A DNA stretch of 64,000 bases from Qipengyuania aurantiaca (GTDB lineage: Bacteria > Pseudomonadota > Alphaproteobacteria > Sphingomonadales > Sphingomonadaceae): positions 1,178,001 through 1,242,000 of the forward strand of contig NZ_CP081295.1 of the NCBI RefSeq assembly GCF_019711375.1, written 5' to 3'. Position numbers and translations under genes: made by a program. Shown one piece after another: positions 1 through 64,000 of the stretch; the first letter of the stretch is position 1, and every line of letters begins with the position of its first letter. Under the pieces are notes generated by a model, which had not been told where the DNA came from, did no database searches, and saw only the letters and a list, made by a program, of their open reading frames with translations.

Positions 1-457
1 CATAGGCGAGGTCGGCCGGGGCCGCGATTTTGATCGTGTCGCCCACACCCATCTGCGGGATCGCCATTTGCCACGCCTCTACCAGACGGTGCAGCGGGAA
101 AGTGGCGGGTTCGCCGCGATCGAAGCTGGAATCGAAGGTTTCGCCATCGATGAAGGTGCCGGCGTAATGAACCGTCACGCGGTCGTTGAGCCGCGGCTTT
201 TCGTCGGAACCTGCGTATTCGACATAGCGCCAGCGCAGGCCGCCTTCCATCGTGCGCCAGCCGTCTTCCGCCTTGAGTCCCGAAAGGTAGGCCTGCTGGG
301 CGCTCATCCATGCGAGGTCCTGCGAACGGTCGGGACCACCGTCCTGCGCGGTCGCAGCGTGAAAGCCCACCGCCGCAGCGGCTGCGCCGAGCGCGGCAAG
401 AGTGAAGCGCATCTCGCGAAGGAAGGCCGGGCGGCGCGGGTCGGAAGTATTAGTCAT
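1..457 (-). CDS. FKBP-type peptidyl-prolyl cis-trans isomerase (3' end beyond window)
   Basis: Proline isomerase of the FKBP family, probably exported and acting on proteins in the periplasm. The visible 152 codons read in from the right. An N-terminal hydrophobic segment (MRFTLAALGAAAAAVGF, residues 16-32) is followed by an FKBP core with HYAGTFIDGETFDSSFDRG and, near the edge, the typical MGVGDTIKIAAPADLAYG block that closes the active site. The C-terminal residues lie beyond base 1. The chosen ATG is at 457-455. A second ATG at 412-410 sits exactly at the start of the signal-like segment and may be the real start. The peptide transporter gene lies upstream on the same strand, with a strong hairpin terminator between them, so this gene probably has its own promoter. 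Confidence 0.85.
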   Translation of the reverse strand, partial: MTNTSDPRRPAFLREMRFTLAALGAAAAAVGFHAATAQDGGPDRSQDLAWMSAQQAYLSGLKAEDGWRTMEGGLRWRYVEYAGSDEKPRLNDRVTVHYAGTFIDGETFDSSFDRGEPATFPLHRLVEAWQMAIPQMGVGDTIKIAAPADLAY

Positions 458-473
458 GTCCTGCCCAGACACG

Positions 474-501
474 AAAAAGGGCGCGGTTTCAAGCCGCGCC
501 C
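474..501 (-). terminator. Rho-independent terminator of the peptide transporter gene
   Basis: Read on the minus strand, an 8-bp perfect stem (bases 494-501 with 479-486, loop 487-493) is followed by five T residues (474-478 on the plus strand are AAAAA). It lies 22 bases after the stop of the transporter gene and ahead of the FKBP gene, so it should isolate the two transcripts. Confidence 0.8.
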
Positions 502-522
502 TCTTCCTGTGTCGATGCCCTA

Positions 523-2364
523 TCAGGCGGTCGGCTTGGTCGTCGGGTGGACCCCGCCTTCCTGCGATTCGAGACCGGCACCAGCCTGGCCTTCGAGATC
601 GTCGCCGACATTGTCGTCGCGGATCGTGTCGAGATGCATCAATTTCTTGATCAGCGGGCTGACCACCATCACGGCGACACCGATGCCGACCGCGTACCAG
701 CCGACGGTCGAATAGACGTCGAGTACGACCTGTTTGCCCGCTTCCTCGCCAACCCCTTCGGCACCCGTTGCGGCGGCGATGAGGCCGGCTGCGAAGTTAC
801 CGGTGGCCGAAGCGAAGAACCAGGTGCCCATGACGAGGCTGGCCATATGGGCCGGGCTCAGGCGGTTCATCGCCGACAGGCCTACGGGCGAGAGGCAAAG
901 CTCGCCGGTGGTGTGCAGCAGGTAGATGAGGAAGATGAAAATGACCGGCGTCGGGACGTTCACGCCCACGCTCTCCGCGCCCCAGACGAGAACGAGGAAG
1001 CCGAGGCCGACCTGGATCACGGCAAGGCCAAACTTCAGCGGCGTGCTGGGTTCCTTGCCCTTGCGCGCCAGACCCTGCCACAGCATCGCGAAGAGCGGTG
1101 CCAGCAGCACGATGTAGATCGCGTTGATCGACTGGAACATCGATGCGTTCACGCCCTGCGTGTCGACATGGCGATCGGTGAACAGGTTGAGCGACGAACC
1201 GGCCTGCTCGAACAGCGCCCAGAAGACGATCGAGGTCAGGATCAGGAACATCGCGGCGAAGATACGGTCACGTTCGTCGAACGCCTTGACCAGCGACTGC
1301 TGGATCAGGACCGCGACGAGGACGGCAAGACCGCCCAGCGCAACCCACACCATCCACTCGGTGCCGAGCGCCGCCAGCACGATGCCGACGATCATGGTCG
1401 CGGCCGCCAGAAGGTAGACCATGAACGGTCCCTGCGGAGCGGCCTTCCACGAGCCATAGGCCATCTTGAAGGTCACGATGGCCAGCACATAGGCGACAAG
1501 AGCGCCGCCGAATGCGCCGAGGACGGTGCCGACCAGTTCCTGGAACTGGATTGCGGCCCAGCACAGCGCGACCATGGCAAGGCCGGCGCCGTAAATGCCC
1601 CATTCCTTGCCGCCCTTGATCTTGGCCGGGTCCTTTGGCTCGCCCTTGCCGAGAAGCAGAGGCTTGCCGATGACGAAGAACACGAGGCCGAGCAGCATGC
1701 CGAAGCCGGCGAGGCCGAAGCCGTACTGCCAGCCATAGGTCTGGCCGAGATAGCCGCAGATGATGGACGCGGTTGCCGCGCCGACGTTAATGCCCATGTA
1801 GAAGATGGTGTAAGCCGGATCGCGGCGCACGTCGGTGCGCGCATAAAGCTGGCCGACGATGACCGAAATGTTCGCTTTCAGGAAGCCCGAGCCCACGATG
1901 ATGAGGGCAAGCGCGAGCCAGAACACGTTGATCATAGGATCGCTTTGTCCGCCGGACCCTTCGAACGCCATGAAGAAGTGGCCGAAGGTCAGCAGGACCG
2001 CGCCGAACAGCACCGCCTTGCGCTGCCCGATGTATTGGTCGGCAAGATAGCCGCCCACCACCGGAGTGATGTATACGAGCGCGGTATAGGCACCGTAGAT
2101 GATCGAGGCTTCGCTATCCGAGAACAGCCAATGCTGGACGAGGTAGAAGATCAGGAGGGCGCGCATGCCGTAGTAGGAGAAGCGCTCCCACATTTCGGCC
2201 ATGAACAGCAGGAACAGCCCCTTGGGGTGCCCGATAACCTCTTCCTGGGGGCGGGTGATAAGCACCACGCCACCGATGAGAAAGGCTGCCAGTGCGACCA
2301 CTGCAACCCTGAATGTCCACATTTCGAACGCTGAGTCGAATGTGAAGAACATGCCTTCGACCAT
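523..2364 (-). CDS. Peptide MFS transporter (POT/PTR family, proton-coupled di-/tripeptide symporter)
   Basis: Inner-membrane proton-driven importer of di- and tripeptides. The 613-residue product is highly hydrophobic with at least 12-14 predicted membrane spans. It carries the POT signature EMWERFSYYG at residues 57-66 (the ExxERFxYYG proton/peptide site) and the second PTR2 motif FYMGINVGA near residue 188. An extra hydrophobic helix precedes the signature (residues about 16-37). A longer reading frame upstream exists, but the ATG at 2364 is preferred because GAGGGA lies about 10 bases before it. The gene is divergent from the GntR-type regulator at 2554, about 190 bases away, which makes that regulator a candidate controller. 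Terminated by the hairpin at 474-501. Confidence 0.92.
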   Translation of the reverse strand: MVEGMFFTFDSAFEMWTFRVAVVALAAFLIGGVVLITRPQEEVIGHPKGLFLLFMAEMWERFSYYGMRALLIFYLVQHWLFSDSEASIIYGAYTALVYITPVVGGYLADQYIGQRKAVLFGAVLLTFGHFFMAFEGSGGQSDPMINVFWLALALIIVGSGFLKANISVIVGQLYARTDVRRDPAYTIFYMGINVGAATASIICGYLGQTYGWQYGFGLAGFGMLLGLVFFVIGKPLLLGKGEPKDPAKIKGGKEWGIYGAGLAMVALCWAAIQFQELVGTVLGAFGGALVAYVLAIVTFKMAYGSWKAAPQGPFMVYLLAAATMIVGIVLAALGTEWMVWVALGGLAVLVAVLIQQSLVKAFDERDRIFAAMFLILTSIVFWALFEQAGSSLNLFTDRHVDTQGVNASMFQSINAIYIVLLAPLFAMLWQGLARKGKEPSTPLKFGLAVIQVGLGFLVLVWGAESVGVNVPTPVIFIFLIYLLHTTGELCLSPVGLSAMNRLSPAHMASLVMGTWFFASATGNFAAGLIAAATGAEGVGEEAGKQVVLDVYSTVGWYAVGIGVAVMVVSPLIKKLMHLDTIRDDNVGDDLEGQAGAGLESQEGGVHPTTKPTA

Positions 2365-2553
2365 AAGATCGGTGTCCCTCTTGTTATTTTGGTGGCGTCG
2401 CTTTCGCTTGGCCCCTTCCCTAGAAAGCGCGCAACCTAGCGGCCTCGCGCGCAATGTGAAGCATTAGTTACAGGCGCGACCACATTCGCGGGAACCTTGC
2501 GCGCCGCGCTGTATTATGGCACTGATGCACTATTCGCTGTCCGGGGACCCGTC

Positions 2554-2895
2554 ATGAGCAACCAGTCCAAGCCCGTCTATCTCAAGCTGCGCGACATGAT
2601 TGCCGCTGCCATCATCGACGGACGCTACAAGGAAGGCGAAATGCTGCCGTCGGTCCGCGCGCTGGCGGCCGAGCAGGGTGCCAATCCGCTTACCGTGGCC
2701 AAGGCCTACCAACAGTTCCAGAACGACGACCTCGTCGAGGTCCAGCGCGGCGTCGGCATGTATGTCGCCAAGGGCGCTGCGGCGGTCTTGCGTAAGCGCG
2801 AACGGGAAGCTTTTCTCAAGGAAGAGTGGCCCGAAATTCGCGAGCGGATGGAGCGACTGGACATTACGCCGGCCGAACTGCTCACCGACGCCTAG
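2554..2895 (+). CDS. Short GntR-family transcriptional regulator (YtrA-like)
   Basis: DNA-binding regulator of 113 residues. Residues 1-70 form the GntR winged helix-turn-helix (GEMLPSVRALAAEQGANP, LTVAKAYQQ, then the wing VEVQRGVGMYV). Only about 40 residues follow, ending in a charged helix, so no FadR/HutC/MocR ligand domain is present; this is the YtrA-type architecture, which commonly controls membrane transporters. The ATG at 2554 is preceded by GGGGAC; an upstream in-frame ATG at 2497 would add 19 residues lacking family similarity. It diverges from the peptide transporter gene. Target and effector are unknown; control of itself and of the transporter is an inference from position. Confidence 0.88.
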   Translation: MSNQSKPVYLKLRDMIAAAIIDGRYKEGEMLPSVRALAAEQGANPLTVAKAYQQFQNDDLVEVQRGVGMYVAKGAAAVLRKREREAFLKEEWPEIRERMERLDITPAELLTDA

Positions 2896-2989
2896 ATGCG
2901 ACACAACCCTCCGAGGACACATTTTAACATTAGATAACTTGCGGAAACGGCTGAGTTCTGCCATCGGCAAGCTTGCAAGGGGTCGTCAC

Positions 2990-3064
2990 ATGGCTGCCCG
3001 CAAGGGTCGCATTACCAGTGTTACGATCGTCGCCGGGGGCGGCGGTCCGGAGAGCGCAAGATGA
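2990..3064 (+). CDS. Possible 24-residue upstream ORF coupled to ihfB
   Basis: An ATG at 2990 preceded by AAGGGG with a 7-base spacer opens 24 codons ([11 protein letters not shown]..., ending GGGGPESAR) whose TGA overlaps the ihfB start codon as ATGA at 3061-3064. The layout is that of a translationally coupled small ORF. No known family is recognised. The stretch could be a coincidence of high-GC sequence, but the good ribosome binding site and exact overlap argue for translation. Confidence 0.45.
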
Positions 3065-3342
3065 TCCGATCCGAACTCCTCACCGCCATTGCGGAAGACA
3101 ATCCCGAACTGCGCGCCGAAGAGGTGGAGCAGGTGGTCGATATCTTCTTCGAGGAAATTTCCCAGCGCCTGGCCGAAGGCGGCCGCGTGGAATTGCGCGG
3201 TTTCGGCGCCTTCTCCACTCGTGAGCGCCAGGCTCGCCAGGGGCGCAATCCGCGCACGGGCGAAATGGTCGACGTGCCGGCCAAGAAGGTGCCCTATTTC
3301 AAGCCGGGCAAGGAAATCCGCGAGCGCCTCAACGAGAATTGA
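3061..3342 (+). CDS. ihfB: Integration host factor subunit beta
   Basis: Nucleoid protein that pairs with IHF-alpha to bind and sharply bend DNA in promoters, recombination sites and replication origins. The product has 93 residues, the usual size. It shows the HU/IHF fold: helices at the start ([15 protein letters not shown]), VELRGFGAF near residue 43, and the DNA-binding arm with GRNPRTGE around residue 62 followed by [14 protein letters not shown]. It resembles the beta rather than the alpha subunit in its start (MIRSEL) and arm. GGAGAG lies 8 bases before the ATG. The coding sequence overlaps a 24-codon upstream ORF. tRNA-Leu follows 86 bases later. The alpha subunit gene is not in the window. 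Confidence 0.93.
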
Positions 3343-3358
3343 GCCGCGCGGCCTCTCG

Positions 3359-3382
3359 CCCAACTTGGCGCCCAACTTGGCG
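3359..3382 (+). repeat. 12-bp perfect tandem duplication
   Basis: The unit CCCAACTTGGCG occurs twice head to tail between ihfB and tRNA-Leu. The junction TTGGCGCCCAA is also a short inverted repeat. No function is apparent. Confidence 0.6.
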
Positions 3383-3428
3383 ATTGCAGCCCATCTCCCG
3401 ATTCTCTACTCAGCCGACCTGCCGGATA

Positions 3429-3510
3429 GCGGGTGTGGCGGAATGGTAGACGCCGGGGACTTAAAATCCCCTGTCCTTTGGGCGTGTGGGTTCGAGTCCC
3501 ACCACCCGCA
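3429..3510 (+). tRNA. tRNA-Leu (anticodon TAA)
   Basis: A complete cloverleaf with a 7-bp acceptor stem (GCGGGTG with CACCCGC), discriminator A at 3510, a 5-bp anticodon stem (3455-3459 with 3467-3471) and loop CTTAAAA giving anticodon TAA at 3462-3464. A long variable arm (TGTCCTTTGGGCGT region) marks it as a class II tRNA, as expected for leucine. The T arm contains GGTTCGAGTCC. It reads UUA codons, which are rare in this GC-rich genome. CC follows the discriminator, but a full genomic CCA is not evident (ACCG). Confidence 0.95.
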
Positions 3511-3580
3511 CCGGCAGCCCACTGGGACGCGCAAGTAAATTCAAGGGCTTGCTTGCGCGACTGTCGGAATGGCTGACAGG

Positions 3581-3608
3581 TTAACCATTCGCCTTCCCTG
3601 AGTATTAA
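3581..3608 (+). promoter_or_regulatory. Candidate promoter of the PilZ gene
   Basis: TTAACC (3581-3586) and TATTAA (3603-3608) are separated by 16 bases and lie about 95 bases before the PilZ start. The -35-like element overlaps the palindrome GGTTAACC; TTAACCAT also resembles a CtrA half site, although no second half is present. Confidence 0.35.
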
Positions 3609-3703
3609 TCCCTAGCTTCCTACTAAATGGCTCGACAGGGGCACTGGTCCAGTAAGGCTGGCGGAAGGCATCCTCCTTCCCCGGCTTTGGGGGTACGCAA
3701 GCA

Positions 3704-4345
3704 ATGGAATATTCCGCAGGTTTCCGCGCGGACAGCAAAATCGAAGAGGTCGAGGTCGATCGGCGTTCAAAGCCGCGTTACACCTCCCTGATTCGCGCGG
3801 CCAAGCTGGTCTGCGGCCAAGGCGAATTCATCTGCGTCATCCGCGATGTTTCGGCCACCGGCATCTCGCTGCGCACCTTCCACGCCCTGCCGAACGACCG
3901 TACCATCGCGCTCGAACTGCAGAACGGCGAGACCTACGAGATCGCCGAGACGCGGCGCGAAGGTTTCGAAGCGAGCTACCAGTTCGACCGCCCGGTCACC
4001 GTCGAGCGATTGATCCATGAGACGTGGAATTTCCCCAAGCGCCAGCTGCGGCTCAACATTGCCATCCCGCTGACCCTTTCGTCGCTTTCGGCAAGCGGGG
4101 AGGCGGTTACCGTCAATCTGTCGCAGCAGGGCGCTCGTGTGGAATGCGACGCCGCTTTCGCCATCGACCAGGCGCTGCGCGTCACGGGCGACCATTTCCC
4201 CGAAACCCGCGCCAAGGTGCGCTGGCGCAAGGACGCCAATTACGGGCTGGTGTTCGACAACACGCTGTCCTTACGCGAATTTGCGCTGATGGCGGCCTCT
4301 GTGCAGTGTCCGGTGATGCTCGAGCAGACGCCCGACGCGGCCTGA
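3704..4345 (+). CDS. Protein with two PilZ domains
   Basis: Putative cyclic-di-GMP receptor of 213 residues, cytoplasmic, with no other recognisable domain. The first PilZ unit (about residues 20-95) has RRSKPR followed by DVSATGIS, matching the RxxxR and D/NxSxxG c-di-GMP motifs. The second (about residues 108-200) has KRQLRLN and NLSQQGARV, a degenerate first motif with an intact second. One or both domains may therefore bind the nucleotide. It is transcribed alone, downstream of tRNA-Leu and convergent with msrB. Its target, for instance motility or exopolysaccharide, cannot be told from context. Confidence 0.85.
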   Translation: MEYSAGFRADSKIEEVEVDRRSKPRYTSLIRAAKLVCGQGEFICVIRDVSATGISLRTFHALPNDRTIALELQNGETYEIAETRREGFEASYQFDRPVTVERLIHETWNFPKRQLRLNIAIPLTLSSLSASGEAVTVNLSQQGARVECDAAFAIDQALRVTGDHFPETRAKVRWRKDANYGLVFDNTLSLREFALMAASVQCPVMLEQTPDAA

Positions 4346-4362
4346 GCCTCGCCTCGGCCCAA

Positions 4363-4863
4363 TCAGGCGGGCCGGAAATCCATCGCAACGCCGTTGATGC
4401 AGTGCCGCTTGCCGGTCGGTCGTGGGCCATCGTTGAAGATATGCCCCAGATGCCCGCCGCAATCGGCGCAGTGCACTTCGGTGCGCGGATAGCCGATCTT
4501 GTAGTCGGTGCTCGTGCCCACCGCGCCCGGCAGGCTTTTCCAGAAACTCGGCCAGCCGGTGCCCGAATCGTATTTCGTCTTCGAGCTGTAGAGCGCGTTG
4601 CCGCAGCCCGCACAGGCGAAGGTGCCGGCGCGCTTCTCGTCGTTGAGGGGCGAGGAATAGGGCCGCTCGGTACCTGCGTCGCGCAGCACATAATACTCGC
4701 TCTTGGTCAGCTTCCTGCGCCATTGCGCTTCGCTCAGCGAGACGGGGTAATCGCGCGCCTGCGCCTCGCGCGAACCGCAGGCGGCCAGCGTCGTTGCAGC
4801 GACGCCGGACCCCAGTAGTCCGAGGAAGGATCGGCGGTTCGGTCGGGTGTCGGTCATGGGCAT
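4363..4863 (-). CDS. msrB: Peptide-methionine (R)-S-oxide reductase, probably exported
   Basis: Repairs methionine-R-sulfoxide in oxidised proteins. The MsrB domain occupies about residues 40-166: zinc ligands in CAGC (84, 87) and CADC (132, 135), and the catalytic cysteine in RHCINGV (Cys155). An N-terminal twin-arginine signal (RRSFLGLLG, residues 10-18) is followed by LAAC at 26-29, a lipobox-like sequence, so the protein may be a Tat-exported lipoprotein acting in the periplasm instead of the usual cytoplasmic MsrB. The ATG at 4863 follows AGGAG with an 8-base spacer; an ATG two codons later is possible. It ends convergently with the PilZ gene, 17 bases away. Confidence 0.93.
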   Translation of the reverse strand: MPMTDTRPNRRSFLGLLGSGVAATTLAACGSREAQARDYPVSLSEAQWRRKLTKSEYYVLRDAGTERPYSSPLNDEKRAGTFACAGCGNALYSSKTKYDSGTGWPSFWKSLPGAVGTSTDYKIGYPRTEVHCADCGGHLGHIFNDGPRPTGKRHCINGVAMDFRPA

Positions 4864-4913
4864 ATCTTTAGGCTCCTGCCCCTGAATACGTGCCGAACGC
4901 CCGAAAGGTTACC

Positions 4914-6254
4914 TCAGAACTCGGTAATCTCGACTTCGAGCTTGCGGAAGCCATGCACGAAATTGGCGCGCACGCGCTCGATATCGCCCGCGACATGGAC
5001 GCGCATGCGGCGCTTGTGCAGCTCTTCGAGGAGGACCCGCAACTGCAGCTCGGCGAGGCGCGCGCCCACGCAGCGGTGGATGCCGTAGCCGAAGGCAATG
5101 TGCCGCCGCGCGTTCTCGCGGGTGATGTCGAGCTTGTCGGGGTTCTCGAACACCTGTTCGTCGCGGTTGGCCGAAAGGTACCACAGCACCACCTTGTCGC
5201 CCGCCTTGATCTGCTGGCCGAAGACCTCGGTGTCCTCGGTGCAGGTCCGGCGCATATGCGCGAGCGGGGTCTGCATGCGCAGGATTTCCTGCACCGCGTT
5301 GGGGATGAGGTCGGGCTGCTGTTCGAACAGCTTGCGCTGGTCGGGGTTCTTGTCGAGCTGGTAGATGATCCCGCTCATGGAATTGCGGGTGGTGTCGTTG
5401 CCGCCCACGATGAGGAGGACGAGATTGCCCATGAATTCCTCGGGGCGCATCTGGTTCATCGCGTCCGAGTGGATCATCATAGAAATGAGATCGTCACCCG
5501 GCTCCTTGTCGTGGGTGCGTTCGATCCACAGCGACTGGAAATAGGCCGCCATCTCGTGGAGGAAGCCCCAGCGCATCTCATCGAGCGAGCGGACGGTGGC
5601 AAGCTCGGTATCGCCCGACCAGTCGGACCAGAAAGTCAGCAGGCGGCGGTCTTCCCAGGGGAAGCCGAAAAGGATGGCGAGCATTCCGGTGGTCAGCTCG
5701 ATCGAGACCTTGTCGACCCAGTCGAAGACTTCGCCGCGCGGGAGCGAATCGAGCAGTTCGCCGGTGCGTGCGCGGATCTCGCCTTCCATCTCGGCCATGC
5801 CCGAGGGCGTAAACTTGGGCGCCACCGTGCGGCGCTGGCCGGTGTGCTGCGGGCGGTCCATGGCAATGAACATCGGCAGTTCGCGCCGGTCGCCGACATT
5901 GCTCTCGGCCAATTCCTCCTCGGTCAGGCGGTTGAGGATGGTGATCCCGCCATGCTCCCAGCTGGAGGAGAACACTTCGGGAAGCGCCTCGATATGCTGG
6001 ATCGCCTTGTGCCCGACGACCGCCCAATAGGGGCCGAAGGGGCTTTCGGGAATGTAGTGAAGCGGCCCGGCCTCGCGCATTTCCCTGAAGATCGGGTGCC
6101 AGGTGTTGTCGGCGTAGATGTCGCTGCGGCTGACGTCCCATTTGTGCGGGTGATCCGGCCGCTCCTCCGGATGCTCTTCGAAATGCTTCTTGAGCGCTTC
6201 GTAAGCGGTGGGGGACGTGCGGCATTCGGGCCGGGTGACGGCAGCTGTGGCCAT
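4914..6254 (-). CDS. Cytochrome P450, CYP153-like (terminal alkane/fatty-acid hydroxylase)
   Basis: Heme monooxygenase of 446 residues without a membrane anchor, so a soluble class I enzyme that needs a ferredoxin and a ferredoxin reductase. The I-helix reads GGNDTT (284-289), the K-helix EILR (323-326), and the heme loop FGYGIHRCVG has the axial ligand Cys395. Segments such as SPFGPYWAVV, FIAMDRPQH, GNLVLLIVGGNDTTRNSMSG and AELQLR match the CYP153 family, which hydroxylates the terminal carbon of alkanes and fatty acids. The start at 6254 follows GAGGAG; a longer frame begins eight codons earlier. No ferredoxin gene is beside it. The FAD reductase at 9802 is a possible partner. Substrate is inferred from the family only. 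Confidence 0.9.
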   Translation of the reverse strand: MATAAVTRPECRTSPTAYEALKKHFEEHPEERPDHPHKWDVSRSDIYADNTWHPIFREMREAGPLHYIPESPFGPYWAVVGHKAIQHIEALPEVFSSSWEHGGITILNRLTEEELAESNVGDRRELPMFIAMDRPQHTGQRRTVAPKFTPSGMAEMEGEIRARTGELLDSLPRGEVFDWVDKVSIELTTGMLAILFGFPWEDRRLLTFWSDWSGDTELATVRSLDEMRWGFLHEMAAYFQSLWIERTHDKEPGDDLISMMIHSDAMNQMRPEEFMGNLVLLIVGGNDTTRNSMSGIIYQLDKNPDQRKLFEQQPDLIPNAVQEILRMQTPLAHMRRTCTEDTEVFGQQIKAGDKVVLWYLSANRDEQVFENPDKLDITRENARRHIAFGYGIHRCVGARLAELQLRVLLEELHKRRMRVHVAGDIERVRANFVHGFRKLEVEITEF

Positions 6255-6366
6255 GGTTCTCTCCTCTTCGCCCCGCATCCTGCCCTAACTGACAGGCGTG
6301 TCAATAGTGCGTTGCAAAAGCGAACCTAATACGGGGCCGCCGAAGAGTCTTGCATGGGGGCGACGA

Positions 6367-7605
6367 TCAGGCGGGATCGCCGGGCGTGGTGCTACCCACC
6401 CGGCCCTTCACGCCGCGACCGCCCTTGCCCGATTTCATCACCCGCCTGCGGAACAGCGTTGCCCCCGCTTTCACGAAGATCGCGACGCACAGCGCCTGCC
6501 AGGCGAGCGCGAGGAGATGGGGCCACAATTCGGCCGACTGCGCCGCGCGGGCCAGCATGGCGAAGGGCGAGGACAGCGGGAAGATCGCCGCGGTCAGCTC
6601 AAGCGGCGAGCCGGGGCTGGTCATCGAATAGGCGGCGAGGAAGAACACCAGCAGCTGCGCCATGGTCACCGGCATGGAGAGCGTCTGCACCTCGCGCACG
6701 GTGGTCGCCATGCCGCCGATCGTAAGGAAGAGCGAACCGAGGATGAGATAGCCCATGGCGAAATAGGCGATGCCCAAGAGGATGAAGAGCGGCCAGCCGA
6801 GCGCCGGTTCGGGCAGGGTCGGCATGGCCTCGCCCGCCAGCGCGCCGATCCCTGCGCCGAAGAGGCCCCAGACCGCAATGCCGACGAAGCTGACCCCCAG
6901 CATGGCGAAGAGCTTGCCGAAGAACACGCTGTCCATCGGGATCGCTGCGGCGAGCACCTCGATGACCTTGTTGGCCTTCTCCTCCACGAGGTTGGAAAGC
7001 ACCATGCCGGCGAGCAGCATCATCAGCAGGAAAAGCAGCAATTGCCCGGCCTGCGCGGTACGGATGCGGTTGGACTTCGCCGCCGCAGCCGTGGTCTCCA
7101 GAATGTTCTCGGTCACCTTGGGATAGCTCGTCGGCGTGGCCCCCGTCGCCATGGCGGAGAGCAGCGAGACCGGCCCGTCCCAGCGGTGGATCTGCAAATG
7201 CGTACCAGTCAGCTCGGGCTGCTCCAACGTGCCGGTAACGACGACCGCGTAATTCGATGTGCGCAACAGGGCCTCAGGCGAGAAATCCGCAGCGTTGCGC
7301 ACCGCCGGTTCGATAACCACCAGCTGTGGCAGCCCGTCGACCGTTTCTCGCGCGGTCTGGCGCGCGGCCAGCAGAGCTTCGTTGTCGGCATCGGCCATGG
7401 CCAGCGCGACCGAGTTGACGATCGCATCACGCTGGACCTGCCCGCCGATCCCTCCGGCCAGACCGCCGACAATAATGGGAAAAAGCGGGCCCAAGAGGAA
7501 AAAGAAGAAGGCACGGCTGAACAGGATCGCCTTGAAGTCGCGCCGCGCGACCACCCAGGCCGCCTCGAAGAAGGACAGGCGCGAGGCCTGGTTGTCGCCG
7601 CTCAT
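6367..7605 (-). CDS. ABC-2 type transporter permease (NatB-like)
   Basis: Membrane half of an ABC exporter, 412 residues. One membrane span near residues 28-55 is followed by a large extracytoplasmic segment (about residues 56-205) and then five or six spans (about residues 210-400), the arrangement of NatB/ABC-2 permeases. Its start codon overlaps the stop of the ATPase gene by four bases, so the two are translated together. NatAB-type systems export sodium or drugs, but the substrate here cannot be inferred. Confidence 0.87.
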   Translation of the reverse strand: MSGDNQASRLSFFEAAWVVARRDFKAILFSRAFFFFLLGPLFPIIVGGLAGGIGGQVQRDAIVNSVALAMADADNEALLAARQTARETVDGLPQLVVIEPAVRNAADFSPEALLRTSNYAVVVTGTLEQPELTGTHLQIHRWDGPVSLLSAMATGATPTSYPKVTENILETTAAAAKSNRIRTAQAGQLLLFLLMMLLAGMVLSNLVEEKANKVIEVLAAAIPMDSVFFGKLFAMLGVSFVGIAVWGLFGAGIGALAGEAMPTLPEPALGWPLFILLGIAYFAMGYLILGSLFLTIGGMATTVREVQTLSMPVTMAQLLVFFLAAYSMTSPGSPLELTAAIFPLSSPFAMLARAAQSAELWPHLLALAWQALCVAIFVKAGATLFRRRVMKSGKGGRGVKGRVGSTTPGDPA

Positions 7606-8570
7606 GGGGTGGCCTCCGCTTCCAGTTGGCGCGCCGCCGCTGCGCCCGCGATCTCGACAAAGGCGTCATGCAGGCCGGCGCGTTCGATCGAGAGCGACAG
7701 GATACCCGCCTCGCCATCGATCAGGCGTTTGAGCAGCGCCTCGATCCCGCTTTCGGGGATCGGGAAATACCAGAAATGCCCGCCGCCTTCCTTGGCGTCG
7801 TGGCGGGCGTCGGCGGGCAGGGCGCTGCGCCAGTCGCCCTCTTCGCGCTGCGTTTCGAGGCGGACCTGCGCCGGAATGCGGTCCCGCGCGGCGTCGACCG
7901 AGCCGGCATAGGGCACGCGGCCCCCGGCGATGATCGCGACGTCGTTGCACAGGCGCTCGGCGTGGTGGATCACGTGGGTCGAGAAGATCACTGTGGTGCC
8001 GTCTTTCGCCAAGTCGCGGATCATGACCTCAAGCTTGCCTTGATTGATCGCGTCGAGACCGCTGAAGGGTTCGTCGAACACCACCAGCTTCGGTCGGTGC
8101 ACCAGCGTTCCGAGCAGCTGGACCGTCTGTGCCATGCCTTTCGAGAGCTGCCGGATCTGCCGGTCGATGGCGTGACCCATCCCGTGCCCTTCGAGCAATT
8201 CGCGCCCGCGCTTGCGCCCTTCGTCCAGCGAAAGACCGCGCAGTGCGCCCATGAAAGCGATGGCCTCGTCGCATTTCATCGCCGGGTAGAGGCCGCGCTC
8301 TTCGGGGAGGTAGCCGATCCACTTGGCGATTTCGTGCGGGCGGTCGTGCCCGAAGACCCGGCGCACGCCCTCGTCCGGGTCGATGATGCCCAGCAGCATC
8401 CGCAGCGTCGTTGTCTTGCCCGCACCATTGGGGCCGAGAATGCCGTAAATCGCGCCCTTAGGGACGGAGATATCGACCCCGTCGACCGCCAGCGTATCGT
8501 CGAACCGCTTGACCAGCCCGCGCGCGTCGATGGCGAGGCTGTTCTTGTGTTGATCGTCGTTTCGCGACAT
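7602..8570 (-). CDS. ABC transporter ATP-binding protein (NatA-like)
   Basis: ATPase subunit of 322 residues partnering the permease just downstream. Walker A is GPNGAGKT (46-53), the signature LSKGMAQ, Walker B LVVFDEPFSGLD and the switch histidine in STHVIHH. About 90 residues after the nucleotide-binding domain form the extra C-terminal region (DUF4162-like) common in ABC-2 export ATPases. The signature has LSKGM instead of LSGGQ, which is frequent in this subgroup. The gene is divergent from queG, 65 bases apart. Confidence 0.92.
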   Translation of the reverse strand: MSRNDDQHKNSLAIDARGLVKRFDDTLAVDGVDISVPKGAIYGILGPNGAGKTTTLRMLLGIIDPDEGVRRVFGHDRPHEIAKWIGYLPEERGLYPAMKCDEAIAFMGALRGLSLDEGRKRGRELLEGHGMGHAIDRQIRQLSKGMAQTVQLLGTLVHRPKLVVFDEPFSGLDAINQGKLEVMIRDLAKDGTTVIFSTHVIHHAERLCNDVAIIAGGRVPYAGSVDAARDRIPAQVRLETQREEGDWRSALPADARHDAKEGGGHFWYFPIPESGIEALLKRLIDGEAGILSLSIERAGLHDAFVEIAGAAAARQLEAEATP

Positions 8571-8635
8571 CGCGTGTCCGGCTCCCCTGCTGGGAGCGAG
8601 TTAACCGCGCGATGTGAACGGGAGCAACAGCAAGT

Positions 8636-9712
8636 TTGGTTAAGGCCGCGTCACTGGAGGAATTGCAGGGTGCGCTTAGGGAAATGGCGCGCGAGTTGGG
8701 CTTCGTCGCCTGCGGCTTTACGGGGGCGGGCGGCGATCCCCTGCGTAGCGAGCGGTTCGAGGAGTGGCTGGGCGAAGGGCGCCATGGCTCGATGGAATGG
8801 ATGGAATGCCGCAAGCTCCAGCGCGCCTCGCCGCAAGGCCTGTGGCCCGAAGCGCAGAGCGTGATCGCGCTCGGCATGAGCTACGCGCCCGATGGCGATC
8901 CGCTGGCGCTGGAAGGGGATGACGAGAAGGCCCGCATCTCCGTCTATGCGCAGGGGCGCGATTATCACGACGTGGTGAAGAAGGCGCTGAAGGCGCTCGC
9001 GCGGTGGCTCATTGAGCGGGAGCCGCAGAGCGAACTCAAGGTTTTCGTCGACACCGCGCCGGTGATGGAAAAGCCGCTGGGGCAGGCGGCGGGGATCGGC
9101 TGGCAAGGCAAGCACACCAATCTCGTCAGCCGCGAGCATGGCAGTTGGCTGTTCCTCGGCGCGATCTATTCGACGCTGCCCTTCGCGCCCGACGAGACCC
9201 ATCGCGACCTGTGCGGCAACTGCCGCGCCTGCCAAGATGCCTGCCCGACCGATGCGTTCCCCACGCCCTACAAGCTCGATGCGCGGCGCTGCATTTCCTA
9301 CCTCACGATCGAGCACAAGGGCCCGATCCCCGAGGAATTTCGCGAGAGCCTGGGCAACCGCATCTATGGGTGCGACGATTGCCTTGCGGTGTGCCCGTGG
9401 AACAAGTTCGCCGATGCCGCGCACCGGCACATCAAGCTGGCCCCGCGCGAAGAGCTAATCGCCCCGCGCCTCGCTGAATTCCTAGAATTCGACGATGCGG
9501 GGTTCCGGCAGTTCTTCTCCGGCTCGCCGATCAAGCGCGTCGGGCGCAACCGGTTCGTGCGCAACTGCCTCTATGCGGCGGGAAACAGCGGCAATGCGGA
9601 ATTGCTCGCCCCGGTCGAGGCACTGCGAGGTGACGAGGACCCTGTCGTGGCAGAAGCCGCCGACTGGGCCGCCAGAAAGCTTGGAGCAAAACCCCAAAGC
9701 CGTTCGGGCTGA
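8636..9712 (+). CDS. queG: Epoxyqueuosine reductase
   Basis: Cobalamin- and iron-sulfur-dependent enzyme that reduces epoxyqueuosine to queuosine in the wobble position of GUN-anticodon tRNAs. The product has 358 residues, close to the usual length. The catalytic aspartate is in FVDTAP (Asp139), and two [4Fe-4S] clusters are marked by [12 protein letters not shown] (Cys193, 196, 199, 203) and CDDCLAVCP (Cys246, 249, 253). The start appears to be TTG at 8636, with GGGAG about 11 bases upstream; the next ATG would remove 16 residues of a plausible N-terminal helix. The last codons, including the TGA, lie inside an intergenic hairpin repeat (9700-9792), so the extreme C-terminus has been set by that element. 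Confidence 0.92.
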
Positions 9713-9792
9713 GCTTGTCGAAGCCCTGCACTTTTCTTCCGGCGCAGGTCCAGAAGTGAAGGACGGCCCTTCGACAGGCTCAGGGCGAACGG
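9700..9792. repeat. Large inverted repeat (sphingomonad intergenic hairpin element)
   Basis: The left arm CCGTTCGGGCTGAGCTTGTC (continuing to 9726) and the right arm at 9765-9792 are inverted copies of one ~27-base unit whose consensus end is CCGTTCGCCCTGAGC. Between them, TGCACTTTTCTT and AGAAGTGAAG form a weaker inner stem. The unit matches a short interspersed repeat I recall from many sphingomonad genomes. It sits between convergent genes and may end transcription in both directions. The left arm supplies the last codons and stop of queG. Confidence 0.8.
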
Positions 9793-9801
9793 AGCTCGGT
9801 G

Positions 9802-11028
9802 TTAGCCCATCTCCTTGAGGGGCACTTCGGTGTCCGCCAGCAGGTCGGGATCGATCTCGGCGCGGTTCATCACCAGCTTGCGCCCTTGCGCATAGTCGCG
9901 CGTGTTGTTGACGCAATCGAGCGCGATGACACGGCCCTCCTTCAAATAGATCAGGCTGAATTTGCGCGCCTCGTGGTCGCCGCGCAGCACCGACTGGTCG
10001 TAACCGTTCGAAATGCCGACGGTCTGGAGACGGAGGTCGTACTGGTTCGACCAGAACCACGGAACCGCGTCGTAATCCTGCTTGTCGCCCATGATCGCCT
10101 TGGCCGCGACGCTCGCCATGTCGTTGGCGTTCTGGACCGATTCGAGCCGGATAACCGCGTTGTCGGCATAGGGGTTGGCGTGGGCGGCGCAGTCGCCGAT
10201 GGCGTAGATATCGTCGAGTGAGGTGCGGCAGAAGCTGTCCACGTCCACGCCATTGGTGCCCGCGGCGCCCGCAGCAATCAGCGGTCCGACCGAGGGCACG
10301 ATGCCGATGCCCACGATCACCACTTCGCAGGCCAGAGTCTCGCCGCTCGACAGGGTGACGCCCGTGACTTTCTCGCCGTCGCCTTCGATCCGTTCGACGC
10401 CCGCTTCGAGGCGAATGTCCACGCCCTGCTTGCGATGTTCGGCGGCGTAAAAATCGGAAATCTCGGGGCCAGCCACGCGGGCGAGCACCCGATCCTGCAT
10501 CTCGACCACGGTCACGTCGAGGTCGAGCTTGCGCAGCACCGCCGCCGCTTCCAGTCCGATATAGCCGCCGCCCACCACGACCGCACGGCGCGCGCCGGCG
10601 GCGAGTTCGTCCTTCAGGCTGTCGGTATCGCGGCGGCTGCGGATGGTGTGGATGCCGGCCAGTTCCGCGCCCGGGCAGCCGAGCCGCCGCGGATCCCCGC
10701 CGCCCGCCCAGATGAGCTTGCGATAGCTGACCGAGCTCTCGTCCGAGAGCGACAGGACGCGGCGCATCCAGTCGACCTCGTTGACATTTGCGCCGAGCCG
10801 CAGGGTCACGTTGCGCTCCGCCCAGAACGCTTCAGGACGGATGAGGATTTTCTCGAAGGGTTTGTCGCCTGCGAGATATTCCTTCGACAGCGGCGGGCGT
10901 TCGTAGGGCGGGTTGCGATCGCGGCTGACCATGAGGATCGAATCCTCATGGCCGGCCTGGCGCAGGGCTATCGCCGCCTGCGCGCCGCCGTGCCCGGACC
11001 CCACGATGACGACGTCATAATGCTCCAT
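9802..11028 (-). CDS. FAD-dependent pyridine nucleotide-disulfide oxidoreductase (ferredoxin/rubredoxin reductase type)
   Basis: Flavoprotein of 408 residues that moves electrons from NAD(P)H to a ferredoxin or rubredoxin. The N-terminal FAD-binding motif is GSGHGG (10-15), a second dinucleotide fold has [13 protein letters not shown] near residue 147, and DIYAIGDCA near residue 277 is the FAD-contacting motif. The C-terminal domain ([14 protein letters not shown]) matches oxygenase-coupled ferredoxin reductases such as PdR/ThcD. A start at 11049 would add seven residues. It could supply electrons to the P450s in this window, but no ferredoxin gene is adjacent, so the link is inferred. Confidence 0.88.
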
Positions 11029-11080
11029 GGGCGCGGTGGCTGGCCGCAAACGCGCTTCTGGTCAAGCCTTGCGCGGCCAA

Positions 11081-14000
11081 TCACCGCGCCAGGAGGTTGC
11101 GCGCCATGCTGGCGATCTGGGCAAGCATGGCGGGCGCGACCGGGGTCTGGCCCTGCGCGCGTTCGACCATCGACTTGAACTGACGCACGGCGACTTCGTG
11201 GTCGGCCAGCCAGTTCTCGACCACCTGCGGCATGTCCTTCTTCGCATCCTTGCGGCGAGAGAGGCGGCGCAGCAATTCGAGCCGCATCTGCTGGAAATCG
11301 CGCGCGAGGCCGGAGACGAGCAGGCGCTCCCACACGTCCGAAGGGACCATGGTCGCCGCGACGCTCTGCGCCCAGTCGATGCCGAGCTTGGCACCGATGT
11401 CGGTGAAGCCCTCGGTAATCATCCGCGCGCCGATTTCTGTATCGCTCGCCAGCTGGGCGAGGCCAACCGACCCGTCGAGGTCGAACATATGCGTGACCCG
11501 CGCGGCCATGGCATCGCTCGCACCGGCGGTCGTGAACTTCTCGTGCAGCTTGGAAGACTGGGCCTTCAACTCGCTGCCGAGCAGCTGGTCGGTGTCCTTG
11601 ACCAGCATGGTCACGCCCTTGCCGAGTTCGGCGACCATGTCCGCCGGCTTCACGCGGCCAGCGCCGGTGCGCAGCACGTCGGACATGAGGTTGGCCGTGG
11701 CTGCCGCAAGCCGGTCGAACATGAGCAGGCGCGCGCCTTCTTCCATCTTCGCCGTATCGAGTTCGGCCCACAGGGTGCGCAGGTCGAAGAGGTGGGCGAC
11801 CGCGACGAAGCTGGCTGCGACCTGCGAAAGCTCGACGCCTTCCTCTTCCGCCAGTTCGAAGGGGTGGATGATGCCGAGGCGGTTGACCATGGCGTTCGCC
11901 AGCTTGGTCGCGATGATTTCGCGGCGCAGGCGATGGTTGTCGATCTGCGCCTTGAACTTCTTGCGCATCGGCTCGGGGAAGCTGCGCAGGAGCAGGTCTT
12001 CGAGGATCGGATCGTCGGGCAGGTCGCTCGATTCGATCGCGTCCTGCAGCACCAGCTTGGTCGAGGAGAGCAGCACGGCGAGTTCGGGCCGGGTCAGGCC
12101 CATGCCGTCCGCCGCGCGGCGCTGTAGCGTCTGGTTGTCCGCCAGCCCTTCGGTCCGGCGGTCGAGATTGCCGCCCGCCTCGAGCGTTTCGATAAGATGG
12201 AGCTGCGAGTTCATCGCGCGGTCGCCGCCGATTTCGGCAATCGAGAGCGCGAGCGCCTGCAGGCGATTGTCTTCCAGCACCAGCGCGCTGACCTCGTCGG
12301 TCATCTCTTCGAGCAGCTTCACGCGCTTGGGCTCGGTCAGCTTGCCGTTGCGCTTGGCCGCAGCCAGCGCGATCTTGATGTTGACCTCGTTGTCCGAGCA
12401 ATCGACGCCGGCCGAATTGTCGATGAAGTCGGTGTTGCAGCGCCCGCCATTGTGCGAGAATTCGATGCGTCCGGCCTGGGTCGCGCCGAGATTGGCGCCT
12501 TCGCCGATGACACGGGCGCGGACTTCCTTCGCATCGACGCGCAGCACGTCGTTGGCCGGGTCGCCGACCTGCACGTTGTTCTCGGCCGAAGCCTTGATGT
12601 AGGTGCCGATGCCGCCGAACCAGATGAGGTCGACCGGGGCCTTGAGTATGCCCGAAATCAGCGCCTCGGGCTCGATCTCCGACACGTCGAGTGCGAGCAC
12701 CTTCTGCATTGCCTTGGACAGCTTGATGGTCTTCGCATCGCGCGGATAGATGCCGCCGCCGCGCGAGATGAGGTCGGAATTGTAATCCTCCCAGCTCGAA
12801 CGCGGCAGGTCGAACATGCGCGCGCGTTCCTTCCAGCTCTTGGCCGGATCGGGATCGGGGTCGAGGAAGATGTGGCGATGGTCGAAGGCCGCGACCAGCT
12901 TGATTGCTTTCGAGAGCAGCATGCCGTTGCCGAACACGTCGCCCGACATATCGCCGCAGCCGACGACCTGGATCGGGTCCGACTGAACGTCGATGCCCAT
13001 TTCGAGGAAGTGGCGCTGGACGCTGACCCACGCGCCCTTGGCGGTGATGCCCATGGCCTTGTGGTCGTAACCCTTCGAGCCGCCGGACGCGAAGGCGTCG
13101 TCGAGCCAGAAGTCCTTCGATTCCGCAATAGCGTTGGCCACGTCGGAGAAGCGCGCGGTGCCCTTGTCGGCGGCGACCACGAAATAGGGGTCTTCGCCAT
13201 CGGTGATGACGACATTTTCGGGGTGCACGACCTTGTCGTCGACGATGTTGTCGGTGACCGACAGCAGAGTGCGGATGAAGACCTCGTAAGCTCCCTGTCC
13301 CTCGGCCGCCCAGCCTTCGCGGTCGAGCGCGGGATCGGGCAACTGCTTGGGATAGAAGCCGCCCTTTGCGCCGGTCGGCACGATCACGGCGTTCTTGACG
13401 CGCTGCGCCTTCATGAGCCCCAAGATTTCGGTACGGAAGTCGTCGCGCCGGTCGGACCAGCGAAGCCCGCCGCGCGCTACCGGGCCGGAGCGCAAATGGA
13501 TGCCTTCGACACGGCGCGAATAGACGAAGATTTCGCGCCAGGGCAGCGGCTTGGGCAGGTTGGGGACCTTGGCGCTGTCGATCTTGAACGCCAAGGCCTC
13601 GCTCGCCGCCGGGGCGAAGGAATTGGTGCGCAAGATCGCGTCGATCAGCGCGTTGTAGAGGCGCAGCAAGCGGTCGTCGTTGATCGCCTTCACCTTCGAG
13701 AGGCCGCGCTTGATCGTGGCGCGCGCGTCCTCGATAGCCTCCTCGCGGCTGCCCTTGAATTCAGGGTCGTGGCGCGCGGTGAAGAGGTCGATCAGCGCCG
13801 CGGTGATGTCGGCGTTCTTCGCCAGCGCATCGACCACGGTGTAGATGGTGAAGCCCATGCCGGTCTGGCGCAGGTAGCGATAGAAGGCGCGCAGCCAGTC
13901 GGTCTGCGCCGCGCCGAGGCCGGCTTCGGCAACGAGGCGGTTGAAGACATCGTTTTCCGCATGGCCGTTGAGCACGGAAGCGACCGCGTCTTCGATCTCA

Positions 14001-15787
14001 GCCGCGCGTTCGACGAGATCGTCTGCTTCCACGCCGGTAGCCAGCGTCAGCTTGAAATCGTGGATCGTGCCGAGGTCGGCGTCCTTAAGCACGGTCGGCA
14101 TTTCCGATTGCACGTGGAAGCCGAAATTCTCCAGCACCGGCACGGCGTCGGACAGCGGCAGGCTGCCTTCGGCCTGGTAGAGCTTGAGGCGCAGGCAGGC
14201 CGGATCGTCGCGTTCGCACAGGTAGAGTCGCGCGCCGCGATGGGGCGGGTCGGGATGCTCTTCCTCGTCCGCGTGGATGCCCAGCGCGCGCAGGCGGGCG
14301 ATGTCCTCGGCCGCCTCGCGCGGGCCGAAGCGGGCGCGGTAGGCGGTGGGGAAATGCTCGGCAAAGCGCATGGTGAGCGCGGCCGCACGGCCCTTGTCGA
14401 CGAGATTGACCAGCTCGTTCTCGACCGCCTCGCTCCAGCCGCGCAAAAGGGTTTGCAGCTGTTCTTCGAGCACGGCTTCGTCGGGCGCCCGCGCGCCGTC
14501 GCGAATATCGAGCACGAAGCGGAGCATGGCGAGATTGCCCCCTTCCACTTCGAGGCTCCAGTCGAGCAGGCGCGCGGCGGCGTTTTCTTCGAGCAGCGAC
14601 TTGATCTGCAGGCGCACCTGCGTCGCCAGCATGTCGCGCGGCAGCCAGACGAAGGCGAAGAGGTGGCGGGCCAGCGGCGCCTCGACCAGCGCAAGGCGCG
14701 GGCGCGGGCGGTCGACCAGCGCCATCATGGTGGTGGCGACGCGCTCGGTGTCTTCTTCGCTGAAGCCGATCAGGAGATCGTGCGGCAGAGCGGTCATCGC
14801 GTGGACCAGCGCCTTGCCGGCGTGGCCACCCTCGTCGAAATTCAGCCGCTCGCGGATTCCGTCGAGGCGCTGGCGCAGGATCGGCACGGCGCGCGGCGGT
14901 GCGGCGAGCGCGGCGCTCGTCCAGACGCCGGCATGGACCGACAGCGCGACGATTTTCTTGCCCTCGCGGCGCGGCACGATGAAGAGGTCGAGCGGCACGT
15001 GGCGATGCACGCGGCTGATGTGGTTGGCCTTGATGATCAGCGGCGTGCGCTGTTCGCCCTTGCCCTCGAACCATTTGAAGGCCCGTTCGTAGCTTGCGTC
15101 GACCAGCAGTTCGGGCTCGCCTGCGCGGCAGATGCCGAGGGGGCTTTCGAAGCTGCCGTCGCGCAGGCGCACGACATGGCCCAATTGCGTGAGCATGCCG
15201 CTGTCCAGCCATTCGAGCAGGGCGCGGCCTTCCTCGTCTTCCAGACCCGCGGCGTCGGCCTGCATCTGCTCTTGAAGCTTGGGCCAGTCGGCCACGGCAG
15301 CGCGGACATCGGCGAGGGTGGCGGCGAGTCTTTCCTCGAGCGCGCGACGCTGCTTGGCGTCGACCCGCGCGGTCTCGAGATAGATCATCGATTCCCAATA
15401 GGCATCCTCGGGCTCGCCCTCGCGGATGCGGTCGAGCGTGCAGTCGGCGGTGCGCTCGACCGGGACGACGGGGTGGACGAGCCGGTCGATCGAGATGCCC
15501 AGCGCGGCGATCGCGTTGGCGGTCGAATCGACCAGGAACGGCATGTCGTCGTTGATGATCGCGATGCGTGTGTAGCGATGGCCGTCGGTGACCGATTCCA
15601 CGGCCATGGCAACGTCGCCATATTCGCGGTTCTGTGCCGCTTCGACGACGAATTCCGCCGCCTCCTTCATCCGCGCACCGTCGAACGGCGTGTCGCCCGG
15701 CAGCAGCGAATCGCGCATGTGCTGCATGAGCGCCTTGGCCTGAGTTGCGGTGGTGGTGGCGGGCTTGGAACCGGTCTTGGAACCCAT
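11081..15787 (-). CDS. gdhB: NAD-specific glutamate dehydrogenase, 180-kDa type
   Basis: Oxidatively deaminates glutamate to 2-oxoglutarate with NAD, a catabolic route for amino-acid nitrogen and carbon. At 1568 residues it is the large-subunit GDH class of proteobacteria. The catalytic core lies in the middle: PTGAKGGFYPKQLP with the active-site lysine, then GCGDMSGDVFGNG, DPDPDP, and the nucleotide-binding segment VIGEGANLG. Long N-terminal (ACT-like regulatory repeats) and C-terminal helical regions flank it. GAGAGG lies before the ATG. The gene is monocistronic in appearance; the short gap to the FAD reductase (52 bases) allows read-through. With GOGAT at the right edge, both glutamate synthesis and breakdown enzymes are present. 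The symbol is used in the sense of the large NAD-GDH. Confidence 0.95.
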   Translation of the reverse strand: MGSKTGSKPATTTATQAKALMQHMRDSLLPGDTPFDGARMKEAAEFVVEAAQNREYGDVAMAVESVTDGHRYTRIAIINDDMPFLVDSTANAIAALGISIDRLVHPVVPVERTADCTLDRIREGEPEDAYWESMIYLETARVDAKQRRALEERLAATLADVRAAVADWPKLQEQMQADAAGLEDEEGRALLEWLDSGMLTQLGHVVRLRDGSFESPLGICRAGEPELLVDASYERAFKWFEGKGEQRTPLIIKANHISRVHRHVPLDLFIVPRREGKKIVALSVHAGVWTSAALAAPPRAVPILRQRLDGIRERLNFDEGGHAGKALVHAMTALPHDLLIGFSEEDTERVATTMMALVDRPRPRLALVEAPLARHLFAFVWLPRDMLATQVRLQIKSLLEENAAARLLDWSLEVEGGNLAMLRFVLDIRDGARAPDEAVLEEQLQTLLRGWSEAVENELVNLVDKGRAAALTMRFAEHFPTAYRARFGPREAAEDIARLRALGIHADEEEHPDPPHRGARLYLCERDDPACLRLKLYQAEGSLPLSDAVPVLENFGFHVQSEMPTVLKDADLGTIHDFKLTLATGVEADDLVERAAEIEDAVASVLNGHAENDVFNRLVAEAGLGAAQTDWLRAFYRYLRQTGMGFTIYTVVDALAKNADITAALIDLFTARHDPEFKGSREEAIEDARATIKRGLSKVKAINDDRLLRLYNALIDAILRTNSFAPAASEALAFKIDSAKVPNLPKPLPWREIFVYSRRVEGIHLRSGPVARGGLRWSDRRDDFRTEILGLMKAQRVKNAVIVPTGAKGGFYPKQLPDPALDREGWAAEGQGAYEVFIRTLLSVTDNIVDDKVVHPENVVITDGEDPYFVVAADKGTARFSDVANAIAESKDFWLDDAFASGGSKGYDHKAMGITAKGAWVSVQRHFLEMGIDVQSDPIQVVGCGDMSGDVFGNGMLLSKAIKLVAAFDHRHIFLDPDPDPAKSWKERARMFDLPRSSWEDYNSDLISRGGGIYPRDAKTIKLSKAMQKVLALDVSEIEPEALISGILKAPVDLIWFGGIGTYIKASAENNVQVGDPANDVLRVDAKEVRARVIGEGANLGATQAGRIEFSHNGGRCNTDFIDNSAGVDCSDNEVNIKIALAAAKRNGKLTEPKRVKLLEEMTDEVSALVLEDNRLQALALSIAEIGGDRAMNSQLHLIETLEAGGNLDRRTEGLADNQTLQRRAADGMGLTRPELAVLLSSTKLVLQDAIESSDLPDDPILEDLLLRSFPEPMRKKFKAQIDNHRLRREIIATKLANAMVNRLGIIHPFELAEEEGVELSQVAASFVAVAHLFDLRTLWAELDTAKMEEGARLLMFDRLAAATANLMSDVLRTGAGRVKPADMVAELGKGVTMLVKDTDQLLGSELKAQSSKLHEKFTTAGASDAMAARVTHMFDLDGSVGLAQLASDTEIGARMITEGFTDIGAKLGIDWAQSVAATMVPSDVWERLLVSGLARDFQQMRLELLRRLSRRKDAKKDMPQVVENWLADHEVAVRQFKSMVERAQGQTPVAPAMLAQIASMARNLLAR

Positions 15788-15949
15788 GTGGGGCCTCTCG
15801 CTTTTCTGGCGCGCGAATATTGCCGCGCCGTGAAATATCCGAGTCGTTGCCCGGATTGGTCAGGGGCGGCGATTAGGCCTGTTGGGAGGCGAGAGCAAGG
15901 CGGTGGGCGTGCATTTTTGCAAACCTATGCATGCCTCGTCGCCGTAGCG

Positions 15950-16924
15950 TCAGGAGAGCGCCTTCATGGCGCGCCCAAGGCTGTCGATCCGCCTCTGGGG
16001 ATCGAAGGTGGGACCTGCGAAGATGATCTCGTCGGCCTCTGTCCGCGCGACGAACTCGCGCACGGCAACAGCGCATTGGTCGGGCGTTCCGATGGCGCTC
16101 GCCTGCCCGATATGCGCCAGCATCGCCTGCGCGGTGGGCGGCAGCTGTTCGCGATAGCCTTCGACCGGCGGCTTCAGCTTGGATGGCTTGCCGGTGCGAA
16201 GCGCGACGAAGGCCTGCATCTGCGAGGTGGCGAGCAGTTCGGCATCGGCTTCGGTTTCGGCGCAGAAGAGGTTCATGGCCGCCATGACATGCGGTTTTTC
16301 GCACGCCTCGGACGGTTCGAAATTGCGGCGGTAAAGCTCGAGCGCCGCGTCGAGATGGTCGGGCGCGAAATGGCTCGCGAAAGCATAGGGAATGCCGAGC
16401 CGTGCAGCGAGGCTCGCGCCAAAGAGGCTCGATCCCAGCATCCAAAATTCCGGTTTCGCGCCAAGGCCGGGGGTTGGCGAAATCTCGCTCGTCCCGTCCA
16501 TATGCGCCATCAGTTCGACGACGTCCTGCGGGAACATCTCGGCGGCGCGGTGGAGGTCTTTCCTGAGCGCACGCTGGAGTTCGGGCCCTGCACCCGGAGC
16601 CCGGCCAAGGCCGAGGTCCACACGGCCGGGAAAGAGCGCGTCGAGCGTGCCGAACTGCTCGGCGATCTGGAATGGTGTGTGGTTGGGCAGCATGATCCCG
16701 CCCGAGCCGATGCGGATGGTGCTGGTGGCGTTGCCGACATGGGCCAGCACGACCGAGGTCGCGCCGCCGGCGATCCCTTCCATCGCGTGGTGTTCTGCCA
16801 CCCAGTAGCGTTTGCAGCCGGCTTCCTCGGCAGCCACGGCAAGCGCACTCGCGGCCTCGAACGCCTCGCCAAGGGTCCCGCCCTCACGAACAGGAACGAG
16901 ATCGAGGACGCTGTAAGCGGTCAT
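15950..16924 (-). CDS. LLM-class flavin-dependent monooxygenase (luciferase-like)
   Basis: TIM-barrel flavin oxidoreductase of 324 residues using FMNH2 or F420-like cofactors. Family features: YSVLDLVPVREGG at the start, RYWVAEHHAMEGIA near residue 42, IRIGSGGIMLPNH near residue 70, and DLGLGRAPG near residue 103, the pattern of the YhbW-type group 1 luciferase-like proteins. Substrate unknown. The start ATG overlaps the stop of the upstream TPR gene by four bases, so it belongs to a reverse-strand chain with the TPR and ABHD10-like genes. Confidence 0.88.
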   Translation of the reverse strand: MTAYSVLDLVPVREGGTLGEAFEAASALAVAAEEAGCKRYWVAEHHAMEGIAGGATSVVLAHVGNATSTIRIGSGGIMLPNHTPFQIAEQFGTLDALFPGRVDLGLGRAPGAGPELQRALRKDLHRAAEMFPQDVVELMAHMDGTSEISPTPGLGAKPEFWMLGSSLFGASLAARLGIPYAFASHFAPDHLDAALELYRRNFEPSEACEKPHVMAAMNLFCAETEADAELLATSQMQAFVALRTGKPSKLKPPVEGYREQLPPTAQAMLAHIGQASAIGTPDQCAVAVREFVARTEADEIIFAGPTFDPQRRIDSLGRAMKALS

Positions 16925-17781
16925 TCGTCTTCCGGTTCCTCGTCCGCCGGGCCAAGCTGGTCGAGATAGGTCTGCGCGCGGCTGGCCAGCGGCGTGCCGG
17001 GCGCAACCTCGATCACCGAGGCGAAACTGGCGCGTGCGTCTTCGGCGCGGCCCGACATGGCGGCGATCACGCCCGCTTCGAGGCCGACCTGCGGATCGCG
17101 CGGGGTGAGCATGGCGGCGCGCTCGATCTGCGCCTGCGCTTCGCCGAGCCGCTCCATCCGACGCGACAGCGTGGCGGACAGCAACCAGGCCTCGCCGTTG
17201 AGCGCGTTGGCTTCGCGCGCTTCGGCGAGGGCCAGCGCGGCGTCGTCGGCCCGGCCGTGGCGAACCATAACCCGGGCAAGGTCGACACGCAGCTCGCTAG
17301 CCAGCTCTCCGTCGGGCGCGGCCAGCGCCATGCCGCCTGCCCGGTCGAGCAGCGCGATGGCGCCTTCGAGGTCGCCCGAGGACACGGCCGCATTGCCGGC
17401 CATGGCCGCCAGCCTTGCGGCATAGGCGAGATTGTCCGCCGGTGCCTCGCCGCTGGCGAGTTCGAAGGCCTCGCGCGCTTCACCCATGCGTCCGAGCTGG
17501 ACCAGCGCCAGCCCGAGGCAATGCGCGCTTTGCGCAAAATCGAGATCGGTCTGGGCCACTTCGCGCCAGCTCTGCGCGAAATCGAGCGCCGATTGCGGAT
17601 CGCTCGACGCCTTGGTCAGGCAGCGTTGCAGATAGTTGGCCTGGGGCTGGGTCACGATGCGCGGCTCTTCACGCGGAGGGCGGTCGCGCAGTTCTTCGGG
17701 AATACCCGGCATGCCGCCCGCAGTAGGGTCCGGCCCGACTTGTGTGGCGAGGAGAGCGAAGGTGGCGAGGAGTGCGGTCAC
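16921..17781 (-). CDS. Tetratricopeptide-repeat protein, probably exported
   Basis: A 286-residue protein that starts with a short hydrophobic signal-like stretch (MTALLATFALLATQ) and a proline-rich linker, then helical repeats rich in Ala, Leu and Glu with TPR-like spacing (for example LGRMGEAREAFELAS, RHGRADDAALALAEA, MERLGEAQAQIERA, SGRAEDARASFASV). No enzymatic motif is present, so it is probably a protein-interaction scaffold in the periplasm. The start is GTG at 17781, overlapping the stop of the ABHD10-like gene as GTGA; a longer frame upstream runs through that gene and is unlikely to be used. The acidic tail ends DEEPEDE. Confidence 0.8.
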   Translation of the reverse strand: MTALLATFALLATQVGPDPTAGGMPGIPEELRDRPPREEPRIVTQPQANYLQRCLTKASSDPQSALDFAQSWREVAQTDLDFAQSAHCLGLALVQLGRMGEAREAFELASGEAPADNLAYAARLAAMAGNAAVSSGDLEGAIALLDRAGGMALAAPDGELASELRVDLARVMVRHGRADDAALALAEAREANALNGEAWLLSATLSRRMERLGEAQAQIERAAMLTPRDPQVGLEAGVIAAMSGRAEDARASFASVIEVAPGTPLASRAQTYLDQLGPADEEPEDE

Positions 17782-18527
17782 GCGGTTTCCCTGTCTTGCA
17801 AGAGGCCGTCCACCGTGCGCAGCAGCAGGGCGATATCCTGCGGCCGCGAGAGGCGGTGATCGCCGTCCTTGACGAAACTCACTTGAACCGCGTCCGAACG
17901 CAAGGCGTCGGCGAGGCGCTGGCTGATTTCCCACGGCACATCCGCGTCGCGCTGGCCGTGGAGGAGACGCACGGGCGCATCGATCGCTATGTCGGCGCCA
18001 AGCAGGCGCTGCGCTTGCCCGTCGACGAAAAAGCCGGCGTGGGTCGGCGTGGGCTCGGGGCCGTAGGGATTGTCCTCGAAAACGGTCTCGCCCGCCTCCA
18101 TCTGCGCCTTCTGGCCTGCGTCATAGCCCCAGTCGGTGAAATCGGGCGCAGCGGCGATGCCGATCAGGCCCGCCAAGCGCTCGCCCAGAGACAAGCCGAC
18201 CAGCAGCATGAGCCATCCGCCCATGGATGAGCCGATCACGACGACATCGCCGTCCACCTGAGCCTCGATAAGCGCCAGCACTTCCTCGCGCCATTTCGAC
18301 AGCGTGCCGTCGGCAAATCCGCCGTCGCTCCGTCCGCAGCCCGAATAATCGAGCAGCAGGCAGGCACGTCCGTGGCGCTTCGCCCAGTCGAACAGCGCGG
18401 TGGCCTTGCCGCCGTCCATGTCGGACATATAGCCGGGCAGGAATACGAGCGTCGGGCCCGCGCCCTCATGGTGGCGGAAAGCGATGCGCCGCCCGCCGGG
18501 CATTTCGTGAAAACGGATATCGGTCAT
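17778..18527 (-). CDS. Alpha/beta hydrolase resembling ABHD10 (acyl-protein thioesterase/esterase)
   Basis: Serine hydrolase of 249 residues. LVFLPGYMSDMDGGKA near residue 27, DYSGCGRSDG at 60-69, and the nucleophile elbow GSSMGG (Ser101) are followed by LLHGQRDADVPW with the acidic member and GDHRLSRPQD with the catalytic histidine. The order and wording match the ABHD10 family, whose mitochondrial members remove acyl groups from cysteines and cleave acyl-glucuronides. Function in bacteria is not established. The start ATG at 18527 was chosen because family similarity begins there. It overlaps the TPR gene by four bases and lies 56 bases downstream of the M48 protease gene. Confidence 0.88.
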   Translation of the reverse strand: MTDIRFHEMPGGRRIAFRHHEGAGPTLVFLPGYMSDMDGGKATALFDWAKRHGRACLLLDYSGCGRSDGGFADGTLSKWREEVLALIEAQVDGDVVVIGSSMGGWLMLLVGLSLGERLAGLIGIAAAPDFTDWGYDAGQKAQMEAGETVFEDNPYGPEPTPTHAGFFVDGQAQRLLGADIAIDAPVRLLHGQRDADVPWEISQRLADALRSDAVQVSFVKDGDHRLSRPQDIALLLRTVDGLLQDRETA

Positions 18528-18583
18528 GCCGCCAGGATGTCGGCCCGAAGCACTGCGATTGCAAGCCTGAGGGAGGCTTCCGC

Positions 18584-19669
18584 TTAGAAGAAGCCGAAGT
18601 CGAACTCCTCGACGTCGGGATCCTCTTCGCACATGGTCTTGATCGCTTGGAATTCGGCTTCGGTCAGGACGGGCGCGAAGGTCTTGCCCTTGGCCGCTGC
18701 GCGATAGGCCTTGGCGCGTTCGCGCGGGTCGGGGTGGCTCGAGACCCAGCCGATCACGGCGTTGGCATCGCCGCCTTCTTCCTCTTCCGCATCGCCGCCG
18801 ATGCGTTCGAAGAAGCTGGCCGCGCCCAGCGGGGAGACGTTGCTTTCTGCCATCCGCTCGCGCGCAAACTCGTCCGCCTCGCGCTCGGCGTCGCGCGAAT
18901 AGCCCATGGCGGCGAGGCCGAAGAGCGTCTCGCTCATGCCCGAATTGGCGCCCGACAGCAGGATCGACAGGCCGAACTGGCGCAGCAGCGCGGTCATCAC
19001 ATGGCGTTCGCGCACATGGCCGACCTCGTGGCCGAGCACGCCGGCCAGTTCCTCGGGTGTTTCGGCATCCTGCACCAGCCCGTCGAACAGCATGACCTGT
19101 CCGCCCGGCAGCGCGACCGCGTTGACCATGCCGATATTGGCGACGCCTGCGCGGACCTTTTCCTCGGCCGGATCGACCGCTGCGAGCAGCTTGGCCATGG
19201 CCGCATCGCCTTCGGGCGTGTGGCAGAGGCGGCCGCCCATATCGCCGACCATGGCGTTGCCGAGATTGCGCTCCCAGCTTTCGGGCACGCGCGGGCCGAG
19301 CCATTCGGGCGCGGTCAGGAACAGCGCCACGGCGGCGACGCTCACCGTGCCGAAGATCACCGCCGCCTTGCCGAGGCCGAGCCGGTCGATCCAAGCGCCA
19401 TAAGTGGTTTTGGCGGGTAGCTTCGCAGCAAGGCCTGCGGGCAGGTCGGACGACAGGATCAGCCGGAAATCGGGCAGGCTTTCGCGGCGATAGACATGCT
19501 CCCCGCCGCGCTCCTCGCCCCAAGTGAGATCGGCGAAGGGCACGTCCATGTCGCCGTTGAAGCCGCGCAGGTGCAAAGTGTCTCCACCGTCCCAACGCGC
19601 CTCGCCTTCGTGGCGGACGGCGGTGCTGCCATCGTACCAGATGGCCGGCTGGTTGAAGCTTTCTTCCAT
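18584..19669 (-). CDS. M48-family zinc metalloprotease with membrane anchor
   Basis: Envelope protease of 361 residues. An N-terminal soluble domain (about 1-75, rich in Trp/Tyr, RWDGGDTLHLRGFNG) precedes a single hydrophobic segment (about 101-120). The peptidase domain follows, with HEVGH at 214-218 and a third zinc ligand Glu264 in EREADEF; this is the Oma1/BepA/LoiP-type layout, acting in membrane or outer-membrane protein quality control. A short acidic tail ends the protein. AGGA lies 8 bases before the ATG, which is 10 bases after the stop of the DUF898 gene, so the two are probably one operon. Confidence 0.9.
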   Translation of the reverse strand: MEESFNQPAIWYDGSTAVRHEGEARWDGGDTLHLRGFNGDMDVPFADLTWGEERGGEHVYRRESLPDFRLILSSDLPAGLAAKLPAKTTYGAWIDRLGLGKAAVIFGTVSVAAVALFLTAPEWLGPRVPESWERNLGNAMVGDMGGRLCHTPEGDAAMAKLLAAVDPAEEKVRAGVANIGMVNAVALPGGQVMLFDGLVQDAETPEELAGVLGHEVGHVRERHVMTALLRQFGLSILLSGANSGMSETLFGLAAMGYSRDAEREADEFARERMAESNVSPLGAASFFERIGGDAEEEEGGDANAVIGWVSSHPDPRERAKAYRAAAKGKTFAPVLTEAEFQAIKTMCEEDPDVEEFDFGFF

Positions 19670-19679
19670 CGCGGGTGTC

Positions 19680-20765
19680 CTAGAAGGCGCCGATGTCGAA
19701 GGCGTCGAGCAGGCCCTCGCCATGGCGCGATGTCGCGGTGGTCGACTGGGTCAGCTCGTCGAGCAGGATGTCGCCGCCCGCTTCCAGATGCGTCACCATG
19801 AACTTCCAGTGGCGATAGGACAGGAAAATGAAGCCGAGGCCCAGCGTCAGCACCACGATCAGCGCATCGACGACGATGAGCTTGATCCAGTCCATGGTCG
19901 ACGCCTCGAAGCCGAAATGGAGGTCCTTCCAATGGGTCGAACCGACCGCTTCGCGGTAGAACTTGGCGTAGTAGGCGACGGCGATGATGCCGAGGCCGAT
20001 GTAGAAGAACAGCACCAGCGCAACGCCGATGGCCACCGCGCCCCACTGGGCGAATTGCTCCGAACCGAACCCGAATCCCGCCAGCGCACCCGTGACGCCG
20101 GCGATGATTGCGCCGATGAAGAACACGAAGGGCGACAGGTAGAAGAGCAGGAAGCGAGCGAAGACATTGCCCGAATCCGCGTCGGCGTCGAAGCGGTGGG
20201 GGCCGAAGCTCATCTTGCTCCAGCGCTCGTTCCACAGGCTGGTCATGGACCAGGGAATGGCGAGACCAAGCGGCAGGTAGCCGACAATGGTCTTCCACAT
20301 ATAGGAGACGCCGTAGCCCAGACCCTGATCGTCGCTGCCGCCGCGGATGCCGCGCCAGCGCGTGCGCGACAGGCGATAGCGCAGCGCGCGGAAGCGGGCG
20401 ACCCCGGTGAGGTAGAAGATCGCAAGAATGGGCAGGATGCCGAGCACGGCTCCGGCCAGTTCGTATCCGCGCAGGATCAGCGCTTGCGACACGAACTGGA
20501 TGCCGAAGACGGGAATGGCGAAGAGCAGCATGACAAGCAGGAAGCCGACGAACAGCTCCTTGCCGGTGCCGGTCCATTCCAGCCGTTCGTCGACGAAGCG
20601 CGTGTGCGACCAGAGATACTGGCGTTCGCGCGTTGTCGCCCAGAAGCGGTAGATGCCGAGCGTGACGATGGTCAGCAGCAGGTTCGGGACCGCAATCCGT
20701 GCGAAGTCCTTCCAATTGCCGTCGAAGCCGAAGGCGCTCTCGGCCTGAATATCTTCCTGGTACAT
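19680..20765 (-). CDS. DUF898 family multi-pass membrane protein (YjgN-like)
   Basis: Inner-membrane protein of 361 residues with about eight spans. Family hallmarks include FGFDGNWKDFARIAVPNLLL at the start, LGIYRFWATTRERQYLWSHT near residue 37 (the conserved Y-x-F-W-x-x-x-R block), RFRALRYRLSRTRWRGI near residue 124 and YYAKFYREAV near residue 268. The two related blocks suggest the internal repeat common to the family. Function is unknown. It heads the pair with the M48 protease gene, and a protease/membrane-protein partnership is an inference from this arrangement only. Confidence 0.86.
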   Translation of the reverse strand: MYQEDIQAESAFGFDGNWKDFARIAVPNLLLTIVTLGIYRFWATTRERQYLWSHTRFVDERLEWTGTGKELFVGFLLVMLLFAIPVFGIQFVSQALILRGYELAGAVLGILPILAIFYLTGVARFRALRYRLSRTRWRGIRGGSDDQGLGYGVSYMWKTIVGYLPLGLAIPWSMTSLWNERWSKMSFGPHRFDADADSGNVFARFLLFYLSPFVFFIGAIIAGVTGALAGFGFGSEQFAQWGAVAIGVALVLFFYIGLGIIAVAYYAKFYREAVGSTHWKDLHFGFEASTMDWIKLIVVDALIVVLTLGLGFIFLSYRHWKFMVTHLEAGGDILLDELTQSTTATSRHGEGLLDAFDIGAF

Positions 20766-20860
20766 AGTAATGGGCGACCCCCCAGTCGAATGTCGTGTAA
20801 AAATTCCCGTCCGGGTTCGACAATCGATAGGCGGGCCGCCCAAGTCAAGCGCTGCTGCAC

Positions 20861-21064
20861 TCAGTCGCGCTGGAATATGTCCTCGATGGGCATTTCGAAC
20901 ACATCGGCGATGCGAAAGGCGAGCGGGAGCGAGGGATCGTAGCGCCCGGTCTCGATCGCGTTGACGCTCTGGCGCGAAACCTCGAGCCGGTCGGCCAGCT
21001 CCTGCTGGCTCCAATTGCGCTCCGCGCGCAGGACCTTGAGCCGGTTCTTCACAGCGAGCCCCAT
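20861..21064 (-). CDS. Small XRE-family helix-turn-helix regulator
   Basis: A 67-residue Cro/C1-type DNA-binding protein made of almost nothing but the HTH: RNWSQQELADRLEVSRQSV followed by AIETGRYDPSLPLAFRIADVF and a short tail. This size class (YozG-like) usually sits next to membrane-protein genes. Its start codon lies inside the last codons of the upstream membrane-protein gene (16-base overlap), so it is translationally coupled and likely controls the same operon. The name of the operon product is unknown. Confidence 0.9.
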   Translation of the reverse strand: MGLAVKNRLKVLRAERNWSQQELADRLEVSRQSVNAIETGRYDPSLPLAFRIADVFEMPIEDIFQRD

Positions 21065-21654
21065 GTGCCGTGGGTGAGGCGGTTGGAAATCGCGCCGAGG
21101 AACTGGCCGCCGAAGAAAGCGACCGCGAACCAGTAGGCCGGGATATGCGGCACGACATCGCCTGTTTCCAGGAAGCCCCAGATGGTGGCGAAGCCGAGCG
21201 CAAAGCCGGTTGCGATCAGCGTCTGGCGCACGATGAGCATGCGCAGGAATTCGTCCTTCTCGTCGAGGATCAGGCGTCCGATGGCCCAGAACACGCCGCA
21301 GATGGCGAGGCCCGGCAGGACCGAGAGGCCGGCGCGCACGGCGAGCGAACGGTCCTCCCCGTCGAGCAGGCTGACCTGCAGCGCGATCACCACGAGATAG
21401 AGCGAGGAAAAGATCGCGACCCGCTTGATATAGAGCCGCTGCGCCTCCCCGCGCCCGCTGCAGGTGCTCTTGCGGCTGGCGGCGCGCATGGTCTGGAAGA
21501 ACAGCGCGGCCGGCACGATCATGAGGATGAGCGTGGTCGTGGCGTTGATCGCGTCCGACAGGGCGAGCCCCATGACCATGCCGAAACTGGCGAAGGTCAG
21601 CCCGGCCCAGAGCGGCACGGATTGGCGGAACGTGCCGCCCTCCTGAGTGCTCAT
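21049..21654 (-). CDS. Six-span membrane protein, unknown function
   Basis: 201 residues with about six hydrophobic segments (LWAGLTFASFGMVMGLALS, LILMIVPAALFF, VAIFSSLYLVVIALQVSL and others), an inner-membrane protein without recognised motifs. The loop LILDEKDEFLRMLIVRQTLIATG is reminiscent of small membrane partners of XRE regulators (DUF2178-like, low certainty). Overlaps the XRE gene at its 3' end and the 61-codon membrane gene at its start (four bases). Confidence 0.75.
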   Translation of the reverse strand: MSTQEGGTFRQSVPLWAGLTFASFGMVMGLALSDAINATTTLILMIVPAALFFQTMRAASRKSTCSGRGEAQRLYIKRVAIFSSLYLVVIALQVSLLDGEDRSLAVRAGLSVLPGLAICGVFWAIGRLILDEKDEFLRMLIVRQTLIATGFALGFATIWGFLETGDVVPHIPAYWFAVAFFGGQFLGAISNRLTHGTWGSL

Positions 21655-21836
21655 GCCTTGCTCTGCTTCAGTAGATTGCAGGACTTGCGATCACGCAGCC
21701 AGGCGCCGGGGAACAGGGCGAGAAGGAGAAAGGGCGAATAGTGCGCCACCTCCTCGGGCACGATTTCGAAAACGGCAAGCAGCGCGATTCCGATCATGGC
21801 TGAGGCGAGGAGGAGGGCTTTCGTGGTCTGAGTCAT
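21651..21836 (-). CDS. Small membrane protein (61 residues), first gene of the XRE operon
   Basis: Two hydrophobic stretches (LLLASAMIGIALLAVFEIV and SPFLLLALFPGAWL) predict a two-span inner-membrane protein. The ATG at 21836 follows AAGGA with an 8-base gap; an alternative ATG at 21875 would add 13 residues ahead of it. The stop overlaps the next gene by four bases, so the order small membrane protein, six-span protein, XRE regulator forms one overlapping unit. No known family recognised. Confidence 0.7.
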   Translation of the reverse strand: MTQTTKALLLASAMIGIALLAVFEIVPEEVAHYSPFLLLALFPGAWLRDRKSCNLLKQSKA

Positions 21837-21943
21837 GGCAAGTGTCCTTTTCTTGATGTAAAGGGTATTTGTCATGAGTCGCTGGTTATGGCAAGCACGC
21901 TTTCCAAAACGGAGCGTGTCCTTGTCATTCGTCACATTCGTGC

Positions 21944-21961
21944 TTGTCACGGGACTGCCAT
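21944..21961 (+). promoter_or_regulatory. Candidate Pho box upstream of phoD
   Basis: Two 7-base direct repeats, TTGTCAC and CTGCCAT, separated by GGGA, give the 11-base period of a PhoB box; 11 of 14 repeat positions match CTGTCAT. A further TTGTCAT lies at 21922-21928, exactly 22 bases (two periods) upstream. The site ends 39 bases before the phosphatase start. No convincing -10 element was found. Confidence 0.4.
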
Positions 21962-22000
21962 CGGGCGCAGGCATGGCAGCCAAGAGGAGACCCGCATCCC

Positions 22001-23698
22001 ATGTCCCAGACCGAACCGCCCGCATCCCCACGCCTGCCTGCCCTCGATCGCCGCAGCCTGCTCAGGGGCGGGCTTCTCGGCGGCGGTCTGTTCGCTGCGC
22101 CGCTGGCTGCGCAATTCGATCCGGGAGCGGCAGGCTTCACCCATGGCGTGGCGAGCGGCGAGCCGGGGCACGAGCGGGTGCTACTCTGGACGCGTTACAG
22201 GGCCGCGCAGGACGTGACGCTCACCTGGCAGGTGCTCAGCGCCGACGCCAACCGCCGCGTGGTGGCCGAAGGCGAGGTGGTGGCGTCGCCCGTCAACGAC
22301 TGGTGCTGCAAGCCCTGGGCAGAAGGCCTTGCGCCGGGGCGGTGGTACTACTTCCGCTTCATCGCGCCCGATGGCACGACCTCCGATCTCGGTCGCACGC
22401 GCACGCTCCCTCGCGAGAATGTCTCGCGCTGGAAGATGGCGGTCTTCTCCTGTTCGAACCTCGGCTTCGGCTGGTTCAACGCCTATGCCCGCGCCGCTGA
22501 AACCAACCAGTTCGACTGTGTGCTGCATCTCGGCGACTATCTCTACGAATACCCGCAAGGCACCTATCCGGGCGAGCGGCAGACAGTCCGCAGCCGCGCC
22601 CCGCTCGACCCGCAATCCGAGGTCGTCGCGCTCGCCGATTACCGTGCGCGCTATGCGCAGTACCGCAGCGATCCGGACCTTCGCCGCATCCACCAGCTCT
22701 ACCCGATGATCGCCGGCTGGGACGATCACGAAAGCAGCAACGACAGCTGGGAAGGCGGCGCGCAAAACCACCAGCCCGAGACCGAAGGTCCGTGGTCCGT
22801 CCGCAAGGCCGCGGCGATGAAAGCCTACCGCGAATGGATGCCCGTTTCCGACGAGCCCTGGGCCGAATACCAGGTTGGCGACCTTGCAACATTGTTCCGC
22901 TTGGAGACGCGTCTCTCGGATCGGTCGAAACAGTTTGATTACAACACTTTGCTGCGCAGCAATTTGCCTCCCGAAGAAGCCATCGCGCGGCTCGAAGCTT
23001 TCCGTGACGGCGATTATATCGACCCCTCGCGCGAGGTCTTGGGGATGCAGCAGCAGGCATGGCTTGCCGATGGGTTCAAGCGCTCGAAGGCAAGCGGCAC
23101 CAAGTGGCAGGTGCTGGTGCAGCAGGTGCTCATGGGCAAGCTTGCCTCGGCCACTTCGATTACCGACACGCTGCCCGACAACACGCCGGACTACATCCGC
23201 GAGCGCGTCGTCGCGGGCGCGCTTGCGAGCCGGGCGGAGCTGCCCCTCAACATGGACGCATGGGACGGCTATCCCGCCGCCCGTGCCCGGCTGTTCGAAG
23301 CGGCGCTGGCGGCCGATGCCAACCTCGTCAGCCTTGCCGGAGACACGCACAACGCCTGGGCGTTCGACCTTGCGCACGAAGGCGCGAAGGTCGGGGTCGA
23401 ATTCGGCGGACACTCGGTCACCTCGCCTGGGCTGGAAGGATATTTGCCCCATATTCCGCCCGAAACGGTCGCGGGTGCGCTCGTCGCACGCAATCCGGAA
23501 CTGAAATGGATGAACGCTTCCAAGCGCGGCTACATGGCCATCGAGCTGACGCCGGGCGTTGTCCATTGCGACTACCATTTCATGCACGACGTGCGCAGCC
23601 GCAATGATGCGGTAAATCCCTCGCACCGCGTAACCGCCGTGCTCGACGCGCGCGAACTCACCGAACCTTGCACTTCGGACTGCGACGTCATATTCTGA
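22001..23698 (+). CDS. phoD: Alkaline phosphatase D, Tat-exported
   Basis: Periplasmic or secreted phosphomonoesterase/phosphodiesterase of the PhoD family, 565 residues, which releases phosphate from organic esters. A twin-arginine signal (RRSLLRGGLLGGGLF, Arg17-Arg18, cleavage near LAA) is followed by the PhoD N-terminal domain (FTHGVASGEPGHERVLLWTRY) and the metal-binding catalytic domain: SCSNLGFG, LHLGDYLYEYP, WDDHE and LAGDTHNAW, which carry the Ca/Fe ligands. GAGGAG precedes the ATG by about 12 bases. A candidate Pho box lies upstream. The last codon is only five bases ahead of the Thr-rich leader ORF of thrS, and the promoter of that leader lies inside the phoD 3' end. Confidence 0.93.
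   Translation: MSQTEPPASPRLPALDRRSLLRGGLLGGGLFAAPLAAQFDPGAAGFTHGVASGEPGHERVLLWTRYRAAQDVTLTWQVLSADANRRVVAEGEVVASPVNDWCCKPWAEGLAPGRWYYFRFIAPDGTTSDLGRTRTLPRENVSRWKMAVFSCSNLGFGWFNAYARAAETNQFDCVLHLGDYLYEYPQGTYPGERQTVRSRAPLDPQSEVVALADYRARYAQYRSDPDLRRIHQLYPMIAGWDDHESSNDSWEGGAQNHQPETEGPWSVRKAAAMKAYREWMPVSDEPWAEYQVGDLATLFRLETRLSDRSKQFDYNTLLRSNLPPEEAIARLEAFRDGDYIDPSREVLGMQQQAWLADGFKRSKASGTKWQVLVQQVLMGKLASATSITDTLPDNTPDYIRERVVAGALASRAELPLNMDAWDGYPAARARLFEAALAADANLVSLAGDTHNAWAFDLAHEGAKVGVEFGGHSVTSPGLEGYLPHIPPETVAGALVARNPELKWMNASKRGYMAIELTPGVVHCDYHFMHDVRSRNDAVNPSHRVTAVLDARELTEPCTSDCDVIF
23668..23696 (+). promoter_or_regulatory. Candidate promoter for the thrS leader, inside the phoD 3' end
   Basis: TTGCAC (23668-23673) and TATTCT (23691-23696) are separated by exactly 17 bases. 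Initiation 7-8 bases further on would fall at the ATG of the Thr-rich ORF (23704), giving a leaderless transcript, which agrees with the missing Shine-Dalgarno sequence there. Confidence 0.5.
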
Positions 23699-23703
23699 CC
23701 CGC

Positions 23704-23775
23704 ATGACGCACGCGCGCATCACGACCACTACTACCACCACCCCGGTCCTCCGGGGGCGGATGCGCGCGGCCTAA
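23704..23775 (+). CDS. Threonine-rich leader peptide of thrS
   Basis: A 23-codon ORF reading MTHARI, seven threonines in a row (codons 7-13, bases 23722-23742, using ACG, ACC and ACT), then PVLRGRMRAA and TAA. Such runs of the cognate amino acid define attenuation leader peptides (thrL of enteric bacteria has a similar run). It lies 125 bases upstream of thrS on the same strand. No ribosome binding site is seen, but the predicted transcript would start at or next to the ATG, as in the leaderless trpL of Sinorhizobium. Stalling at the Thr codons would be the sensor for charged tRNA-Thr. Confidence 0.8.
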   Translation: MTHARITTTTTTTPVLRGRMRAA

Positions 23776-23832
23776 GCGACGCACCGCCACCCGGTTTCGG
23801 GTGGCAGGCGTTTCCTCCCGAAATCGCGATTT
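23741..23832 (+). promoter_or_regulatory. Attenuator-like set of alternative stems before thrS
   Basis: Stem 1:2 pairs CCCCGG (23741-23746, overlapping the last Thr codon) with CCGGGG (23751-23756). Antiterminator-like stem 2:3 pairs CCGGGGGCGG (23751-23760) with 23784-23794, ten pairs with one bulged A. Stem 3:4 pairs GCCACCCG (23786-23793) with CGGGTGGC (23798-23805), loop GTTT. A further stem (23793-23801 with 23817-23825) is followed by TTTT. The 2:3 and 3:4 stems exclude each other, as in classical attenuation. The T tracts are short, so termination strength is uncertain. Confidence 0.6.
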
Positions 23833-23900
23833 TCTCCCAAACGCCGCTTCAAGCGCGTGGCTAGCTGTGCCATGGGCCTCGCAACGAAACGGATGAGACG

Positions 23901-25919
23901 ATGACGGAACTTTTGAAGATCAGCCTGCCCGATGGTTCGGTGCGCGAAATGGAACCCGGCAGCACGCCCGCCGATGTCGCCGCCGCGATCGGCCCGGGTC
24001 TCGCCAAGGCCGCCATCGCCGCGCGCGTCGATGGTGAATTGCGCGATATCAATCGCCCCTTTGAAGGCGACGCCGAACTTGCTCTTGTCACCTCCCGCGA
24101 CGAGGAAGACGCGCTCGAACTGGCGCGCCACGATTTCGCGCATGTGCTGGCCGAAGCGGTCCAGTCGCTCTTCCCCGGCACGCAGATCACCTTCGGCCCG
24201 GCGACGGACGACGGCTTCTACTACGACGTGAAGGCGCCCGACACGCGCGAGCCGTTCAGCATGGACGACCTCCCCGCGATCGAGGAGGAAATGCGCCGCA
24301 TCATCAAGGCCGACAAGCCGCTGACGCGCGAGGTCTGGAGCCGCCAGCAGCTGATCGACAAGTGGGAGGCCGAAGGCGAGGTCTTCAAGGCCGAATGGGC
24401 CAAGGAACTTCCCGAAGGCGAGGAACTGACCGTCTATCGCAGCGGCGAAGACTGGCTCGACATGTGCCGCGGGCCGCACCTTGCCTCGACCGGCAAGCTC
24501 GATCCGCAGGCCTTCAAGCTGATGCGCGTCGCCGGGGCCTACTGGCGCGGCGACCAGAAGAATGCGCAGCTCACGCGCATCTACGGCACAGGCTGGCTCA
24601 ACAAGAAGCAGCTCAATGCGCACCTGACGCGCCTCGAAGAGGCCGCCAAGCGCGACCATCGCAAGCTGGGCCGCGAGATGGACCTCTTCCACCTGCAGGA
24701 AGAGGCGCATGGCAGCGTCTTCTGGCATCCCAACGGCTACCGGATCTGGCGCGAGCTCGAAGCCTATATGCGCCGCAAGATGGACGGTGCGGGCTATCGC
24801 GAGATCAAGACGCCGCAACTGATGGACGTGCGCCAGTGGACCGCTTCGGGGCACTGGGGCAAATACGCAGAGAACATGTTCGCCGTCCCCGATATCGTGC
24901 CCGATGTGGACGATAGCGGCGCGGCCTCGGCCCATCCTAAGGTGGCGGACGATGCCGACTGGATGGCGATCAAGCCGATGAACTGCCCGGCGCATGTGCT
25001 GGTCTTCAAGCAGGGCATTACCTCCTATCGCGACCTCCCCATCCGCCTCGGCGAAATGGGTTGCTGCCACCGCAACGAACCGCATGGCGCGCTTCACGGG
25101 CTGATGCGCGTGCGCCAGTTCACGCAGGACGATGCGCATATCTTCTGCACCGAAAGCCAGGTGGTCGAAGAGGTCCGCGCCTTCTGCGAACTCGCCGACA
25201 GCATCTACAAGGATTTCGGCTTCACCTATCACGTCAAGCTCGCCCTGCGCCCCGAGAAGCGGTTCGGGAGCGAGGCGGACTGGGACAAAGCCGAACAGGA
25301 ACTGCGCGACGCCGTGGCCGAAGCCGGCATGGCGAATGCAGACTATGGCTGGGAGGAACTGCCCGGCGAAGGCGCCTTCTACGCGCCCAAGCTCGAATGG
25401 CATCTCACCGACGCGATCGGCCGTACGTGGCAGGTCGGCACGATCCAGGGCGACCGCGTGCTGCCCGAACGTCTCGATGCGAGCTATGTCGGCGAAGACG
25501 GCGAGAAGCACCGCCCGGTCATGCTGCACCGTGCGATCTTCGGCAGCTACGAACGCTTCATCGGCATCCTGATCGAGCATTACGCCGGCCGTATGCCCGT
25601 GTGGCTCGCCCCGACGCAGGCGGTGGTCGCGACCATCGTCTCCGACGCCGACGATTACGCGAAGGAAGCGGTCGCGAAGCTCGAAGCGGCGGGCATTCGC
25701 GTGGCAAGCGATCTTCGCAACGAGAAGATCAACTACAAGGTGCGCGAACACAGCCACGCCAAGGTCCCGCACCTGCTGGTGGTCGGCAACCGCGAGGCCG
25801 AGGAAGGCACCGTCGCGGTGCGCACTCTGGGCCAGCAGCACCAGAAGGTGATGCCGCTCGAAGAAGCGATTGCGATGCTGAAGGCCGAGGCGACCCCGCC
25901 GGATTTGCGCGAAGGCTGA
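23901..25919 (+). CDS. thrS: Threonine--tRNA ligase
   Basis: Charges tRNA-Thr with threonine in the cytoplasm. The 672-residue enzyme has the full bacterial layout: an N-terminal TGS domain ([19 protein letters not shown]), the editing domain with HDFAH and the later [12 protein letters not shown] cysteine/histidine region (DMCRGPHL), the class II catalytic core with MNCPAH carrying the zinc cysteine, [16 protein letters not shown] as motif 2, and [19 protein letters not shown] as motif 3, then the anticodon-binding domain ending near [24 protein letters not shown] lies just before the ATG. Upstream is a Thr-rich leader ORF with alternative stems, suggesting control by transcription attenuation. 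Confidence 0.97.
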
Positions 25920-25929
25920 GAGCAGGACG

Positions 25930-26676
25930 GTGGCCCTGCTTGCGGGCTATTCCGTGGCGGCGATCGTCGCCGCCTTGCTCGCCGCCTTCGGCTCGGCCTT
26001 TGTGCGCGGGCTTACGGGGTTCGGGATGGCGATCCTGCTTGTGCCGGTGCTGGCGCTGGCGCTGACACCGGTCGATGCGGTGCTGTTGACGAACTTTCTG
26101 TCGGTTTTCATCGGGGTTTCGGAAATCCGGCGGTTGCTGCGCGGGGCGGAGAAATCGGCCTGGGCCATCATCGCGCTGGTGGCGGTGACGACGCCAGTCG
26201 GGCTTTACCTGCTCAGTCTTACCTCGCCAGCCATCGCGCGGGTGGTGATTGCGCTCATCGCCCTTTCGGCCTTCCTCGCCATCCTCCTGCCGCGCCTTAA
26301 GGCACTCGAGCATCATCCGGCAACGACCGGCGGGGTCGGCGTGCTCTCGGGCCTGATGACCGGCTATGCCGGAATGCCCGGCCCGCCGGTCGTGCCTTAT
26401 TACGTCGGGCGCGATATCCCGCGCGAGACTGCCAAGGCCTCGATGCTGCTGATCTTCACCTGCGCTTCGACCACAGGCCTTGCCAGCGGGACGATACTCG
26501 GCCTGCTCGATTGGAGGCTGGCCTTGCTGGCGCTCCTGCTCTTCCCCGCCGTGCTGCTCGGCAATTGGCTGGGGAACAAGGCCTCGGGAAGCATCGAGGA
26601 TCGCACCTGGCGGATCTGTGTTGGCGTAGTGCTCGGCGGGGCGGCGCTCGCAGCGCTATGGAAGGCGTTCGGTTAG
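25930..26676 (+). CDS. TauE/SafE family anion exporter/transporter, copy 1
   Basis: Inner-membrane protein of 248 residues with about eight spans. The TauE/SafE repeat signature occurs as GSAFVRGLTGFGMAILLVPV near the start and GLMTGYAGMPGPPVVPYYV in the second half. Family members move sulfite, sulfonate-derived or other organic anions; the substrate here is unknown. It starts with GTG at 25930, ten bases after thrS, and ends directly at the ATG of a paralogous second copy. Confidence 0.87.
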   Translation: MALLAGYSVAAIVAALLAAFGSAFVRGLTGFGMAILLVPVLALALTPVDAVLLTNFLSVFIGVSEIRRLLRGAEKSAWAIIALVAVTTPVGLYLLSLTSPAIARVVIALIALSAFLAILLPRLKALEHHPATTGGVGVLSGLMTGYAGMPGPPVVPYYVGRDIPRETAKASMLLIFTCASTTGLASGTILGLLDWRLALLALLLFPAVLLGNWLGNKASGSIEDRTWRICVGVVLGGAALAALWKAFG

Positions 26677-27417
26677 ATGCTGGGGTTGACCTATGAGGCG
26701 ATCGGGATTGCGCTCCTAACCGCGCTTGCGGCAGGCTTCGTGCGCGGGCTTGCCGGCTTCGGCCTCTCCGTCGTCATCGTCCCCGTACTCGCGCTGACCA
26801 TCGCGCCGAAGGAAGCGGTGCTGGTGGGCAATATCTCGCTCTTCCTCATCGGCCTGACCGACATCGGCCGCATTCGCCGCGAGGCCGATAGGTCGGCGAT
26901 CCCGATCCTGCTGCTGGCCATTGCCTGCATGCCGCTCGGCCTGTGGGCGCTGGTGACGCTCAGCGCCGATTGGGCGCGGCTGCTGATCGCTCTGGTCTCG
27001 CTCGGTGCCTTTGTGCTGGTGGTTGTGCCGCTGGGCAAGATCGCCATGCCCCGCAAGCCCGCGATGGGGTTGTCGGGCTTCTTCACCGGCTTCTTCGGCG
27101 GCTTTGCCGGGATGCCGGGTCCGGGCATGGCGCCCTTCTACCTGCGCGGACGGCTGGAGCCGCGGGTAGCGCGCGCCTCGATGATGGCGATCTTTTTGGT
27201 CCTGACCCCGCTCAGCGCGATGCTCTTCGTGGCGCTCGGCGTGGGCGGAATGCGCGAGGTTCTGCTCGCGCTATTGCTCTTCCCCGCCGTGCTGGTGGGC
27301 GACCTCTTCGGCCACGCCGCCTTCGGCAAGGTGAGCGCGCGCCAATGGCAGGTCAGCGTGGCGCTGGTGTTGGGCAGTGCGGCGGCCGGAGCTGTGTGGA
27401 AGCTCCTGCAAGGGTAG
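26677..27417 (+). CDS. TauE/SafE family transporter, copy 2
   Basis: 246 residues, about eight spans, paralogous to the preceding gene: AAGFVRGLAGFGLSVVIVPV and FFGGFAGMPGPGMAPFY correspond to the same blocks. The two genes abut with no spacer (TAG then ATG), so they were probably made by tandem duplication and may form a heterodimer or have diverged in substrate. Substrate unknown. Confidence 0.87.
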   Translation: MLGLTYEAIGIALLTALAAGFVRGLAGFGLSVVIVPVLALTIAPKEAVLVGNISLFLIGLTDIGRIRREADRSAIPILLLAIACMPLGLWALVTLSADWARLLIALVSLGAFVLVVVPLGKIAMPRKPAMGLSGFFTGFFGGFAGMPGPGMAPFYLRGRLEPRVARASMMAIFLVLTPLSAMLFVALGVGGMREVLLALLLFPAVLVGDLFGHAAFGKVSARQWQVSVALVLGSAAAGAVWKLLQG

Positions 27418-27473
27418 GGTTTTCGCAAGGCAATCCCGCTATACTCCGTCCGGTAACGAGGGGTACGGGGTCG

Positions 27474-29372
27474 ATGGACAGCACCATGGATATCGCGGCG
27501 CAGCGCCGGGACGAGGAAGACGCACGGCTGGTAACCGGCGCGGCGGACATCCTTGCCGGGATCGCCAGCCTGCTCGCGCTGATGACGCTGGGCGCCTTGC
27601 TCGGGGCGACCGGTCCCTTTGCCGGAGCCTTGATTGCCGCAGCCGCGACCGGTCTCGCTATCCCGCTGGTGAAGCAACGCAATTTCGCCTTCAGCGCGAT
27701 CGTCCTCGCCGTGAGCGCAGCCTTCGGCGTGCTTATCGCCACGATTTTCCTCGAATTCGGGGCAGGCTTCGTGGTGGCGGGCTTCATGGCGTGGTTCTGG
27801 AAGACCTACCGCGTGCCCATCGCAGGCGCGCTTGTCGTGGCCGCGCCGGTGGCGACAATCCTCGGCCTGCGCAACGTGTTCGAAACCGCCTGGGGCGGCG
27901 GCGGACCGTGGGAGAGCCTTGTCGCGGGCATCGTGATGTTCGGCTTCGCCATGGCGGCCGACATGTCCGATCCCGAGCGCACCACCCGCCGGTCGGGCAT
28001 CGGCTTCTGGCTCCACATCTTCGCCGCACCCTGCATCGTCCACGGCATCTTCCTCATCGGCGGTTTCCAGCCCGGTTTCGACCAGCCGGTGCAGGCCTTC
28101 CCGGTGCTCACCATTGTCGGCCTGCTGGCGCTGGTCGCGCTGGTGATCGACCGGCGTCCGCTGCTCGCGTCCAGCCTCGGCTATGTCGCCTTTGCGCTGG
28201 CCTCGCTGGGCGAGGGGCTGGCGATCGAGACGCGGCTGATCGCGGTGAGCCTGACGCTGGGCTTGGGCATCCTCGCACTGGCCGCGCTGTGGTCGCCTTT
28301 GCGGCGTGCTGCGCTGGTGCTGGTACCCGCCTCGCTCAAGGACAAGCTGCCCAGCGCCGGGGCAGTCATACCGCCGCCCAAGCCGGTGGCGAAGGAGACC
28401 CCGGCGGAAGAAGAGCCCGTCCGGCTCGTCTCCGGCTTTAACGACATTTTCGTGGTGATGGGCACGCTGCCGCTGTGCTTCGGCGCGTGGATACTTGCCG
28501 GTGTGTGGCTCTACAGTTCGGGCATCATTGTGCAGGGCGGGCTGGCCGCCGACTGGCTGCCCAAGTCGCTCGCCGCGCTGCTCATTCCAGGCGCGGTCGT
28601 CTGGGCGGTGTCCGAATTTTTCGTGCGTATCCGCCGCATGGCCTTTCCCGCCATCGTGCTGGCCGGACAATTCGCGACCGTCGCCTTCACCGCGGGCGTG
28701 CTGCTCGGCTATCTCGCCATCAATCCCGAAGGCCGCGACATGTCGGGCTTTCGCGACGGGATCGACCCCCTGGGCACGATCATCGCCTGCTGCGTCGCGG
28801 CGCTTCTCAACGTGCTCTTCGCGTGGCGCCACCGCGTGCCCTATGCGCTGGCGATGGCAGCGGCATCGCTGCTGCCGCTGTTCTTCATCGACTATCTGGC
28901 GAACACCGATCCGGCGAGCGCGCTTCCCGGACCGACCGAGACCGGCATCCGCATCCGCCTGCTGCTGGCCGGGGCCTGCGCCGCGGCGGTGGGCGTGTGG
29001 CTCGACCTGTCGGACCGCGAGCGGCGCACGCAAAGCTCGGACACGGCCTTCTGGCTCCATATGCTCGGCAGCCTGCTGCTGGTGCCGAACCTCTTCCACT
29101 TTGCGGCCAGTGGCGAGTTCGCTCTGGCCGGCGCGCTGGTGATCTTCCTCGGCATCGCGATGTTCGCGCTCGCGGTGGACCGGCGCGCGGGGCTGATCGT
29201 CGGCCTGCCCTTCCTTGCCTGGACGCTGGGCGACGTGTTCGACGGTTTCGGAGAGAGTGGCCTTGCGCTGCTGGCCTTCAGCGCGCTCGTGCTCTGGGCG
29301 GCGTTGAAGTGGCAGGAACTGCGCGCGAGCGTGTTCGCCTGGGTGAACCAGGACAGCGCGAGCGAAATCTAG
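27474..29372 (+). CDS. Large multi-span membrane protein with internal duplication, unknown function
   Basis: 632 residues with roughly 18-20 hydrophobic segments. Two halves repeat one pattern: MAADMSDPERTTRRSGIGFW followed by LHIFAAPCIVHG in the first, and GVWLDLSDRERRTQSSDTAF followed by WLHMLGSLLLVPN in the second. The halves are joined by a Pro/Glu-rich cytoplasmic linker near residue 300 (PPPKPVAKETPAEEEP). A paired acidic-arginine motif (D-x-S-D-x-E-R) and FWLH are conserved between the halves, suggesting functional residues. No known transporter family is recognised. The ATG at 27474 is preceded by GGGG runs; a second ATG is four codons further on. It follows the TauE pair by 56 bases. 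Confidence 0.75.
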   Translation: MDSTMDIAAQRRDEEDARLVTGAADILAGIASLLALMTLGALLGATGPFAGALIAAAATGLAIPLVKQRNFAFSAIVLAVSAAFGVLIATIFLEFGAGFVVAGFMAWFWKTYRVPIAGALVVAAPVATILGLRNVFETAWGGGGPWESLVAGIVMFGFAMAADMSDPERTTRRSGIGFWLHIFAAPCIVHGIFLIGGFQPGFDQPVQAFPVLTIVGLLALVALVIDRRPLLASSLGYVAFALASLGEGLAIETRLIAVSLTLGLGILALAALWSPLRRAALVLVPASLKDKLPSAGAVIPPPKPVAKETPAEEEPVRLVSGFNDIFVVMGTLPLCFGAWILAGVWLYSSGIIVQGGLAADWLPKSLAALLIPGAVVWAVSEFFVRIRRMAFPAIVLAGQFATVAFTAGVLLGYLAINPEGRDMSGFRDGIDPLGTIIACCVAALLNVLFAWRHRVPYALAMAAASLLPLFFIDYLANTDPASALPGPTETGIRIRLLLAGACAAAVGVWLDLSDRERRTQSSDTAFWLHMLGSLLLVPNLFHFAASGEFALAGALVIFLGIAMFALAVDRRAGLIVGLPFLAWTLGDVFDGFGESGLALLAFSALVLWAALKWQELRASVFAWVNQDSASEI

Positions 29373-29385
29373 AGAAGGGCGTCCT

Positions 29386-29514
29386 TTAAAAAGGAAGCGC
29401 AGGGCCGGCGAGGATCAGCGCGAAGCCGCAGCCCGTCACCACGGCGACGCGCAGCATCTCGCCCAGCGGAAGCGCTGGAGCGTGACTGCGTGCGAGAGCG
29501 ATAGCCTTTGCCAT
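29386..29514 (-). CDS. Small single-span protein (42 residues)
   Basis: MAKAIALARSHAPALP followed by a hydrophobic segment (MLRVAVVTGCGFALILAG) predicts a tiny membrane protein. GGAG lies about 10 bases before the ATG at 29514. It lies 34 bases after the agmatine deiminase stop on the same strand and may be its last operon gene. No known family; coding status rests on the ribosome binding site and composition. Confidence 0.5.
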   Translation of the reverse strand: MAKAIALARSHAPALPLGEMLRVAVVTGCGFALILAGPALPF

Positions 29515-29548
29515 GCCCCTATTCTCCGCTCCAATCCCTAACGAATCG

Positions 29549-30553
29549 TTAAATGCGCGCGCGGGCGGCGGGCATCTGCTGGCTGGCACAATGGAATCCG
29601 CCGCCCCCGGCAAGCACCGCATCGCCGCGAATCCCGATAGTGGCGCGGTCGGGGAAGAGATCGGCGATGGCCGCTACGCCTTCCTCGTCATAGGGGCTGC
29701 CGAAGGTCGGTACGACCACGAGATGGCTGGTGATGGCGAAGTTGGCGTAGCTTGCCGGTTCGATCCGGTCGCCGCTGGTGATGAGGCCGGGCGAGGGGAT
29801 GCTTTGCACCACCACCCCTGCCTCTTCGGCGCGGGCCTTGGCGTCCTCGTAGATCGCGGCGTTCGGATCATCCGTGCCGGTCGCGCGCGGCAAGGCCAGC
29901 GTGTTCGCCCCGACGAAGCGCGCGAGATTGTCGACATGGCCGTCGGTGTGGTCGTTGATAAGGCCGTCGCCCAGCCACAGCACGCGGGTGAAGCCGAGGT
30001 TGGATTTCAGCCGCTCCTCAATTTCCTCGCGGGAAAGCTGCGGGTTGCGATTGGGATTGAGCAGGCATTGCTCGGTCGTGGCGACAAGGCCCGTGCCATC
30101 GCCGTCGATCGCCCCGCCTTCGAGTATCCAGTCGGCGACCTCCAGCGGAAGGCCGGCATCCTCGGACAGTTCAGCGCCGATGGTCTGGTCGCCCTCCATC
30201 AGATACTTGCCGCCCCAGCCGTTGAAGCCGAAGCGGTGCGCCATGCGGTGGCCGGTCGCATCGGTAAGCACCAGTGGACCGGTGTCGCGCAACCATACGT
30301 CGCCATATGCGCGCCGCTCAAGCTTCACAGAGCCACTGACGAGATCGCGCGCGCGCTGTTCGTTGGCGGCGTCGCGGACCAGCAGGCGGACCTCCTGCCC
30401 GCTCTCGGCCACGGCGTTGGCGAAGGCGGCGATCTGCTCCTGCGCGCGCGGCAGGACTTCGGGCCATTCGTCCGCATCGTGCGGGAAGCCGATCCACAGC
30501 CAGTCCTGGGGGGCCCATTCGGGCGGCATGGTCCATCGGGGCGCGTCGTTCAT
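29549..30553 (-). CDS. aguA: Agmatine deiminase
   Basis: Converts agmatine to N-carbamoylputrescine and ammonia in arginine-derived polyamine metabolism. The 334-residue product is typical. The penteine-fold active site is visible: DVWLRDTGP, WILEGGAIDGDGTG, EQCLLNPNRNP, DHTDGHVDN and the nucleophile in GGGGFHCASQQMP (Cys322 near the end). No gene for N-carbamoylputrescine amidase (aguB), its usual neighbour, lies in this window. No clear Shine-Dalgarno precedes the ATG. The next minus-strand gene upstream (flotillin) is separated by a strong terminator. Confidence 0.93.
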   Translation of the reverse strand: MNDAPRWTMPPEWAPQDWLWIGFPHDADEWPEVLPRAQEQIAAFANAVAESGQEVRLLVRDAANEQRARDLVSGSVKLERRAYGDVWLRDTGPLVLTDATGHRMAHRFGFNGWGGKYLMEGDQTIGAELSEDAGLPLEVADWILEGGAIDGDGTGLVATTEQCLLNPNRNPQLSREEIEERLKSNLGFTRVLWLGDGLINDHTDGHVDNLARFVGANTLALPRATGTDDPNAAIYEDAKARAEEAGVVVQSIPSPGLITSGDRIEPASYANFAITSHLVVVPTFGSPYDEEGVAAIADLFPDRATIGIRGDAVLAGGGGFHCASQQMPAARARI

Positions 30554-30590
30554 TGGGTGCGGTTAGGCCGGGGAGCGGAGGCTAGGCAAC

Positions 30591-30615
30591 AAAAAAGGGG
30601 ACACCGAAGTGCCCC
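30591..30615 (-). terminator. Rho-independent terminator of the yqiJ-yqiK pair
   Basis: On the minus strand, GGGG and GTG-type arms (30609-30615 with 30597-30604, one bulged base, CGAA tetraloop 30605-30608) are followed by six T residues (30591-30596). It lies 24 bases after the flotillin gene stop. Confidence 0.8.
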
Positions 30616-30639
30616 CTTTCCGTGTGCGGTTGGCCGTTA

Positions 30640-32388
30640 TCAGGCGTCGGCGCTCTCGCCCCGATCCTTCTCCGCGCCCTTGGACTTGGCACTGGCCGGA
30701 AGGGCTTTGGGCTCCTCCGTGGCTTCGGCCTTGTCCTCGACCTCGAACCCGCCGGTCTGCTCGGCCGGGCCCTTCACGAGGCTGTTCAGGCTCGAGCCGT
30801 CGAGGCCCAGTTCCTTCATCAGCCCGTCGAGCACCGGAGCCTGCGCACGGTAGGCAAGCGCTGCGCTGACCGCATCGGTCGCGAGATTGCCCGATCCGCC
30901 GACACTGGCTGCTCCGCCGGAGCCTCCCTTGCCGCCGCCATTGGTAAGGCCGTCGACCTGGACGATCTTGATGCTCTCGATTGCTTCCATCGGTTTGGCG
31001 CTTTCGCGCACCAGGTCCGGAAGCACCTTGAGCAGGGCCATCTTGGTCTGCAGGCTGATCTGGTCCGAGGACAGGATGTTCGCTGCCTCGTTGATCGCCT
31101 TCTGACCCGCTGCCTCGACTTCGAAGCGGACGCGTGCCGCTTCGGCCCGCAGCTTCTCGGCCTCGGCCTCACCCTGAGCTTCGAGGCGCAGCGCTTCGGC
31201 GCGGTTGGTGGCAGCGTCCTTCTCGGCCTCGGCTTCCACGCGGACGCTGATCGCGTCGCGCTCTGCCTGCTTCGAAGCCTCGATCAGCTCGATGCGCTTC
31301 TGACGCTCGGCGATCTCGGTTTCGCGGCTGGTCGAAACCTGCTCCTCGGCGGCGACCGCCTTGGCGCGGGCTTCGTCGGCTTCGGCCTTGGCCTGGCTTT
31401 CCTCGCGGCTCTTGTTCTGGACCGCGATCTGCTGCTCCTGCCGAGCGATTTCGAGCGCACGCTGCTGGTCGATCCGCGCCTCTTCGACGAGACGGTCGGC
31501 TTCGATCTGCTGTGCATCGACCTGCTTCTTCGCCTCGATCCGGGCCGCGTCGGCCTCGCGGCTGCGCTCTGCCTGTTCGCGGGCGATTTCAGAGGCCTGC
31601 GCGGCGCGGCGGATTTCCACCTCGCGCTCCTGCTGGAGGCGGGCGTATTCCTTGTCGCGCCCGATCTCGAAACTCTTGGCGTCCGCCTCGAGGTTCTTCG
31701 TCTCCATCTGCACGCGCGTGTCCTGCTCGATGTCGTTGCGCAGTTTCTTGCGCGCCTCGATCTGCTCGGTCAGCTTGGTGAGACCTTCGGCGTCGAAGGC
31801 GTTGTTGGCGTTGAAGTGCTCGATGCTCGTCTGGTCGAGTCCGGTCAGCGAGACCGATTCCAGTTCCAGGCCGTTCATGGCGAGGTCGTTCGACGACACC
31901 TGCTGCACCTTCTGGACGAAGTCGGCACGCTGTTCGTGCAGCTCGTTCATCGTCATGCCGGCCGCCACGCTGCGCAGCGCATCGACGAACTTGCCTTCGA
32001 CGAGGTCCTTCAGCATTTCCGGCTGCATCGTGCGCTGGCCCAGCGTCTGCGCGGCCATGGCGATGGCCTCGCTATCGGGCTTAACGCGGACGTAGAATTC
32101 CGCCTTCACGTCGATCCGCAAGCGGTCGAGCGTGATGAGCGCTTCGCCATCGCGGCGGATGACCGAAAGCACCAGCGTGTTCATGTTTACCGGCATGGTT
32201 TCGTGGAAGATCGGAAACACGAGTGCGCCCCCGTTCATCACGACCTTTTCGCCGCCCACGCCGGTCCGCACGAAGGCGGTTTCCTTCGAGGCCCGTCGGT
32301 ACATTTTGAGGAAAAACGTGATGATGATGAGCCCGATCAGGACCAGGCCACCGAACATCACGATCGACATATCTAAAAACCCTTCCAT
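30640..32388 (-). CDS. yqiK: Flotillin-like SPFH protein (YqiK type)
   Basis: Membrane-anchored scaffold of 582 residues. An N-terminal span (residues about 8-28) is followed by the SPFH/Band-7 domain (about 35-200, RTGVGGEKVVMNGGALVFPI, LDRLRIDVKAEFYVRV) and a long Ala/Glu/Arg/Lys coiled coil (about 200-440) with repeated EARA/EAEA patterns, then the flotillin end and a Gly- and Ser-rich tail. Flotillins oligomerise in detergent-resistant membrane patches. AGGAGGAG directly precedes the ATG, nine bases after the yqiJ gene, with which it forms the conserved pair. In Escherichia the same two-gene order is known. Confidence 0.92.
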   Translation of the reverse strand: MEGFLDMSIVMFGGLVLIGLIIITFFLKMYRRASKETAFVRTGVGGEKVVMNGGALVFPIFHETMPVNMNTLVLSVIRRDGEALITLDRLRIDVKAEFYVRVKPDSEAIAMAAQTLGQRTMQPEMLKDLVEGKFVDALRSVAAGMTMNELHEQRADFVQKVQQVSSNDLAMNGLELESVSLTGLDQTSIEHFNANNAFDAEGLTKLTEQIEARKKLRNDIEQDTRVQMETKNLEADAKSFEIGRDKEYARLQQEREVEIRRAAQASEIAREQAERSREADAARIEAKKQVDAQQIEADRLVEEARIDQQRALEIARQEQQIAVQNKSREESQAKAEADEARAKAVAAEEQVSTSRETEIAERQKRIELIEASKQAERDAISVRVEAEAEKDAATNRAEALRLEAQGEAEAEKLRAEAARVRFEVEAAGQKAINEAANILSSDQISLQTKMALLKVLPDLVRESAKPMEAIESIKIVQVDGLTNGGGKGGSGGAASVGGSGNLATDAVSAALAYRAQAPVLDGLMKELGLDGSSLNSLVKGPAEQTGGFEVEDKAEATEEPKALPASAKSKGAEKDRGESADA

Positions 32389-32397
32389 TGCTCCTCC

Positions 32398-33039
32398 TTA
32401 TTGGTTGACTTGTGTTGGCGACAGGCGGCGCTCGGCCAGCGCGGTCGCGTAGAATTGATTGCCCTCGCGGCGGACGAGAAGGACCTCGTCGCCTTCGTGG
32501 AGTTCGGATGCGGCCTCGTGCGGTTCGACCATGACCCGGTGGGTCTGGCCGTGCACGTCCTTCACCCTTGCTCGGGCCGGCGATCCTGTGCGGGCCACCC
32601 CGATGCTGATCGTTGCCCGGCGGCCGACGAGGCTTTCGGTGCTGACAGCGGTCGTGTGGTCCTTGGGCAGGACGCGCCCCAGCGGACGGGCGAAGATGCC
32701 GGTCACGGGTAGCGCCGCGACCCCGGCGATCAGCGCGGCAAGCCAGCTGTATAGCGGACCTCCCGTCAGGCTCTGAGCAAGCTCCTGGATCGACAGGCCG
32801 ATGCCCGCGAACAGGAACAGGAACAGCGCCAGCCAGATCGTCAGCGGGATGCGTCCGATGCCGAGCAGCGTGAGCAGCCCGTCGAACATCCCTGCATCGG
32901 GCAATCCGTCGCCGTCGGCGTCCAGGTCCACATCAGCGTCACCGAAATCGGCGATACCGATGAGCTGTATGACGGCGAGGACCAGCATTATGACGAGCGC
33001 GGCCGCAAACGGCATGTTGTGCGGCTCCAGCAATGTCAT
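32398..33039 (-). CDS. yqiJ: YqiJ-like membrane protein with C-terminal OB-fold (NfeD-like)
   Basis: 213 residues: a hydrophobic N-terminus (AAALVIMLVLAVIQLIG), an Asp-rich extracytoplasmic loop (GDADVDLDADGDG), two further spans (IWLALFLFLFAGIG, AALIAGVAALPVTG) and a soluble C-terminal beta domain (ESLVGRRATISIG to LLVRREGNQFYA) of OB/NfeD type. YqiJ/NfeD proteins are partners of flotillins and the gene directly precedes the flotillin gene. AAGGGGG lies before the ATG. Confidence 0.87.
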   Translation of the reverse strand: MTLLEPHNMPFAAALVIMLVLAVIQLIGIADFGDADVDLDADGDGLPDAGMFDGLLTLLGIGRIPLTIWLALFLFLFAGIGLSIQELAQSLTGGPLYSWLAALIAGVAALPVTGIFARPLGRVLPKDHTTAVSTESLVGRRATISIGVARTGSPARARVKDVHGQTHRVMVEPHEAASELHEGDEVLLVRREGNQFYATALAERRLSPTQVNQ

Positions 33040-33226
33040 GATTTCCCCCTTTCTTGTGCGCAGGAAGACTCACTCCCGACTGTTGCCGAAAGCGGATCGT
33101 CCTACTGTTTTACTCATGTGGTTCACCTAGCAGAAATCCACGATGAGCCGTAGGAATATGCGACGAACCGAGTTCGATTTTCCCCGCAATTGCGCGGGTT
33201 TGACTTGGATCAGGGGAATTTCGACT

Positions 33227-34525
33227 TCAGGCGGGTGTGATGCGCAGCGGCAGCGTCTTGAGCCCGCCGACAAAGGTCGATTTGGCGCGCTTCGGCTCGC
33301 CCGCAAGTTCGACCGTCTCGATCCGGTCGAGCAGCGCTTCGAACAGGATACGCATCTCCAGCCGCGCGAGATGGAGGCCCAGGCACTGGTGTGCGCCCGC
33401 CCCGAAGGCGAGGTGGCGGTTGGGGCTGCGGCTGGCGTCGAAGGTGCGGGGGCTGTCGAATTGCGCGGGGTCGTGGTTGGCCGCGACGTAGTTGATCATC
33501 AGCCAGTCGCCCTTCGCGATTTGCTGGCCGCCGACCTCTGTGTCTTCGGCTGCGGTCCGCATGAAGTGCTGCACCGGGCTGGTCCAGCGGATCGCTTCCT
33601 CGACGATGCCGGGCAGGAGCGAGCGGTCCTCGCGCACCCGCGCCCATTGCTCGGGATCGCGCGCCAGTGCCAGCATCGCTCCCGCCGTGCTCGCGCTGGT
33701 GGTGTCATGCCCCGCAGCGGCGACGATGATGTAATAGCCCATCATGTCGCGATCATTGAGCGGCTCGCCGTCGACGGTGGCGTTGGCGATGGTGCTGGCG
33801 ACATCGTCGGTCGGGTTCGCGCGCTTTTCTGCCGTGAGCCCCGCAAAATAAGCCTCGAAGTCCTTCACCGCGCCCGCGACCAGCTTGGTGATAGCCTCGG
33901 GCGGCAAATCCTTCATGCCCGACTGGTTGAGGTCTTCGTCCTGCCCACCGAACATCTGCTGGGTCAGCATGAGCATCCGCGGCTCGTCCTCCTCGGGCAC
34001 GCCGAGAATCTGCATCACGACGTGGAGCGGATAGGGCTGCGAGACGAGCTTGCAGAAGTCGGCCGTGTCCCCGGCCTCGATCAGCCGGTCGACCGTCCTG
34101 ACGGCGAGCGCCCGGATTTCATCCTCGAGCCGCCGCAGGTTCTTGGGCATGAACCATTCTTGCGTCAGCTTGCGATACTTCATGTGGATTGGCGCGTCGA
34201 AGGTGACGAGGCTGGCCACCATGTGCGGGCTGCCGCCGGTCAGGTTCTTGGCGAACTCGATCCCCTCGGTGAGGCTGAAGACGACCGTCTGCGGGTTGTT
34301 GAGGAAGGTCGCGTTGTCCTTCGAGATGCGCATGACATCGTCATAGCGCGTGACCAGCCAGAATGGCGGGTGACGGCCCTCGGGGTCCTCCACCCACGCG
34401 ACGGGAGTATCCTCCCGCAGGCGATCGAATGTGTCGAGCAGCGGGTCCCAGCCGGCGTAGCTTTCGGGCGAGATCACTTCGTAAGCGGTCTCCGGATCCA
34501 GACGCGGCTTCGCTGCGCTCGCCAT
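33227..34525 (-). CDS. Cytochrome P450, class I, second enzyme
   Basis: Soluble P450 of 432 residues with AGHDTT in helix I (271-276), EAIR in helix K (310-313) and the heme loop FGAGAHQCLG with Cys381. It differs from the CYP153-like enzyme at 4914 and looks more like the bacterial CYP families acting on terpenoids, sterols or fatty acids, but the exact family is not clear. The start ATG overlaps the stop of the acyl-CoA ligase gene by one base (TGATG); a GTG one codon earlier is possible. Tight coupling suggests that hydroxylation and CoA activation act on one substrate, an inference. Confidence 0.88.
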   Translation of the reverse strand: MASAAKPRLDPETAYEVISPESYAGWDPLLDTFDRLREDTPVAWVEDPEGRHPPFWLVTRYDDVMRISKDNATFLNNPQTVVFSLTEGIEFAKNLTGGSPHMVASLVTFDAPIHMKYRKLTQEWFMPKNLRRLEDEIRALAVRTVDRLIEAGDTADFCKLVSQPYPLHVVMQILGVPEEDEPRMLMLTQQMFGGQDEDLNQSGMKDLPPEAITKLVAGAVKDFEAYFAGLTAEKRANPTDDVASTIANATVDGEPLNDRDMMGYYIIVAAAGHDTTSASTAGAMLALARDPEQWARVREDRSLLPGIVEEAIRWTSPVQHFMRTAAEDTEVGGQQIAKGDWLMINYVAANHDPAQFDSPRTFDASRSPNRHLAFGAGAHQCLGLHLARLEMRILFEALLDRIETVELAGEPKRAKSTFVGGLKTLPLRITPA

Positions 34526-36072
34526 CACGCCTGCTCCGTCTCTTCTTCCGCCTTGCGTTGGTATTCGTCGCGCAATTCGCGCTTGTAGAGCTTGCCGTTA
34601 GCCTCGCGCGGGAGTGCGGGGCGGAAGTCGAACAGCTTGGGCATTTTCACCTTGGAGAGGTTCGGCGCGAGGAAGTCGCGCAGCTCCGCCTCCAGCGCCT
34701 CGCCCGCTTCTCCCATGTCCATCGGCTGGACCACGGCGACGACCTTCTCGCCGAAGTCGGGACAGGGCGCGCCGATTACCGCGGCGTCCATCACCTTGTC
34801 GTGGGTGACGAGGAGGTTCTCGATCTCCTGCGGGTAGATGTTGACCCCGCCCGAGATGATCATGTGGCTCTTGCGGTCGGTGAGGTAGAGATAGCCGTCC
34901 TCATCGACATGTCCGATGTCGCCCAGCGTCATCCAGCCCTTCTCATGCATGGCGTCGGCGGTTTTTTCGGGATCGTTGTGATAGGTCGGGATGGTCTCGT
35001 TCTCGAAGAACAGGAGGCCGTCCTGCCCCGCCTCCAGTTCTTCGCCCTCGGGGCCGCAGACGTGGATCGTGCCGTGGATCGCCTTGCCGACGCTGCCGGG
35101 ATGCTCCAGCCAGTCCGCCGCCTTGATCAGCGTCATGCCGATGCCCTCGGACCCGGCGTAATATTCGTTGATGATCGGGCCCCACCATTCGATCATTTCG
35201 CGCTTGATCGGGACGGGGCAGGGCGCGGCGGCGTGGAGCGCGCGCTGGTGGCTGGAAAGATCGTGGCCTTCGCGCTCTTCGGGTTCGAGCTTGAGCATGC
35301 GCACGTAATGGGTCGGCACCCACTGGCTGTCGGTCACGCGGTATTTCTCGATCGTTTCGAGCGCGTGGACGGGGTCGAACTTTTCCATCACGACTACGGT
35401 TCCGCCCAGGCGGTGCGCCGTCGTGCACCAGCCCAGCGGCGCGGCGTGATAGAGCGGCGCGGGCGAGAGATAGACCATGCTGCCATCGGCGGGCATGCCG
35501 GCGCCCATCACGGCGAGTCCGACGAGCGGGTTCACCGCAAGAATGTCGTCGCTGTCGGGCGGTGCGGGCCGCACGCCCTTGGGCGCGCCGGTCGTGCCGG
35601 AAGAGTAGAGCATATACTGGCCCGGCGCCTGGTCGGCGATCGGCTCGGAGGGCTGCGCGTTCAGAGCCGCTTCGTAATCACTCTCGCCGTTGCCGCCGAT
35701 GACCAGCGTATCGATACCGGCACAGGCGGAACGGATGTCGTCCAGCCGGTCATCGAAATAGGTGCTGGTAATCAGCAGCTTCACCCCGGCATCCTTGAGG
35801 ATGTAGCAGATCTCCGGCGCGGTGAGGCGGGTGGAGACGGGGACCATCATCGTGCCCGCACGCTGCGAACCCCAGACGATGGGGAGATAGTGGATCGAGT
35901 TTTCCAAGAGGACACCGAAATGGTCACCGTGCTTCAGCCCTCGCGCACGCAGCAATTGGGCGAAGCGGTTGGCGTAGGCGTCCATCTCTCCATAGGTCAG
36001 CGTCTCGCCGCTGCCGGACATGATAATGGCGGGATGGTCGGGGCGCGCCTCGGCGTGCGTAATCGGATGCAT
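34525..36072 (-). CDS. Acyl-CoA synthetase (AMP-forming, FadD-like)
   Basis: Adenylate-forming ligase of 515 residues that activates a carboxylic acid as its CoA thioester. The P-loop is YSSGTTGAPKG (156-166), the substrate-side motif NEYYAGSEGIG, the hinge YLTDRKSHMIISGG and the catalytic lysine region ANGKLYKRELR near the end. It resembles medium/long-chain and sterol-side-chain ligases but the substrate cannot be told. Directly followed, with one-base overlap, by a P450 gene, forming a two-gene catabolic unit. It starts at ATG 36072, preceded by GGAGAG. Confidence 0.9.
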   Translation of the reverse strand: MHPITHAEARPDHPAIIMSGSGETLTYGEMDAYANRFAQLLRARGLKHGDHFGVLLENSIHYLPIVWGSQRAGTMMVPVSTRLTAPEICYILKDAGVKLLITSTYFDDRLDDIRSACAGIDTLVIGGNGESDYEAALNAQPSEPIADQAPGQYMLYSSGTTGAPKGVRPAPPDSDDILAVNPLVGLAVMGAGMPADGSMVYLSPAPLYHAAPLGWCTTAHRLGGTVVVMEKFDPVHALETIEKYRVTDSQWVPTHYVRMLKLEPEEREGHDLSSHQRALHAAAPCPVPIKREMIEWWGPIINEYYAGSEGIGMTLIKAADWLEHPGSVGKAIHGTIHVCGPEGEELEAGQDGLLFFENETIPTYHNDPEKTADAMHEKGWMTLGDIGHVDEDGYLYLTDRKSHMIISGGVNIYPQEIENLLVTHDKVMDAAVIGAPCPDFGEKVVAVVQPMDMGEAGEALEAELRDFLAPNLSKVKMPKLFDFRPALPREANGKLYKRELRDEYQRKAEEETEQA

Positions 36073-36193
36073 TGCAGCTCCTCTCTCCTCCCGGCGGTCC
36101 TCGCTTGTGGGACTCGTCCGGTTGCAGGGAGAAACCTACCTGTCAGGACCGCATGGGCAAGGGAAAAGGAGAAGCGGCCAACCAGCGCGCACG

Positions 36194-36223
36194 AAAAAAG
36201 GCGGCCGGGTCAGACCCGCCGCC
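36194..36223 (-). terminator. Rho-independent terminator of the M23 peptidase gene
   Basis: On the minus strand, a 10-bp GC-rich stem (36214-36223 with 36200-36210, one bulged C, three-base loop) is followed by six T residues. It lies 38 bases after the peptidase stop. Confidence 0.8.
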
Positions 36224-36261
36224 TCTTTCTCGATCCCGAAAGGCCAGTGGCCCGTTTTTGC

Positions 36262-36948
36262 TTATTCCTCGTCGTGACCGCCCTGGCCACCGTCACCCAT
36301 GGCGAGAGCGAAGGCGCGCTGCGCTTCCGATTCGACCATGTAGGGAACCGGGTTCACGGCCTGGCCGTCGATGCGGACTTCGTAGTGCAGGTGCGGACCG
36401 GTCGAACGGCCGGTCGAACCGACGTAACCGATGAGATCGCCCTTTTCGACCCAGGTGCCGTCAGCCACAGCGATGCGCGACATGTGGGCGTAGCGCGTCT
36501 GGATGCGGGCGCCATGTTCGATCGAGACGAAGTTGCCGTAGCTGGAGAAGCGTTCGGCCTTCGACACGAAACCGTCGGCGGTGGCGTAGATCGGCGTGCC
36601 GGTCGGCGCGGCGAGATCAACGCCCTTGTGGCCGAGGCGACGCTTGAGAACGGGGTGGGTGCGCATACCGTAATCGCTGGTCATGCGGGCGTCTTCGAGC
36701 GGCATGCGAGAAGGCACCGAAACCTGCGGGCGGGCCACAGCTGCGGCGGGCTGGCTGGGGTTTTCCCAACGGGCGAACAGTTCGGTGAACTGCGTGTCAT
36801 CGCCTTCCGCAGCGGGGCTGGCGACCTTCGACATGTCGATTGCGCCCACGGCAGGTACGGCGTTGGTTTCCGCCTGCGCCGGAGCGGCAGCGATGCTCAT
36901 GCCGGCGATAGCCATGGTGAAGGCAAGCGTTGCGCGCTTGATGATCAT
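36262..36948 (-). CDS. M23-family peptidoglycan endopeptidase, exported
   Basis: Cell-wall hydrolase of lysostaphin/LytM type, 228 residues. The N-terminus is a signal peptide (MIIKRATLAFTMAIAGMS, cleavage after AQA near residue 26). After a linker rich in Pro/Ala the catalytic domain shows MTSDYGMRTHPV, GHKGVDLAAPTGTPIYA (HxxxD zinc pair), YGNFVSIEHG and the second zinc motif HLHYEVR. The acidic Gly-rich tail ends GQGGHDEE. The start at 36948 follows GGACGGG with a six-base gap; an ATG five codons earlier has no spacer. The untranslated leader contains a 9-bp perfect hairpin (36993-37025). Confidence 0.9.
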   Translation of the reverse strand: MIIKRATLAFTMAIAGMSIAAAPAQAETNAVPAVGAIDMSKVASPAAEGDDTQFTELFARWENPSQPAAAVARPQVSVPSRMPLEDARMTSDYGMRTHPVLKRRLGHKGVDLAAPTGTPIYATADGFVSKAERFSSYGNFVSIEHGARIQTRYAHMSRIAVADGTWVEKGDLIGYVGSTGRSTGPHLHYEVRIDGQAVNPVPYMVESEAQRAFALAMGDGGQGGHDEE

Positions 36949-37089
36949 GTCGAACCCGTCCATCCGACCCGGTAACCCGGGCCTCTTGTCCCAGACCGAA
37001 GAGGCGTCCCGGCCTGCTTCGGTCTTTATTTCGTCTCCGCCGGAACCCCCCGGCATTTCGTGAGTATGGGTTATGACCGAAAAGGTTAA

Positions 37090-37878
37090 TCACGCAATAC
37101 CAGCGTAGAAGTCCCGCGACAGACCGGCTGCCGAACGCGCCGAGTCGTTGAACGGCGGCTTCAGAGTCCCGGAAAAGTACAGTTTCACCAAATTCTGCCA
37201 TGATTCCGGCGGGTTCTCGCCGCGGCCGGCGCAAACTGCGCGAAAATGCTTGGCTCCGAAGGCGACATGCCGGATTTCGTCGTCAAGGATTCGTTGCAGG
37301 ATTCTCGCCCCGTTTTCATCGCCTTGCGAACGAATCCGCTCGAGCGTCGCGGGCGTGACGTCGAGGCCTCTTGCTTCCAGCACCATGGGAACGATCGCAA
37401 GCCGCGCGGCGACGTCGTGAGCGGTGTCTTGCGCCGCGCTCCACAGCCCGTCGTGTGCAGGCAACGCTCCGTAGTACGAGCCCAGCGAATCGAGTTTTCG
37501 CTCCAGCAAGGCGAAGTGCATCGCTTCGTCTGCGGCGACGGAAAGGAAATCGGAAACAAAGGCTTGGCCCATCGATTCGCCGAATCGCCCGGCCATGTCG
37601 AGCGCGAGATCGATGGCGACAAACTCGATATGGGCGAGCGCGTGCCACAGGGCGATACGTCCCTTCTCGCTGCCGCCCTTCCCGCGCCGCGGCATGTCGC
37701 GCGGCAGCCGCAGATCGAGGTCCTCGGGCCAGGCGGGACGATCCGGCATGGTGCAGTCGAAGGCGGAATCGAGTTTTCCCATGCGCCAGTCGCGCGCAAG
37801 CTTGCGGGTGGCGAAGACCTTGGCGGTCTTGTCACCGGTCAGCAGGCACTCGCGAATGGCGCAGGAGACAGACTTCAC
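37090..37878 (-). CDS. DUF455 family ferritin-like protein
   Basis: 262-residue protein with a four-helix di-iron fold: HALAHIEFVAIDLALD, then DEAMHFALLERKL, and further on DDEIRHVAFGAKHF supply Glu and ExxH ligand pairs. DUF455 proteins are related to the tRNA hydroxylase MiaE, but their substrate is undefined. It starts with GTG at 37878, overlapping the bcp stop by four bases (GTGA), so it is the third gene of glnE-bcp-DUF455. Confidence 0.84.
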   Translation of the reverse strand: MKSVSCAIRECLLTGDKTAKVFATRKLARDWRMGKLDSAFDCTMPDRPAWPEDLDLRLPRDMPRRGKGGSEKGRIALWHALAHIEFVAIDLALDMAGRFGESMGQAFVSDFLSVAADEAMHFALLERKLDSLGSYYGALPAHDGLWSAAQDTAHDVAARLAIVPMVLEARGLDVTPATLERIRSQGDENGARILQRILDDEIRHVAFGAKHFRAVCAGRGENPPESWQNLVKLYFSGTLKPPFNDSARSAAGLSRDFYAGIA

Positions 37879-38345
37879 GCGCCGCGCGCCGCCTCGAGCA
37901 CCTCCTCGGCATGGCCCTTCACGCGCACCTTGGGCCAGACGCGCAGGATCGTGCCGTCCTCGCCGAGCAAATAGGTCGAGCGGATCATGCCCATATAGGT
38001 GCGCCCGTAGTTCTTTTTTTCGCCCCACACGCCGAGCGTATCCGATAGACCGTTCTCTTCGGCATCGGTGGCAAGTTCGACAGTGAGGTCGTGCTTGGCG
38101 ATGAAGTTCTGGTGCTTCTTCGCCGAATCCTTGCTTACCCCAATCAGGCGCGTGCCCGCCTTCTCGAACTCCTGCTTTAGCGCGGTGAAGTCCTTCGCCT
38201 CGGTGGTGCAACCGGGCGTGTTGTCCTTGGGGTAGAAGAAGATTACCGCCTTGCGGCCCGCGAGGTCGGCCTTGGTCAGCGTACCGCCATCGGGGGTTTC
38301 CATGGTGAAATCGGGGAAGGCGTCGCCTTCGGAATAGGTCGTCAT
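37875..38345 (-). CDS. bcp: Thioredoxin-dependent thiol peroxidase (Bcp/PrxQ), single-cysteine
   Basis: Peroxiredoxin of 156 residues that reduces hydroperoxides. The peroxidatic cysteine is in TPGCTTEAKDF (Cys46). The position five residues later, where E. coli Bcp has its resolving cysteine, is Lys, and no other cysteine occurs anywhere in the protein, so it must be a 1-Cys form that depends on an external thiol. The start overlaps the glnE stop by one base (TGATG). A longer in-frame extension runs back into glnE and is not used. Confidence 0.92.
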   Translation of the reverse strand: MTTYSEGDAFPDFTMETPDGGTLTKADLAGRKAVIFFYPKDNTPGCTTEAKDFTALKQEFEKAGTRLIGVSKDSAKKHQNFIAKHDLTVELATDAEENGLSDTLGVWGEKKNYGRTYMGMIRSTYLLGEDGTILRVWPKVRVKGHAEEVLEAARGA

Positions 38346-41014
38346 CAGTCCAGCTCCAGTGTTTCGCCGAATAGGGCCTGCCAGCGTTGTGCCACCTGCC
38401 GCTGCGCATCGGAGAAGCGGCCTAGCAGCGATGCGAAGTCCGCTTCCTCGCACAGCCGCGCAAGGATCGCCTGCGGGGCCTCGCCCGGAATCGCAAGATC
38501 GGGGGCAAGGAGGCGCGTACCCACCAGCAGGCGGGTCATCAAGTCGTGCGCTTCGGCAAGGCCTTCGAGGTCGGGAAGTTCCTTCAAAGCTTCTTCGATA
38601 CGCGGGGCCAGCCCCTTGCGATCGCGCAGCTGCAGGAAGTGCACGAGGAATTCGAGATCGACCAGCCCGCCGCGCAGGAGCTTGGCGTCGAGCGGACCCT
38701 TGGCCGGTTTGTGCGCCGCCATTTCGCCGCGCATTTTGAGCAGGGCCGCACGCAGTTCAACCTGATCGCGCGGGCGGCTCAGCACCTTGGCGAGCACCGC
38801 GTCGATCGCCCGCCGCGCGTCCTCGCTTCCCGTGAGTGCGCGCGCGCGGGTCAACGCCATGTGCTCCCAGGTCCAGGCGTCTTCCAGCTGATAGCGCTCG
38901 AAGCTCTCGAGGCTCACCGCGAGCGGCCCCTGCGCGCCCTGCGGCCTCAACCGCGTGTCGACCTCGTAAAGCGCGCCTTCGGCCGTCGGCACCGAGAGCG
39001 CGGCGCTGACCCGCTGGGCAAGGCGATTGAAGTAAAGCGTCGCGCCGAGCGGGCGTTCGCCGTCGCTGGTTGCCTCGTGGCTTCCGGTGAAGAGATAGAC
39101 GATGTCGAGATCGGAGGCGTAGGTCAGCATCCCTCCACCCAGTCGCCCGAGGCCGAGCACGACCAGCTCGGATCCCGCTATCCGCCCGTGCCGCGACGCG
39201 AACTCCTCCTCGGCGGCCGCTTGCGCCGTTTCCAGCGCCGCCTCGGCCACGCGCGACAAGGCAGCGGCGATATCGAGCGGGTCCTGCGCCGCCTCGATCA
39301 CCTGCACACCCAGCGCGAAACGCGTCTCGCCGGTCACGATACGGATGCGGTCGAGCCGGTCCTCATATGTGTCGCCGCGCTCGCCCCGGCGCATGGCTGC
39401 GGCAAGGTCCTGACGACTGCCCGGCAAGTCGAGCGCACTGCGGTCGATCAGCGTGTCGAGCAGGTCGGGTCGCCGGGCGATGGCGTCGGCGAGCGGGGGC
39501 GCAAGTGTGAGGCAGTCGGCCACCAATTGCAGCAAGCCGGGCCGCGCCTCGAGCAGGCGGAAGAGATTGATCGCGCTCGTCATACGCTCGAGCAGGCTTT
39601 CCCACCGTGCCACCGCGCGAGCCGGTTCGGGCGAAGCGGCGAGCGAGCGCTGCAGCTTGGGGCGGATGGCCTCGAAGGCGGAGAGCGCGGCGGTGCTGCG
39701 CAAGGGCGAATAGCGCCCGTCGGTCCACTGGCTCACGCGCTCGGCCAAATCGGGCGCAAGCTGCGCCTTCTTCGACGCGGACGCGAGATGCGGAGTGTCG
39801 GCGGGGACGGATATCTTGTCCTCCGCCAGCAGCGCGTCGTAACGTGACGCCACTGGCGCGGTCAGCTTGGTGATGTGATCGAGCCATGCCGCGCCATCGG
39901 CAAAACCGTCGAGCCGTGCGGCATTGTCGAGCGCTTCGCCCGAAGGCAGCGTATGCGTCTGCTGGTCGGCGACCATCTGCAAGCGGTGCTCGATCCGCCG
40001 CAATCCTTCGTAGCTCGCGCCCAGTACCGCCGCGTCGTCGGCCCCGATGCGCCCCGTCGCGGCCAGCGCGTCGAGCGCGGCACGGGTGCGCTTGTTGCGC
40101 AGCGAGGGATCGCGGCCGCCGTGGATCAACTGGTGCGTCTGGGCGAAGAACTCCATCTCGCGAATGCCGCCGCGCCCCAGCTTCACATTGTAACCGGGAG
40201 CCGGTTCGCGCGGCCCACTCTGCTTTTCGCGGATCCGGCGGGTGAGGCGGCGGACTTCGTCGATCGCCCCGAAGTCGAGGCTGCGGCGCCATACGAAGGG
40301 GCGGATGTGGTCGAGGAAGGCCTCGCCCACCGCGATGTCGCCGGCGCAGGCGCGCGCGCGGATGAAAGCGGCCCGCTCCCAGGCGAGGGCGGAGCTTTCG
40401 TAATGGGTGATCGCCGCGTCGAGCGGGATGGCGAGCGGGCTGACCTCGCTGGCCGGACGCAGCCGCAGGTCGACGCGGAAAACGTAGCCCTCGCTGGTGA
40501 CTTCGGACAGCAGGCGCACGATCTCGCGGGCATAACGCTGCGCGGCTTCCCCCGGCTCATCGCGCTCGCGGCGGGGAAGCGTTTCGGGATTGTAGAGCAG
40601 GATCGGGTCGATGTCGGAGGAATAGTTGAGTTCGCCCGCCCCGTGCTTGCCGAGCGCAAGGCCGATCATCCCGTCGGGCGAAGCGCCCTCCACCCGCCGC
40701 GAGATGGCCGCCGCTATCGCCAGGTGCAGCGCCCGGTCGGCGAAGAGCGAGAGTTCGCGCATTACCTTGTCGAGCTCGAAGGCTCCGGCAAGATCGCCGA
40801 TCGCCAGCACGAGACCGAGAGCGCGCTTCTCTCGCCGCAGGGCCAAGCCGGTGTCCTCGATACTCTCGCCCGCCGCCTTGGCGAGCGCCAGAGCGGCCTC
40901 GCCATCGCCCGCCTCCAGCAGGGCGGTGATCTCGCCCAGCCGCTCCAGCCCCCGTTTGAGGAAGGGCGCGTGGTCGCGCGCGCGGCTCAGGGCGTGGGTC
41001 CAGTCGGCCTCCAT
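38345..41014 (-). CDS. glnE: Bifunctional glutamine-synthetase adenylyltransferase/deadenylylase
   Basis: Regulates glutamine synthetase by adding or removing AMP in response to PII. The 889-residue protein has two nucleotidyltransferase halves: the N-terminal deadenylylase with LGKHGAGELNYSSDIDPILLY (about residue 120) and the C-terminal adenylylase with LGLGRLGGGMLTYASDLDIV, both with the G-G-x-E/M-L-x-x-x-S-D-x-D metal site. RGGIREMEFFAQ and RGGLVDLEFLVH mark the following helical domains. The ATG at 41014 was chosen over a TTG 12 codons earlier. It heads an operon with bcp and DUF455. Confidence 0.95.
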   Translation of the reverse strand: MEADWTHALSRARDHAPFLKRGLERLGEITALLEAGDGEAALALAKAAGESIEDTGLALRREKRALGLVLAIGDLAGAFELDKVMRELSLFADRALHLAIAAAISRRVEGASPDGMIGLALGKHGAGELNYSSDIDPILLYNPETLPRRERDEPGEAAQRYAREIVRLLSEVTSEGYVFRVDLRLRPASEVSPLAIPLDAAITHYESSALAWERAAFIRARACAGDIAVGEAFLDHIRPFVWRRSLDFGAIDEVRRLTRRIREKQSGPREPAPGYNVKLGRGGIREMEFFAQTHQLIHGGRDPSLRNKRTRAALDALAATGRIGADDAAVLGASYEGLRRIEHRLQMVADQQTHTLPSGEALDNAARLDGFADGAAWLDHITKLTAPVASRYDALLAEDKISVPADTPHLASASKKAQLAPDLAERVSQWTDGRYSPLRSTAALSAFEAIRPKLQRSLAASPEPARAVARWESLLERMTSAINLFRLLEARPGLLQLVADCLTLAPPLADAIARRPDLLDTLIDRSALDLPGSRQDLAAAMRRGERGDTYEDRLDRIRIVTGETRFALGVQVIEAAQDPLDIAAALSRVAEAALETAQAAAEEEFASRHGRIAGSELVVLGLGRLGGGMLTYASDLDIVYLFTGSHEATSDGERPLGATLYFNRLAQRVSAALSVPTAEGALYEVDTRLRPQGAQGPLAVSLESFERYQLEDAWTWEHMALTRARALTGSEDARRAIDAVLAKVLSRPRDQVELRAALLKMRGEMAAHKPAKGPLDAKLLRGGLVDLEFLVHFLQLRDRKGLAPRIEEALKELPDLEGLAEAHDLMTRLLVGTRLLAPDLAIPGEAPQAILARLCEEADFASLLGRFSDAQRQVAQRWQALFGETLELD

Positions 41015-41123
41015 AACGGAGGCTGTGCCGAAGGCCGCCAGCCCGCGCAAGCTTGCGTGTTGGCCGTGAGGGGTGCAACAAGCGCCGCCACGGACTTACA
41101 GCAAACGAGAGGTTGCCCCCCAC

Positions 41124-42836
41124 ATGATCCGCACCACACTGCTTGCCGCGACGGCCCTGATGCTCGCCGGCTGCAACACGCAAGTCGAGGAGACGAGCTC
41201 GCAGGCCGGTCTCGACATTCCCGATGTCGCCAGCGGCGATATCTCCGAAGAAACGATGAAGTCGGTCACTGAACGCCTGTCCTCGGACGAGTTCGAAGGC
41301 CGCATGCCCGGCACCAAGGGCGAGGAACTGACCGTCGCGCTCCTCACCGAGCGCTTCAAGGCCGCCGGTCTCGAACCGGGCAACAATGGCAGCTGGACCC
41401 AGCGCGTCCCCCTGGTCGAAATCACCGGCAAGGACTTCGCCCCGCTGACCATTTCGGGCGGCGATGAGGACATGAGCTTCGATTATGCCAGCGAATGGGT
41501 TGGCGTGACCTATCGCGAAGACGCGAAGACCAGCCTCGAAGATAGCGAACTTGTGTTCGTGGGCTACGGCATTAACGCCCCCGAGCGCGGCTGGAACGAT
41601 TACGAAGGGATCGACATGGCGGGCAAGACCGCTGTCATCCTCGTCAACGATGCCGATTTCGGCACCGAAAGCCTCGAAGGCCCGTTCAACGGCAAGGCCA
41701 TGACCTATTACGGCCGCTGGACCTACAAATACGAAGAGGCCGCCGCACAGGGCGCTGCCGGCGCGCTGATCATCCACGATACCGAGCCGGCCTCCTATGG
41801 CTGGAACGTCGTCGAAAGCAGCTGGTCGGGCCCGCAGGCCTATGCCCAGCGCGGCGAAAACGCGGTGCCTCTGACACAGGTCAACGGCTGGGTGCAGAAC
41901 GAGGTCGGTCGCCAGATCCTCGAAGCGGCCGGCAAGGATGCGGACAAGCTGATGGCCGATGCCAAGAAGAAGGGCTTCAAGCCGGTGCCGCTCGGCCTCA
42001 CGGCGTCGACCAGCTTTTCTAACGATATCCGTACATTCGAATCGCAGAACGTGATTGGCGTGCTGCCCGGTAGCGAGGCACCGGAGGAATACGTCCTCCA
42101 CACAGCCCATTGGGACCATCTCGGGCGCTGCACTCCGGCACCCGACGGCGACGATATCTGCAACGGCGCGGTCGACAACGCGACCGGGACCGCCGCCCTC
42201 GTTGCTCTGGCCGAAGCGCATGCCAAGGCCGGGCCGACCCGCCGCAGCCAGGTCTTCCTTGCCGTGACGGCCGAGGAATCGGGCCTGCTGGGCGCAGACT
42301 ACTACGCCGCCAACCCGGTCTTCCCGCTCGACAAGACGGTCGGTGGCATCAACATGGACGCCTTCCTGATCGCCGGGCCGAGCAAGGACGTGACCGTGGT
42401 GGGGCCCGGCAAGTCGCAGCTCGACCAATTCCTCGAAGCCGCGCTCGAGGCCGATGGCCGTGTCTCGACGCCCAACCCCAACCCGGAAGCGGGCTATTAC
42501 TATCGCAGCGATCACTTCGCCTTCGCCAAGCGCGGCGTGCCGATGCTTTATGTCGACGGCGGCGAAGACCTCGTCGAAGGCGGCACCGAAGCGGGCGCCA
42601 AGGTCGCCAAGGACTATCGCGACAACCGCTATCACGGGCCCAAGGACGAATACGATCCGAATTGGGATTGGTCGGGTGTGATGGCCGATCTGCAGTTGTT
42701 CTACCGTCTCGGCCGCATGCTCGGCATGAGCACCAGCTGGCCTAACTGGAACGAAGGCGACGAGTTCAAGGCCACGCGCGACGAAACCTGCGCGGGCGAG
42801 GGTGCTGCTTGCGGCACCGCTGCTGCGGCTGAATGA
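41124..42836 (+). CDS. M28-family zinc aminopeptidase, lipoprotein
   Basis: Exported metallopeptidase of 570 residues. A lipoprotein signal ends in LMLAGC (Cys17). A PA domain (about residues 125-270, GYGINAPERGWNDYEGIDMAGKTAV) is inserted before the catalytic domain: HTAHWDHLG, DNATGTAALVALAEA and VTAEESGLLGADYYA provide the two-zinc site, and YRSDHFAFAKRGVP the last histidine. Family members release N-terminal amino acids outside the cytoplasm. GAGAGG precedes the ATG. It diverges from glnE and ends at a strong bidirectional hairpin terminator. Confidence 0.91.
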   Translation: MIRTTLLAATALMLAGCNTQVEETSSQAGLDIPDVASGDISEETMKSVTERLSSDEFEGRMPGTKGEELTVALLTERFKAAGLEPGNNGSWTQRVPLVEITGKDFAPLTISGGDEDMSFDYASEWVGVTYREDAKTSLEDSELVFVGYGINAPERGWNDYEGIDMAGKTAVILVNDADFGTESLEGPFNGKAMTYYGRWTYKYEEAAAQGAAGALIIHDTEPASYGWNVVESSWSGPQAYAQRGENAVPLTQVNGWVQNEVGRQILEAAGKDADKLMADAKKKGFKPVPLGLTASTSFSNDIRTFESQNVIGVLPGSEAPEEYVLHTAHWDHLGRCTPAPDGDDICNGAVDNATGTAALVALAEAHAKAGPTRRSQVFLAVTAEESGLLGADYYAANPVFPLDKTVGGINMDAFLIAGPSKDVTVVGPGKSQLDQFLEAALEADGRVSTPNPNPEAGYYYRSDHFAFAKRGVPMLYVDGGEDLVEGGTEAGAKVAKDYRDNRYHGPKDEYDPNWDWSGVMADLQLFYRLGRMLGMSTSWPNWNEGDEFKATRDETCAGEGAACGTAAAAE

Positions 42837-42861
42837 CTGAGGTTCGCCTGACCCAAATAGA

Positions 42862-42895
42862 AAGGGCCGGTTCGCCACATGGCGGACCGGCCCTT
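42862..42895. terminator. Bidirectional hairpin terminator between M28 peptidase and galU
   Basis: A 15-bp stem (42862-42876 with 42881-42895, one G-T pair, loop ACAT) ends in AA at the left and TT plus CTT at the right. It lies 26 bases after the peptidase stop and 29 bases from the galU stop, between convergent genes. Confidence 0.8.
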
Positions 42896-42923
42896 CTTCA
42901 TAAGTCTTGGGGTAAATTATGTT

Positions 42924-43811
42924 CTATCGCGCAAGCAACCTTTCGGCCATCGCGCGAACTTCGTCGCCCATGTCTTCGCGTTCGAGCGCGAGCGCAAGGG
43001 TTGCTTCCACGAAACCGGTCTTGCTTCCACAGTCGTAACGGTTTCCGGCAAAGGTCACCGCGTGGAACGGCTGGTTGCCGATCATGCGGGCCATGGCGTC
43101 GGTCAGCTGGATCTCGCCGCCCGCGCCCTTGCCCTGGTTTTCCAGCGTCCGCATGACTTCGGGCTGCAGGATATAGCGGCCCGAAATAATCTTGTTCGAC
43201 GGCGCTTCGGCAACGGGCGGCTTCTCGACGAGGCCAGTGACCTCTGTCAGCGTGTCGCTAACCTGTCCGCCCGGCGCGATCACGCCGTAGCTCGACACCT
43301 CTTCCTGCGGCACTTCGAGCACCGAGATGAGGTTGCCGCCGACCTCGTTATAGGCCTCGACCATCTGTTTCATGCAGCCGGTTCCGCCCTTGTTGGCGAT
43401 CATCAGTTCGTCGGGCAGCAGAATGGCGAAAGGCTCGTCGCCCACGATCGCCCGGGCGCACCAGATCGCGTGGCCGAGACCCATGGGGACCTGCTGGCGC
43501 ACTGTGATGATATCGCCCGGGGTCGCGCGGGTCGGAGCGAGGACGCTCATGTCCTTGCCACGCTCTTCCATCGTGGTCTCGAGTTCGAAGGCCATGTCGA
43601 AATGCTCGACGATTGCCGTTTTGCCGCGACCGGTGACGAAGATGATCTGCTCGATCCCCGCCTCGCGCGCCTCGTCCACCGCGTACTGGATCAACGGACG
43701 GTCGACGATCGGGAGCAGTTCCTTAGGGATCGCCTTAGTCGCCGGAAGGAAGCGCGTGCCGAGTCCCGCGACGGGAAAAACGGCTTTCTTGATGGGTTTA
43801 TGGGTGCTCAT
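42924..43811 (-). CDS. galU: UTP--glucose-1-phosphate uridylyltransferase
   Basis: Makes UDP-glucose for surface polysaccharides, glycolipids and trehalose. The 295-residue protein has the nucleotidyltransferase start AVFPVAGLGTRFLPATKAIPKE (LGTRFLP plus the catalytic lysine), then PIVDRPLIQYAVDEA, LGHAIWCA, FAILLPDE and VEKPP, all typical of bacterial GalU. It is divergent from murA with 127 bases between start codons. No obvious Shine-Dalgarno precedes the ATG. Confidence 0.95.
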   Translation of the reverse strand: MSTHKPIKKAVFPVAGLGTRFLPATKAIPKELLPIVDRPLIQYAVDEAREAGIEQIIFVTGRGKTAIVEHFDMAFELETTMEERGKDMSVLAPTRATPGDIITVRQQVPMGLGHAIWCARAIVGDEPFAILLPDELMIANKGGTGCMKQMVEAYNEVGGNLISVLEVPQEEVSSYGVIAPGGQVSDTLTEVTGLVEKPPVAEAPSNKIISGRYILQPEVMRTLENQGKGAGGEIQLTDAMARMIGNQPFHAVTFAGNRYDCGSKTGFVEATLALALEREDMGDEVRAMAERLLAR

Positions 43812-43938
43812 GGGCTTGCGGGTTAGGTCTGCGGGGGGAACAGGTCAATTGCTGGCGGGTTGAGGGCAGCAATGGAAGGGGACCATGACAGGCGCATGAC
43901 GCTTGCCACAGCCCCCGTGACAACTAAAGCAGGGGCCC

Positions 43939-45222
43939 ATGGACAAACTACTCGTACGCGGCGGCAATCGCCTCTCCGGCACCATTCCCATTTCTGGCGC
44001 GAAGAATGCGGCCCTGACGCTCATTCCCTGCGCGCTGCTGACCGAAGAGGCGGTGACGCTGCGCAATTTGCCGCGGCTTGCCGATATCGACGGCTTCCAG
44101 CACCTGATGACCCAGTTCGGGGTGAGCCACACCATTCCCGGCAAGCGCCCGGAAGAATTCGGCCGCAACGTCACCCTGGAAGCGATGCGCATCACCAGTT
44201 CGGTCGCGCCCTACGATCTCGTGCGCAAGATGCGCGCCTCGATCCTCGTTCTCGGCCCGCTGCTGGCCCGTACGGGCGAGGCGACCGTTTCGCTTCCCGG
44301 CGGCTGTGCCATCGGCAACCGTCCGATCGACCTGCATTTGAAGGCGCTCGAAGCCTTTGGCGCGACCATCGAACTGGCGCAGGGCTATGTTAAGGCCAGC
44401 GCACCCGATGGCGGCCTGCCCGGCGGCGAATTCGACTTCCCGGTCGTTTCCGTCGGCGCGACGGAAAATGCGGTCATGGCGGCGACGCTGTGCAACGGGA
44501 CCTCGATCCTGCGCAACGCCGCGCGAGAGCCGGAGATCGTCGATTTGTGCAACCTGCTCCTCGCCATGGGCGCGGAGATCGAGGGTGTGGGCACCTCCGA
44601 ACTCACCATCCACGGCGTGAAGAAGCTCCACGGTGCGACATACCGTGTCATGCCCGACCGCATCGAGGCGGGTTCCTATGCCTGCGCGGCGGCGATCACC
44701 GGCGGCGACGTGTTGCTCGGCGGCGCCGATGCCGGCGACATGGGCTCCACGCTCCACGCGCTGCGCAATATCGGCGTGACCGTAGAAACCGAGAAGGAAG
44801 GCGTGCGCGTTTCCGCCGACGGCCCGCTCAAGGCCTACAACCTCACCACCGCGCCGTTCCCGGGGCTCGCCACCGATATGCAGGCCCAGCTGATGAGCCT
44901 GCTGTGCAAGGCGGAAGGCACCAGCATCCTGAAGGAAACGATCTTCGAGAACCGATTCATGCACGTGCCGGAACTTACCCGCATGGGCGCGGATATCGAG
45001 ACCACGGGCCGCACGGCCATCGTGAAGGGACCGGTGGAGCTCACCGGTGCCGAGGTCATGGCGACGGACCTGCGCGCTTCGATGAGCCTCGTCATCGCCG
45101 GCCTTGCGGCCAAGGGCGAGACCACGGTCCGCCGCCTCTACCACCTCGATCGCGGGTATGAGCGGCTGGAAGAGAAATTGCAGCTTGTCGGCGCAGATAT
45201 CGAACGGGTGGGCGACGACTAG
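43939..45222 (+). CDS. murA: UDP-N-acetylglucosamine 1-carboxyvinyltransferase
   Basis: First committed step of peptidoglycan synthesis: transfers enolpyruvate from PEP to UDP-GlcNAc. 427 residues, normal length. The conserved Lys22 is in SGAKNAAL, and the active-site cysteine is present in [16 protein letters not shown] (Cys123), the residue attacked by fosfomycin. [15 protein letters not shown] near the end is also characteristic. It is followed 73 bases later by a small hypothetical gene on the same strand. Confidence 0.97.
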
Positions 45223-45295
45223 GGGAGTCTTGCGGACCTTTCGCCGTGGCCGACCGTTGAGGGGTGTAAGTCACTTATTCGAAAGGGAAGCAGAC

Positions 45296-45520
45296 ATGAT
45301 CCTCAAGCTCGCAGCACTCGGTGCCCTCGGCTATCTCGGCTATCGCACCTACGAAAAGAACCGCGTCGACCAGAACGGCGTCGCCTTTGCCGGAGGCGAG
45401 CCGGAAGGCAACTTCCGTAACGCCGGTTCCGAATCGACCGCGTCGCACGATGCCATGAGCTCGACCGACGAAGCGCTCGACGAAACCTATCCGGCGAGCG
45501 ACGCAACCGCCAAATACTAA
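45296..45520 (+). CDS. Small protein of unknown function (74 residues)
   Basis: A short hydrophobic start (MILKLAALGALGYLGYRTYE) precedes a polar, Ser/Asp/Glu-rich tail. The end DEALDETYPASDATAKY resembles the DExxxESFPASDPP motif seen at the end of many small bacterial proteins of unknown role. AAGGGAAG lies 5 bases before the ATG. The stop overlaps the end of the convergent ribbon-helix-helix gene by four bases. Confidence 0.75.
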   Translation: MILKLAALGALGYLGYRTYEKNRVDQNGVAFAGGEPEGNFRNAGSESTASHDAMSSTDEALDETYPASDATAKY

Positions 45521-45816
45521 GGCGCGCGATCAACAGAATTTGAAGGGGCGGCGGAAGCGATTTCGTCGCCCTTTTGGTTGCCCGGCGTCAATTCATGGGT
45601 GGCCAGCCATACTCTTATCGCCCCTGCCAAGCCGGGCGGCGTTTCGCTGCGAATCCGCTCGGCATCGATCATGGCGACAAGCGCGCTCACCGCGACACCA
45701 CGCCGCGCTGCGGCCGCGCGCAGCAGGTCCCAGAACACCGGTTCGAGGCTGATCGATGTGCGATGTCCGTCGATGCGGATCGAGTGCTTTACTGGCGGGT
45801 GGTAGGGCGTGGTCAT
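45517..45816 (-). CDS. Ribbon-helix-helix domain protein (RHH_4 type)
   Basis: 99-residue putative DNA-binding protein. KHSIRIDGHRTSISLEPVFW (beta strand plus first helix) and LLRAAAARRGVAVSALVAMI (second helix), then AIRVWLATHEL match the RHH_4 family (PF13467), an alphaproteobacterial group whose targets are mostly unknown. The ATG at 45816 follows AAGAAG; a start five codons earlier has no such site. Convergent with the 74-residue gene and divergent from the next gene. Confidence 0.83.
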   Translation of the reverse strand: MTTPYHPPVKHSIRIDGHRTSISLEPVFWDLLRAAAARRGVAVSALVAMIDAERIRSETPPGLAGAIRVWLATHELTPGNQKGDEIASAAPSNSVDRAP

Positions 45817-45900
45817 GGAAGCTTCTTGCATGCCGAAGCGGAGAGTGGAACAATCATTCCGCTGCGAGCAGGCCTCGCTGGACTGGATCGTGCGGTGGAC

Positions 45901-46620
45901 ATGAGTGCAGAAACAGACCTAGCAAAGGATCCGGATCCCCCGTCCGAAACGGGACCTGCGGGCGATCCGTCGGCGTTGGATCGCGGTGTGATCTACAGCC
46001 CGCGCGAGCTAGCGGCGATGGAGAGACGCGAGCGGTTGAGCGGATGGCTCCTTCTGTCGCTTGCCGGAGCTGCGGTGGTGGCCGGGATATTCTTTTTCCG
46101 CACCTTTTCGGAAGACATCGCTCTCAATGACGACTTCGTTCCGATCGACCGCGGCGAGCCGGAAGCGGAGCCTGACGAACCCTTCGTCTGGGGTCAGCCG
46201 CGTGCAACACCCACGAGCCAAGAAACCGCATCTCCCGTCGCTGCAAGCACACCTGCCACCCGGCGGGCGGGGGAAGCCGAAGAGGTGGCCACTGCGACAC
46301 CGGAATTCGAGGAGCGAGAGTTCAACTTTCCCGGACCGCCCGAATTGCCCGCCGTCCCGACTTTTGCCGGCCCACCGGCGGGGACAGTCGATCGCGAGAC
46401 GGCAAGGGCGCTTCGCACGGGCCTGACCCAGCCCTGGAGCGAACGCGGGCAGCGCGGATATGTGCTTGTCAGCAAAGCGGTCGCCTATGGCAGCCGCGAA
46501 TGCCGTCAGATCAGCTACACGCGCTTCCAAGAGGACGGGCAAGCCAGTTCACCCTCCACCCAATGGTGCCGCATCGGGACAGACGGCAAGTGGCGCAAGG
46601 ATGCGCGCGGCCCCGAATAG
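45901..46620 (+). CDS. Single-span membrane protein with Pro/Ala linker, unknown function
   Basis: 239 residues: a cytoplasmic N-terminus (about 1-45), a single membrane span (LSGWLLLSLAGAAVVAGIFFF), a long Pro/Glu/Ala/Thr-rich linker (about 80-150) and a compact C-terminal domain (about 160-239) with two cysteines (SRECRQISYTRF and TQWCRIGTDGKWR) that could form a disulfide bond outside the membrane. The C-terminal part resembles small surface-antigen-like domains but no family is certain. The ATG at 45901 is the only good start; its ribosome binding site is weak. Confidence 0.7.
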   Translation: MSAETDLAKDPDPPSETGPAGDPSALDRGVIYSPRELAAMERRERLSGWLLLSLAGAAVVAGIFFFRTFSEDIALNDDFVPIDRGEPEAEPDEPFVWGQPRATPTSQETASPVAASTPATRRAGEAEEVATATPEFEEREFNFPGPPELPAVPTFAGPPAGTVDRETARALRTGLTQPWSERGQRGYVLVSKAVAYGSRECRQISYTRFQEDGQASSPSTQWCRIGTDGKWRKDARGPE

Positions 46621-46625
46621 GCGCC

Positions 46626-47351
46626 TCAATACATATGCTGGCCGCCGTTGATGCTCATGGTGGAGCCGGTCACGAATTCGGCGTGGTCCGAACACAGGAA
46701 GCTGACCCCGCGCGCGATTTCGCTGGCTTTGCCGAGGCGGCCGACGGGGATTTTGGCGACGATCTTTTCGAGCACCGGTTCGGGCACGGCGGCCACCATG
46801 TCGGTGTCGATATAGCCCGGTGCAATGGCGTTGACGGTAATGCCAAAGCGCGCGCCTTCCTGCGCCAGCGCCTTGGTAAACCCGTGGATGCCGCTTTTCG
46901 CCGCCGCATAATTCACCTGGCCGTACTGGCCCGCCTGCCCGTTGATCGAGCCGATGTTGACGATGCGGCCCCAGCCGCGATCCTTCATTCCGGCGAAAGT
47001 CGCCTTGGCCATATTGAAACAGCCGCCGAGATTGGTGCGCATGACCGCATCCCAGTCGTCATAGCTCATCTTCAGGAGCGTGCCGTCGCGCGTGATCCCG
47101 GCGTTGTTGACCACGATCTCGATCGGGCCATGTTCCTCTTCGACCTGCTTGCAGGCGGCCTGTACCGCTTCGTAATCGCCGACGTCGAACTTGACCGTCG
47201 GGATACCGGTTTCCTCGGTGAACTTCCGGGCCGCATCGTCATTGCCAGCATAGTTGGCGACAACGGAGCAACCGCGCTCGTCACGCAGGCGTTCGCAAAT
47301 GGCGCGTCCGATACCGCGCGTTCCCCCGGTCACGATGGCAATACGTCCCAT
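46626..47351 (-). CDS. phaB: Acetoacetyl-CoA reductase
   Basis: NADPH-dependent short-chain dehydrogenase that makes (R)-3-hydroxybutyryl-CoA for polyhydroxyalkanoate. 241 residues. The cofactor loop is TGGTRGIGRAI, NNAGITRDG is the conserved NNAG block, and the catalytic set is Ser in INIGSINGQ, Tyr in VNYAAAKSG with Lys four residues later. The sequence GQAGQYGQVNYAAAKSG and the ending STMSINGGQHMY are typical of PhaB, distinguishing it from FabG. Neither phaA nor phaC lies in the window, so the pathway is split. Convergent with the preceding gene. Confidence 0.92.
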   Translation of the reverse strand: MGRIAIVTGGTRGIGRAICERLRDERGCSVVANYAGNDDAARKFTEETGIPTVKFDVGDYEAVQAACKQVEEEHGPIEIVVNNAGITRDGTLLKMSYDDWDAVMRTNLGGCFNMAKATFAGMKDRGWGRIVNIGSINGQAGQYGQVNYAAAKSGIHGFTKALAQEGARFGITVNAIAPGYIDTDMVAAVPEPVLEKIVAKIPVGRLGKASEIARGVSFLCSDHAEFVTGSTMSINGGQHMY

Positions 47352-47490
47352 AAATCATCTCTCCCCGGCTATTCCGTAGCGTCAGCCCTGTCCTAGGCAT
47401 GGACAGGTGTCAGGGTAAAGACAAACCCGCAGGCGCAAGGGTTCCGCGGTTTCGTATTCTTGTCGGGGGTTGGCCGGTCAGGCCGGGCGA

Positions 47491-48264
47491 TCAGAAGCGG
47501 ATCTGCGTGCCCACGTAGACAGCCTGGTCGTCTTCCAGCCCGTCAGTCAGGGGGCCGAGACGGTCGCGATCCTGCGACAGGCGAACGCCGGCGGTCACGT
47601 CGAGATTGCGGCTGAGGCGATAGGCACCGCCAAGGTCGACCTGCTGCGTCCCGGCGCCGGCGATCGTGCGCGGGCGGCTGCCGGCCAGACCCTTGCTCTC
47701 GAGCGCGATGCGCGACTTGAAGCGGCTGGGCTTGCCGTCATCCTCACCCGCTTCGTAGGTACCAAGATCGGGCATGGAGATGTCCTGCAGCCCTTCGGCC
47801 ACAGCCGCGGCGGAGACGCTGCGAGTCGGCTGGGCGAAGCTCTGGTAGCCGCGCGCGATGCCGAGATTGTAGCGCGTGGGCGCAACGGGCAGGCCGATTT
47901 CGACCGCTTCGCCCTGGGCGAGCGGTTCGGTCTGGGCACGGCCCGACAGGCTGCGCGCCATCGCATCGTCGACGCGGACGGCGAAATTCACCGTGCGATC
48001 GCGCTGCGGGCCGGGCTTGCTCGCCGGGGTGAAGCGCAGCGCATCGGTGCCGACGAGCTGCGCAACTTTCTGCGCCAGCTCGGGATCGGCCCCGGCCGGC
48101 GTGAAAGGAAGATATTCGGAAGGCTGCGCGGCTTGCACGCTTTCCGCAGGGGCGGATGCAGAGACCGCGAGACCGGCACCCGGCACGGCCAGCGCCAGGC
48201 AGGCGACAGCCAGCATGGTCGGCGAAAGCCGGCCCTTGCCCTTGCTGTCGATCATCGTGCCCAT
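47491..48264 (-). CDS. Exported protein of unknown function, possibly outer-membrane
   Basis: 257 residues with an N-terminal signal-like segment (LSPTMLAVACLALAVPGAG and an Ala-rich cleavage region). After a linker the second half alternates polar and hydrophobic residues in beta-strand fashion (FKSRIALESKG, QQVDLGGAYRLSRNL, DVTAGVRLSQDRDR) and the chain ends in aromatic AVYVGTQIRF, as outer-membrane beta-barrel proteins do. No named family. GAGG precedes the ATG at 48264; an ATG three codons later is possible. Transcribed alone. Confidence 0.7.
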   Translation of the reverse strand: MGTMIDSKGKGRLSPTMLAVACLALAVPGAGLAVSASAPAESVQAAQPSEYLPFTPAGADPELAQKVAQLVGTDALRFTPASKPGPQRDRTVNFAVRVDDAMARSLSGRAQTEPLAQGEAVEIGLPVAPTRYNLGIARGYQSFAQPTRSVSAAAVAEGLQDISMPDLGTYEAGEDDGKPSRFKSRIALESKGLAGSRPRTIAGAGTQQVDLGGAYRLSRNLDVTAGVRLSQDRDRLGPLTDGLEDDQAVYVGTQIRF

Positions 48265-48606
48265 CGAACGCCTCTATCCCCACAATTTGCGGTGTCCGTG
48301 CCATCATAAGGCATGTCCCGCTGAACGGTTCCCGAACGAAGGCGCCTGAGGCGACTCCGGTACGGATAAAGAAAGCTACGCCCTTCGTCGGGGCTTGGCC
48401 AGCTTTTCCACAGGGACTGGCCCATCCTCGTACAGACTGTTGCCTCACGCACACAGGTACCCTTGCGATTAAGCGCGCATTCACGCGCCCACAGTGCCTA
48501 TGGGGATGGCCGGTGACGGCGGGAAGGCAGCGCTTGCCCCTGTCCGCGCAGGCTTTATAGAGCCGCAAGACACGATTTCGTCGCACAAGTTTGCCAAGGA
48601 CCGTTC
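48265..48606. other. 342-base non-coding gap with divergent promoters
   Basis: Separates the divergent genes at 47491 and 48607 and should hold both promoters. A GGCGCCTGAGGCG stretch and a TTTTCCACA close to a DnaA box (48395 region) were seen, but no repeated pattern. I find no ORF or structured RNA in it. Confidence 0.5.
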
Positions 48607-49056
48607 ATGACCGCATTCCGCACCTTCCGCCGTCCCGCCGCCATCGCCCTGCTCGGCGTGGCCAGCCTCGGCCTTGCGTCCTGCGGCAGCCCCGATCGTC
48701 CGCGCGCTGATCTTGCGGCGGCGCAGGTGTCCACCATCGGCGTGAACTCCTACCTCTGGCGCGCCAGCCTTGAAGCGGTCAGCTTTGCACCGCTCCTCCA
48801 GGCCGACAGCAATGGCGGCGTGATCGTGACCGACTGGTACGCCAATCCGAGCAATCCGGGCGAGCGTGTGAAGATGACCATTTCGATCCTCGACACCGAT
48901 CTTCGCGCCGACGCGCTGCGCGTGGCCGCCAGCCGCCAGCTCAACCAGGCCGGCACCTGGGTTGATGCCCCGGTCCAGGCCGCGACGGTCCAGAAGCTGG
49001 AAGACATCATCCTGACCAAGGCGCGCGAACTGCGCCGCCAGGCCATCGCCGACTAA
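48607..49056 (+). CDS. DUF3576 domain lipoprotein
   Basis: 149 residues with a lipoprotein signal ending LASC (Cys26). [29 protein letters not shown] and [12 protein letters not shown] match DUF3576, an alphaproteobacterial envelope family of unknown function that commonly precedes leuS and lptE. AAGGA lies 6 bases before the ATG. A 166-base gap with a repeat element separates it from leuS. Confidence 0.9.
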
Positions 49057-49087
49057 TCCGGCCGATAACGGGCTCCAAACCGGCATT

Positions 49088-49142
49088 CGCTGCGCTTCCG
49101 GTGCTCACGACCTGAGAGGTCGCTGCGCGCCGGTTCTCGCGC
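49088..49142. repeat. Direct-repeat/hairpin element between the DUF3576 gene and leuS
   Basis: Two similar 22-base units (49088-49109 and 49121-49142, both starting CGCTGCGC and containing CCGGT) flank a perfect hairpin, CGACCT (49108-49113), loop GAG, AGGTCG (49117-49122). The arrangement, a variable palindrome between two CGCTGCGC units, is familiar from sphingomonad intergenic DNA. It lies 81 bases before the leuS start. Confidence 0.55.
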
Positions 49143-49222
49143 CTACCGCTTTTCGCTCCGTTCTAGGCCGGATACGCTCAGAGCGGGTTCCATTCGCGCC
49201 TGAAATCCTTACAGGCAGGCGC

Positions 49223-51736
49223 ATGAGTGACACCCGTTTCAATCCGGCCGAGGCCGACTCGCGCTGGCAAGCCGCCTGGGACCAGGCGCAGACCTTCCGC
49301 GCCGACAGCAATTCCGACAAGCCCAAGAGCTACGTGCTCGAGATGTTCCCCTATCCTTCGGGGCGCATCCACATCGGCCATGTGCGCAACTACACGATGG
49401 GCGACGTGCTGGCGCGCTACAAGAAGGCGACCGGTCACGAGGTGCTGCACCCTATGGGCTGGGACGCTTTCGGCATGCCGGCGGAAAACGCCGCGATGGA
49501 AAAGGGCGTGCACCCGGGCGGCTGGACCCGTGACAATATCGAACACATGAAGGCGCAATTGAAGCGCCTCGGCTTCGCGCTCGACTGGTCACGCGAGCTG
49601 GCGACCTGCGAGCCCGACTATTACGGCCACGAGCAGGCGCTCTTCATCGATCTGTACGAGGCAGGCCTCGTTTATCGCAAGGAAAGCGAGGTCAACTGGG
49701 ATCCGGTCGACATGACCGTGCTCGCCAACGAGCAGGTGATCGACGGCAAGGGCTGGCGCTCGGGCGCGGAAGTCGAGAAGCGCAAGCTGAACCAGTGGTT
49801 CCTCAAGATCACCGACTTTGCCGAGGAACTGCTCGAAGGGTTGGGCAGCCTCGAGAACTGGCCCGACAAGGTCCGGCTGATGCAGGAAAACTGGATCGGC
49901 AAGTCCAAGGGTCTCGAATTCAGCTTCGACCTTTCGAACGGCGAGAAGCTGCCGGTCTACACGACGCGTCCCGACACGATCTTCGGGGCGAGTTTTGTTG
50001 CGGTCGCCGCCGATCACCCGGTCGCGCAGGGAATCGACAGCGACGAGGCACGCGCTTTCATTGCCGAGTGCAAGAAGGGCGGCACCACCGCTGCCGAACT
50101 CGAAACCGCGGAAAAACTCGGCTTCGACACCGGCATCACAGCGAAGCACCCCTTCACCGGCGCGGACCTGCCGGTCTACATCGCGAACTTCGTGCTGATA
50201 AATTACGGCACCGGCGCCATCATGGCGGTCCCGGGGCATGACAGCCGCGACTTCGAATTCGCAACCAAATACGGCCTTCCGATCCCGCGCGTCGTCGCCC
50301 CGAGCGTCGAGGATGCGGGCAAGGGTTTCGAGGGCGAAGCCGAAGCGGGCGACGGCGTGATCGTCAACTCCGACTTCCTCGACGGGATGGAAGTGGAAGA
50401 CGCCAAGCGCGAAATCATACGCCGCATCGAGGAACAGGGCCGCGGGACGGGCAAGACCGTCTGGCGCCTGCGCGACTGGGGCGTTTCGCGCCAGCGTTAC
50501 TGGGGGACGCCCATCCCCTTCATCCATTGCGATAGCTGCGGCGTGGTGCCCGCACCCAAGGACAGCCTGCCGATTACGCTGCCCGAGGATGTCGACTTCC
50601 AGACCCCGGGCAACCCGCTTCTGCGCCACGAAACGTGGAAGCATGTCGATTGCCCCAAATGCGGCGGCAAGGCCGAGCGTGAAACCGACACGCTCGACAC
50701 TTTCGTAGACTCAAGCTGGTATTTCCTGCGCTTTGCGAGTCAGCCTGCCGACAAGCCGTTCGATGCGGAAGAAGTCGCCAAGTGGCTCCCGGTCGAACAG
50801 TATATCGGCGGTATCGAGCACGCGATCCTGCACCTGCTCTATGCGCGCTTCTGGACTCGCGCGCTCGCCCACATGGGCCAGATCGAGGTGAAGGAACCCT
50901 TCGCTTCGCTGTTCACGCAAGGCATGGTCACGCATGAGACCTACAGCCGCAAGGACGGTGGCAAGACCGTCTATTACGCGCCCGACGAGATCAGTCGCGA
51001 GGCGGAGCGCGCGCTCCTGAAAGACGATGGCGGCGAGGTCGAAATCGGCCGCGTCATCAAGATGTCGAAGTCGAAAAAGAACGTCGTCGACCCCGACACG
51101 ATCATCGACACCTACGGCGCCGACGCGGTGCGCTGGTTCATGCTCTCCGACAGCCCGCCCGAGCGCGATCTTCCCTGGTCGGAAGCGGGCATCGAGGGTT
51201 GCTCGCGCTTCGTCCACCGCTTGTGGCGCCTGTTCGCGGCCTATGACGCGGGCGCGTCGGGCGAGGACAAGGCCCTGCTGCGCAAGACCCACCAGACCGT
51301 CGCCGCGGTGGCCGAGGATATCGAGGCGCTGGGCTTCAACAAGGCCGTCGCGCGCATTTATGAACTCACCGGCGCGGTCGAGAAGGCTGTACCGTCGGCA
51401 AGCCGTAGCCAGGCGATCCGCACGCTGGTCCAGCTCGTCGCCCCGATGATGCCGCACCTTGCCGAAGAGGCATGGGCCGGCCTTGGCGAAACCGGCATGG
51501 TCGCCGACGCGGCTTGGCCCGAAGTTGATCCGGCCCTGCTGGTCGAGGACGAGGTGACCATCGCCGTCCAGCACAAGGGCAAGCTGCGCGACACGCTGAC
51601 CGCACCCAAGGGTGCTTCGAAGGAAGATCTTGAGGCGATGGCGCTGGCATCGGAGAAGGTCCAGCGGTCACTCGACGGTGCAGAAGTGCGCAAGGTCATT
51701 GTCGTGCCCGACAGATTGGTGAATATCGTTACCTGA
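49223..51736 (+). CDS. leuS: Leucine--tRNA ligase
   Basis: Class I synthetase of 837 residues that charges tRNA-Leu. [13 protein letters not shown] carries the HIGH motif (near residue 50), the CP1 editing domain spans roughly residues 230-420 ([23 protein letters not shown]), [10 protein letters not shown] and CPKCGGKA supply zinc-type cysteines, and [13 protein letters not shown] has the KMSKS loop near residue 612. The C-terminal anticodon domain is intact. No Leu-rich leader peptide is visible upstream, unlike thrS. The stop overlaps the lptE start by one base (TGATG). Confidence 0.97.
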
Positions 51737-52236
51737 TGCGCATTCTCGTCCTCATGCTTGCCGCGCTGGCGCTGACCAGCTGTTCGCTCCGTCCCATGTA
51801 TGCGGGCGGCGGCAGCGGGGCGGTGGCGCAGGGGCTGGCGGCGGTCGACGTGCCGCCGATTCCGGGCAAGGCCGGATGGCTGGTTCGCAACGCGCTCAAC
51901 GACAAGCTGGGCGCGGCCGGCGTCACCAGCTTTCGCTACCGGCTCGACGTGCGCCTCGACGACAGCCTCGAAGGCCTCGCCGTGCTGGCCGACGACACGG
52001 TGAGCCGCGAGCGCCGCACACTGCGCGCGCGCTACCAGCTGGTCGATGCGGGCACAGGCGAAATCCTGCTCGACGCGACCGAAGGGACTGACGCCGGGAT
52101 CGACGTGGTGTCGAGCGAATACGCCACCATCGCGGCCGAAAACACCGCGCTCGAAAACCTCAGCCGCGAGATCGCGGACCGGATCGTGACGCGCGTCGCC
52201 CTGACGCTGCGCGACCGCAATTCGGGCGACCAGTGA
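51736..52236 (+). CDS. lptE: LPS-assembly lipoprotein LptE
   Basis: Outer-membrane lipoprotein that plugs LptD and completes lipopolysaccharide insertion. 166 residues; lipoprotein signal with LALTSC (Cys16) and the conserved SLRPMYAGG after it. The body (VDVPPIPGKAGWLVRNALND, RLDVRLDDS, SREIADRIVTRVAL) matches the alphaproteobacterial LptE pattern. It sits between leuS and holA, the standard order, overlapping both. Confidence 0.9.
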   Translation: MRILVLMLAALALTSCSLRPMYAGGGSGAVAQGLAAVDVPPIPGKAGWLVRNALNDKLGAAGVTSFRYRLDVRLDDSLEGLAVLADDTVSRERRTLRARYQLVDAGTGEILLDATEGTDAGIDVVSSEYATIAAENTALENLSREIADRIVTRVALTLRDRNSGDQ

Positions 52237-53276
52237 AGCTCACCAGCCGCGATTTTGCCGCCAAGTCGCGCGACGTCGCGGCGAACTGCTCGGTTTTCTT
52301 CTTTTGCGGCCAGGACGAAGCGGGCGCGAGCGCGGCGGCCAACGACATCGCCGCCATGCTACCCGAACCCGGCGAACGGGTCGAGATACCGGGCGCCGAA
52401 CTGCGCACCGATCCCGCCAAACTGGGCGACGAGGCGCGTTCCACCTCGCTCTTCGGCGACAAGCGCCACATCTGGTCGCGCGTGGCCGGGGACGAGGCGC
52501 ACGAAGCGCTCAAGACGCTGCTGGAAACGGGCGACATGGGCGCGGGCGAGGCCTGCCCCGTCATCGTCGTCGCCAGCTCGGCCACCGACAAGTCGCGCAC
52601 CGCCAAGCTGCTTGAAAAGCGCAAGGATGCGGTGGTTGCGATGTTCTATCCGCCCGATTTGCGTTCGGTGACGCAAAGCGTGCGCGGCATGGGCGATGCG
52701 GCGGGGCTGAAGCTGGACGGAGCGGTGGCCGAACGGATCGCGCGCGCGGCCAATCTCGACGTGCGGCTGGCGCAAAGCGAGGTGACCAAGCTCGCCACCT
52801 ATCTTGACGCAACTCCCCAGTCGCCGCGTCCGGCGACGATGGAGCACCTCGACGCGATTGGTGCCGCGAGCGAGGAGGACGGCTTTGCCAGCCTCGTCAA
52901 CGCGGTGCTGGCGGGGCAGGGGCCTAAGGTCGCCACCGAGATCGCGCGGATGAAGCAGATCGGGCTCAATCCTGTCGGCACGTTGCTCGCTATCGAACGA
53001 CGTGCGGCACAGCTGGCGCGGATTTCTGCGGCGCTGGGCAATCGCCGCTACCAGGATCTCGACAAGGGCGAGAAGGCGCGGCTCGGTATCTTCTGGAAGG
53101 AAGAGCGCGATATCGCCGAACAGGTGCAGCGGTGGCGTGGCCCCAAGCTTGATCGCCTCACACTGCGCCTGACCGAACTGCACCGCGAATTGCTGACTAA
53201 CAGCCAGTCCTCGGAACTGCTGCTGGCCCAAGGCCTGACCGGGATTGCGAGGGTGGCTGGCGCGGGTCGCCGCTAG
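52233..53276 (+). CDS. holA: DNA polymerase III subunit delta
   Basis: Clamp-loader subunit that opens the sliding clamp. 347 residues with the three-domain fold of HolA: an N-terminal ATPase-like domain without a P-loop (FFFCGQDEAGASAAANDIA), a middle domain (GAASEEDGFASLVNAVL) and the collar helix (LTLRLTELHRELLTNSQ). It starts with GTG overlapping the lptE stop (GTGA). Its TAG shares the palindrome CTAG with the stop of the convergent nucleotidyltransferase gene. Confidence 0.92.
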   Translation: MKLTSRDFAAKSRDVAANCSVFFFCGQDEAGASAAANDIAAMLPEPGERVEIPGAELRTDPAKLGDEARSTSLFGDKRHIWSRVAGDEAHEALKTLLETGDMGAGEACPVIVVASSATDKSRTAKLLEKRKDAVVAMFYPPDLRSVTQSVRGMGDAAGLKLDGAVAERIARAANLDVRLAQSEVTKLATYLDATPQSPRPATMEHLDAIGAASEEDGFASLVNAVLAGQGPKVATEIARMKQIGLNPVGTLLAIERRAAQLARISAALGNRRYQDLDKGEKARLGIFWKEERDIAEQVQRWRGPKLDRLTLRLTELHRELLTNSQSSELLLAQGLTGIARVAGAGRR

Positions 53277-54439
53277 CCTTCCATCCATTTCTGCAGTCGT
53301 GCGGTGGCGAGGCCATCGCGCCGCGTCTGGGCGCTGCCAAAACCCTTGGCAAGGCTGACGAAGCGGGTCGCAACCTGCCCGATCCGCGCTCCCAGCCTCG
53401 CCGCCCCTTCGGCCCGATCGAGCGGATGCTGGTCGAACCGGCCCCCGATCCGGCCTGCGGCCAGCGAGGCGATCACGCTGACATCCTTGCGGAGGTCGAG
53501 ATCCTGCACGAGCAGCAATTCCGCCTCGTCGAGAAGCTCCGGCGGGATAGAGTGGGGCGACTGACTTTCGGTCAGGAAACCGGGGCGCCGCCAACGATCC
53601 ACAAGCGCGAAGACCAGCCCGGCAGGGCGGTCGAAGCCTTCGTGCCGCGCCCGCTCCCAAAAGGCCGGCCAGTCGATTGCCTTGCGTGCGCACCAGAGAT
53701 CGACATCCACCAGCGCCATCGGCCCGACGTTGAGCAGGTGGGAGCAGGCAGCGTGGACGACCAAATGCGCAAGCATGTCTTCGGCGCAGGGAATGGCGGC
53801 GTCCAGTCGCTCGCTATGTCGCGCATGGCCGAGGAAATGCGCATCGTCGCTCACCGGCATGGGTGAGCCGGGCAGGGGTGGCCTGCTCCAGGCATGGGCA
53901 TGGAGTTCGCACATCACACCTTCGGGCGAATACAGAGGCGGCAGGTGCGTCTCGGATTCGGCGAATTGGGAAAGTTCAGCGGCGTCCAGGTCGGGCGCCT
54001 GCCACCCGGCGGCGCGAAGGGCGGTGTAAGCTTCGGCCGCCCTGTCTTCCGCGACCAGCAAATCGATATCGCGCATCTCGCGCTCGACCGGACTGGGCCA
54101 CACGGTCCAGGCGAGCGCCGCTCCTTTGAGCGCGACGCAGCCGATGCCCTCCGCCGCAAGCGTATCGACGGCTTGCAGCAGGGCGCGGCGCTGGGAGAGC
54201 ATGGTCACGGCGTTTGCGCGGGTGGCCTCCCGCCAGCGATGCGCGATCGAGTCCGGTATGCCGGCGATCTCGCCGCGCTCATGCCGACCGTGGAGGAACG
54301 GCTGCAACCGATGGTCTTCAGCGAGCCCGTCGAGGACCCGCCAATCGGCGTCGGAAAGTCCTAGCGCATTTTCCGCGCGATGCCCGCACAGCGCCAGCAG
54401 CGCCCGCCCGATCCGGGCGCGCTCCGGCACGCTGGTCAT
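53273..54439 (-). CDS. Nucleotidyltransferase-fold protein (NTP_transf_5 type)
   Basis: 388 residues. The conserved block IGCVALKGAALAW followed by EREMRDIDLLVAEDRAAEAY is the active-site region of the PF14907 family (LKG motif, then R-x-x-D-I-D-L). Other family members are found with peptide-modification and polysaccharide clusters; the reaction is mostly unknown. The ATG at 54439 overlaps the lptA stop as TGATG, so it is co-expressed with the LPS transport genes and occupies the place where lptB is commonly found. Its C-terminal part has no known motif. Confidence 0.82.
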   Translation of the reverse strand: MTSVPERARIGRALLALCGHRAENALGLSDADWRVLDGLAEDHRLQPFLHGRHERGEIAGIPDSIAHRWREATRANAVTMLSQRRALLQAVDTLAAEGIGCVALKGAALAWTVWPSPVEREMRDIDLLVAEDRAAEAYTALRAAGWQAPDLDAAELSQFAESETHLPPLYSPEGVMCELHAHAWSRPPLPGSPMPVSDDAHFLGHARHSERLDAAIPCAEDMLAHLVVHAACSHLLNVGPMALVDVDLWCARKAIDWPAFWERARHEGFDRPAGLVFALVDRWRRPGFLTESQSPHSIPPELLDEAELLLVQDLDLRKDVSVIASLAAGRIGGRFDQHPLDRAEGAARLGARIGQVATRFVSLAKGFGSAQTRRDGLATARLQKWMEG

Positions 54440-54987
54440 CAATCGGGAACGGAGAAGGTGCCGGTGACGCGGCCGCCCGAATTGGTGCTGTTGCCGGTCA
54501 CACCCGAGGACCCGCTCGCCTGCCCGTCGATGCTCGACACGCCGCTGGCCAGGTCGATCACCAGCCGTCCGCCGTTGAGAGTGTCGCCGCCGCGGTTGAG
54601 GCGGACATTGCCGGCCATGGTGATGACGCGGCGGTTGAAATCGTAGACCGCCGTGTCGCCCCGCGCGCGCTCGTTGCCGCGCGACACATCGACGCCGCCG
54701 GTGGCCATGATGCGCTGGATCTTCAGCGACCCGGCGTCGGTGTAGTTCACGATGGTGCGCGCCGCGTTGAGATTGAGCCCGGCCTGCGTGATCTTCACAT
54801 TGCCCGAGAGGACGACGCGGTTCTGCCGGTCCTGCAGCTCGATCCGGTCGGCCGCGTAGGAAACGGGCGCGTTGGAATTGTGCGAAGCGATGGACTGCGC
54901 GCTGAGCTGGATGCCGCCCAGTGCAGCAGCGGTCAGGGCAAAGCCGCCAAGCGCGCTTTTCGCCATGGTGGGCAGGTGCTTTTTCAT
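54439..54987 (-). CDS. lptA: LPS transport periplasmic protein LptA
   Basis: 182 residues with a signal peptide (SALGGFALTAAALGGIQL). The OstA-type beta-jellyroll is visible in ADRIELQDRQNRVVLSGNV, VNYTDAGSLKIQRIMATGGV and AGNVRLNRGGDTLNGGRLVI. LptA bridges the periplasm for lipopolysaccharide. The Ser/Gly/Asn-rich C-terminal tail (about residues 155-175) is low in complexity. Start ATG overlaps the lptC stop (TGATG). Confidence 0.9.
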   Translation of the reverse strand: MKKHLPTMAKSALGGFALTAAALGGIQLSAQSIASHNSNAPVSYAADRIELQDRQNRVVLSGNVKITQAGLNLNAARTIVNYTDAGSLKIQRIMATGGVDVSRGNERARGDTAVYDFNRRVITMAGNVRLNRGGDTLNGGRLVIDLASGVSSIDGQASGSSGVTGNSTNSGGRVTGTFSVPD

Positions 54988-55655
54988 CACGGCATCCTCA
55001 GCTTTCCGGGTTCCATGCGCAGGCGCGCCGCGCCCGACAGGGTGATAGTGCGTTGGTTGAGATCGGCCTCGAGCCGATTGGCCCTGAAGGTCCCCGCCGG
55101 GATCGCGCCTTCCACGCCTCCGGCGCCGACCAGCGTCTTGTCTTGCAGGTCTAGAGCCACGCCGCTGGCGCGCATCGAATAGCCGTCGGCCGCTTCCATG
55201 CGCATGGTGCCGTTTACCGCGACGACCTCTTCATCGATATCGTATTGCCCGCCCGGCGCTTCGACGCGGGCCGGGCCGTCATCCATCAGCATGCGGGCGA
55301 CGAGATCGTCCATCCGCACGATGCCTTCCGCGCTCGATTTCTGGACCGCCTCGCCAGCCGTGAGCGAGAAGGGGCGTCCCTGCTCGTCCTGTCCGCGGTA
55401 GAGCGCGTTGTCGACGCGCAGGCGTTCGGTGATCACCGCGACCTCGTTGCGATCGAGCAGGAAGCTGATTTCGCCGCGCGGCGAGAGCGGGGTGATGATC
55501 ATCAGCGCGGCAATGACGCCGACGGCCATCGGCAGCGCGCGGGCGAGGAAGCGGACGAGCTTGTCATGGCTGCCGCCGGGCGCAGCGAAATGCTGGCGGC
55601 GCGAGCGCAATTGCTTCGCCTCCTGCGTTTCGATCCTGCGCTTGCGGAACACCAT
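54987..55655 (-). CDS. lptC: LPS export protein LptC
   Basis: 222-residue bitopic protein: a basic cytoplasmic start (RKRRIETQEAKQLRSRRQ), one membrane span (LARALPMAVGVIAALMIITP) and a periplasmic beta domain (PRGEISFLLDRNEVAV, NALYRGQDEQGRPFSLTAGEA) that resembles LptA. It receives LPS from the LptBFG complex and hands it to LptA. Followed by lptA with one-base overlap; the rnd-like gene lies 18 bases upstream. Confidence 0.9.
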   Translation of the reverse strand: MVFRKRRIETQEAKQLRSRRQHFAAPGGSHDKLVRFLARALPMAVGVIAALMIITPLSPRGEISFLLDRNEVAVITERLRVDNALYRGQDEQGRPFSLTAGEAVQKSSAEGIVRMDDLVARMLMDDGPARVEAPGGQYDIDEEVVAVNGTMRMEAADGYSMRASGVALDLQDKTLVGAGGVEGAIPAGTFRANRLEADLNQRTITLSGAARLRMEPGKLRMP

Positions 55656-55673
55656 GTGGCTGCCTTGTCCTTC

Positions 55674-56297
55674 CTAGGCTGACGCGTGGCTGAAGATGTC
55701 GTGGTCGTCCCAGCCGAGAATGTCGAGATGCGCGCGTGCAGGAAGGAAATCGAAACAGGCCTGCGCAAGTTCCGTGCGGCCCTCGCGGGCGAGCCGGCGG
55801 TCGAGCTCTTCCTTCATGCGGTGGAGGAAGCGCACATCGCTGGCCGCGTAGTCGCGCTGGGCGTCGTTCAGGACCGGGCCGCCCCAGTCGCTGCTCTGCT
55901 GCGCCTTGCTCATGCTTTCGCCGAGCAGTTCCTCGACGAGGTTCTTGAGGCCGTGGCGGTCGGTGAAGGTGCGCACCAGCTTGCTGGCGATCTTGGTGCA
56001 GTAGCAGGGCGCAGCCGTGACACCGAGATAGTATTCGATGGCGGCCAGGTCGAAGCGCGCGAAGTGGAAAAGCTTCAGCCGCTCCGGATCGCCCAGCACG
56101 GCCTTCAGGTTCGGCGCATCGTAATCGCTGTCGGGGCCGAAGCGCACGAGGTGCTCGTCGCCATTCCCGTCGCTGATCTGCACGACGCAAAGCCGGTCGC
56201 GGATCGTGACGAGGCCCATGGTTTCGGTATCGACGGCCACCGGGCCATCGGCGAGGACGCCTTCGGGAAGGTCTTCTTCGTGGAAATGCACTGCCAT
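55674..56297 (-). CDS. Ribonuclease D-like 3'-5' exonuclease, single domain
   Basis: 207 residues, made only of the DEDDy exonuclease domain: VAVDTETMGL (Asp23, Glu25), FHFARFDLAAIEYYLG (third acidic residue) and DYAASDVRFLHRM (Tyr and Asp of the fourth motif). It lacks the two HRDC domains of E. coli RNase D (about 375 residues), as is usual for alphaproteobacterial versions. It trims RNA 3' ends, probably tRNA. The ATG at 56297 is preceded by AAGG; an ATG seven codons earlier is less likely. First gene of rnd-lptC-lptA-nucleotidyltransferase. Confidence 0.88.
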   Translation of the reverse strand: MAVHFHEEDLPEGVLADGPVAVDTETMGLVTIRDRLCVVQISDGNGDEHLVRFGPDSDYDAPNLKAVLGDPERLKLFHFARFDLAAIEYYLGVTAAPCYCTKIASKLVRTFTDRHGLKNLVEELLGESMSKAQQSSDWGGPVLNDAQRDYAASDVRFLHRMKEELDRRLAREGRTELAQACFDFLPARAHLDILGWDDHDIFSHASA

Positions 56298-56378
56298 GGC
56301 CAAGGGCCTTAGGCGCATCGGGGATAGGAGGAAAGGGGCCACTGGCCCCGCGCGCGTCACCGGTCCAGAAAGGCGGCC

Positions 56379-57059
56379 ATGAACGAGAGCATTCCCGAAA
56401 GCTGGCGACCCGTGCTGGAGCCGGTCCTCGCCGGCGAAGAGGCGCGCGCGCTGGGCGGCTGGCTGCGCGCGGAGGAGGGGGCGGGCAAGACCGTCTATCC
56501 GCCGCGCGGGCAGCGGCTGAAGGCGCTCGAACTCACCCCGCTCGACACGGTGAAGGTCGTGATCCTCGGGCAGGACCCTTACCACGGGCCGGGGCAGGCG
56601 ATGGGCCTTGCGTTCTCCGTGCCGGAGGGCGTGAAGCTGCCGCCGTCCTTGCGCAACATCTACAGGGAGCTGGCGAGCGATCTGGGCGGGGAGACTCCGA
56701 CCAGCGGCGACCTGTCGCACTGGGCGCGGCAGGGCGTGCTGCTGCTCAACAACACGCTGACGGTGGAAGATGGCAAGGCGGGCAGCCATGCGGGACGCGG
56801 CTGGGATGCGGTGACCGATGCCTGTGTGGCGGCGGTGGCGGCGCGCGAGGAGCCAAGCGCGTTCATCCTCTGGGGCAGCCACGCGCAGGCGAAGGCCAAG
56901 CGGATCGACGGATTGCGCGATGGCCGGCACCTCGTGATCGAGAGCCCGCATCCCAGCCCACTCTCGGCGCATCGGGGTTTCTTCGGCTCCCGGCCCTTCA
57001 GCCGATCCAACAGCTTCCTTGCCGAGCACGGACGTGAACCGATCAACTGGCGCGTTTAG
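56379..57059 (+). CDS. ung: Uracil-DNA glycosylase
   Basis: Removes uracil from DNA to start base-excision repair. The 226-residue family 1 enzyme shows the catalytic water-activating loop GQDPYHGPGQAMGLAFSVP (Asp and His), LLLNNTLTVEDG and the minor-groove loop SPHPSPLSAHRGF. AAAGG lies 5 bases before the ATG. It diverges from the RNase D-like gene. A 250-base stretch with a hairpin repeat follows. Confidence 0.95.
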   Translation: MNESIPESWRPVLEPVLAGEEARALGGWLRAEEGAGKTVYPPRGQRLKALELTPLDTVKVVILGQDPYHGPGQAMGLAFSVPEGVKLPPSLRNIYRELASDLGGETPTSGDLSHWARQGVLLLNNTLTVEDGKAGSHAGRGWDAVTDACVAAVAAREEPSAFILWGSHAQAKAKRIDGLRDGRHLVIESPHPSPLSAHRGFFGSRPFSRSNSFLAEHGREPINWRV

Positions 57060-57310
57060 GACGCGTGTTGGACTATCCGGGCCGAGCGCTACAGGATGGA
57101 GCGCATGGAGCACGGTCCTGGCGCAAAATCCATCTGACGCGTGGAAAGCCTTCGCGACGGCGCGTTTTGAAGGATTGGCTGGTGCTCGCATGGGGCAAAC
57201 TTGCCATCGACGTCGCGCTGTAGGAAAACGGTTTCATGATCCCGATCCAGGTCGAATGTCCGCTAACGACCCGGTTGCGGCCATTTGCCTGAATGTGAGA
57301 TAAGCCAGTG
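57060..57310. other. Non-coding gap of 251 bases with a hairpin repeat
   Basis: Between ung and the barstar-like gene. No convincing gene: the only frame here starts inside ung in another frame. Composition is less GC-rich than the neighbouring genes. A hairpin repeat lies at 57255-57285. Confidence 0.6.
57255..57285. repeat. Hairpin repeat, upstream copy
   Basis: AATGTCCGCTAAC (57255-57267) and GGTTGCGGCCATT (57273-57285) form an imperfect 13-bp stem with a five-base loop. The core GTCCGCTAnCnACCC is shared with the copy at 57575-57599. It lies 26 bases before the barstar-like start. Confidence 0.6.
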
Positions 57311-57574
57311 ATGCAGACTGTGGTGATCGATTGCGCCGGAGTGCAAAGCGCAGATGAGTTCTGGCAGCGCTATTTGACTGCGGTGCAGCCAGAGGGGGCT
57401 GCGATCTTTGGTCGGAACCTAGACGCCTTCTGGGACGCGGTGGAAGTAGGAGGTCCCGGTCAGCCCAACGCCAAGCTGGTCTTTAAGAACACGTCGGGCC
57501 TAGAGGCTAATTTTTTGCAAGCGCTGCGTCGCATCGCAATCGACGCAACCCAGACTGAGATCGAACTTCCTTAG
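57311..57574 (+). CDS. Barstar-family protein
   Basis: 87-residue protein like barstar, the inhibitor of the ribonuclease barnase. The hallmark region FGRNLDAFWDAV retains both key acidic residues (Asp38 and Asp42, equivalent to Asp35 and Asp39 of barstar), preceded by IDCAG and EFWQRYLTAV. It may be an RNase antitoxin or an orphan immunity protein. No ribonuclease gene is visible nearby. The codon use (less GC at third position) and the flanking hairpin repeats differ from neighbouring genes and hint at insertion. GTG one codon earlier is an alternative start. Confidence 0.8.
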   Translation: MQTVVIDCAGVQSADEFWQRYLTAVQPEGAAIFGRNLDAFWDAVEVGGPGQPNAKLVFKNTSGLEANFLQALRRIAIDATQTEIELP

Positions 57575-57599
57575 GTCCGCTATCCACCCAATAGCGGAC
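57575..57599. repeat. Hairpin repeat, downstream copy
   Basis: A perfect 9-bp inverted repeat, GTCCGCTAT (57575-57583) and ATAGCGGAC (57591-57599), loop CCACCCA. It begins one base after the barstar-like stop codon and is followed seven bases later by the gltD stop, so it may act as a terminator for convergent transcripts although no T tract follows. Confidence 0.7.
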
Positions 57600-57606
57600 G
57601 TCCCGA

Positions 57607-59042
57607 CTACCTCGGCAGCTCGCTAACCCCCATCAGCGCCTCGTCCACGGCGCGCGCGCACTGGCGACCCTCGCGAATGGCCCAGACGACGAGGCTTTGG
57701 CCGCGCCGCATGTCGCCGCAGGCGAAGACGTGGGGTTCGCTGGTGGCGTAGCGGTTGGTGTCGGCTTTGACGTTGCCGCGCCCGTCCAGCTCCACGCCTG
57801 CCCGGTCGAGCAACCCGCGCCGCTTGGGGCCGGTAAAGCCCATGGCGAGGAGGATGAGGTCGGCTTTCAGCGTGAACTCGCTGCCTTCCACTTCGACCAT
57901 CTTGCCGTCCTTCCATTCGACGCGCACGCATTCGAGCCCGGCGACCTGGCCGCCTTCCTCGACCACGCGCTTGGTCAGCACGGCCCAGTCGCGGTCCACG
58001 CCTTCCTCGTGGCTGGAGGAAGTGCGCAGCTTGACCGGCCAATCGGGCCAGGTCAGCGCCTTGTCCTCTTTTTCCGGCGGCTTGGGCATGATTTCGAGCT
58101 GGGTCACACTGGCCGCGCCCTGGCGGTTGCTGGTGCCCACGCAATCGCTGCCGGTGTCGCCGCCGCCGATCACGATCACGTGCTTGTCGGTCGCGGTGAG
58201 CGAGCCACGCGGAGCGGCGCGCACTTCGTCGTCGCCCGCGTTGCGCTTGTTCTGCTGGGTGAGGAATTCCATCGCCAGCCGCACGCCGGGCAGCTCCGCG
58301 CCGGGGATGTCGAGCTTGCGCGCTTCTTCCGCGCCGCCTGCCAGCACGACCGCGTCGAAATTCTCTTTCAGCGCCTCGAAGCTGACTTCCACGCCCACTT
58401 CGGAAGAGGTGCGGAACTGCACGCCCTCGGCCTCCATCTGCACCGCGCGGCGATTGATGAGGTGCTTTTCCATCTTGAAGTCGGGAATGCCGTAGCGAAG
58501 CAGGCCGCCGATGCGGTCGCTTTTCTCGAATACGGTGACGGCGTGGCCCGCGCGCGCCAGCTGCTGTGCGGCGGCGAGGCCTGCGGGCCCCGAACCGATC
58601 ACCGCGACAGACTTGCCGGTTTGCTTTTCGGGGACCTGCGGCTTGACCCAGCCTTCCTTGAAGCCGCGGTCGATGATGGCGCATTCGATCGACTTGATCG
58701 TCACCGGTGCGTCGACGATGTTGAGCGTGCAGGCCGCCTCGCAGGGGGCGGGGCAGACGCGGCCGGTGAACTCGGGGAAATTGTTGGTCGAGTGCAGGAC
58801 TTCGAGCGCGTTCTTCCAGTCGTCCTCGTAGACGAGGTGGTTCCAGTCCGGGATGATGTTGTTCACCGGACAGCCGTTGTGACAATAAGGAATGCCGCAA
58901 TTCATGCAGCGCGCGGCTTGGCGTTGCAGCGCGCCCTTGTCGTGCGGGACGGTGAACTCCTTGTAGTTCTTCAGGCGCTCCGCGGGATCGAGATAGGTGC
59001 GATCCTCGCGCTCGTATTCGAGAAAGCCGGTTTCCTTGCCCA

Positions 59043-59043
<1 letters not shown>
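57607..59043 (-). CDS. gltD: Glutamate synthase (NADPH) small subunit
   Basis: Flavoprotein of 478 residues that feeds electrons from NADPH to the large subunit. N-terminal cysteines [14 protein letters not shown] (around 46-60) and CPAPCEAAC bind [4Fe-4S] clusters; [14 protein letters not shown] is the FAD motif and [13 protein letters not shown] the NADPH motif; [12 protein letters not shown] closes the FAD site. The ATG at 59043 overlaps the gltB stop by one base (TAATG). Expressed with gltB. Confidence 0.96.
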
Positions 59044-63716
<4,673 letters not shown>

Positions 63717-64000
63717 TCGCCGAAGCGTCCTCCTGACCGGCGTTCCTGCGCAAACCCAAGCGGTTTGTGGGGAACGCGGAAATTGTGCAGCGCCGCACGA
63801 CGGCGCCCGCCAAAATGTCGCGAGGCTTCCTATTGGAGGTAACAAAGCGGTTTTGCAACCGGCGGAAGGTTTAGGAAAATTTCACGCAGGCCAAGAATTG
63901 CCGATTCCTGCCGCATTGCAGCATTGGGCAGCATGGCGAATAGGTATCCGCTGCGATGGGCTGTTGCCTAGTCGCGCCGGTTGACCTGACCCAAGCGGTC
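63717..64000. other. Upstream region of gltB, non-coding to the window edge
   Basis: 284 bases without a credible gene. On the minus strand TTGCAA and CAATAG, 17 bases apart (about 63837-63865), are a weak promoter candidate. A 6-bp hairpin, CAAACC/GGTTTG (63751-63767), lies in the presumed untranslated leader. Nothing else recognised. Confidence 0.35.

Follow-up and report, generated by a model that had tools for sequence, protein, structure and literature searches.

In E. coli, thrS is governed by an operator at which threonyl-tRNA synthetase (ThrRS) autoregulates translation by binding tRNA-like stems near the start, and which senses the balance between ThrRS and tRNA-Thr. The T-box of B. 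subtilis thrS and thrZ controls the same gene by directly binding uncharged tRNA-Thr and has no leader ORF. The enterobacterial pheST attenuator and the thr operon leader, which concern other genes and lineages, couple a leader peptide with cognate codons to an antiterminator/terminator logic. Attenuation of aminoacyl-tRNA genes was reportedly treated by Lopatovskaya et al. in 2010, possibly including thrS. The locus described here differs from the E. coli operator in having a leader ORF and in its proposed reliance on the position of a ribosome.

The nearest published case is thrL of Streptomyces lividans TK24, where a Thr leader peptide precedes thrS on a transcript that RNA-seq mapping shows to be leaderless (PMC8079986). 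It shares with our locus the Thr codons directly before thrS, the leaderless start, which is probable here, and a hairpin without U-rich sequence, and by eye its peptide end, ...TTPGFVPAR, resembles the ...TTTPGFRGR that closes the leader peptides of relatives here. However, thrL comes from another phylum and encodes 18 aa with two Thr codons; the relevant passages describe no alternative structures or covariation, and the word pseudoknot is absent from the main text (PMC8079986). Since thrL is in print, a leader peptide on thrS is not a new idea, and the suggestion of the initial annotation that the arrangement may be undescribed cannot stand in that form. A literature search found no thrS leader peptide described in Alphaproteobacteria, and the available text of PMC2330054, PMC7509114 and PMC8394870 contains none. 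What is new relative to known leaders is the long Thr run, the covarying switch and the putative pseudoknot.

Other attenuators share parts of the design. In Rhodobacterales, uORFC-8-2 precedes cysS and is likewise an alphaproteobacterial leader ORF with cognate codons, predicted to act by ribosome-mediated attenuation on a single synthetase gene (PMC8632094). Its description gives two tandem Cys codons, two stems and a 3' U-run, with no pseudoknot (PMC8632094), whereas the thrS leaders have Thr runs of 2-9 codons, no proper U-run and covarying helices past 3:4, and so do not fit uORFC-8-2. Attenuators with cognate-codon leaders have also been predicted for the synthetase genes trpS and leuS of Streptomyces, other genes in other lineages, where the leuS terminators carry poly-U (PMC1262725). 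The alphaproteobacterial trpL/rnTrpL of Sinorhizobium meliloti produces an RNA that begins at the leader ATG, as we propose here, but it has Trp codons, serves trpE(G) and has a described terminator, with no pseudoknot mentioned in the relevant sections (PMC7298713). The LEU element before leuA in Actinobacteria combines a leader ORF carrying a cognate codon run with a pseudoknot or alternative structure; unlike our case, its base stem joins the Leu codons to the leuA Shine-Dalgarno box, and it belongs to a biosynthetic gene in another phylum (PMC1262725). Codon mutations reported for LEU are at odds with classical attenuation (PMC1262725).

The locus lies in a 64-kb window, by which we mean the whole stretch of DNA that was analysed. 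No T-box match was found in this window, and no Rfam 15 family, the threonine leader included, matched the region at the gathering score; the only match elsewhere in the window was tRNA. The gene upstream of the leader is PhoD-like (PF09423, E 6.7e-97) with its stop codon at 23696-23698, and the gene downstream carries four ThrRS-type Pfam domains. The features are as follows.

23668-23696, + strand: candidate promoter P1 within the final phoD codons, with -35 TTGCAC (23668-23673), a 17-nt spacer and -10 TATTCT (23691-23696)
23704-23775, + strand: leader peptide ORF of 23 codons, product MTHARITTTTTTTPVLRGRMRAA*, with a probably leaderless translation start
23722-23742, + strand: seven consecutive Thr codons (leader codons 7-13), the proposed regulatory codons
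23901-25919, + strand: thrS, threonyl-tRNA synthetase of 672 aa (TIGR00418, 636 bits, over the cut-off)

The 23-codon ORF with its seven consecutive Thr codons between phoD and thrS had been recognized in the initial annotation, and translation and domain matches bear this out; its feature start at 23668 turns out to be the -35 hexamer, inside the final phoD codons. A short ORF with codons of the relevant amino acid is what ribosome-mediated attenuators require. The run reads ACG ACC ACT ACT ACC ACC ACC. Among 125 leaders less than 90% identical, each has 4-13 Thr residues with longest runs of 2-9 codons, and ACT makes up 23% of 850 leader Thr codons vs 6% of 1140 Thr codons in the start of thrS.

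Relatives carry a counterpart of P1 at the same position, TTGAGA-N17-TATCTC. A strict consensus promoter scan lists zero promoters in 15000-34000, so P1 falls below its threshold. When gaps of 4-11 nt were allowed, the distance from the -10 box to the ATG was 7 nt in 49 of 72 leaders and 6 nt in another 10. The base at -1 of the leader ATG is C in 80% of the 125 leaders, a count that favours the ATG at 6-7 nt where alternatives exist. As the ORF begins 6-7 nt past the -10 box, this spacing suggests that the mRNA is probably leaderless, with a 5' end that coincides with the A of the AUG or adjoins it.

The leader is present in 55 of the 57 Qipengyuania genomes whose upstream DNA was taken (60 were searched). 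Our collection holds 160 leader entries, a few of them the same genome twice; besides the 125 leaders mentioned above, 98 sequences are less than 80% identical. One entry with three Thr codons and no structure (L159) was removed from the leader sets, and L113 belongs to another family than its numbering implies, hence leader counts of 55 and 56. A covariance model built from 42 sequences, with L091, L097, L099, L086 and others left out, matched 107 of the 298 genomes from the family Sphingomonadaceae and, counted by genus, 39 of 96; the search covered Alphaproteobacteria only, where none of 385 genomes sampled from the class matched outside the family. In the set whose neighbourhood was examined, all 88 of 88 matches lie upstream of thrS, the accompanying leader ORFs being chosen by Thr content close to the match start. 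This genome has one strong match (141 bits; the next has 20 bits, E 0.07). The matches without thrS are one marginal hit (L284, 24 bits, E 0.0095) and two sub-threshold hits in this genome (L251, L252). The switch is absent from 27 of 80 named relatives, and its patchy presence corresponds to 17 changes over a thrS tree of 80 rows, vs a shuffled mean of 22.7. We regard it as an old, thrS-bound element that was repeatedly lost in the Erythrobacter/Qipengyuania/Novosphingobium lineage.

From the end of the Thr run onward, the RNA can be divided into seven segments.

23741-23746, + strand: segment 1, pairs with 23751-23756; 84.7% of cells paired (98 sequences), with weak covariation
23751-23760, + strand: segment 2, partner of segment 1 or 3
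23784-23794, + strand: segment 3, partner of segment 2 or 4
23795-23805, + strand: segment 4, partner of segment 3 (via 23798-23805) or 5 (via 23795-23804)
23807-23813, + strand: segment 6, GGCGUUU, in the loop of hairpin 4:5 and 5' strand of the putative pseudoknot stem S2
23814-23823, + strand: segment 5, CCUCCCGAAA, 3' strand of the putative pseudoknot stem S1 (4:5)
23839-23845, + strand: segment 7, AAACGCC, 3' strand of S2 (6:7), preceded by the 15-nt loop L3

Helix 2:3 joins 23751-23760 to 23784-23794 by ten pairs with one bulge and is recovered by RNAalifold unaided, and helix 3:4 joins 23786-23793 to 23798-23805. The fold of a 241-nt stretch is better than those of its shuffled versions (z -2.44, with 3 of 200 equally good). 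Across the 98 sequences, 2:3 and 4:5 together have 94.9% of cells paired and compensatory changes at 18 of 21 pairs, a result equalled in none of 500 shuffles; 124 cells show changes on both sides, vs 26 in the shuffles. For 3:4 the figures are 93.4% of cells paired and both-side changes at 5 of 8 pairs, with 8 of 500 shuffles having as many. The private covarying pair of 3:4, both of whose bases are unpaired in 2:3 and 4:5, is GC in 60 of 96 sequences, AU in 14, GU in 13, UA in 1 and other in 8. Helices that exclude each other and are kept by covariation, a mark of the attenuator class, are therefore found in 2:3 and 3:4, and weakly in 1:2. The initial annotation had described 1:2, 2:3 with its ten pairs and 3:4 as mutually exclusive, which the helix coordinates bear out, and had called for a comparison of related upstream regions; in that comparison the Thr-rich leaders are conserved and the exclusive stems covary. 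A stem between the leader start and GAUGCGCGC, seen in a single-sequence fold, was not used as segment 1, because by eye it is not common to relatives.

Two more helices lie beyond 3:4. Helix 4:5 has compensatory changes at 9 of 9 pairs and 96.7% of cells paired (98 sequences). For 6:7 we scored pairing between segment 6 and a window 9-27 nt past segment 5, where cognate sequences reach 18.34 vs 15.18 (sd 0.26) in permuted ones, with 0 of 5000 permutations as high. Windows at 27-45, 36-54 and 42-60 stay close to their permutations, of which 51, 491 and 545 in 2000 score as high, and the window at 0-18, which overlaps the true one, is raised (11.32 vs 10.43, 0 of 2000). The best partner lies 10-18 nt past segment 5 in 82 of 98 sequences and elsewhere in 16; a score of 16 is reached by 80 of 98 cognate pairs but also by 42.9% of non-cognate ones. 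At this locus the geometry is that of an H-type pseudoknot (L1 2 nt, L2 0, L3 15 nt), and both stems covary. Together 4:5 and 6:7 fit a pseudoknot that cannot form alongside 3:4 but can form alongside 2:3. The two stems presumably coexist in one molecule; alternatively, 6:7 may form a simple hairpin in the off state. Hairpin 4:5 as a terminator, with the opposite logic, was considered and rejected; the DNA after segment 5 has at most 5 T of 8 (15 of 98), which is not conserved.

Taken together, we think it likely that the region is a ribosome-mediated attenuator which adjusts thrS expression to the availability of charged tRNA-Thr and is equipped with a pseudoknot latch. Transcription from P1 would begin with the A of the leader AUG or a neighbouring base, and ribosomes would load on the leaderless message. 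With ample Thr-tRNA, the ribosome would clear the Thr run and cover segment 2, so that 3:4 forms and RNA into thrS is not extended or not kept. When Thr-tRNA is scarce, a ribosome waiting in the Thr run would cover segment 1 and leave segment 2 free to pair with segment 3. This would free segment 4 for pairing with segment 5, and segment 6, in the loop of 4:5, would pair with segment 7 to give an H-type pseudoknot that keeps segment 4 from segment 3. The long RNA into thrS would then survive, giving more ThrRS and hence more charged tRNA. Without any translation, 1:2 and 3:4 are the predicted off state for the sequence of this locus.

Fold calculations with a masked ribosome agree with much of this scheme. 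With the mask in the middle of the run, 2:3 is more probable than 3:4 in 70 of 98 sequences and 4:5 more probable than 3:4 in 83; with the mask two codons past the run these counts are 8 and 24. At this locus, placing the A site at the fourth codon of the run gives P(2:3) 0.98 and P(4:5) 0.95, and without a ribosome P(3:4) is 1.00. With the A site at the first codon of the run, 2:3 forms and 4:5 does not (P 0.07); at the seventh, P(3:4) is already 1.00, and at the stop codon the result is mixed, with P(3:4) from 0.06 to 0.72 by transcript length. Among relatives, 2:3 beats 3:4 in 30 of 98 without a ribosome and in 43 of 98 with a mask at the start codon. Switching by ribosome position is in this sense a property of the calculated folds, and one that does not extend to every codon.

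Comparison of relatives establishes the leader with its Thr codons, the four helices 2:3, 3:4, 4:5 and 6:7, and the fact that they exclude one another as described. The Thr-leader attenuation on thrS put forward in the initial annotation survives to that extent, backed by the conserved Thr-rich leaders, the covarying exclusive stems and the mask folding. It had missed 4:5 and 6:7, its 3:4 is not a canonical terminator, its read-through step is one that we infer, and the P2 promoter discussed below may bypass the switch. The best 8-nt window of the tail after 3:4 holds 5 T in 2 of 98 sequences, 4 in 25 and at most 3 in 71, and 3:4 is not among the entries of a terminator scan. With 3:4 lacking a proper U-run, intrinsic termination is doubtful. 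The trpE and ilvB genes of the same genome were sought as a yardstick for U-runs, and no short ORF with a codon run was seen there. For the off state we infer either a weak terminator or the action of Rho on C-rich RNA that is masked within the pseudoknot, and rate the two as equal.

The weak terminator would amount to classical attenuation: 3:4 followed by GGCGUUUCC suffices for termination, and 4:5 and 6:7 merely stop the read-through RNA from refolding. We regard this as a serious possibility, given that 3:4 is GC-rich and conserved (the 93.4% of cells paired noted above), that UUU follows it at this locus, and that hairpins without U-runs are claimed as terminators in GC-rich bacteria. On the other hand, many relatives have no T-run in their tails, e.g. 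GGTGTCAGC, and segments 5 and 7, which lie past the terminator tail, covary strongly, although a decision based on the tail would not need them. Just as plausibly, the off RNA, untranslated past the leader stop, exposes a C-rich stretch from segment 5 onward and is removed by Rho or an RNase, from which the pseudoknot protects. The exposed stretch is short by comparison with Rho sites, and its excess of C over G stems partly from pairing with the G-rich segment 4. Against this may be set that the 60 nt past 3:4 average 39% C and 26% G (98 sequences), that the C-rich segment 5 would be hidden in the pseudoknot, that a U-run is absent and that the parts downstream of 3:4 covary. The S. lividans thrS leader likewise has a hairpin without U-rich sequence, and termination there is called unclear (PMC8079986). 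An attenuator that dispenses with an intrinsic terminator altogether, and in which the pseudoknot beyond 3:4 decides the outcome as a latch by keeping Rho or nuclease off the untranslated leader, is a tentative proposal that we hold to be somewhat improbable.

Control could also act on translation, as it does for thrS in E. coli, and one mRNA would carry both leader and thrS, so that the alternative structures might hide or free the thrS ribosome-binding site. We consider this very unlikely: the computed mean unpaired probability at the thrS start is 0.48 with the on state forced and 0.47 with the off state forced, on exceeds off in 58 of 97 sequences (L295 left out), and a second way of forcing the pairs gave the same likeness. 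Moreover, the switch and thrS are separated by a further ORF in six loci (L295, L300, L303, L305, L309 and L035).

A conserved box between the switch and thrS has a bearing on how much of the expression the switch commands.

23847-23875, + strand: conserved promoter-like box CTTCAAG...TGTGCCATGG, candidate second thrS promoter P2

Of 160 regions that carry the switch, 124 contain a loose motif for this box, as do 13 of the 41 classed as without it, a set that includes L035, whose switch is further upstream, and L113; letter-shuffled regions give 3.4 and 0.9. The genome has one exact copy, and L034 has lost the leader and retained the box. As an RNA hairpin or ThrRS-binding arm the box was rejected: single folds vary from one relative to another, and none of the column pairs with high mutual information resembles a stem. 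The flanks show a small, unexplained excess of cognate pairing (16.80 vs 15.65, sd 0.27, 0 of 5000; 98 sequences). We treat the box as a DNA-level, promoter-like candidate, whose transcripts may bypass the switch and would presumably provide basal thrS expression. Were nearly all thrS mRNA to come from P2, the leader would be a conserved sequence of little regulatory effect, as the box itself, its retention in L034 and the patchy presence of the switch might suggest; this is very unlikely, because compensatory changes in several helices and the retained Thr codons indicate selection on the RNA. Least probable of all is a leader whose main product is an attenuator RNA or peptide acting in trans and which hardly affects thrS, by analogy with the rnTrpL/peTrpL of Sinorhizobium and its leaderless ORF (PMC7298713), since every one of the 88 copies precedes thrS and the codon run fits the downstream enzyme.

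In summary, leader-peptide attenuation of threonyl-tRNA synthetase is here backed by covariation and not by one genome. Helices located past the terminator position covary as well, which leads us to propose that regulation is decided not at 3:4 alone but also further downstream, possibly by a pseudoknot latch. If true, such a latch without an intrinsic terminator would be a distinct output mode of leader-peptide attenuation, operating on thrS with a leaderless leader. A second test case is thrL of S. lividans, described as also leaderless and without a U-run (PMC8079986). About 100 diverged natural variants are available for studying how the position of the ribosome, the folding of the RNA and its termination or decay are coupled.

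A short reading frame rich in threonine codons is flanked by a gene for a PhoD-like phosphatase and by thrS, whose product exceeds the TIGR00418 cut-off:

23704-23775, + strand: leader ORF, encoding MTHARITTTTTTTPVLRGRMRAA

This leader before thrS probably works like a ribosome-mediated attenuator. The initial annotation had drawn three helices from neighbouring RNA segments, and all of them are present: 1:2 with six pairs, 2:3 with ten pairs and one bulge, and 3:4 with eight pairs. Two adjacent TauE/SafE-type exporter genes (window 25930-27417) follow thrS.

Helix 2:3 and a further helix, 4:5, have paired bases in 94.9% of cells in an alignment of 98 leaders less than 80% identical (86.6% in shuffles), with changes on both sides at 18 of 21 pairs (124 such cells versus 26 in shuffles), counts that are biased because the alignment was fitted to this structure and whose shuffles retain relatedness. 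When the partners are slid in this alignment, pairing falls to 40-68%. RNAalifold, given an earlier alignment, picked both helices unprompted. Helix 3:4 is paired in 93.4% of cells, and one of its pairs (columns 177/209) joins bases that are unpaired in both 2:3 and 4:5. This pair varies (GC 60, AU 14, GU 13, UA 1, 8 unpaired) and is private to 3:4, so that 3:4 seems to be under selection in its own right. Helix 1:2 is paired in 84.7%, with weak covariation.

In fold calculations the ribosome was represented by masking 15 nt on each side of the A site. With a ribosome in the middle of the Thr run, 2:3 is more probable than 3:4 in 70/98 leaders and 4:5 more probable than 3:4 in 83/98; these counts are 8/98 and 24/98 when it stands two codons beyond the run, and 30/98 and 41/98 without a ribosome. 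A mask at the start codon favours 2:3 over 3:4 in 43/98. For the window transcript to 23828, a ribosome at the fourth Thr codon gives 2:3 with 4:5, at the first 2:3 without 4:5, at the seventh already 3:4, and at the stop codon mixed results. The fold model supports switching in mid-run, not at every codon.

The loop of 4:5 (segment 6) pairs with a downstream segment (segment 7). Scored without aligning the downstream segment, cognate loops and partners average 18.34 versus 15.18 (sd 0.26) when permuted among the 98 leaders, and none of 5000 permutations scored as high. Windows further downstream give roughly permuted values, and the overlapping window just upstream is raised. Compensated versions of 6:7 include GGCGTTT:AAACGCC, GGTGTC:GACACC, GGCGTC:GACGCC, GCGGCTT:AAGCCGC, CGGTGCC:GGCACCG and CGGCATC:GATGCCG, and the best partner lies 10-18 nt past segment 5 in 82/98 leaders (13-16 nt in 61/98). 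Both 4:5 and 6:7 are compatible with 2:3, and 4:5 excludes 3:4. We infer that 4:5 and 6:7 coexist in one pseudoknot; its stems of nine and seven pairs and loops of 2 nt (L1), 0 (L2) and 15 nt (L3) in the window give an H-type geometry. Alternatively, 6:7 could be a separate hairpin of the off state. Four Qipengyuania loci (L005, L060, L066, L067) carry a self-complementary insert of about 90 nt in loop L3, with segments 5 and 7 retained.

How the switch acts on thrS may be read in two ways, which we rate equally. In the classical one, 3:4 would act as a terminator; however, no convincing U-run was found in its tail, the terminator scan does not list it, and segments 5 and 7 show strong compensatory change though they lie beyond the point where an intrinsic terminator would act. 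This covariation suggests instead that the decision is made later, by Rho, or that it matters what becomes of the longer RNA, and the stretch after 3:4 is C-rich (39% C, 26% G). Hiding of the thrS start by alternative structures was not supported by the fold calculations.

In six loci (L295, L300, L303, L305, L309, L035) the leader is separated from thrS by an ORF starting MRYYIDTEFNGT, exonuclease-like by eye; both genes may thus be controlled by the switch there. Distant matches to a covariance model of the switch in L176, L177 and L213 probably have the same intervening ORF.

Relatives carry a -35/-10 pair directly 5' of the leader, within Qipengyuania mostly TTGAGA-N17-TATCTC. ATG follows the -10 box after 7 nt in 49/72 leaders and after 6 nt in 10/72 (4-11 allowed), and after 7 nt in 95/160 and 6 nt in 47/160 of a larger set in which the choice of ATG leans to 6-7; base -1 is C in 80% (n=125). 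From this spacing and this C, the transcript is predicted to be leaderless, beginning with the A of AUG or right next to it. A strict promoter scan listed no promoter at the leader. In Sinorhizobium meliloti the ATG of the leader ORF is also where rnTrpL starts (PMC7298713), and Streptomyces lividans has a leaderless thrL (PMC8079986).

A second promoter-like element stands nearer to thrS:

23847-23875, before thrS: promoter-like box CTTCAAG...TGTGCCATGG, 29 nt, strongly conserved

It may resemble a heat-shock type promoter, and we read it as a candidate promoter that would supply basal thrS expression. A loose version occurs in 124/160 regions with the switch (3.4 when letter-shuffled), in 13/41 regions classed as lacking the switch (shuffled 0.9) and in 3/55 regions of other families (shuffled 2.0), all uncorrected for relatedness. 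In 82 of the 124, 23-30 nt separate the final hexamer from thrS. The exact box is single-copy in the genome, and no consistent RNA fold of it was found among relatives. The Qipengyuania region L034 has lost the leader and kept the box; with L050 it forms natural deletion cases, leader and upstream promoter being gone or decayed and the box retained in both.

Leader peptides on synthetase genes have a precedent in pheST. They are also known or predicted for Streptomyces trpS and leuS (PMC1262725), Rhodobacterales cysS (PMC8632094) and S. lividans trpS, leuS, alaS and thrS (PMC8079986). The last is the nearest system, being leaderless, with Thr codons and a hairpin without U-rich sequence before thrS; it differs in having two Thr codons, in belonging to another phylum and, in the part consulted, in having no alternative structures described (PMC8079986). 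Rfam 15 has no family at gathering score over the leader region, and no thrS attenuator in Alphaproteobacteria was found in the literature searched, mainly freely accessible articles. The switch probably works like an attenuator and, for want of a U-run, falls outside the intrinsic-terminator class. In the window organism's genome a strong GC-rich hairpin (GGCCCGGCGC...GCGCCGGGCC; L347, about 1425-1460) lies just before ilvB, without an obvious leader peptide.

Leaders, defined as ATG-started ORFs before thrS that contain a run of three or more Thr codons, were counted upstream of thrS in 168 genomes of the order. They occur in 55/57 Qipengyuania regions (60 genomes searched, three regions not taken; the misses are L034 and L073), in 16/55 from other genera of the family, and in 1/56 from other families (L159, three Thr codons, without structure). 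Among the regions from other genera of the family, L081 also has the leader, with its Thr codons interrupted, and in L035 the switch lies further upstream. Two Qipengyuania members (L021, L025) have altered leaders, with a run of just three Thr codons, without RGR and with a longer loop in 3:4, possibly through decay or rewiring; the covariance model, which was built from 42 leaders, still matches them at 38 bits.

At E <=0.01 this model matches 107/298 genomes and 39/96 genera of the family; in a sample of the class, searched with filters that lose weak matches, it matches 4/385 genomes, all from the same family. The window organism's genome has a single strong place. All 88 fetched hits, a set without the weakest two genomes (G331, G292), have thrS downstream, as do L250 and L253-L255; a marginal second hit in G078 (L284, E 0.0095) and the sub-threshold hits L251 and L252 in the organism's own genome do not. 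Named carriers include Qipengyuania, Erythrobacter, Porphyrobacter, Parerythrobacter, Tsuneonella, Pelagerythrobacter, Croceicoccus, Allopontixanthobacter and Novosphingobium indicum. The model matches 53 of the 80 nearest named thrS loci, and on their FastTree thrS tree its presence requires 17 changes versus a shuffled mean of 22.7, which suggests that the switch is either old and frequently lost, or mobile.
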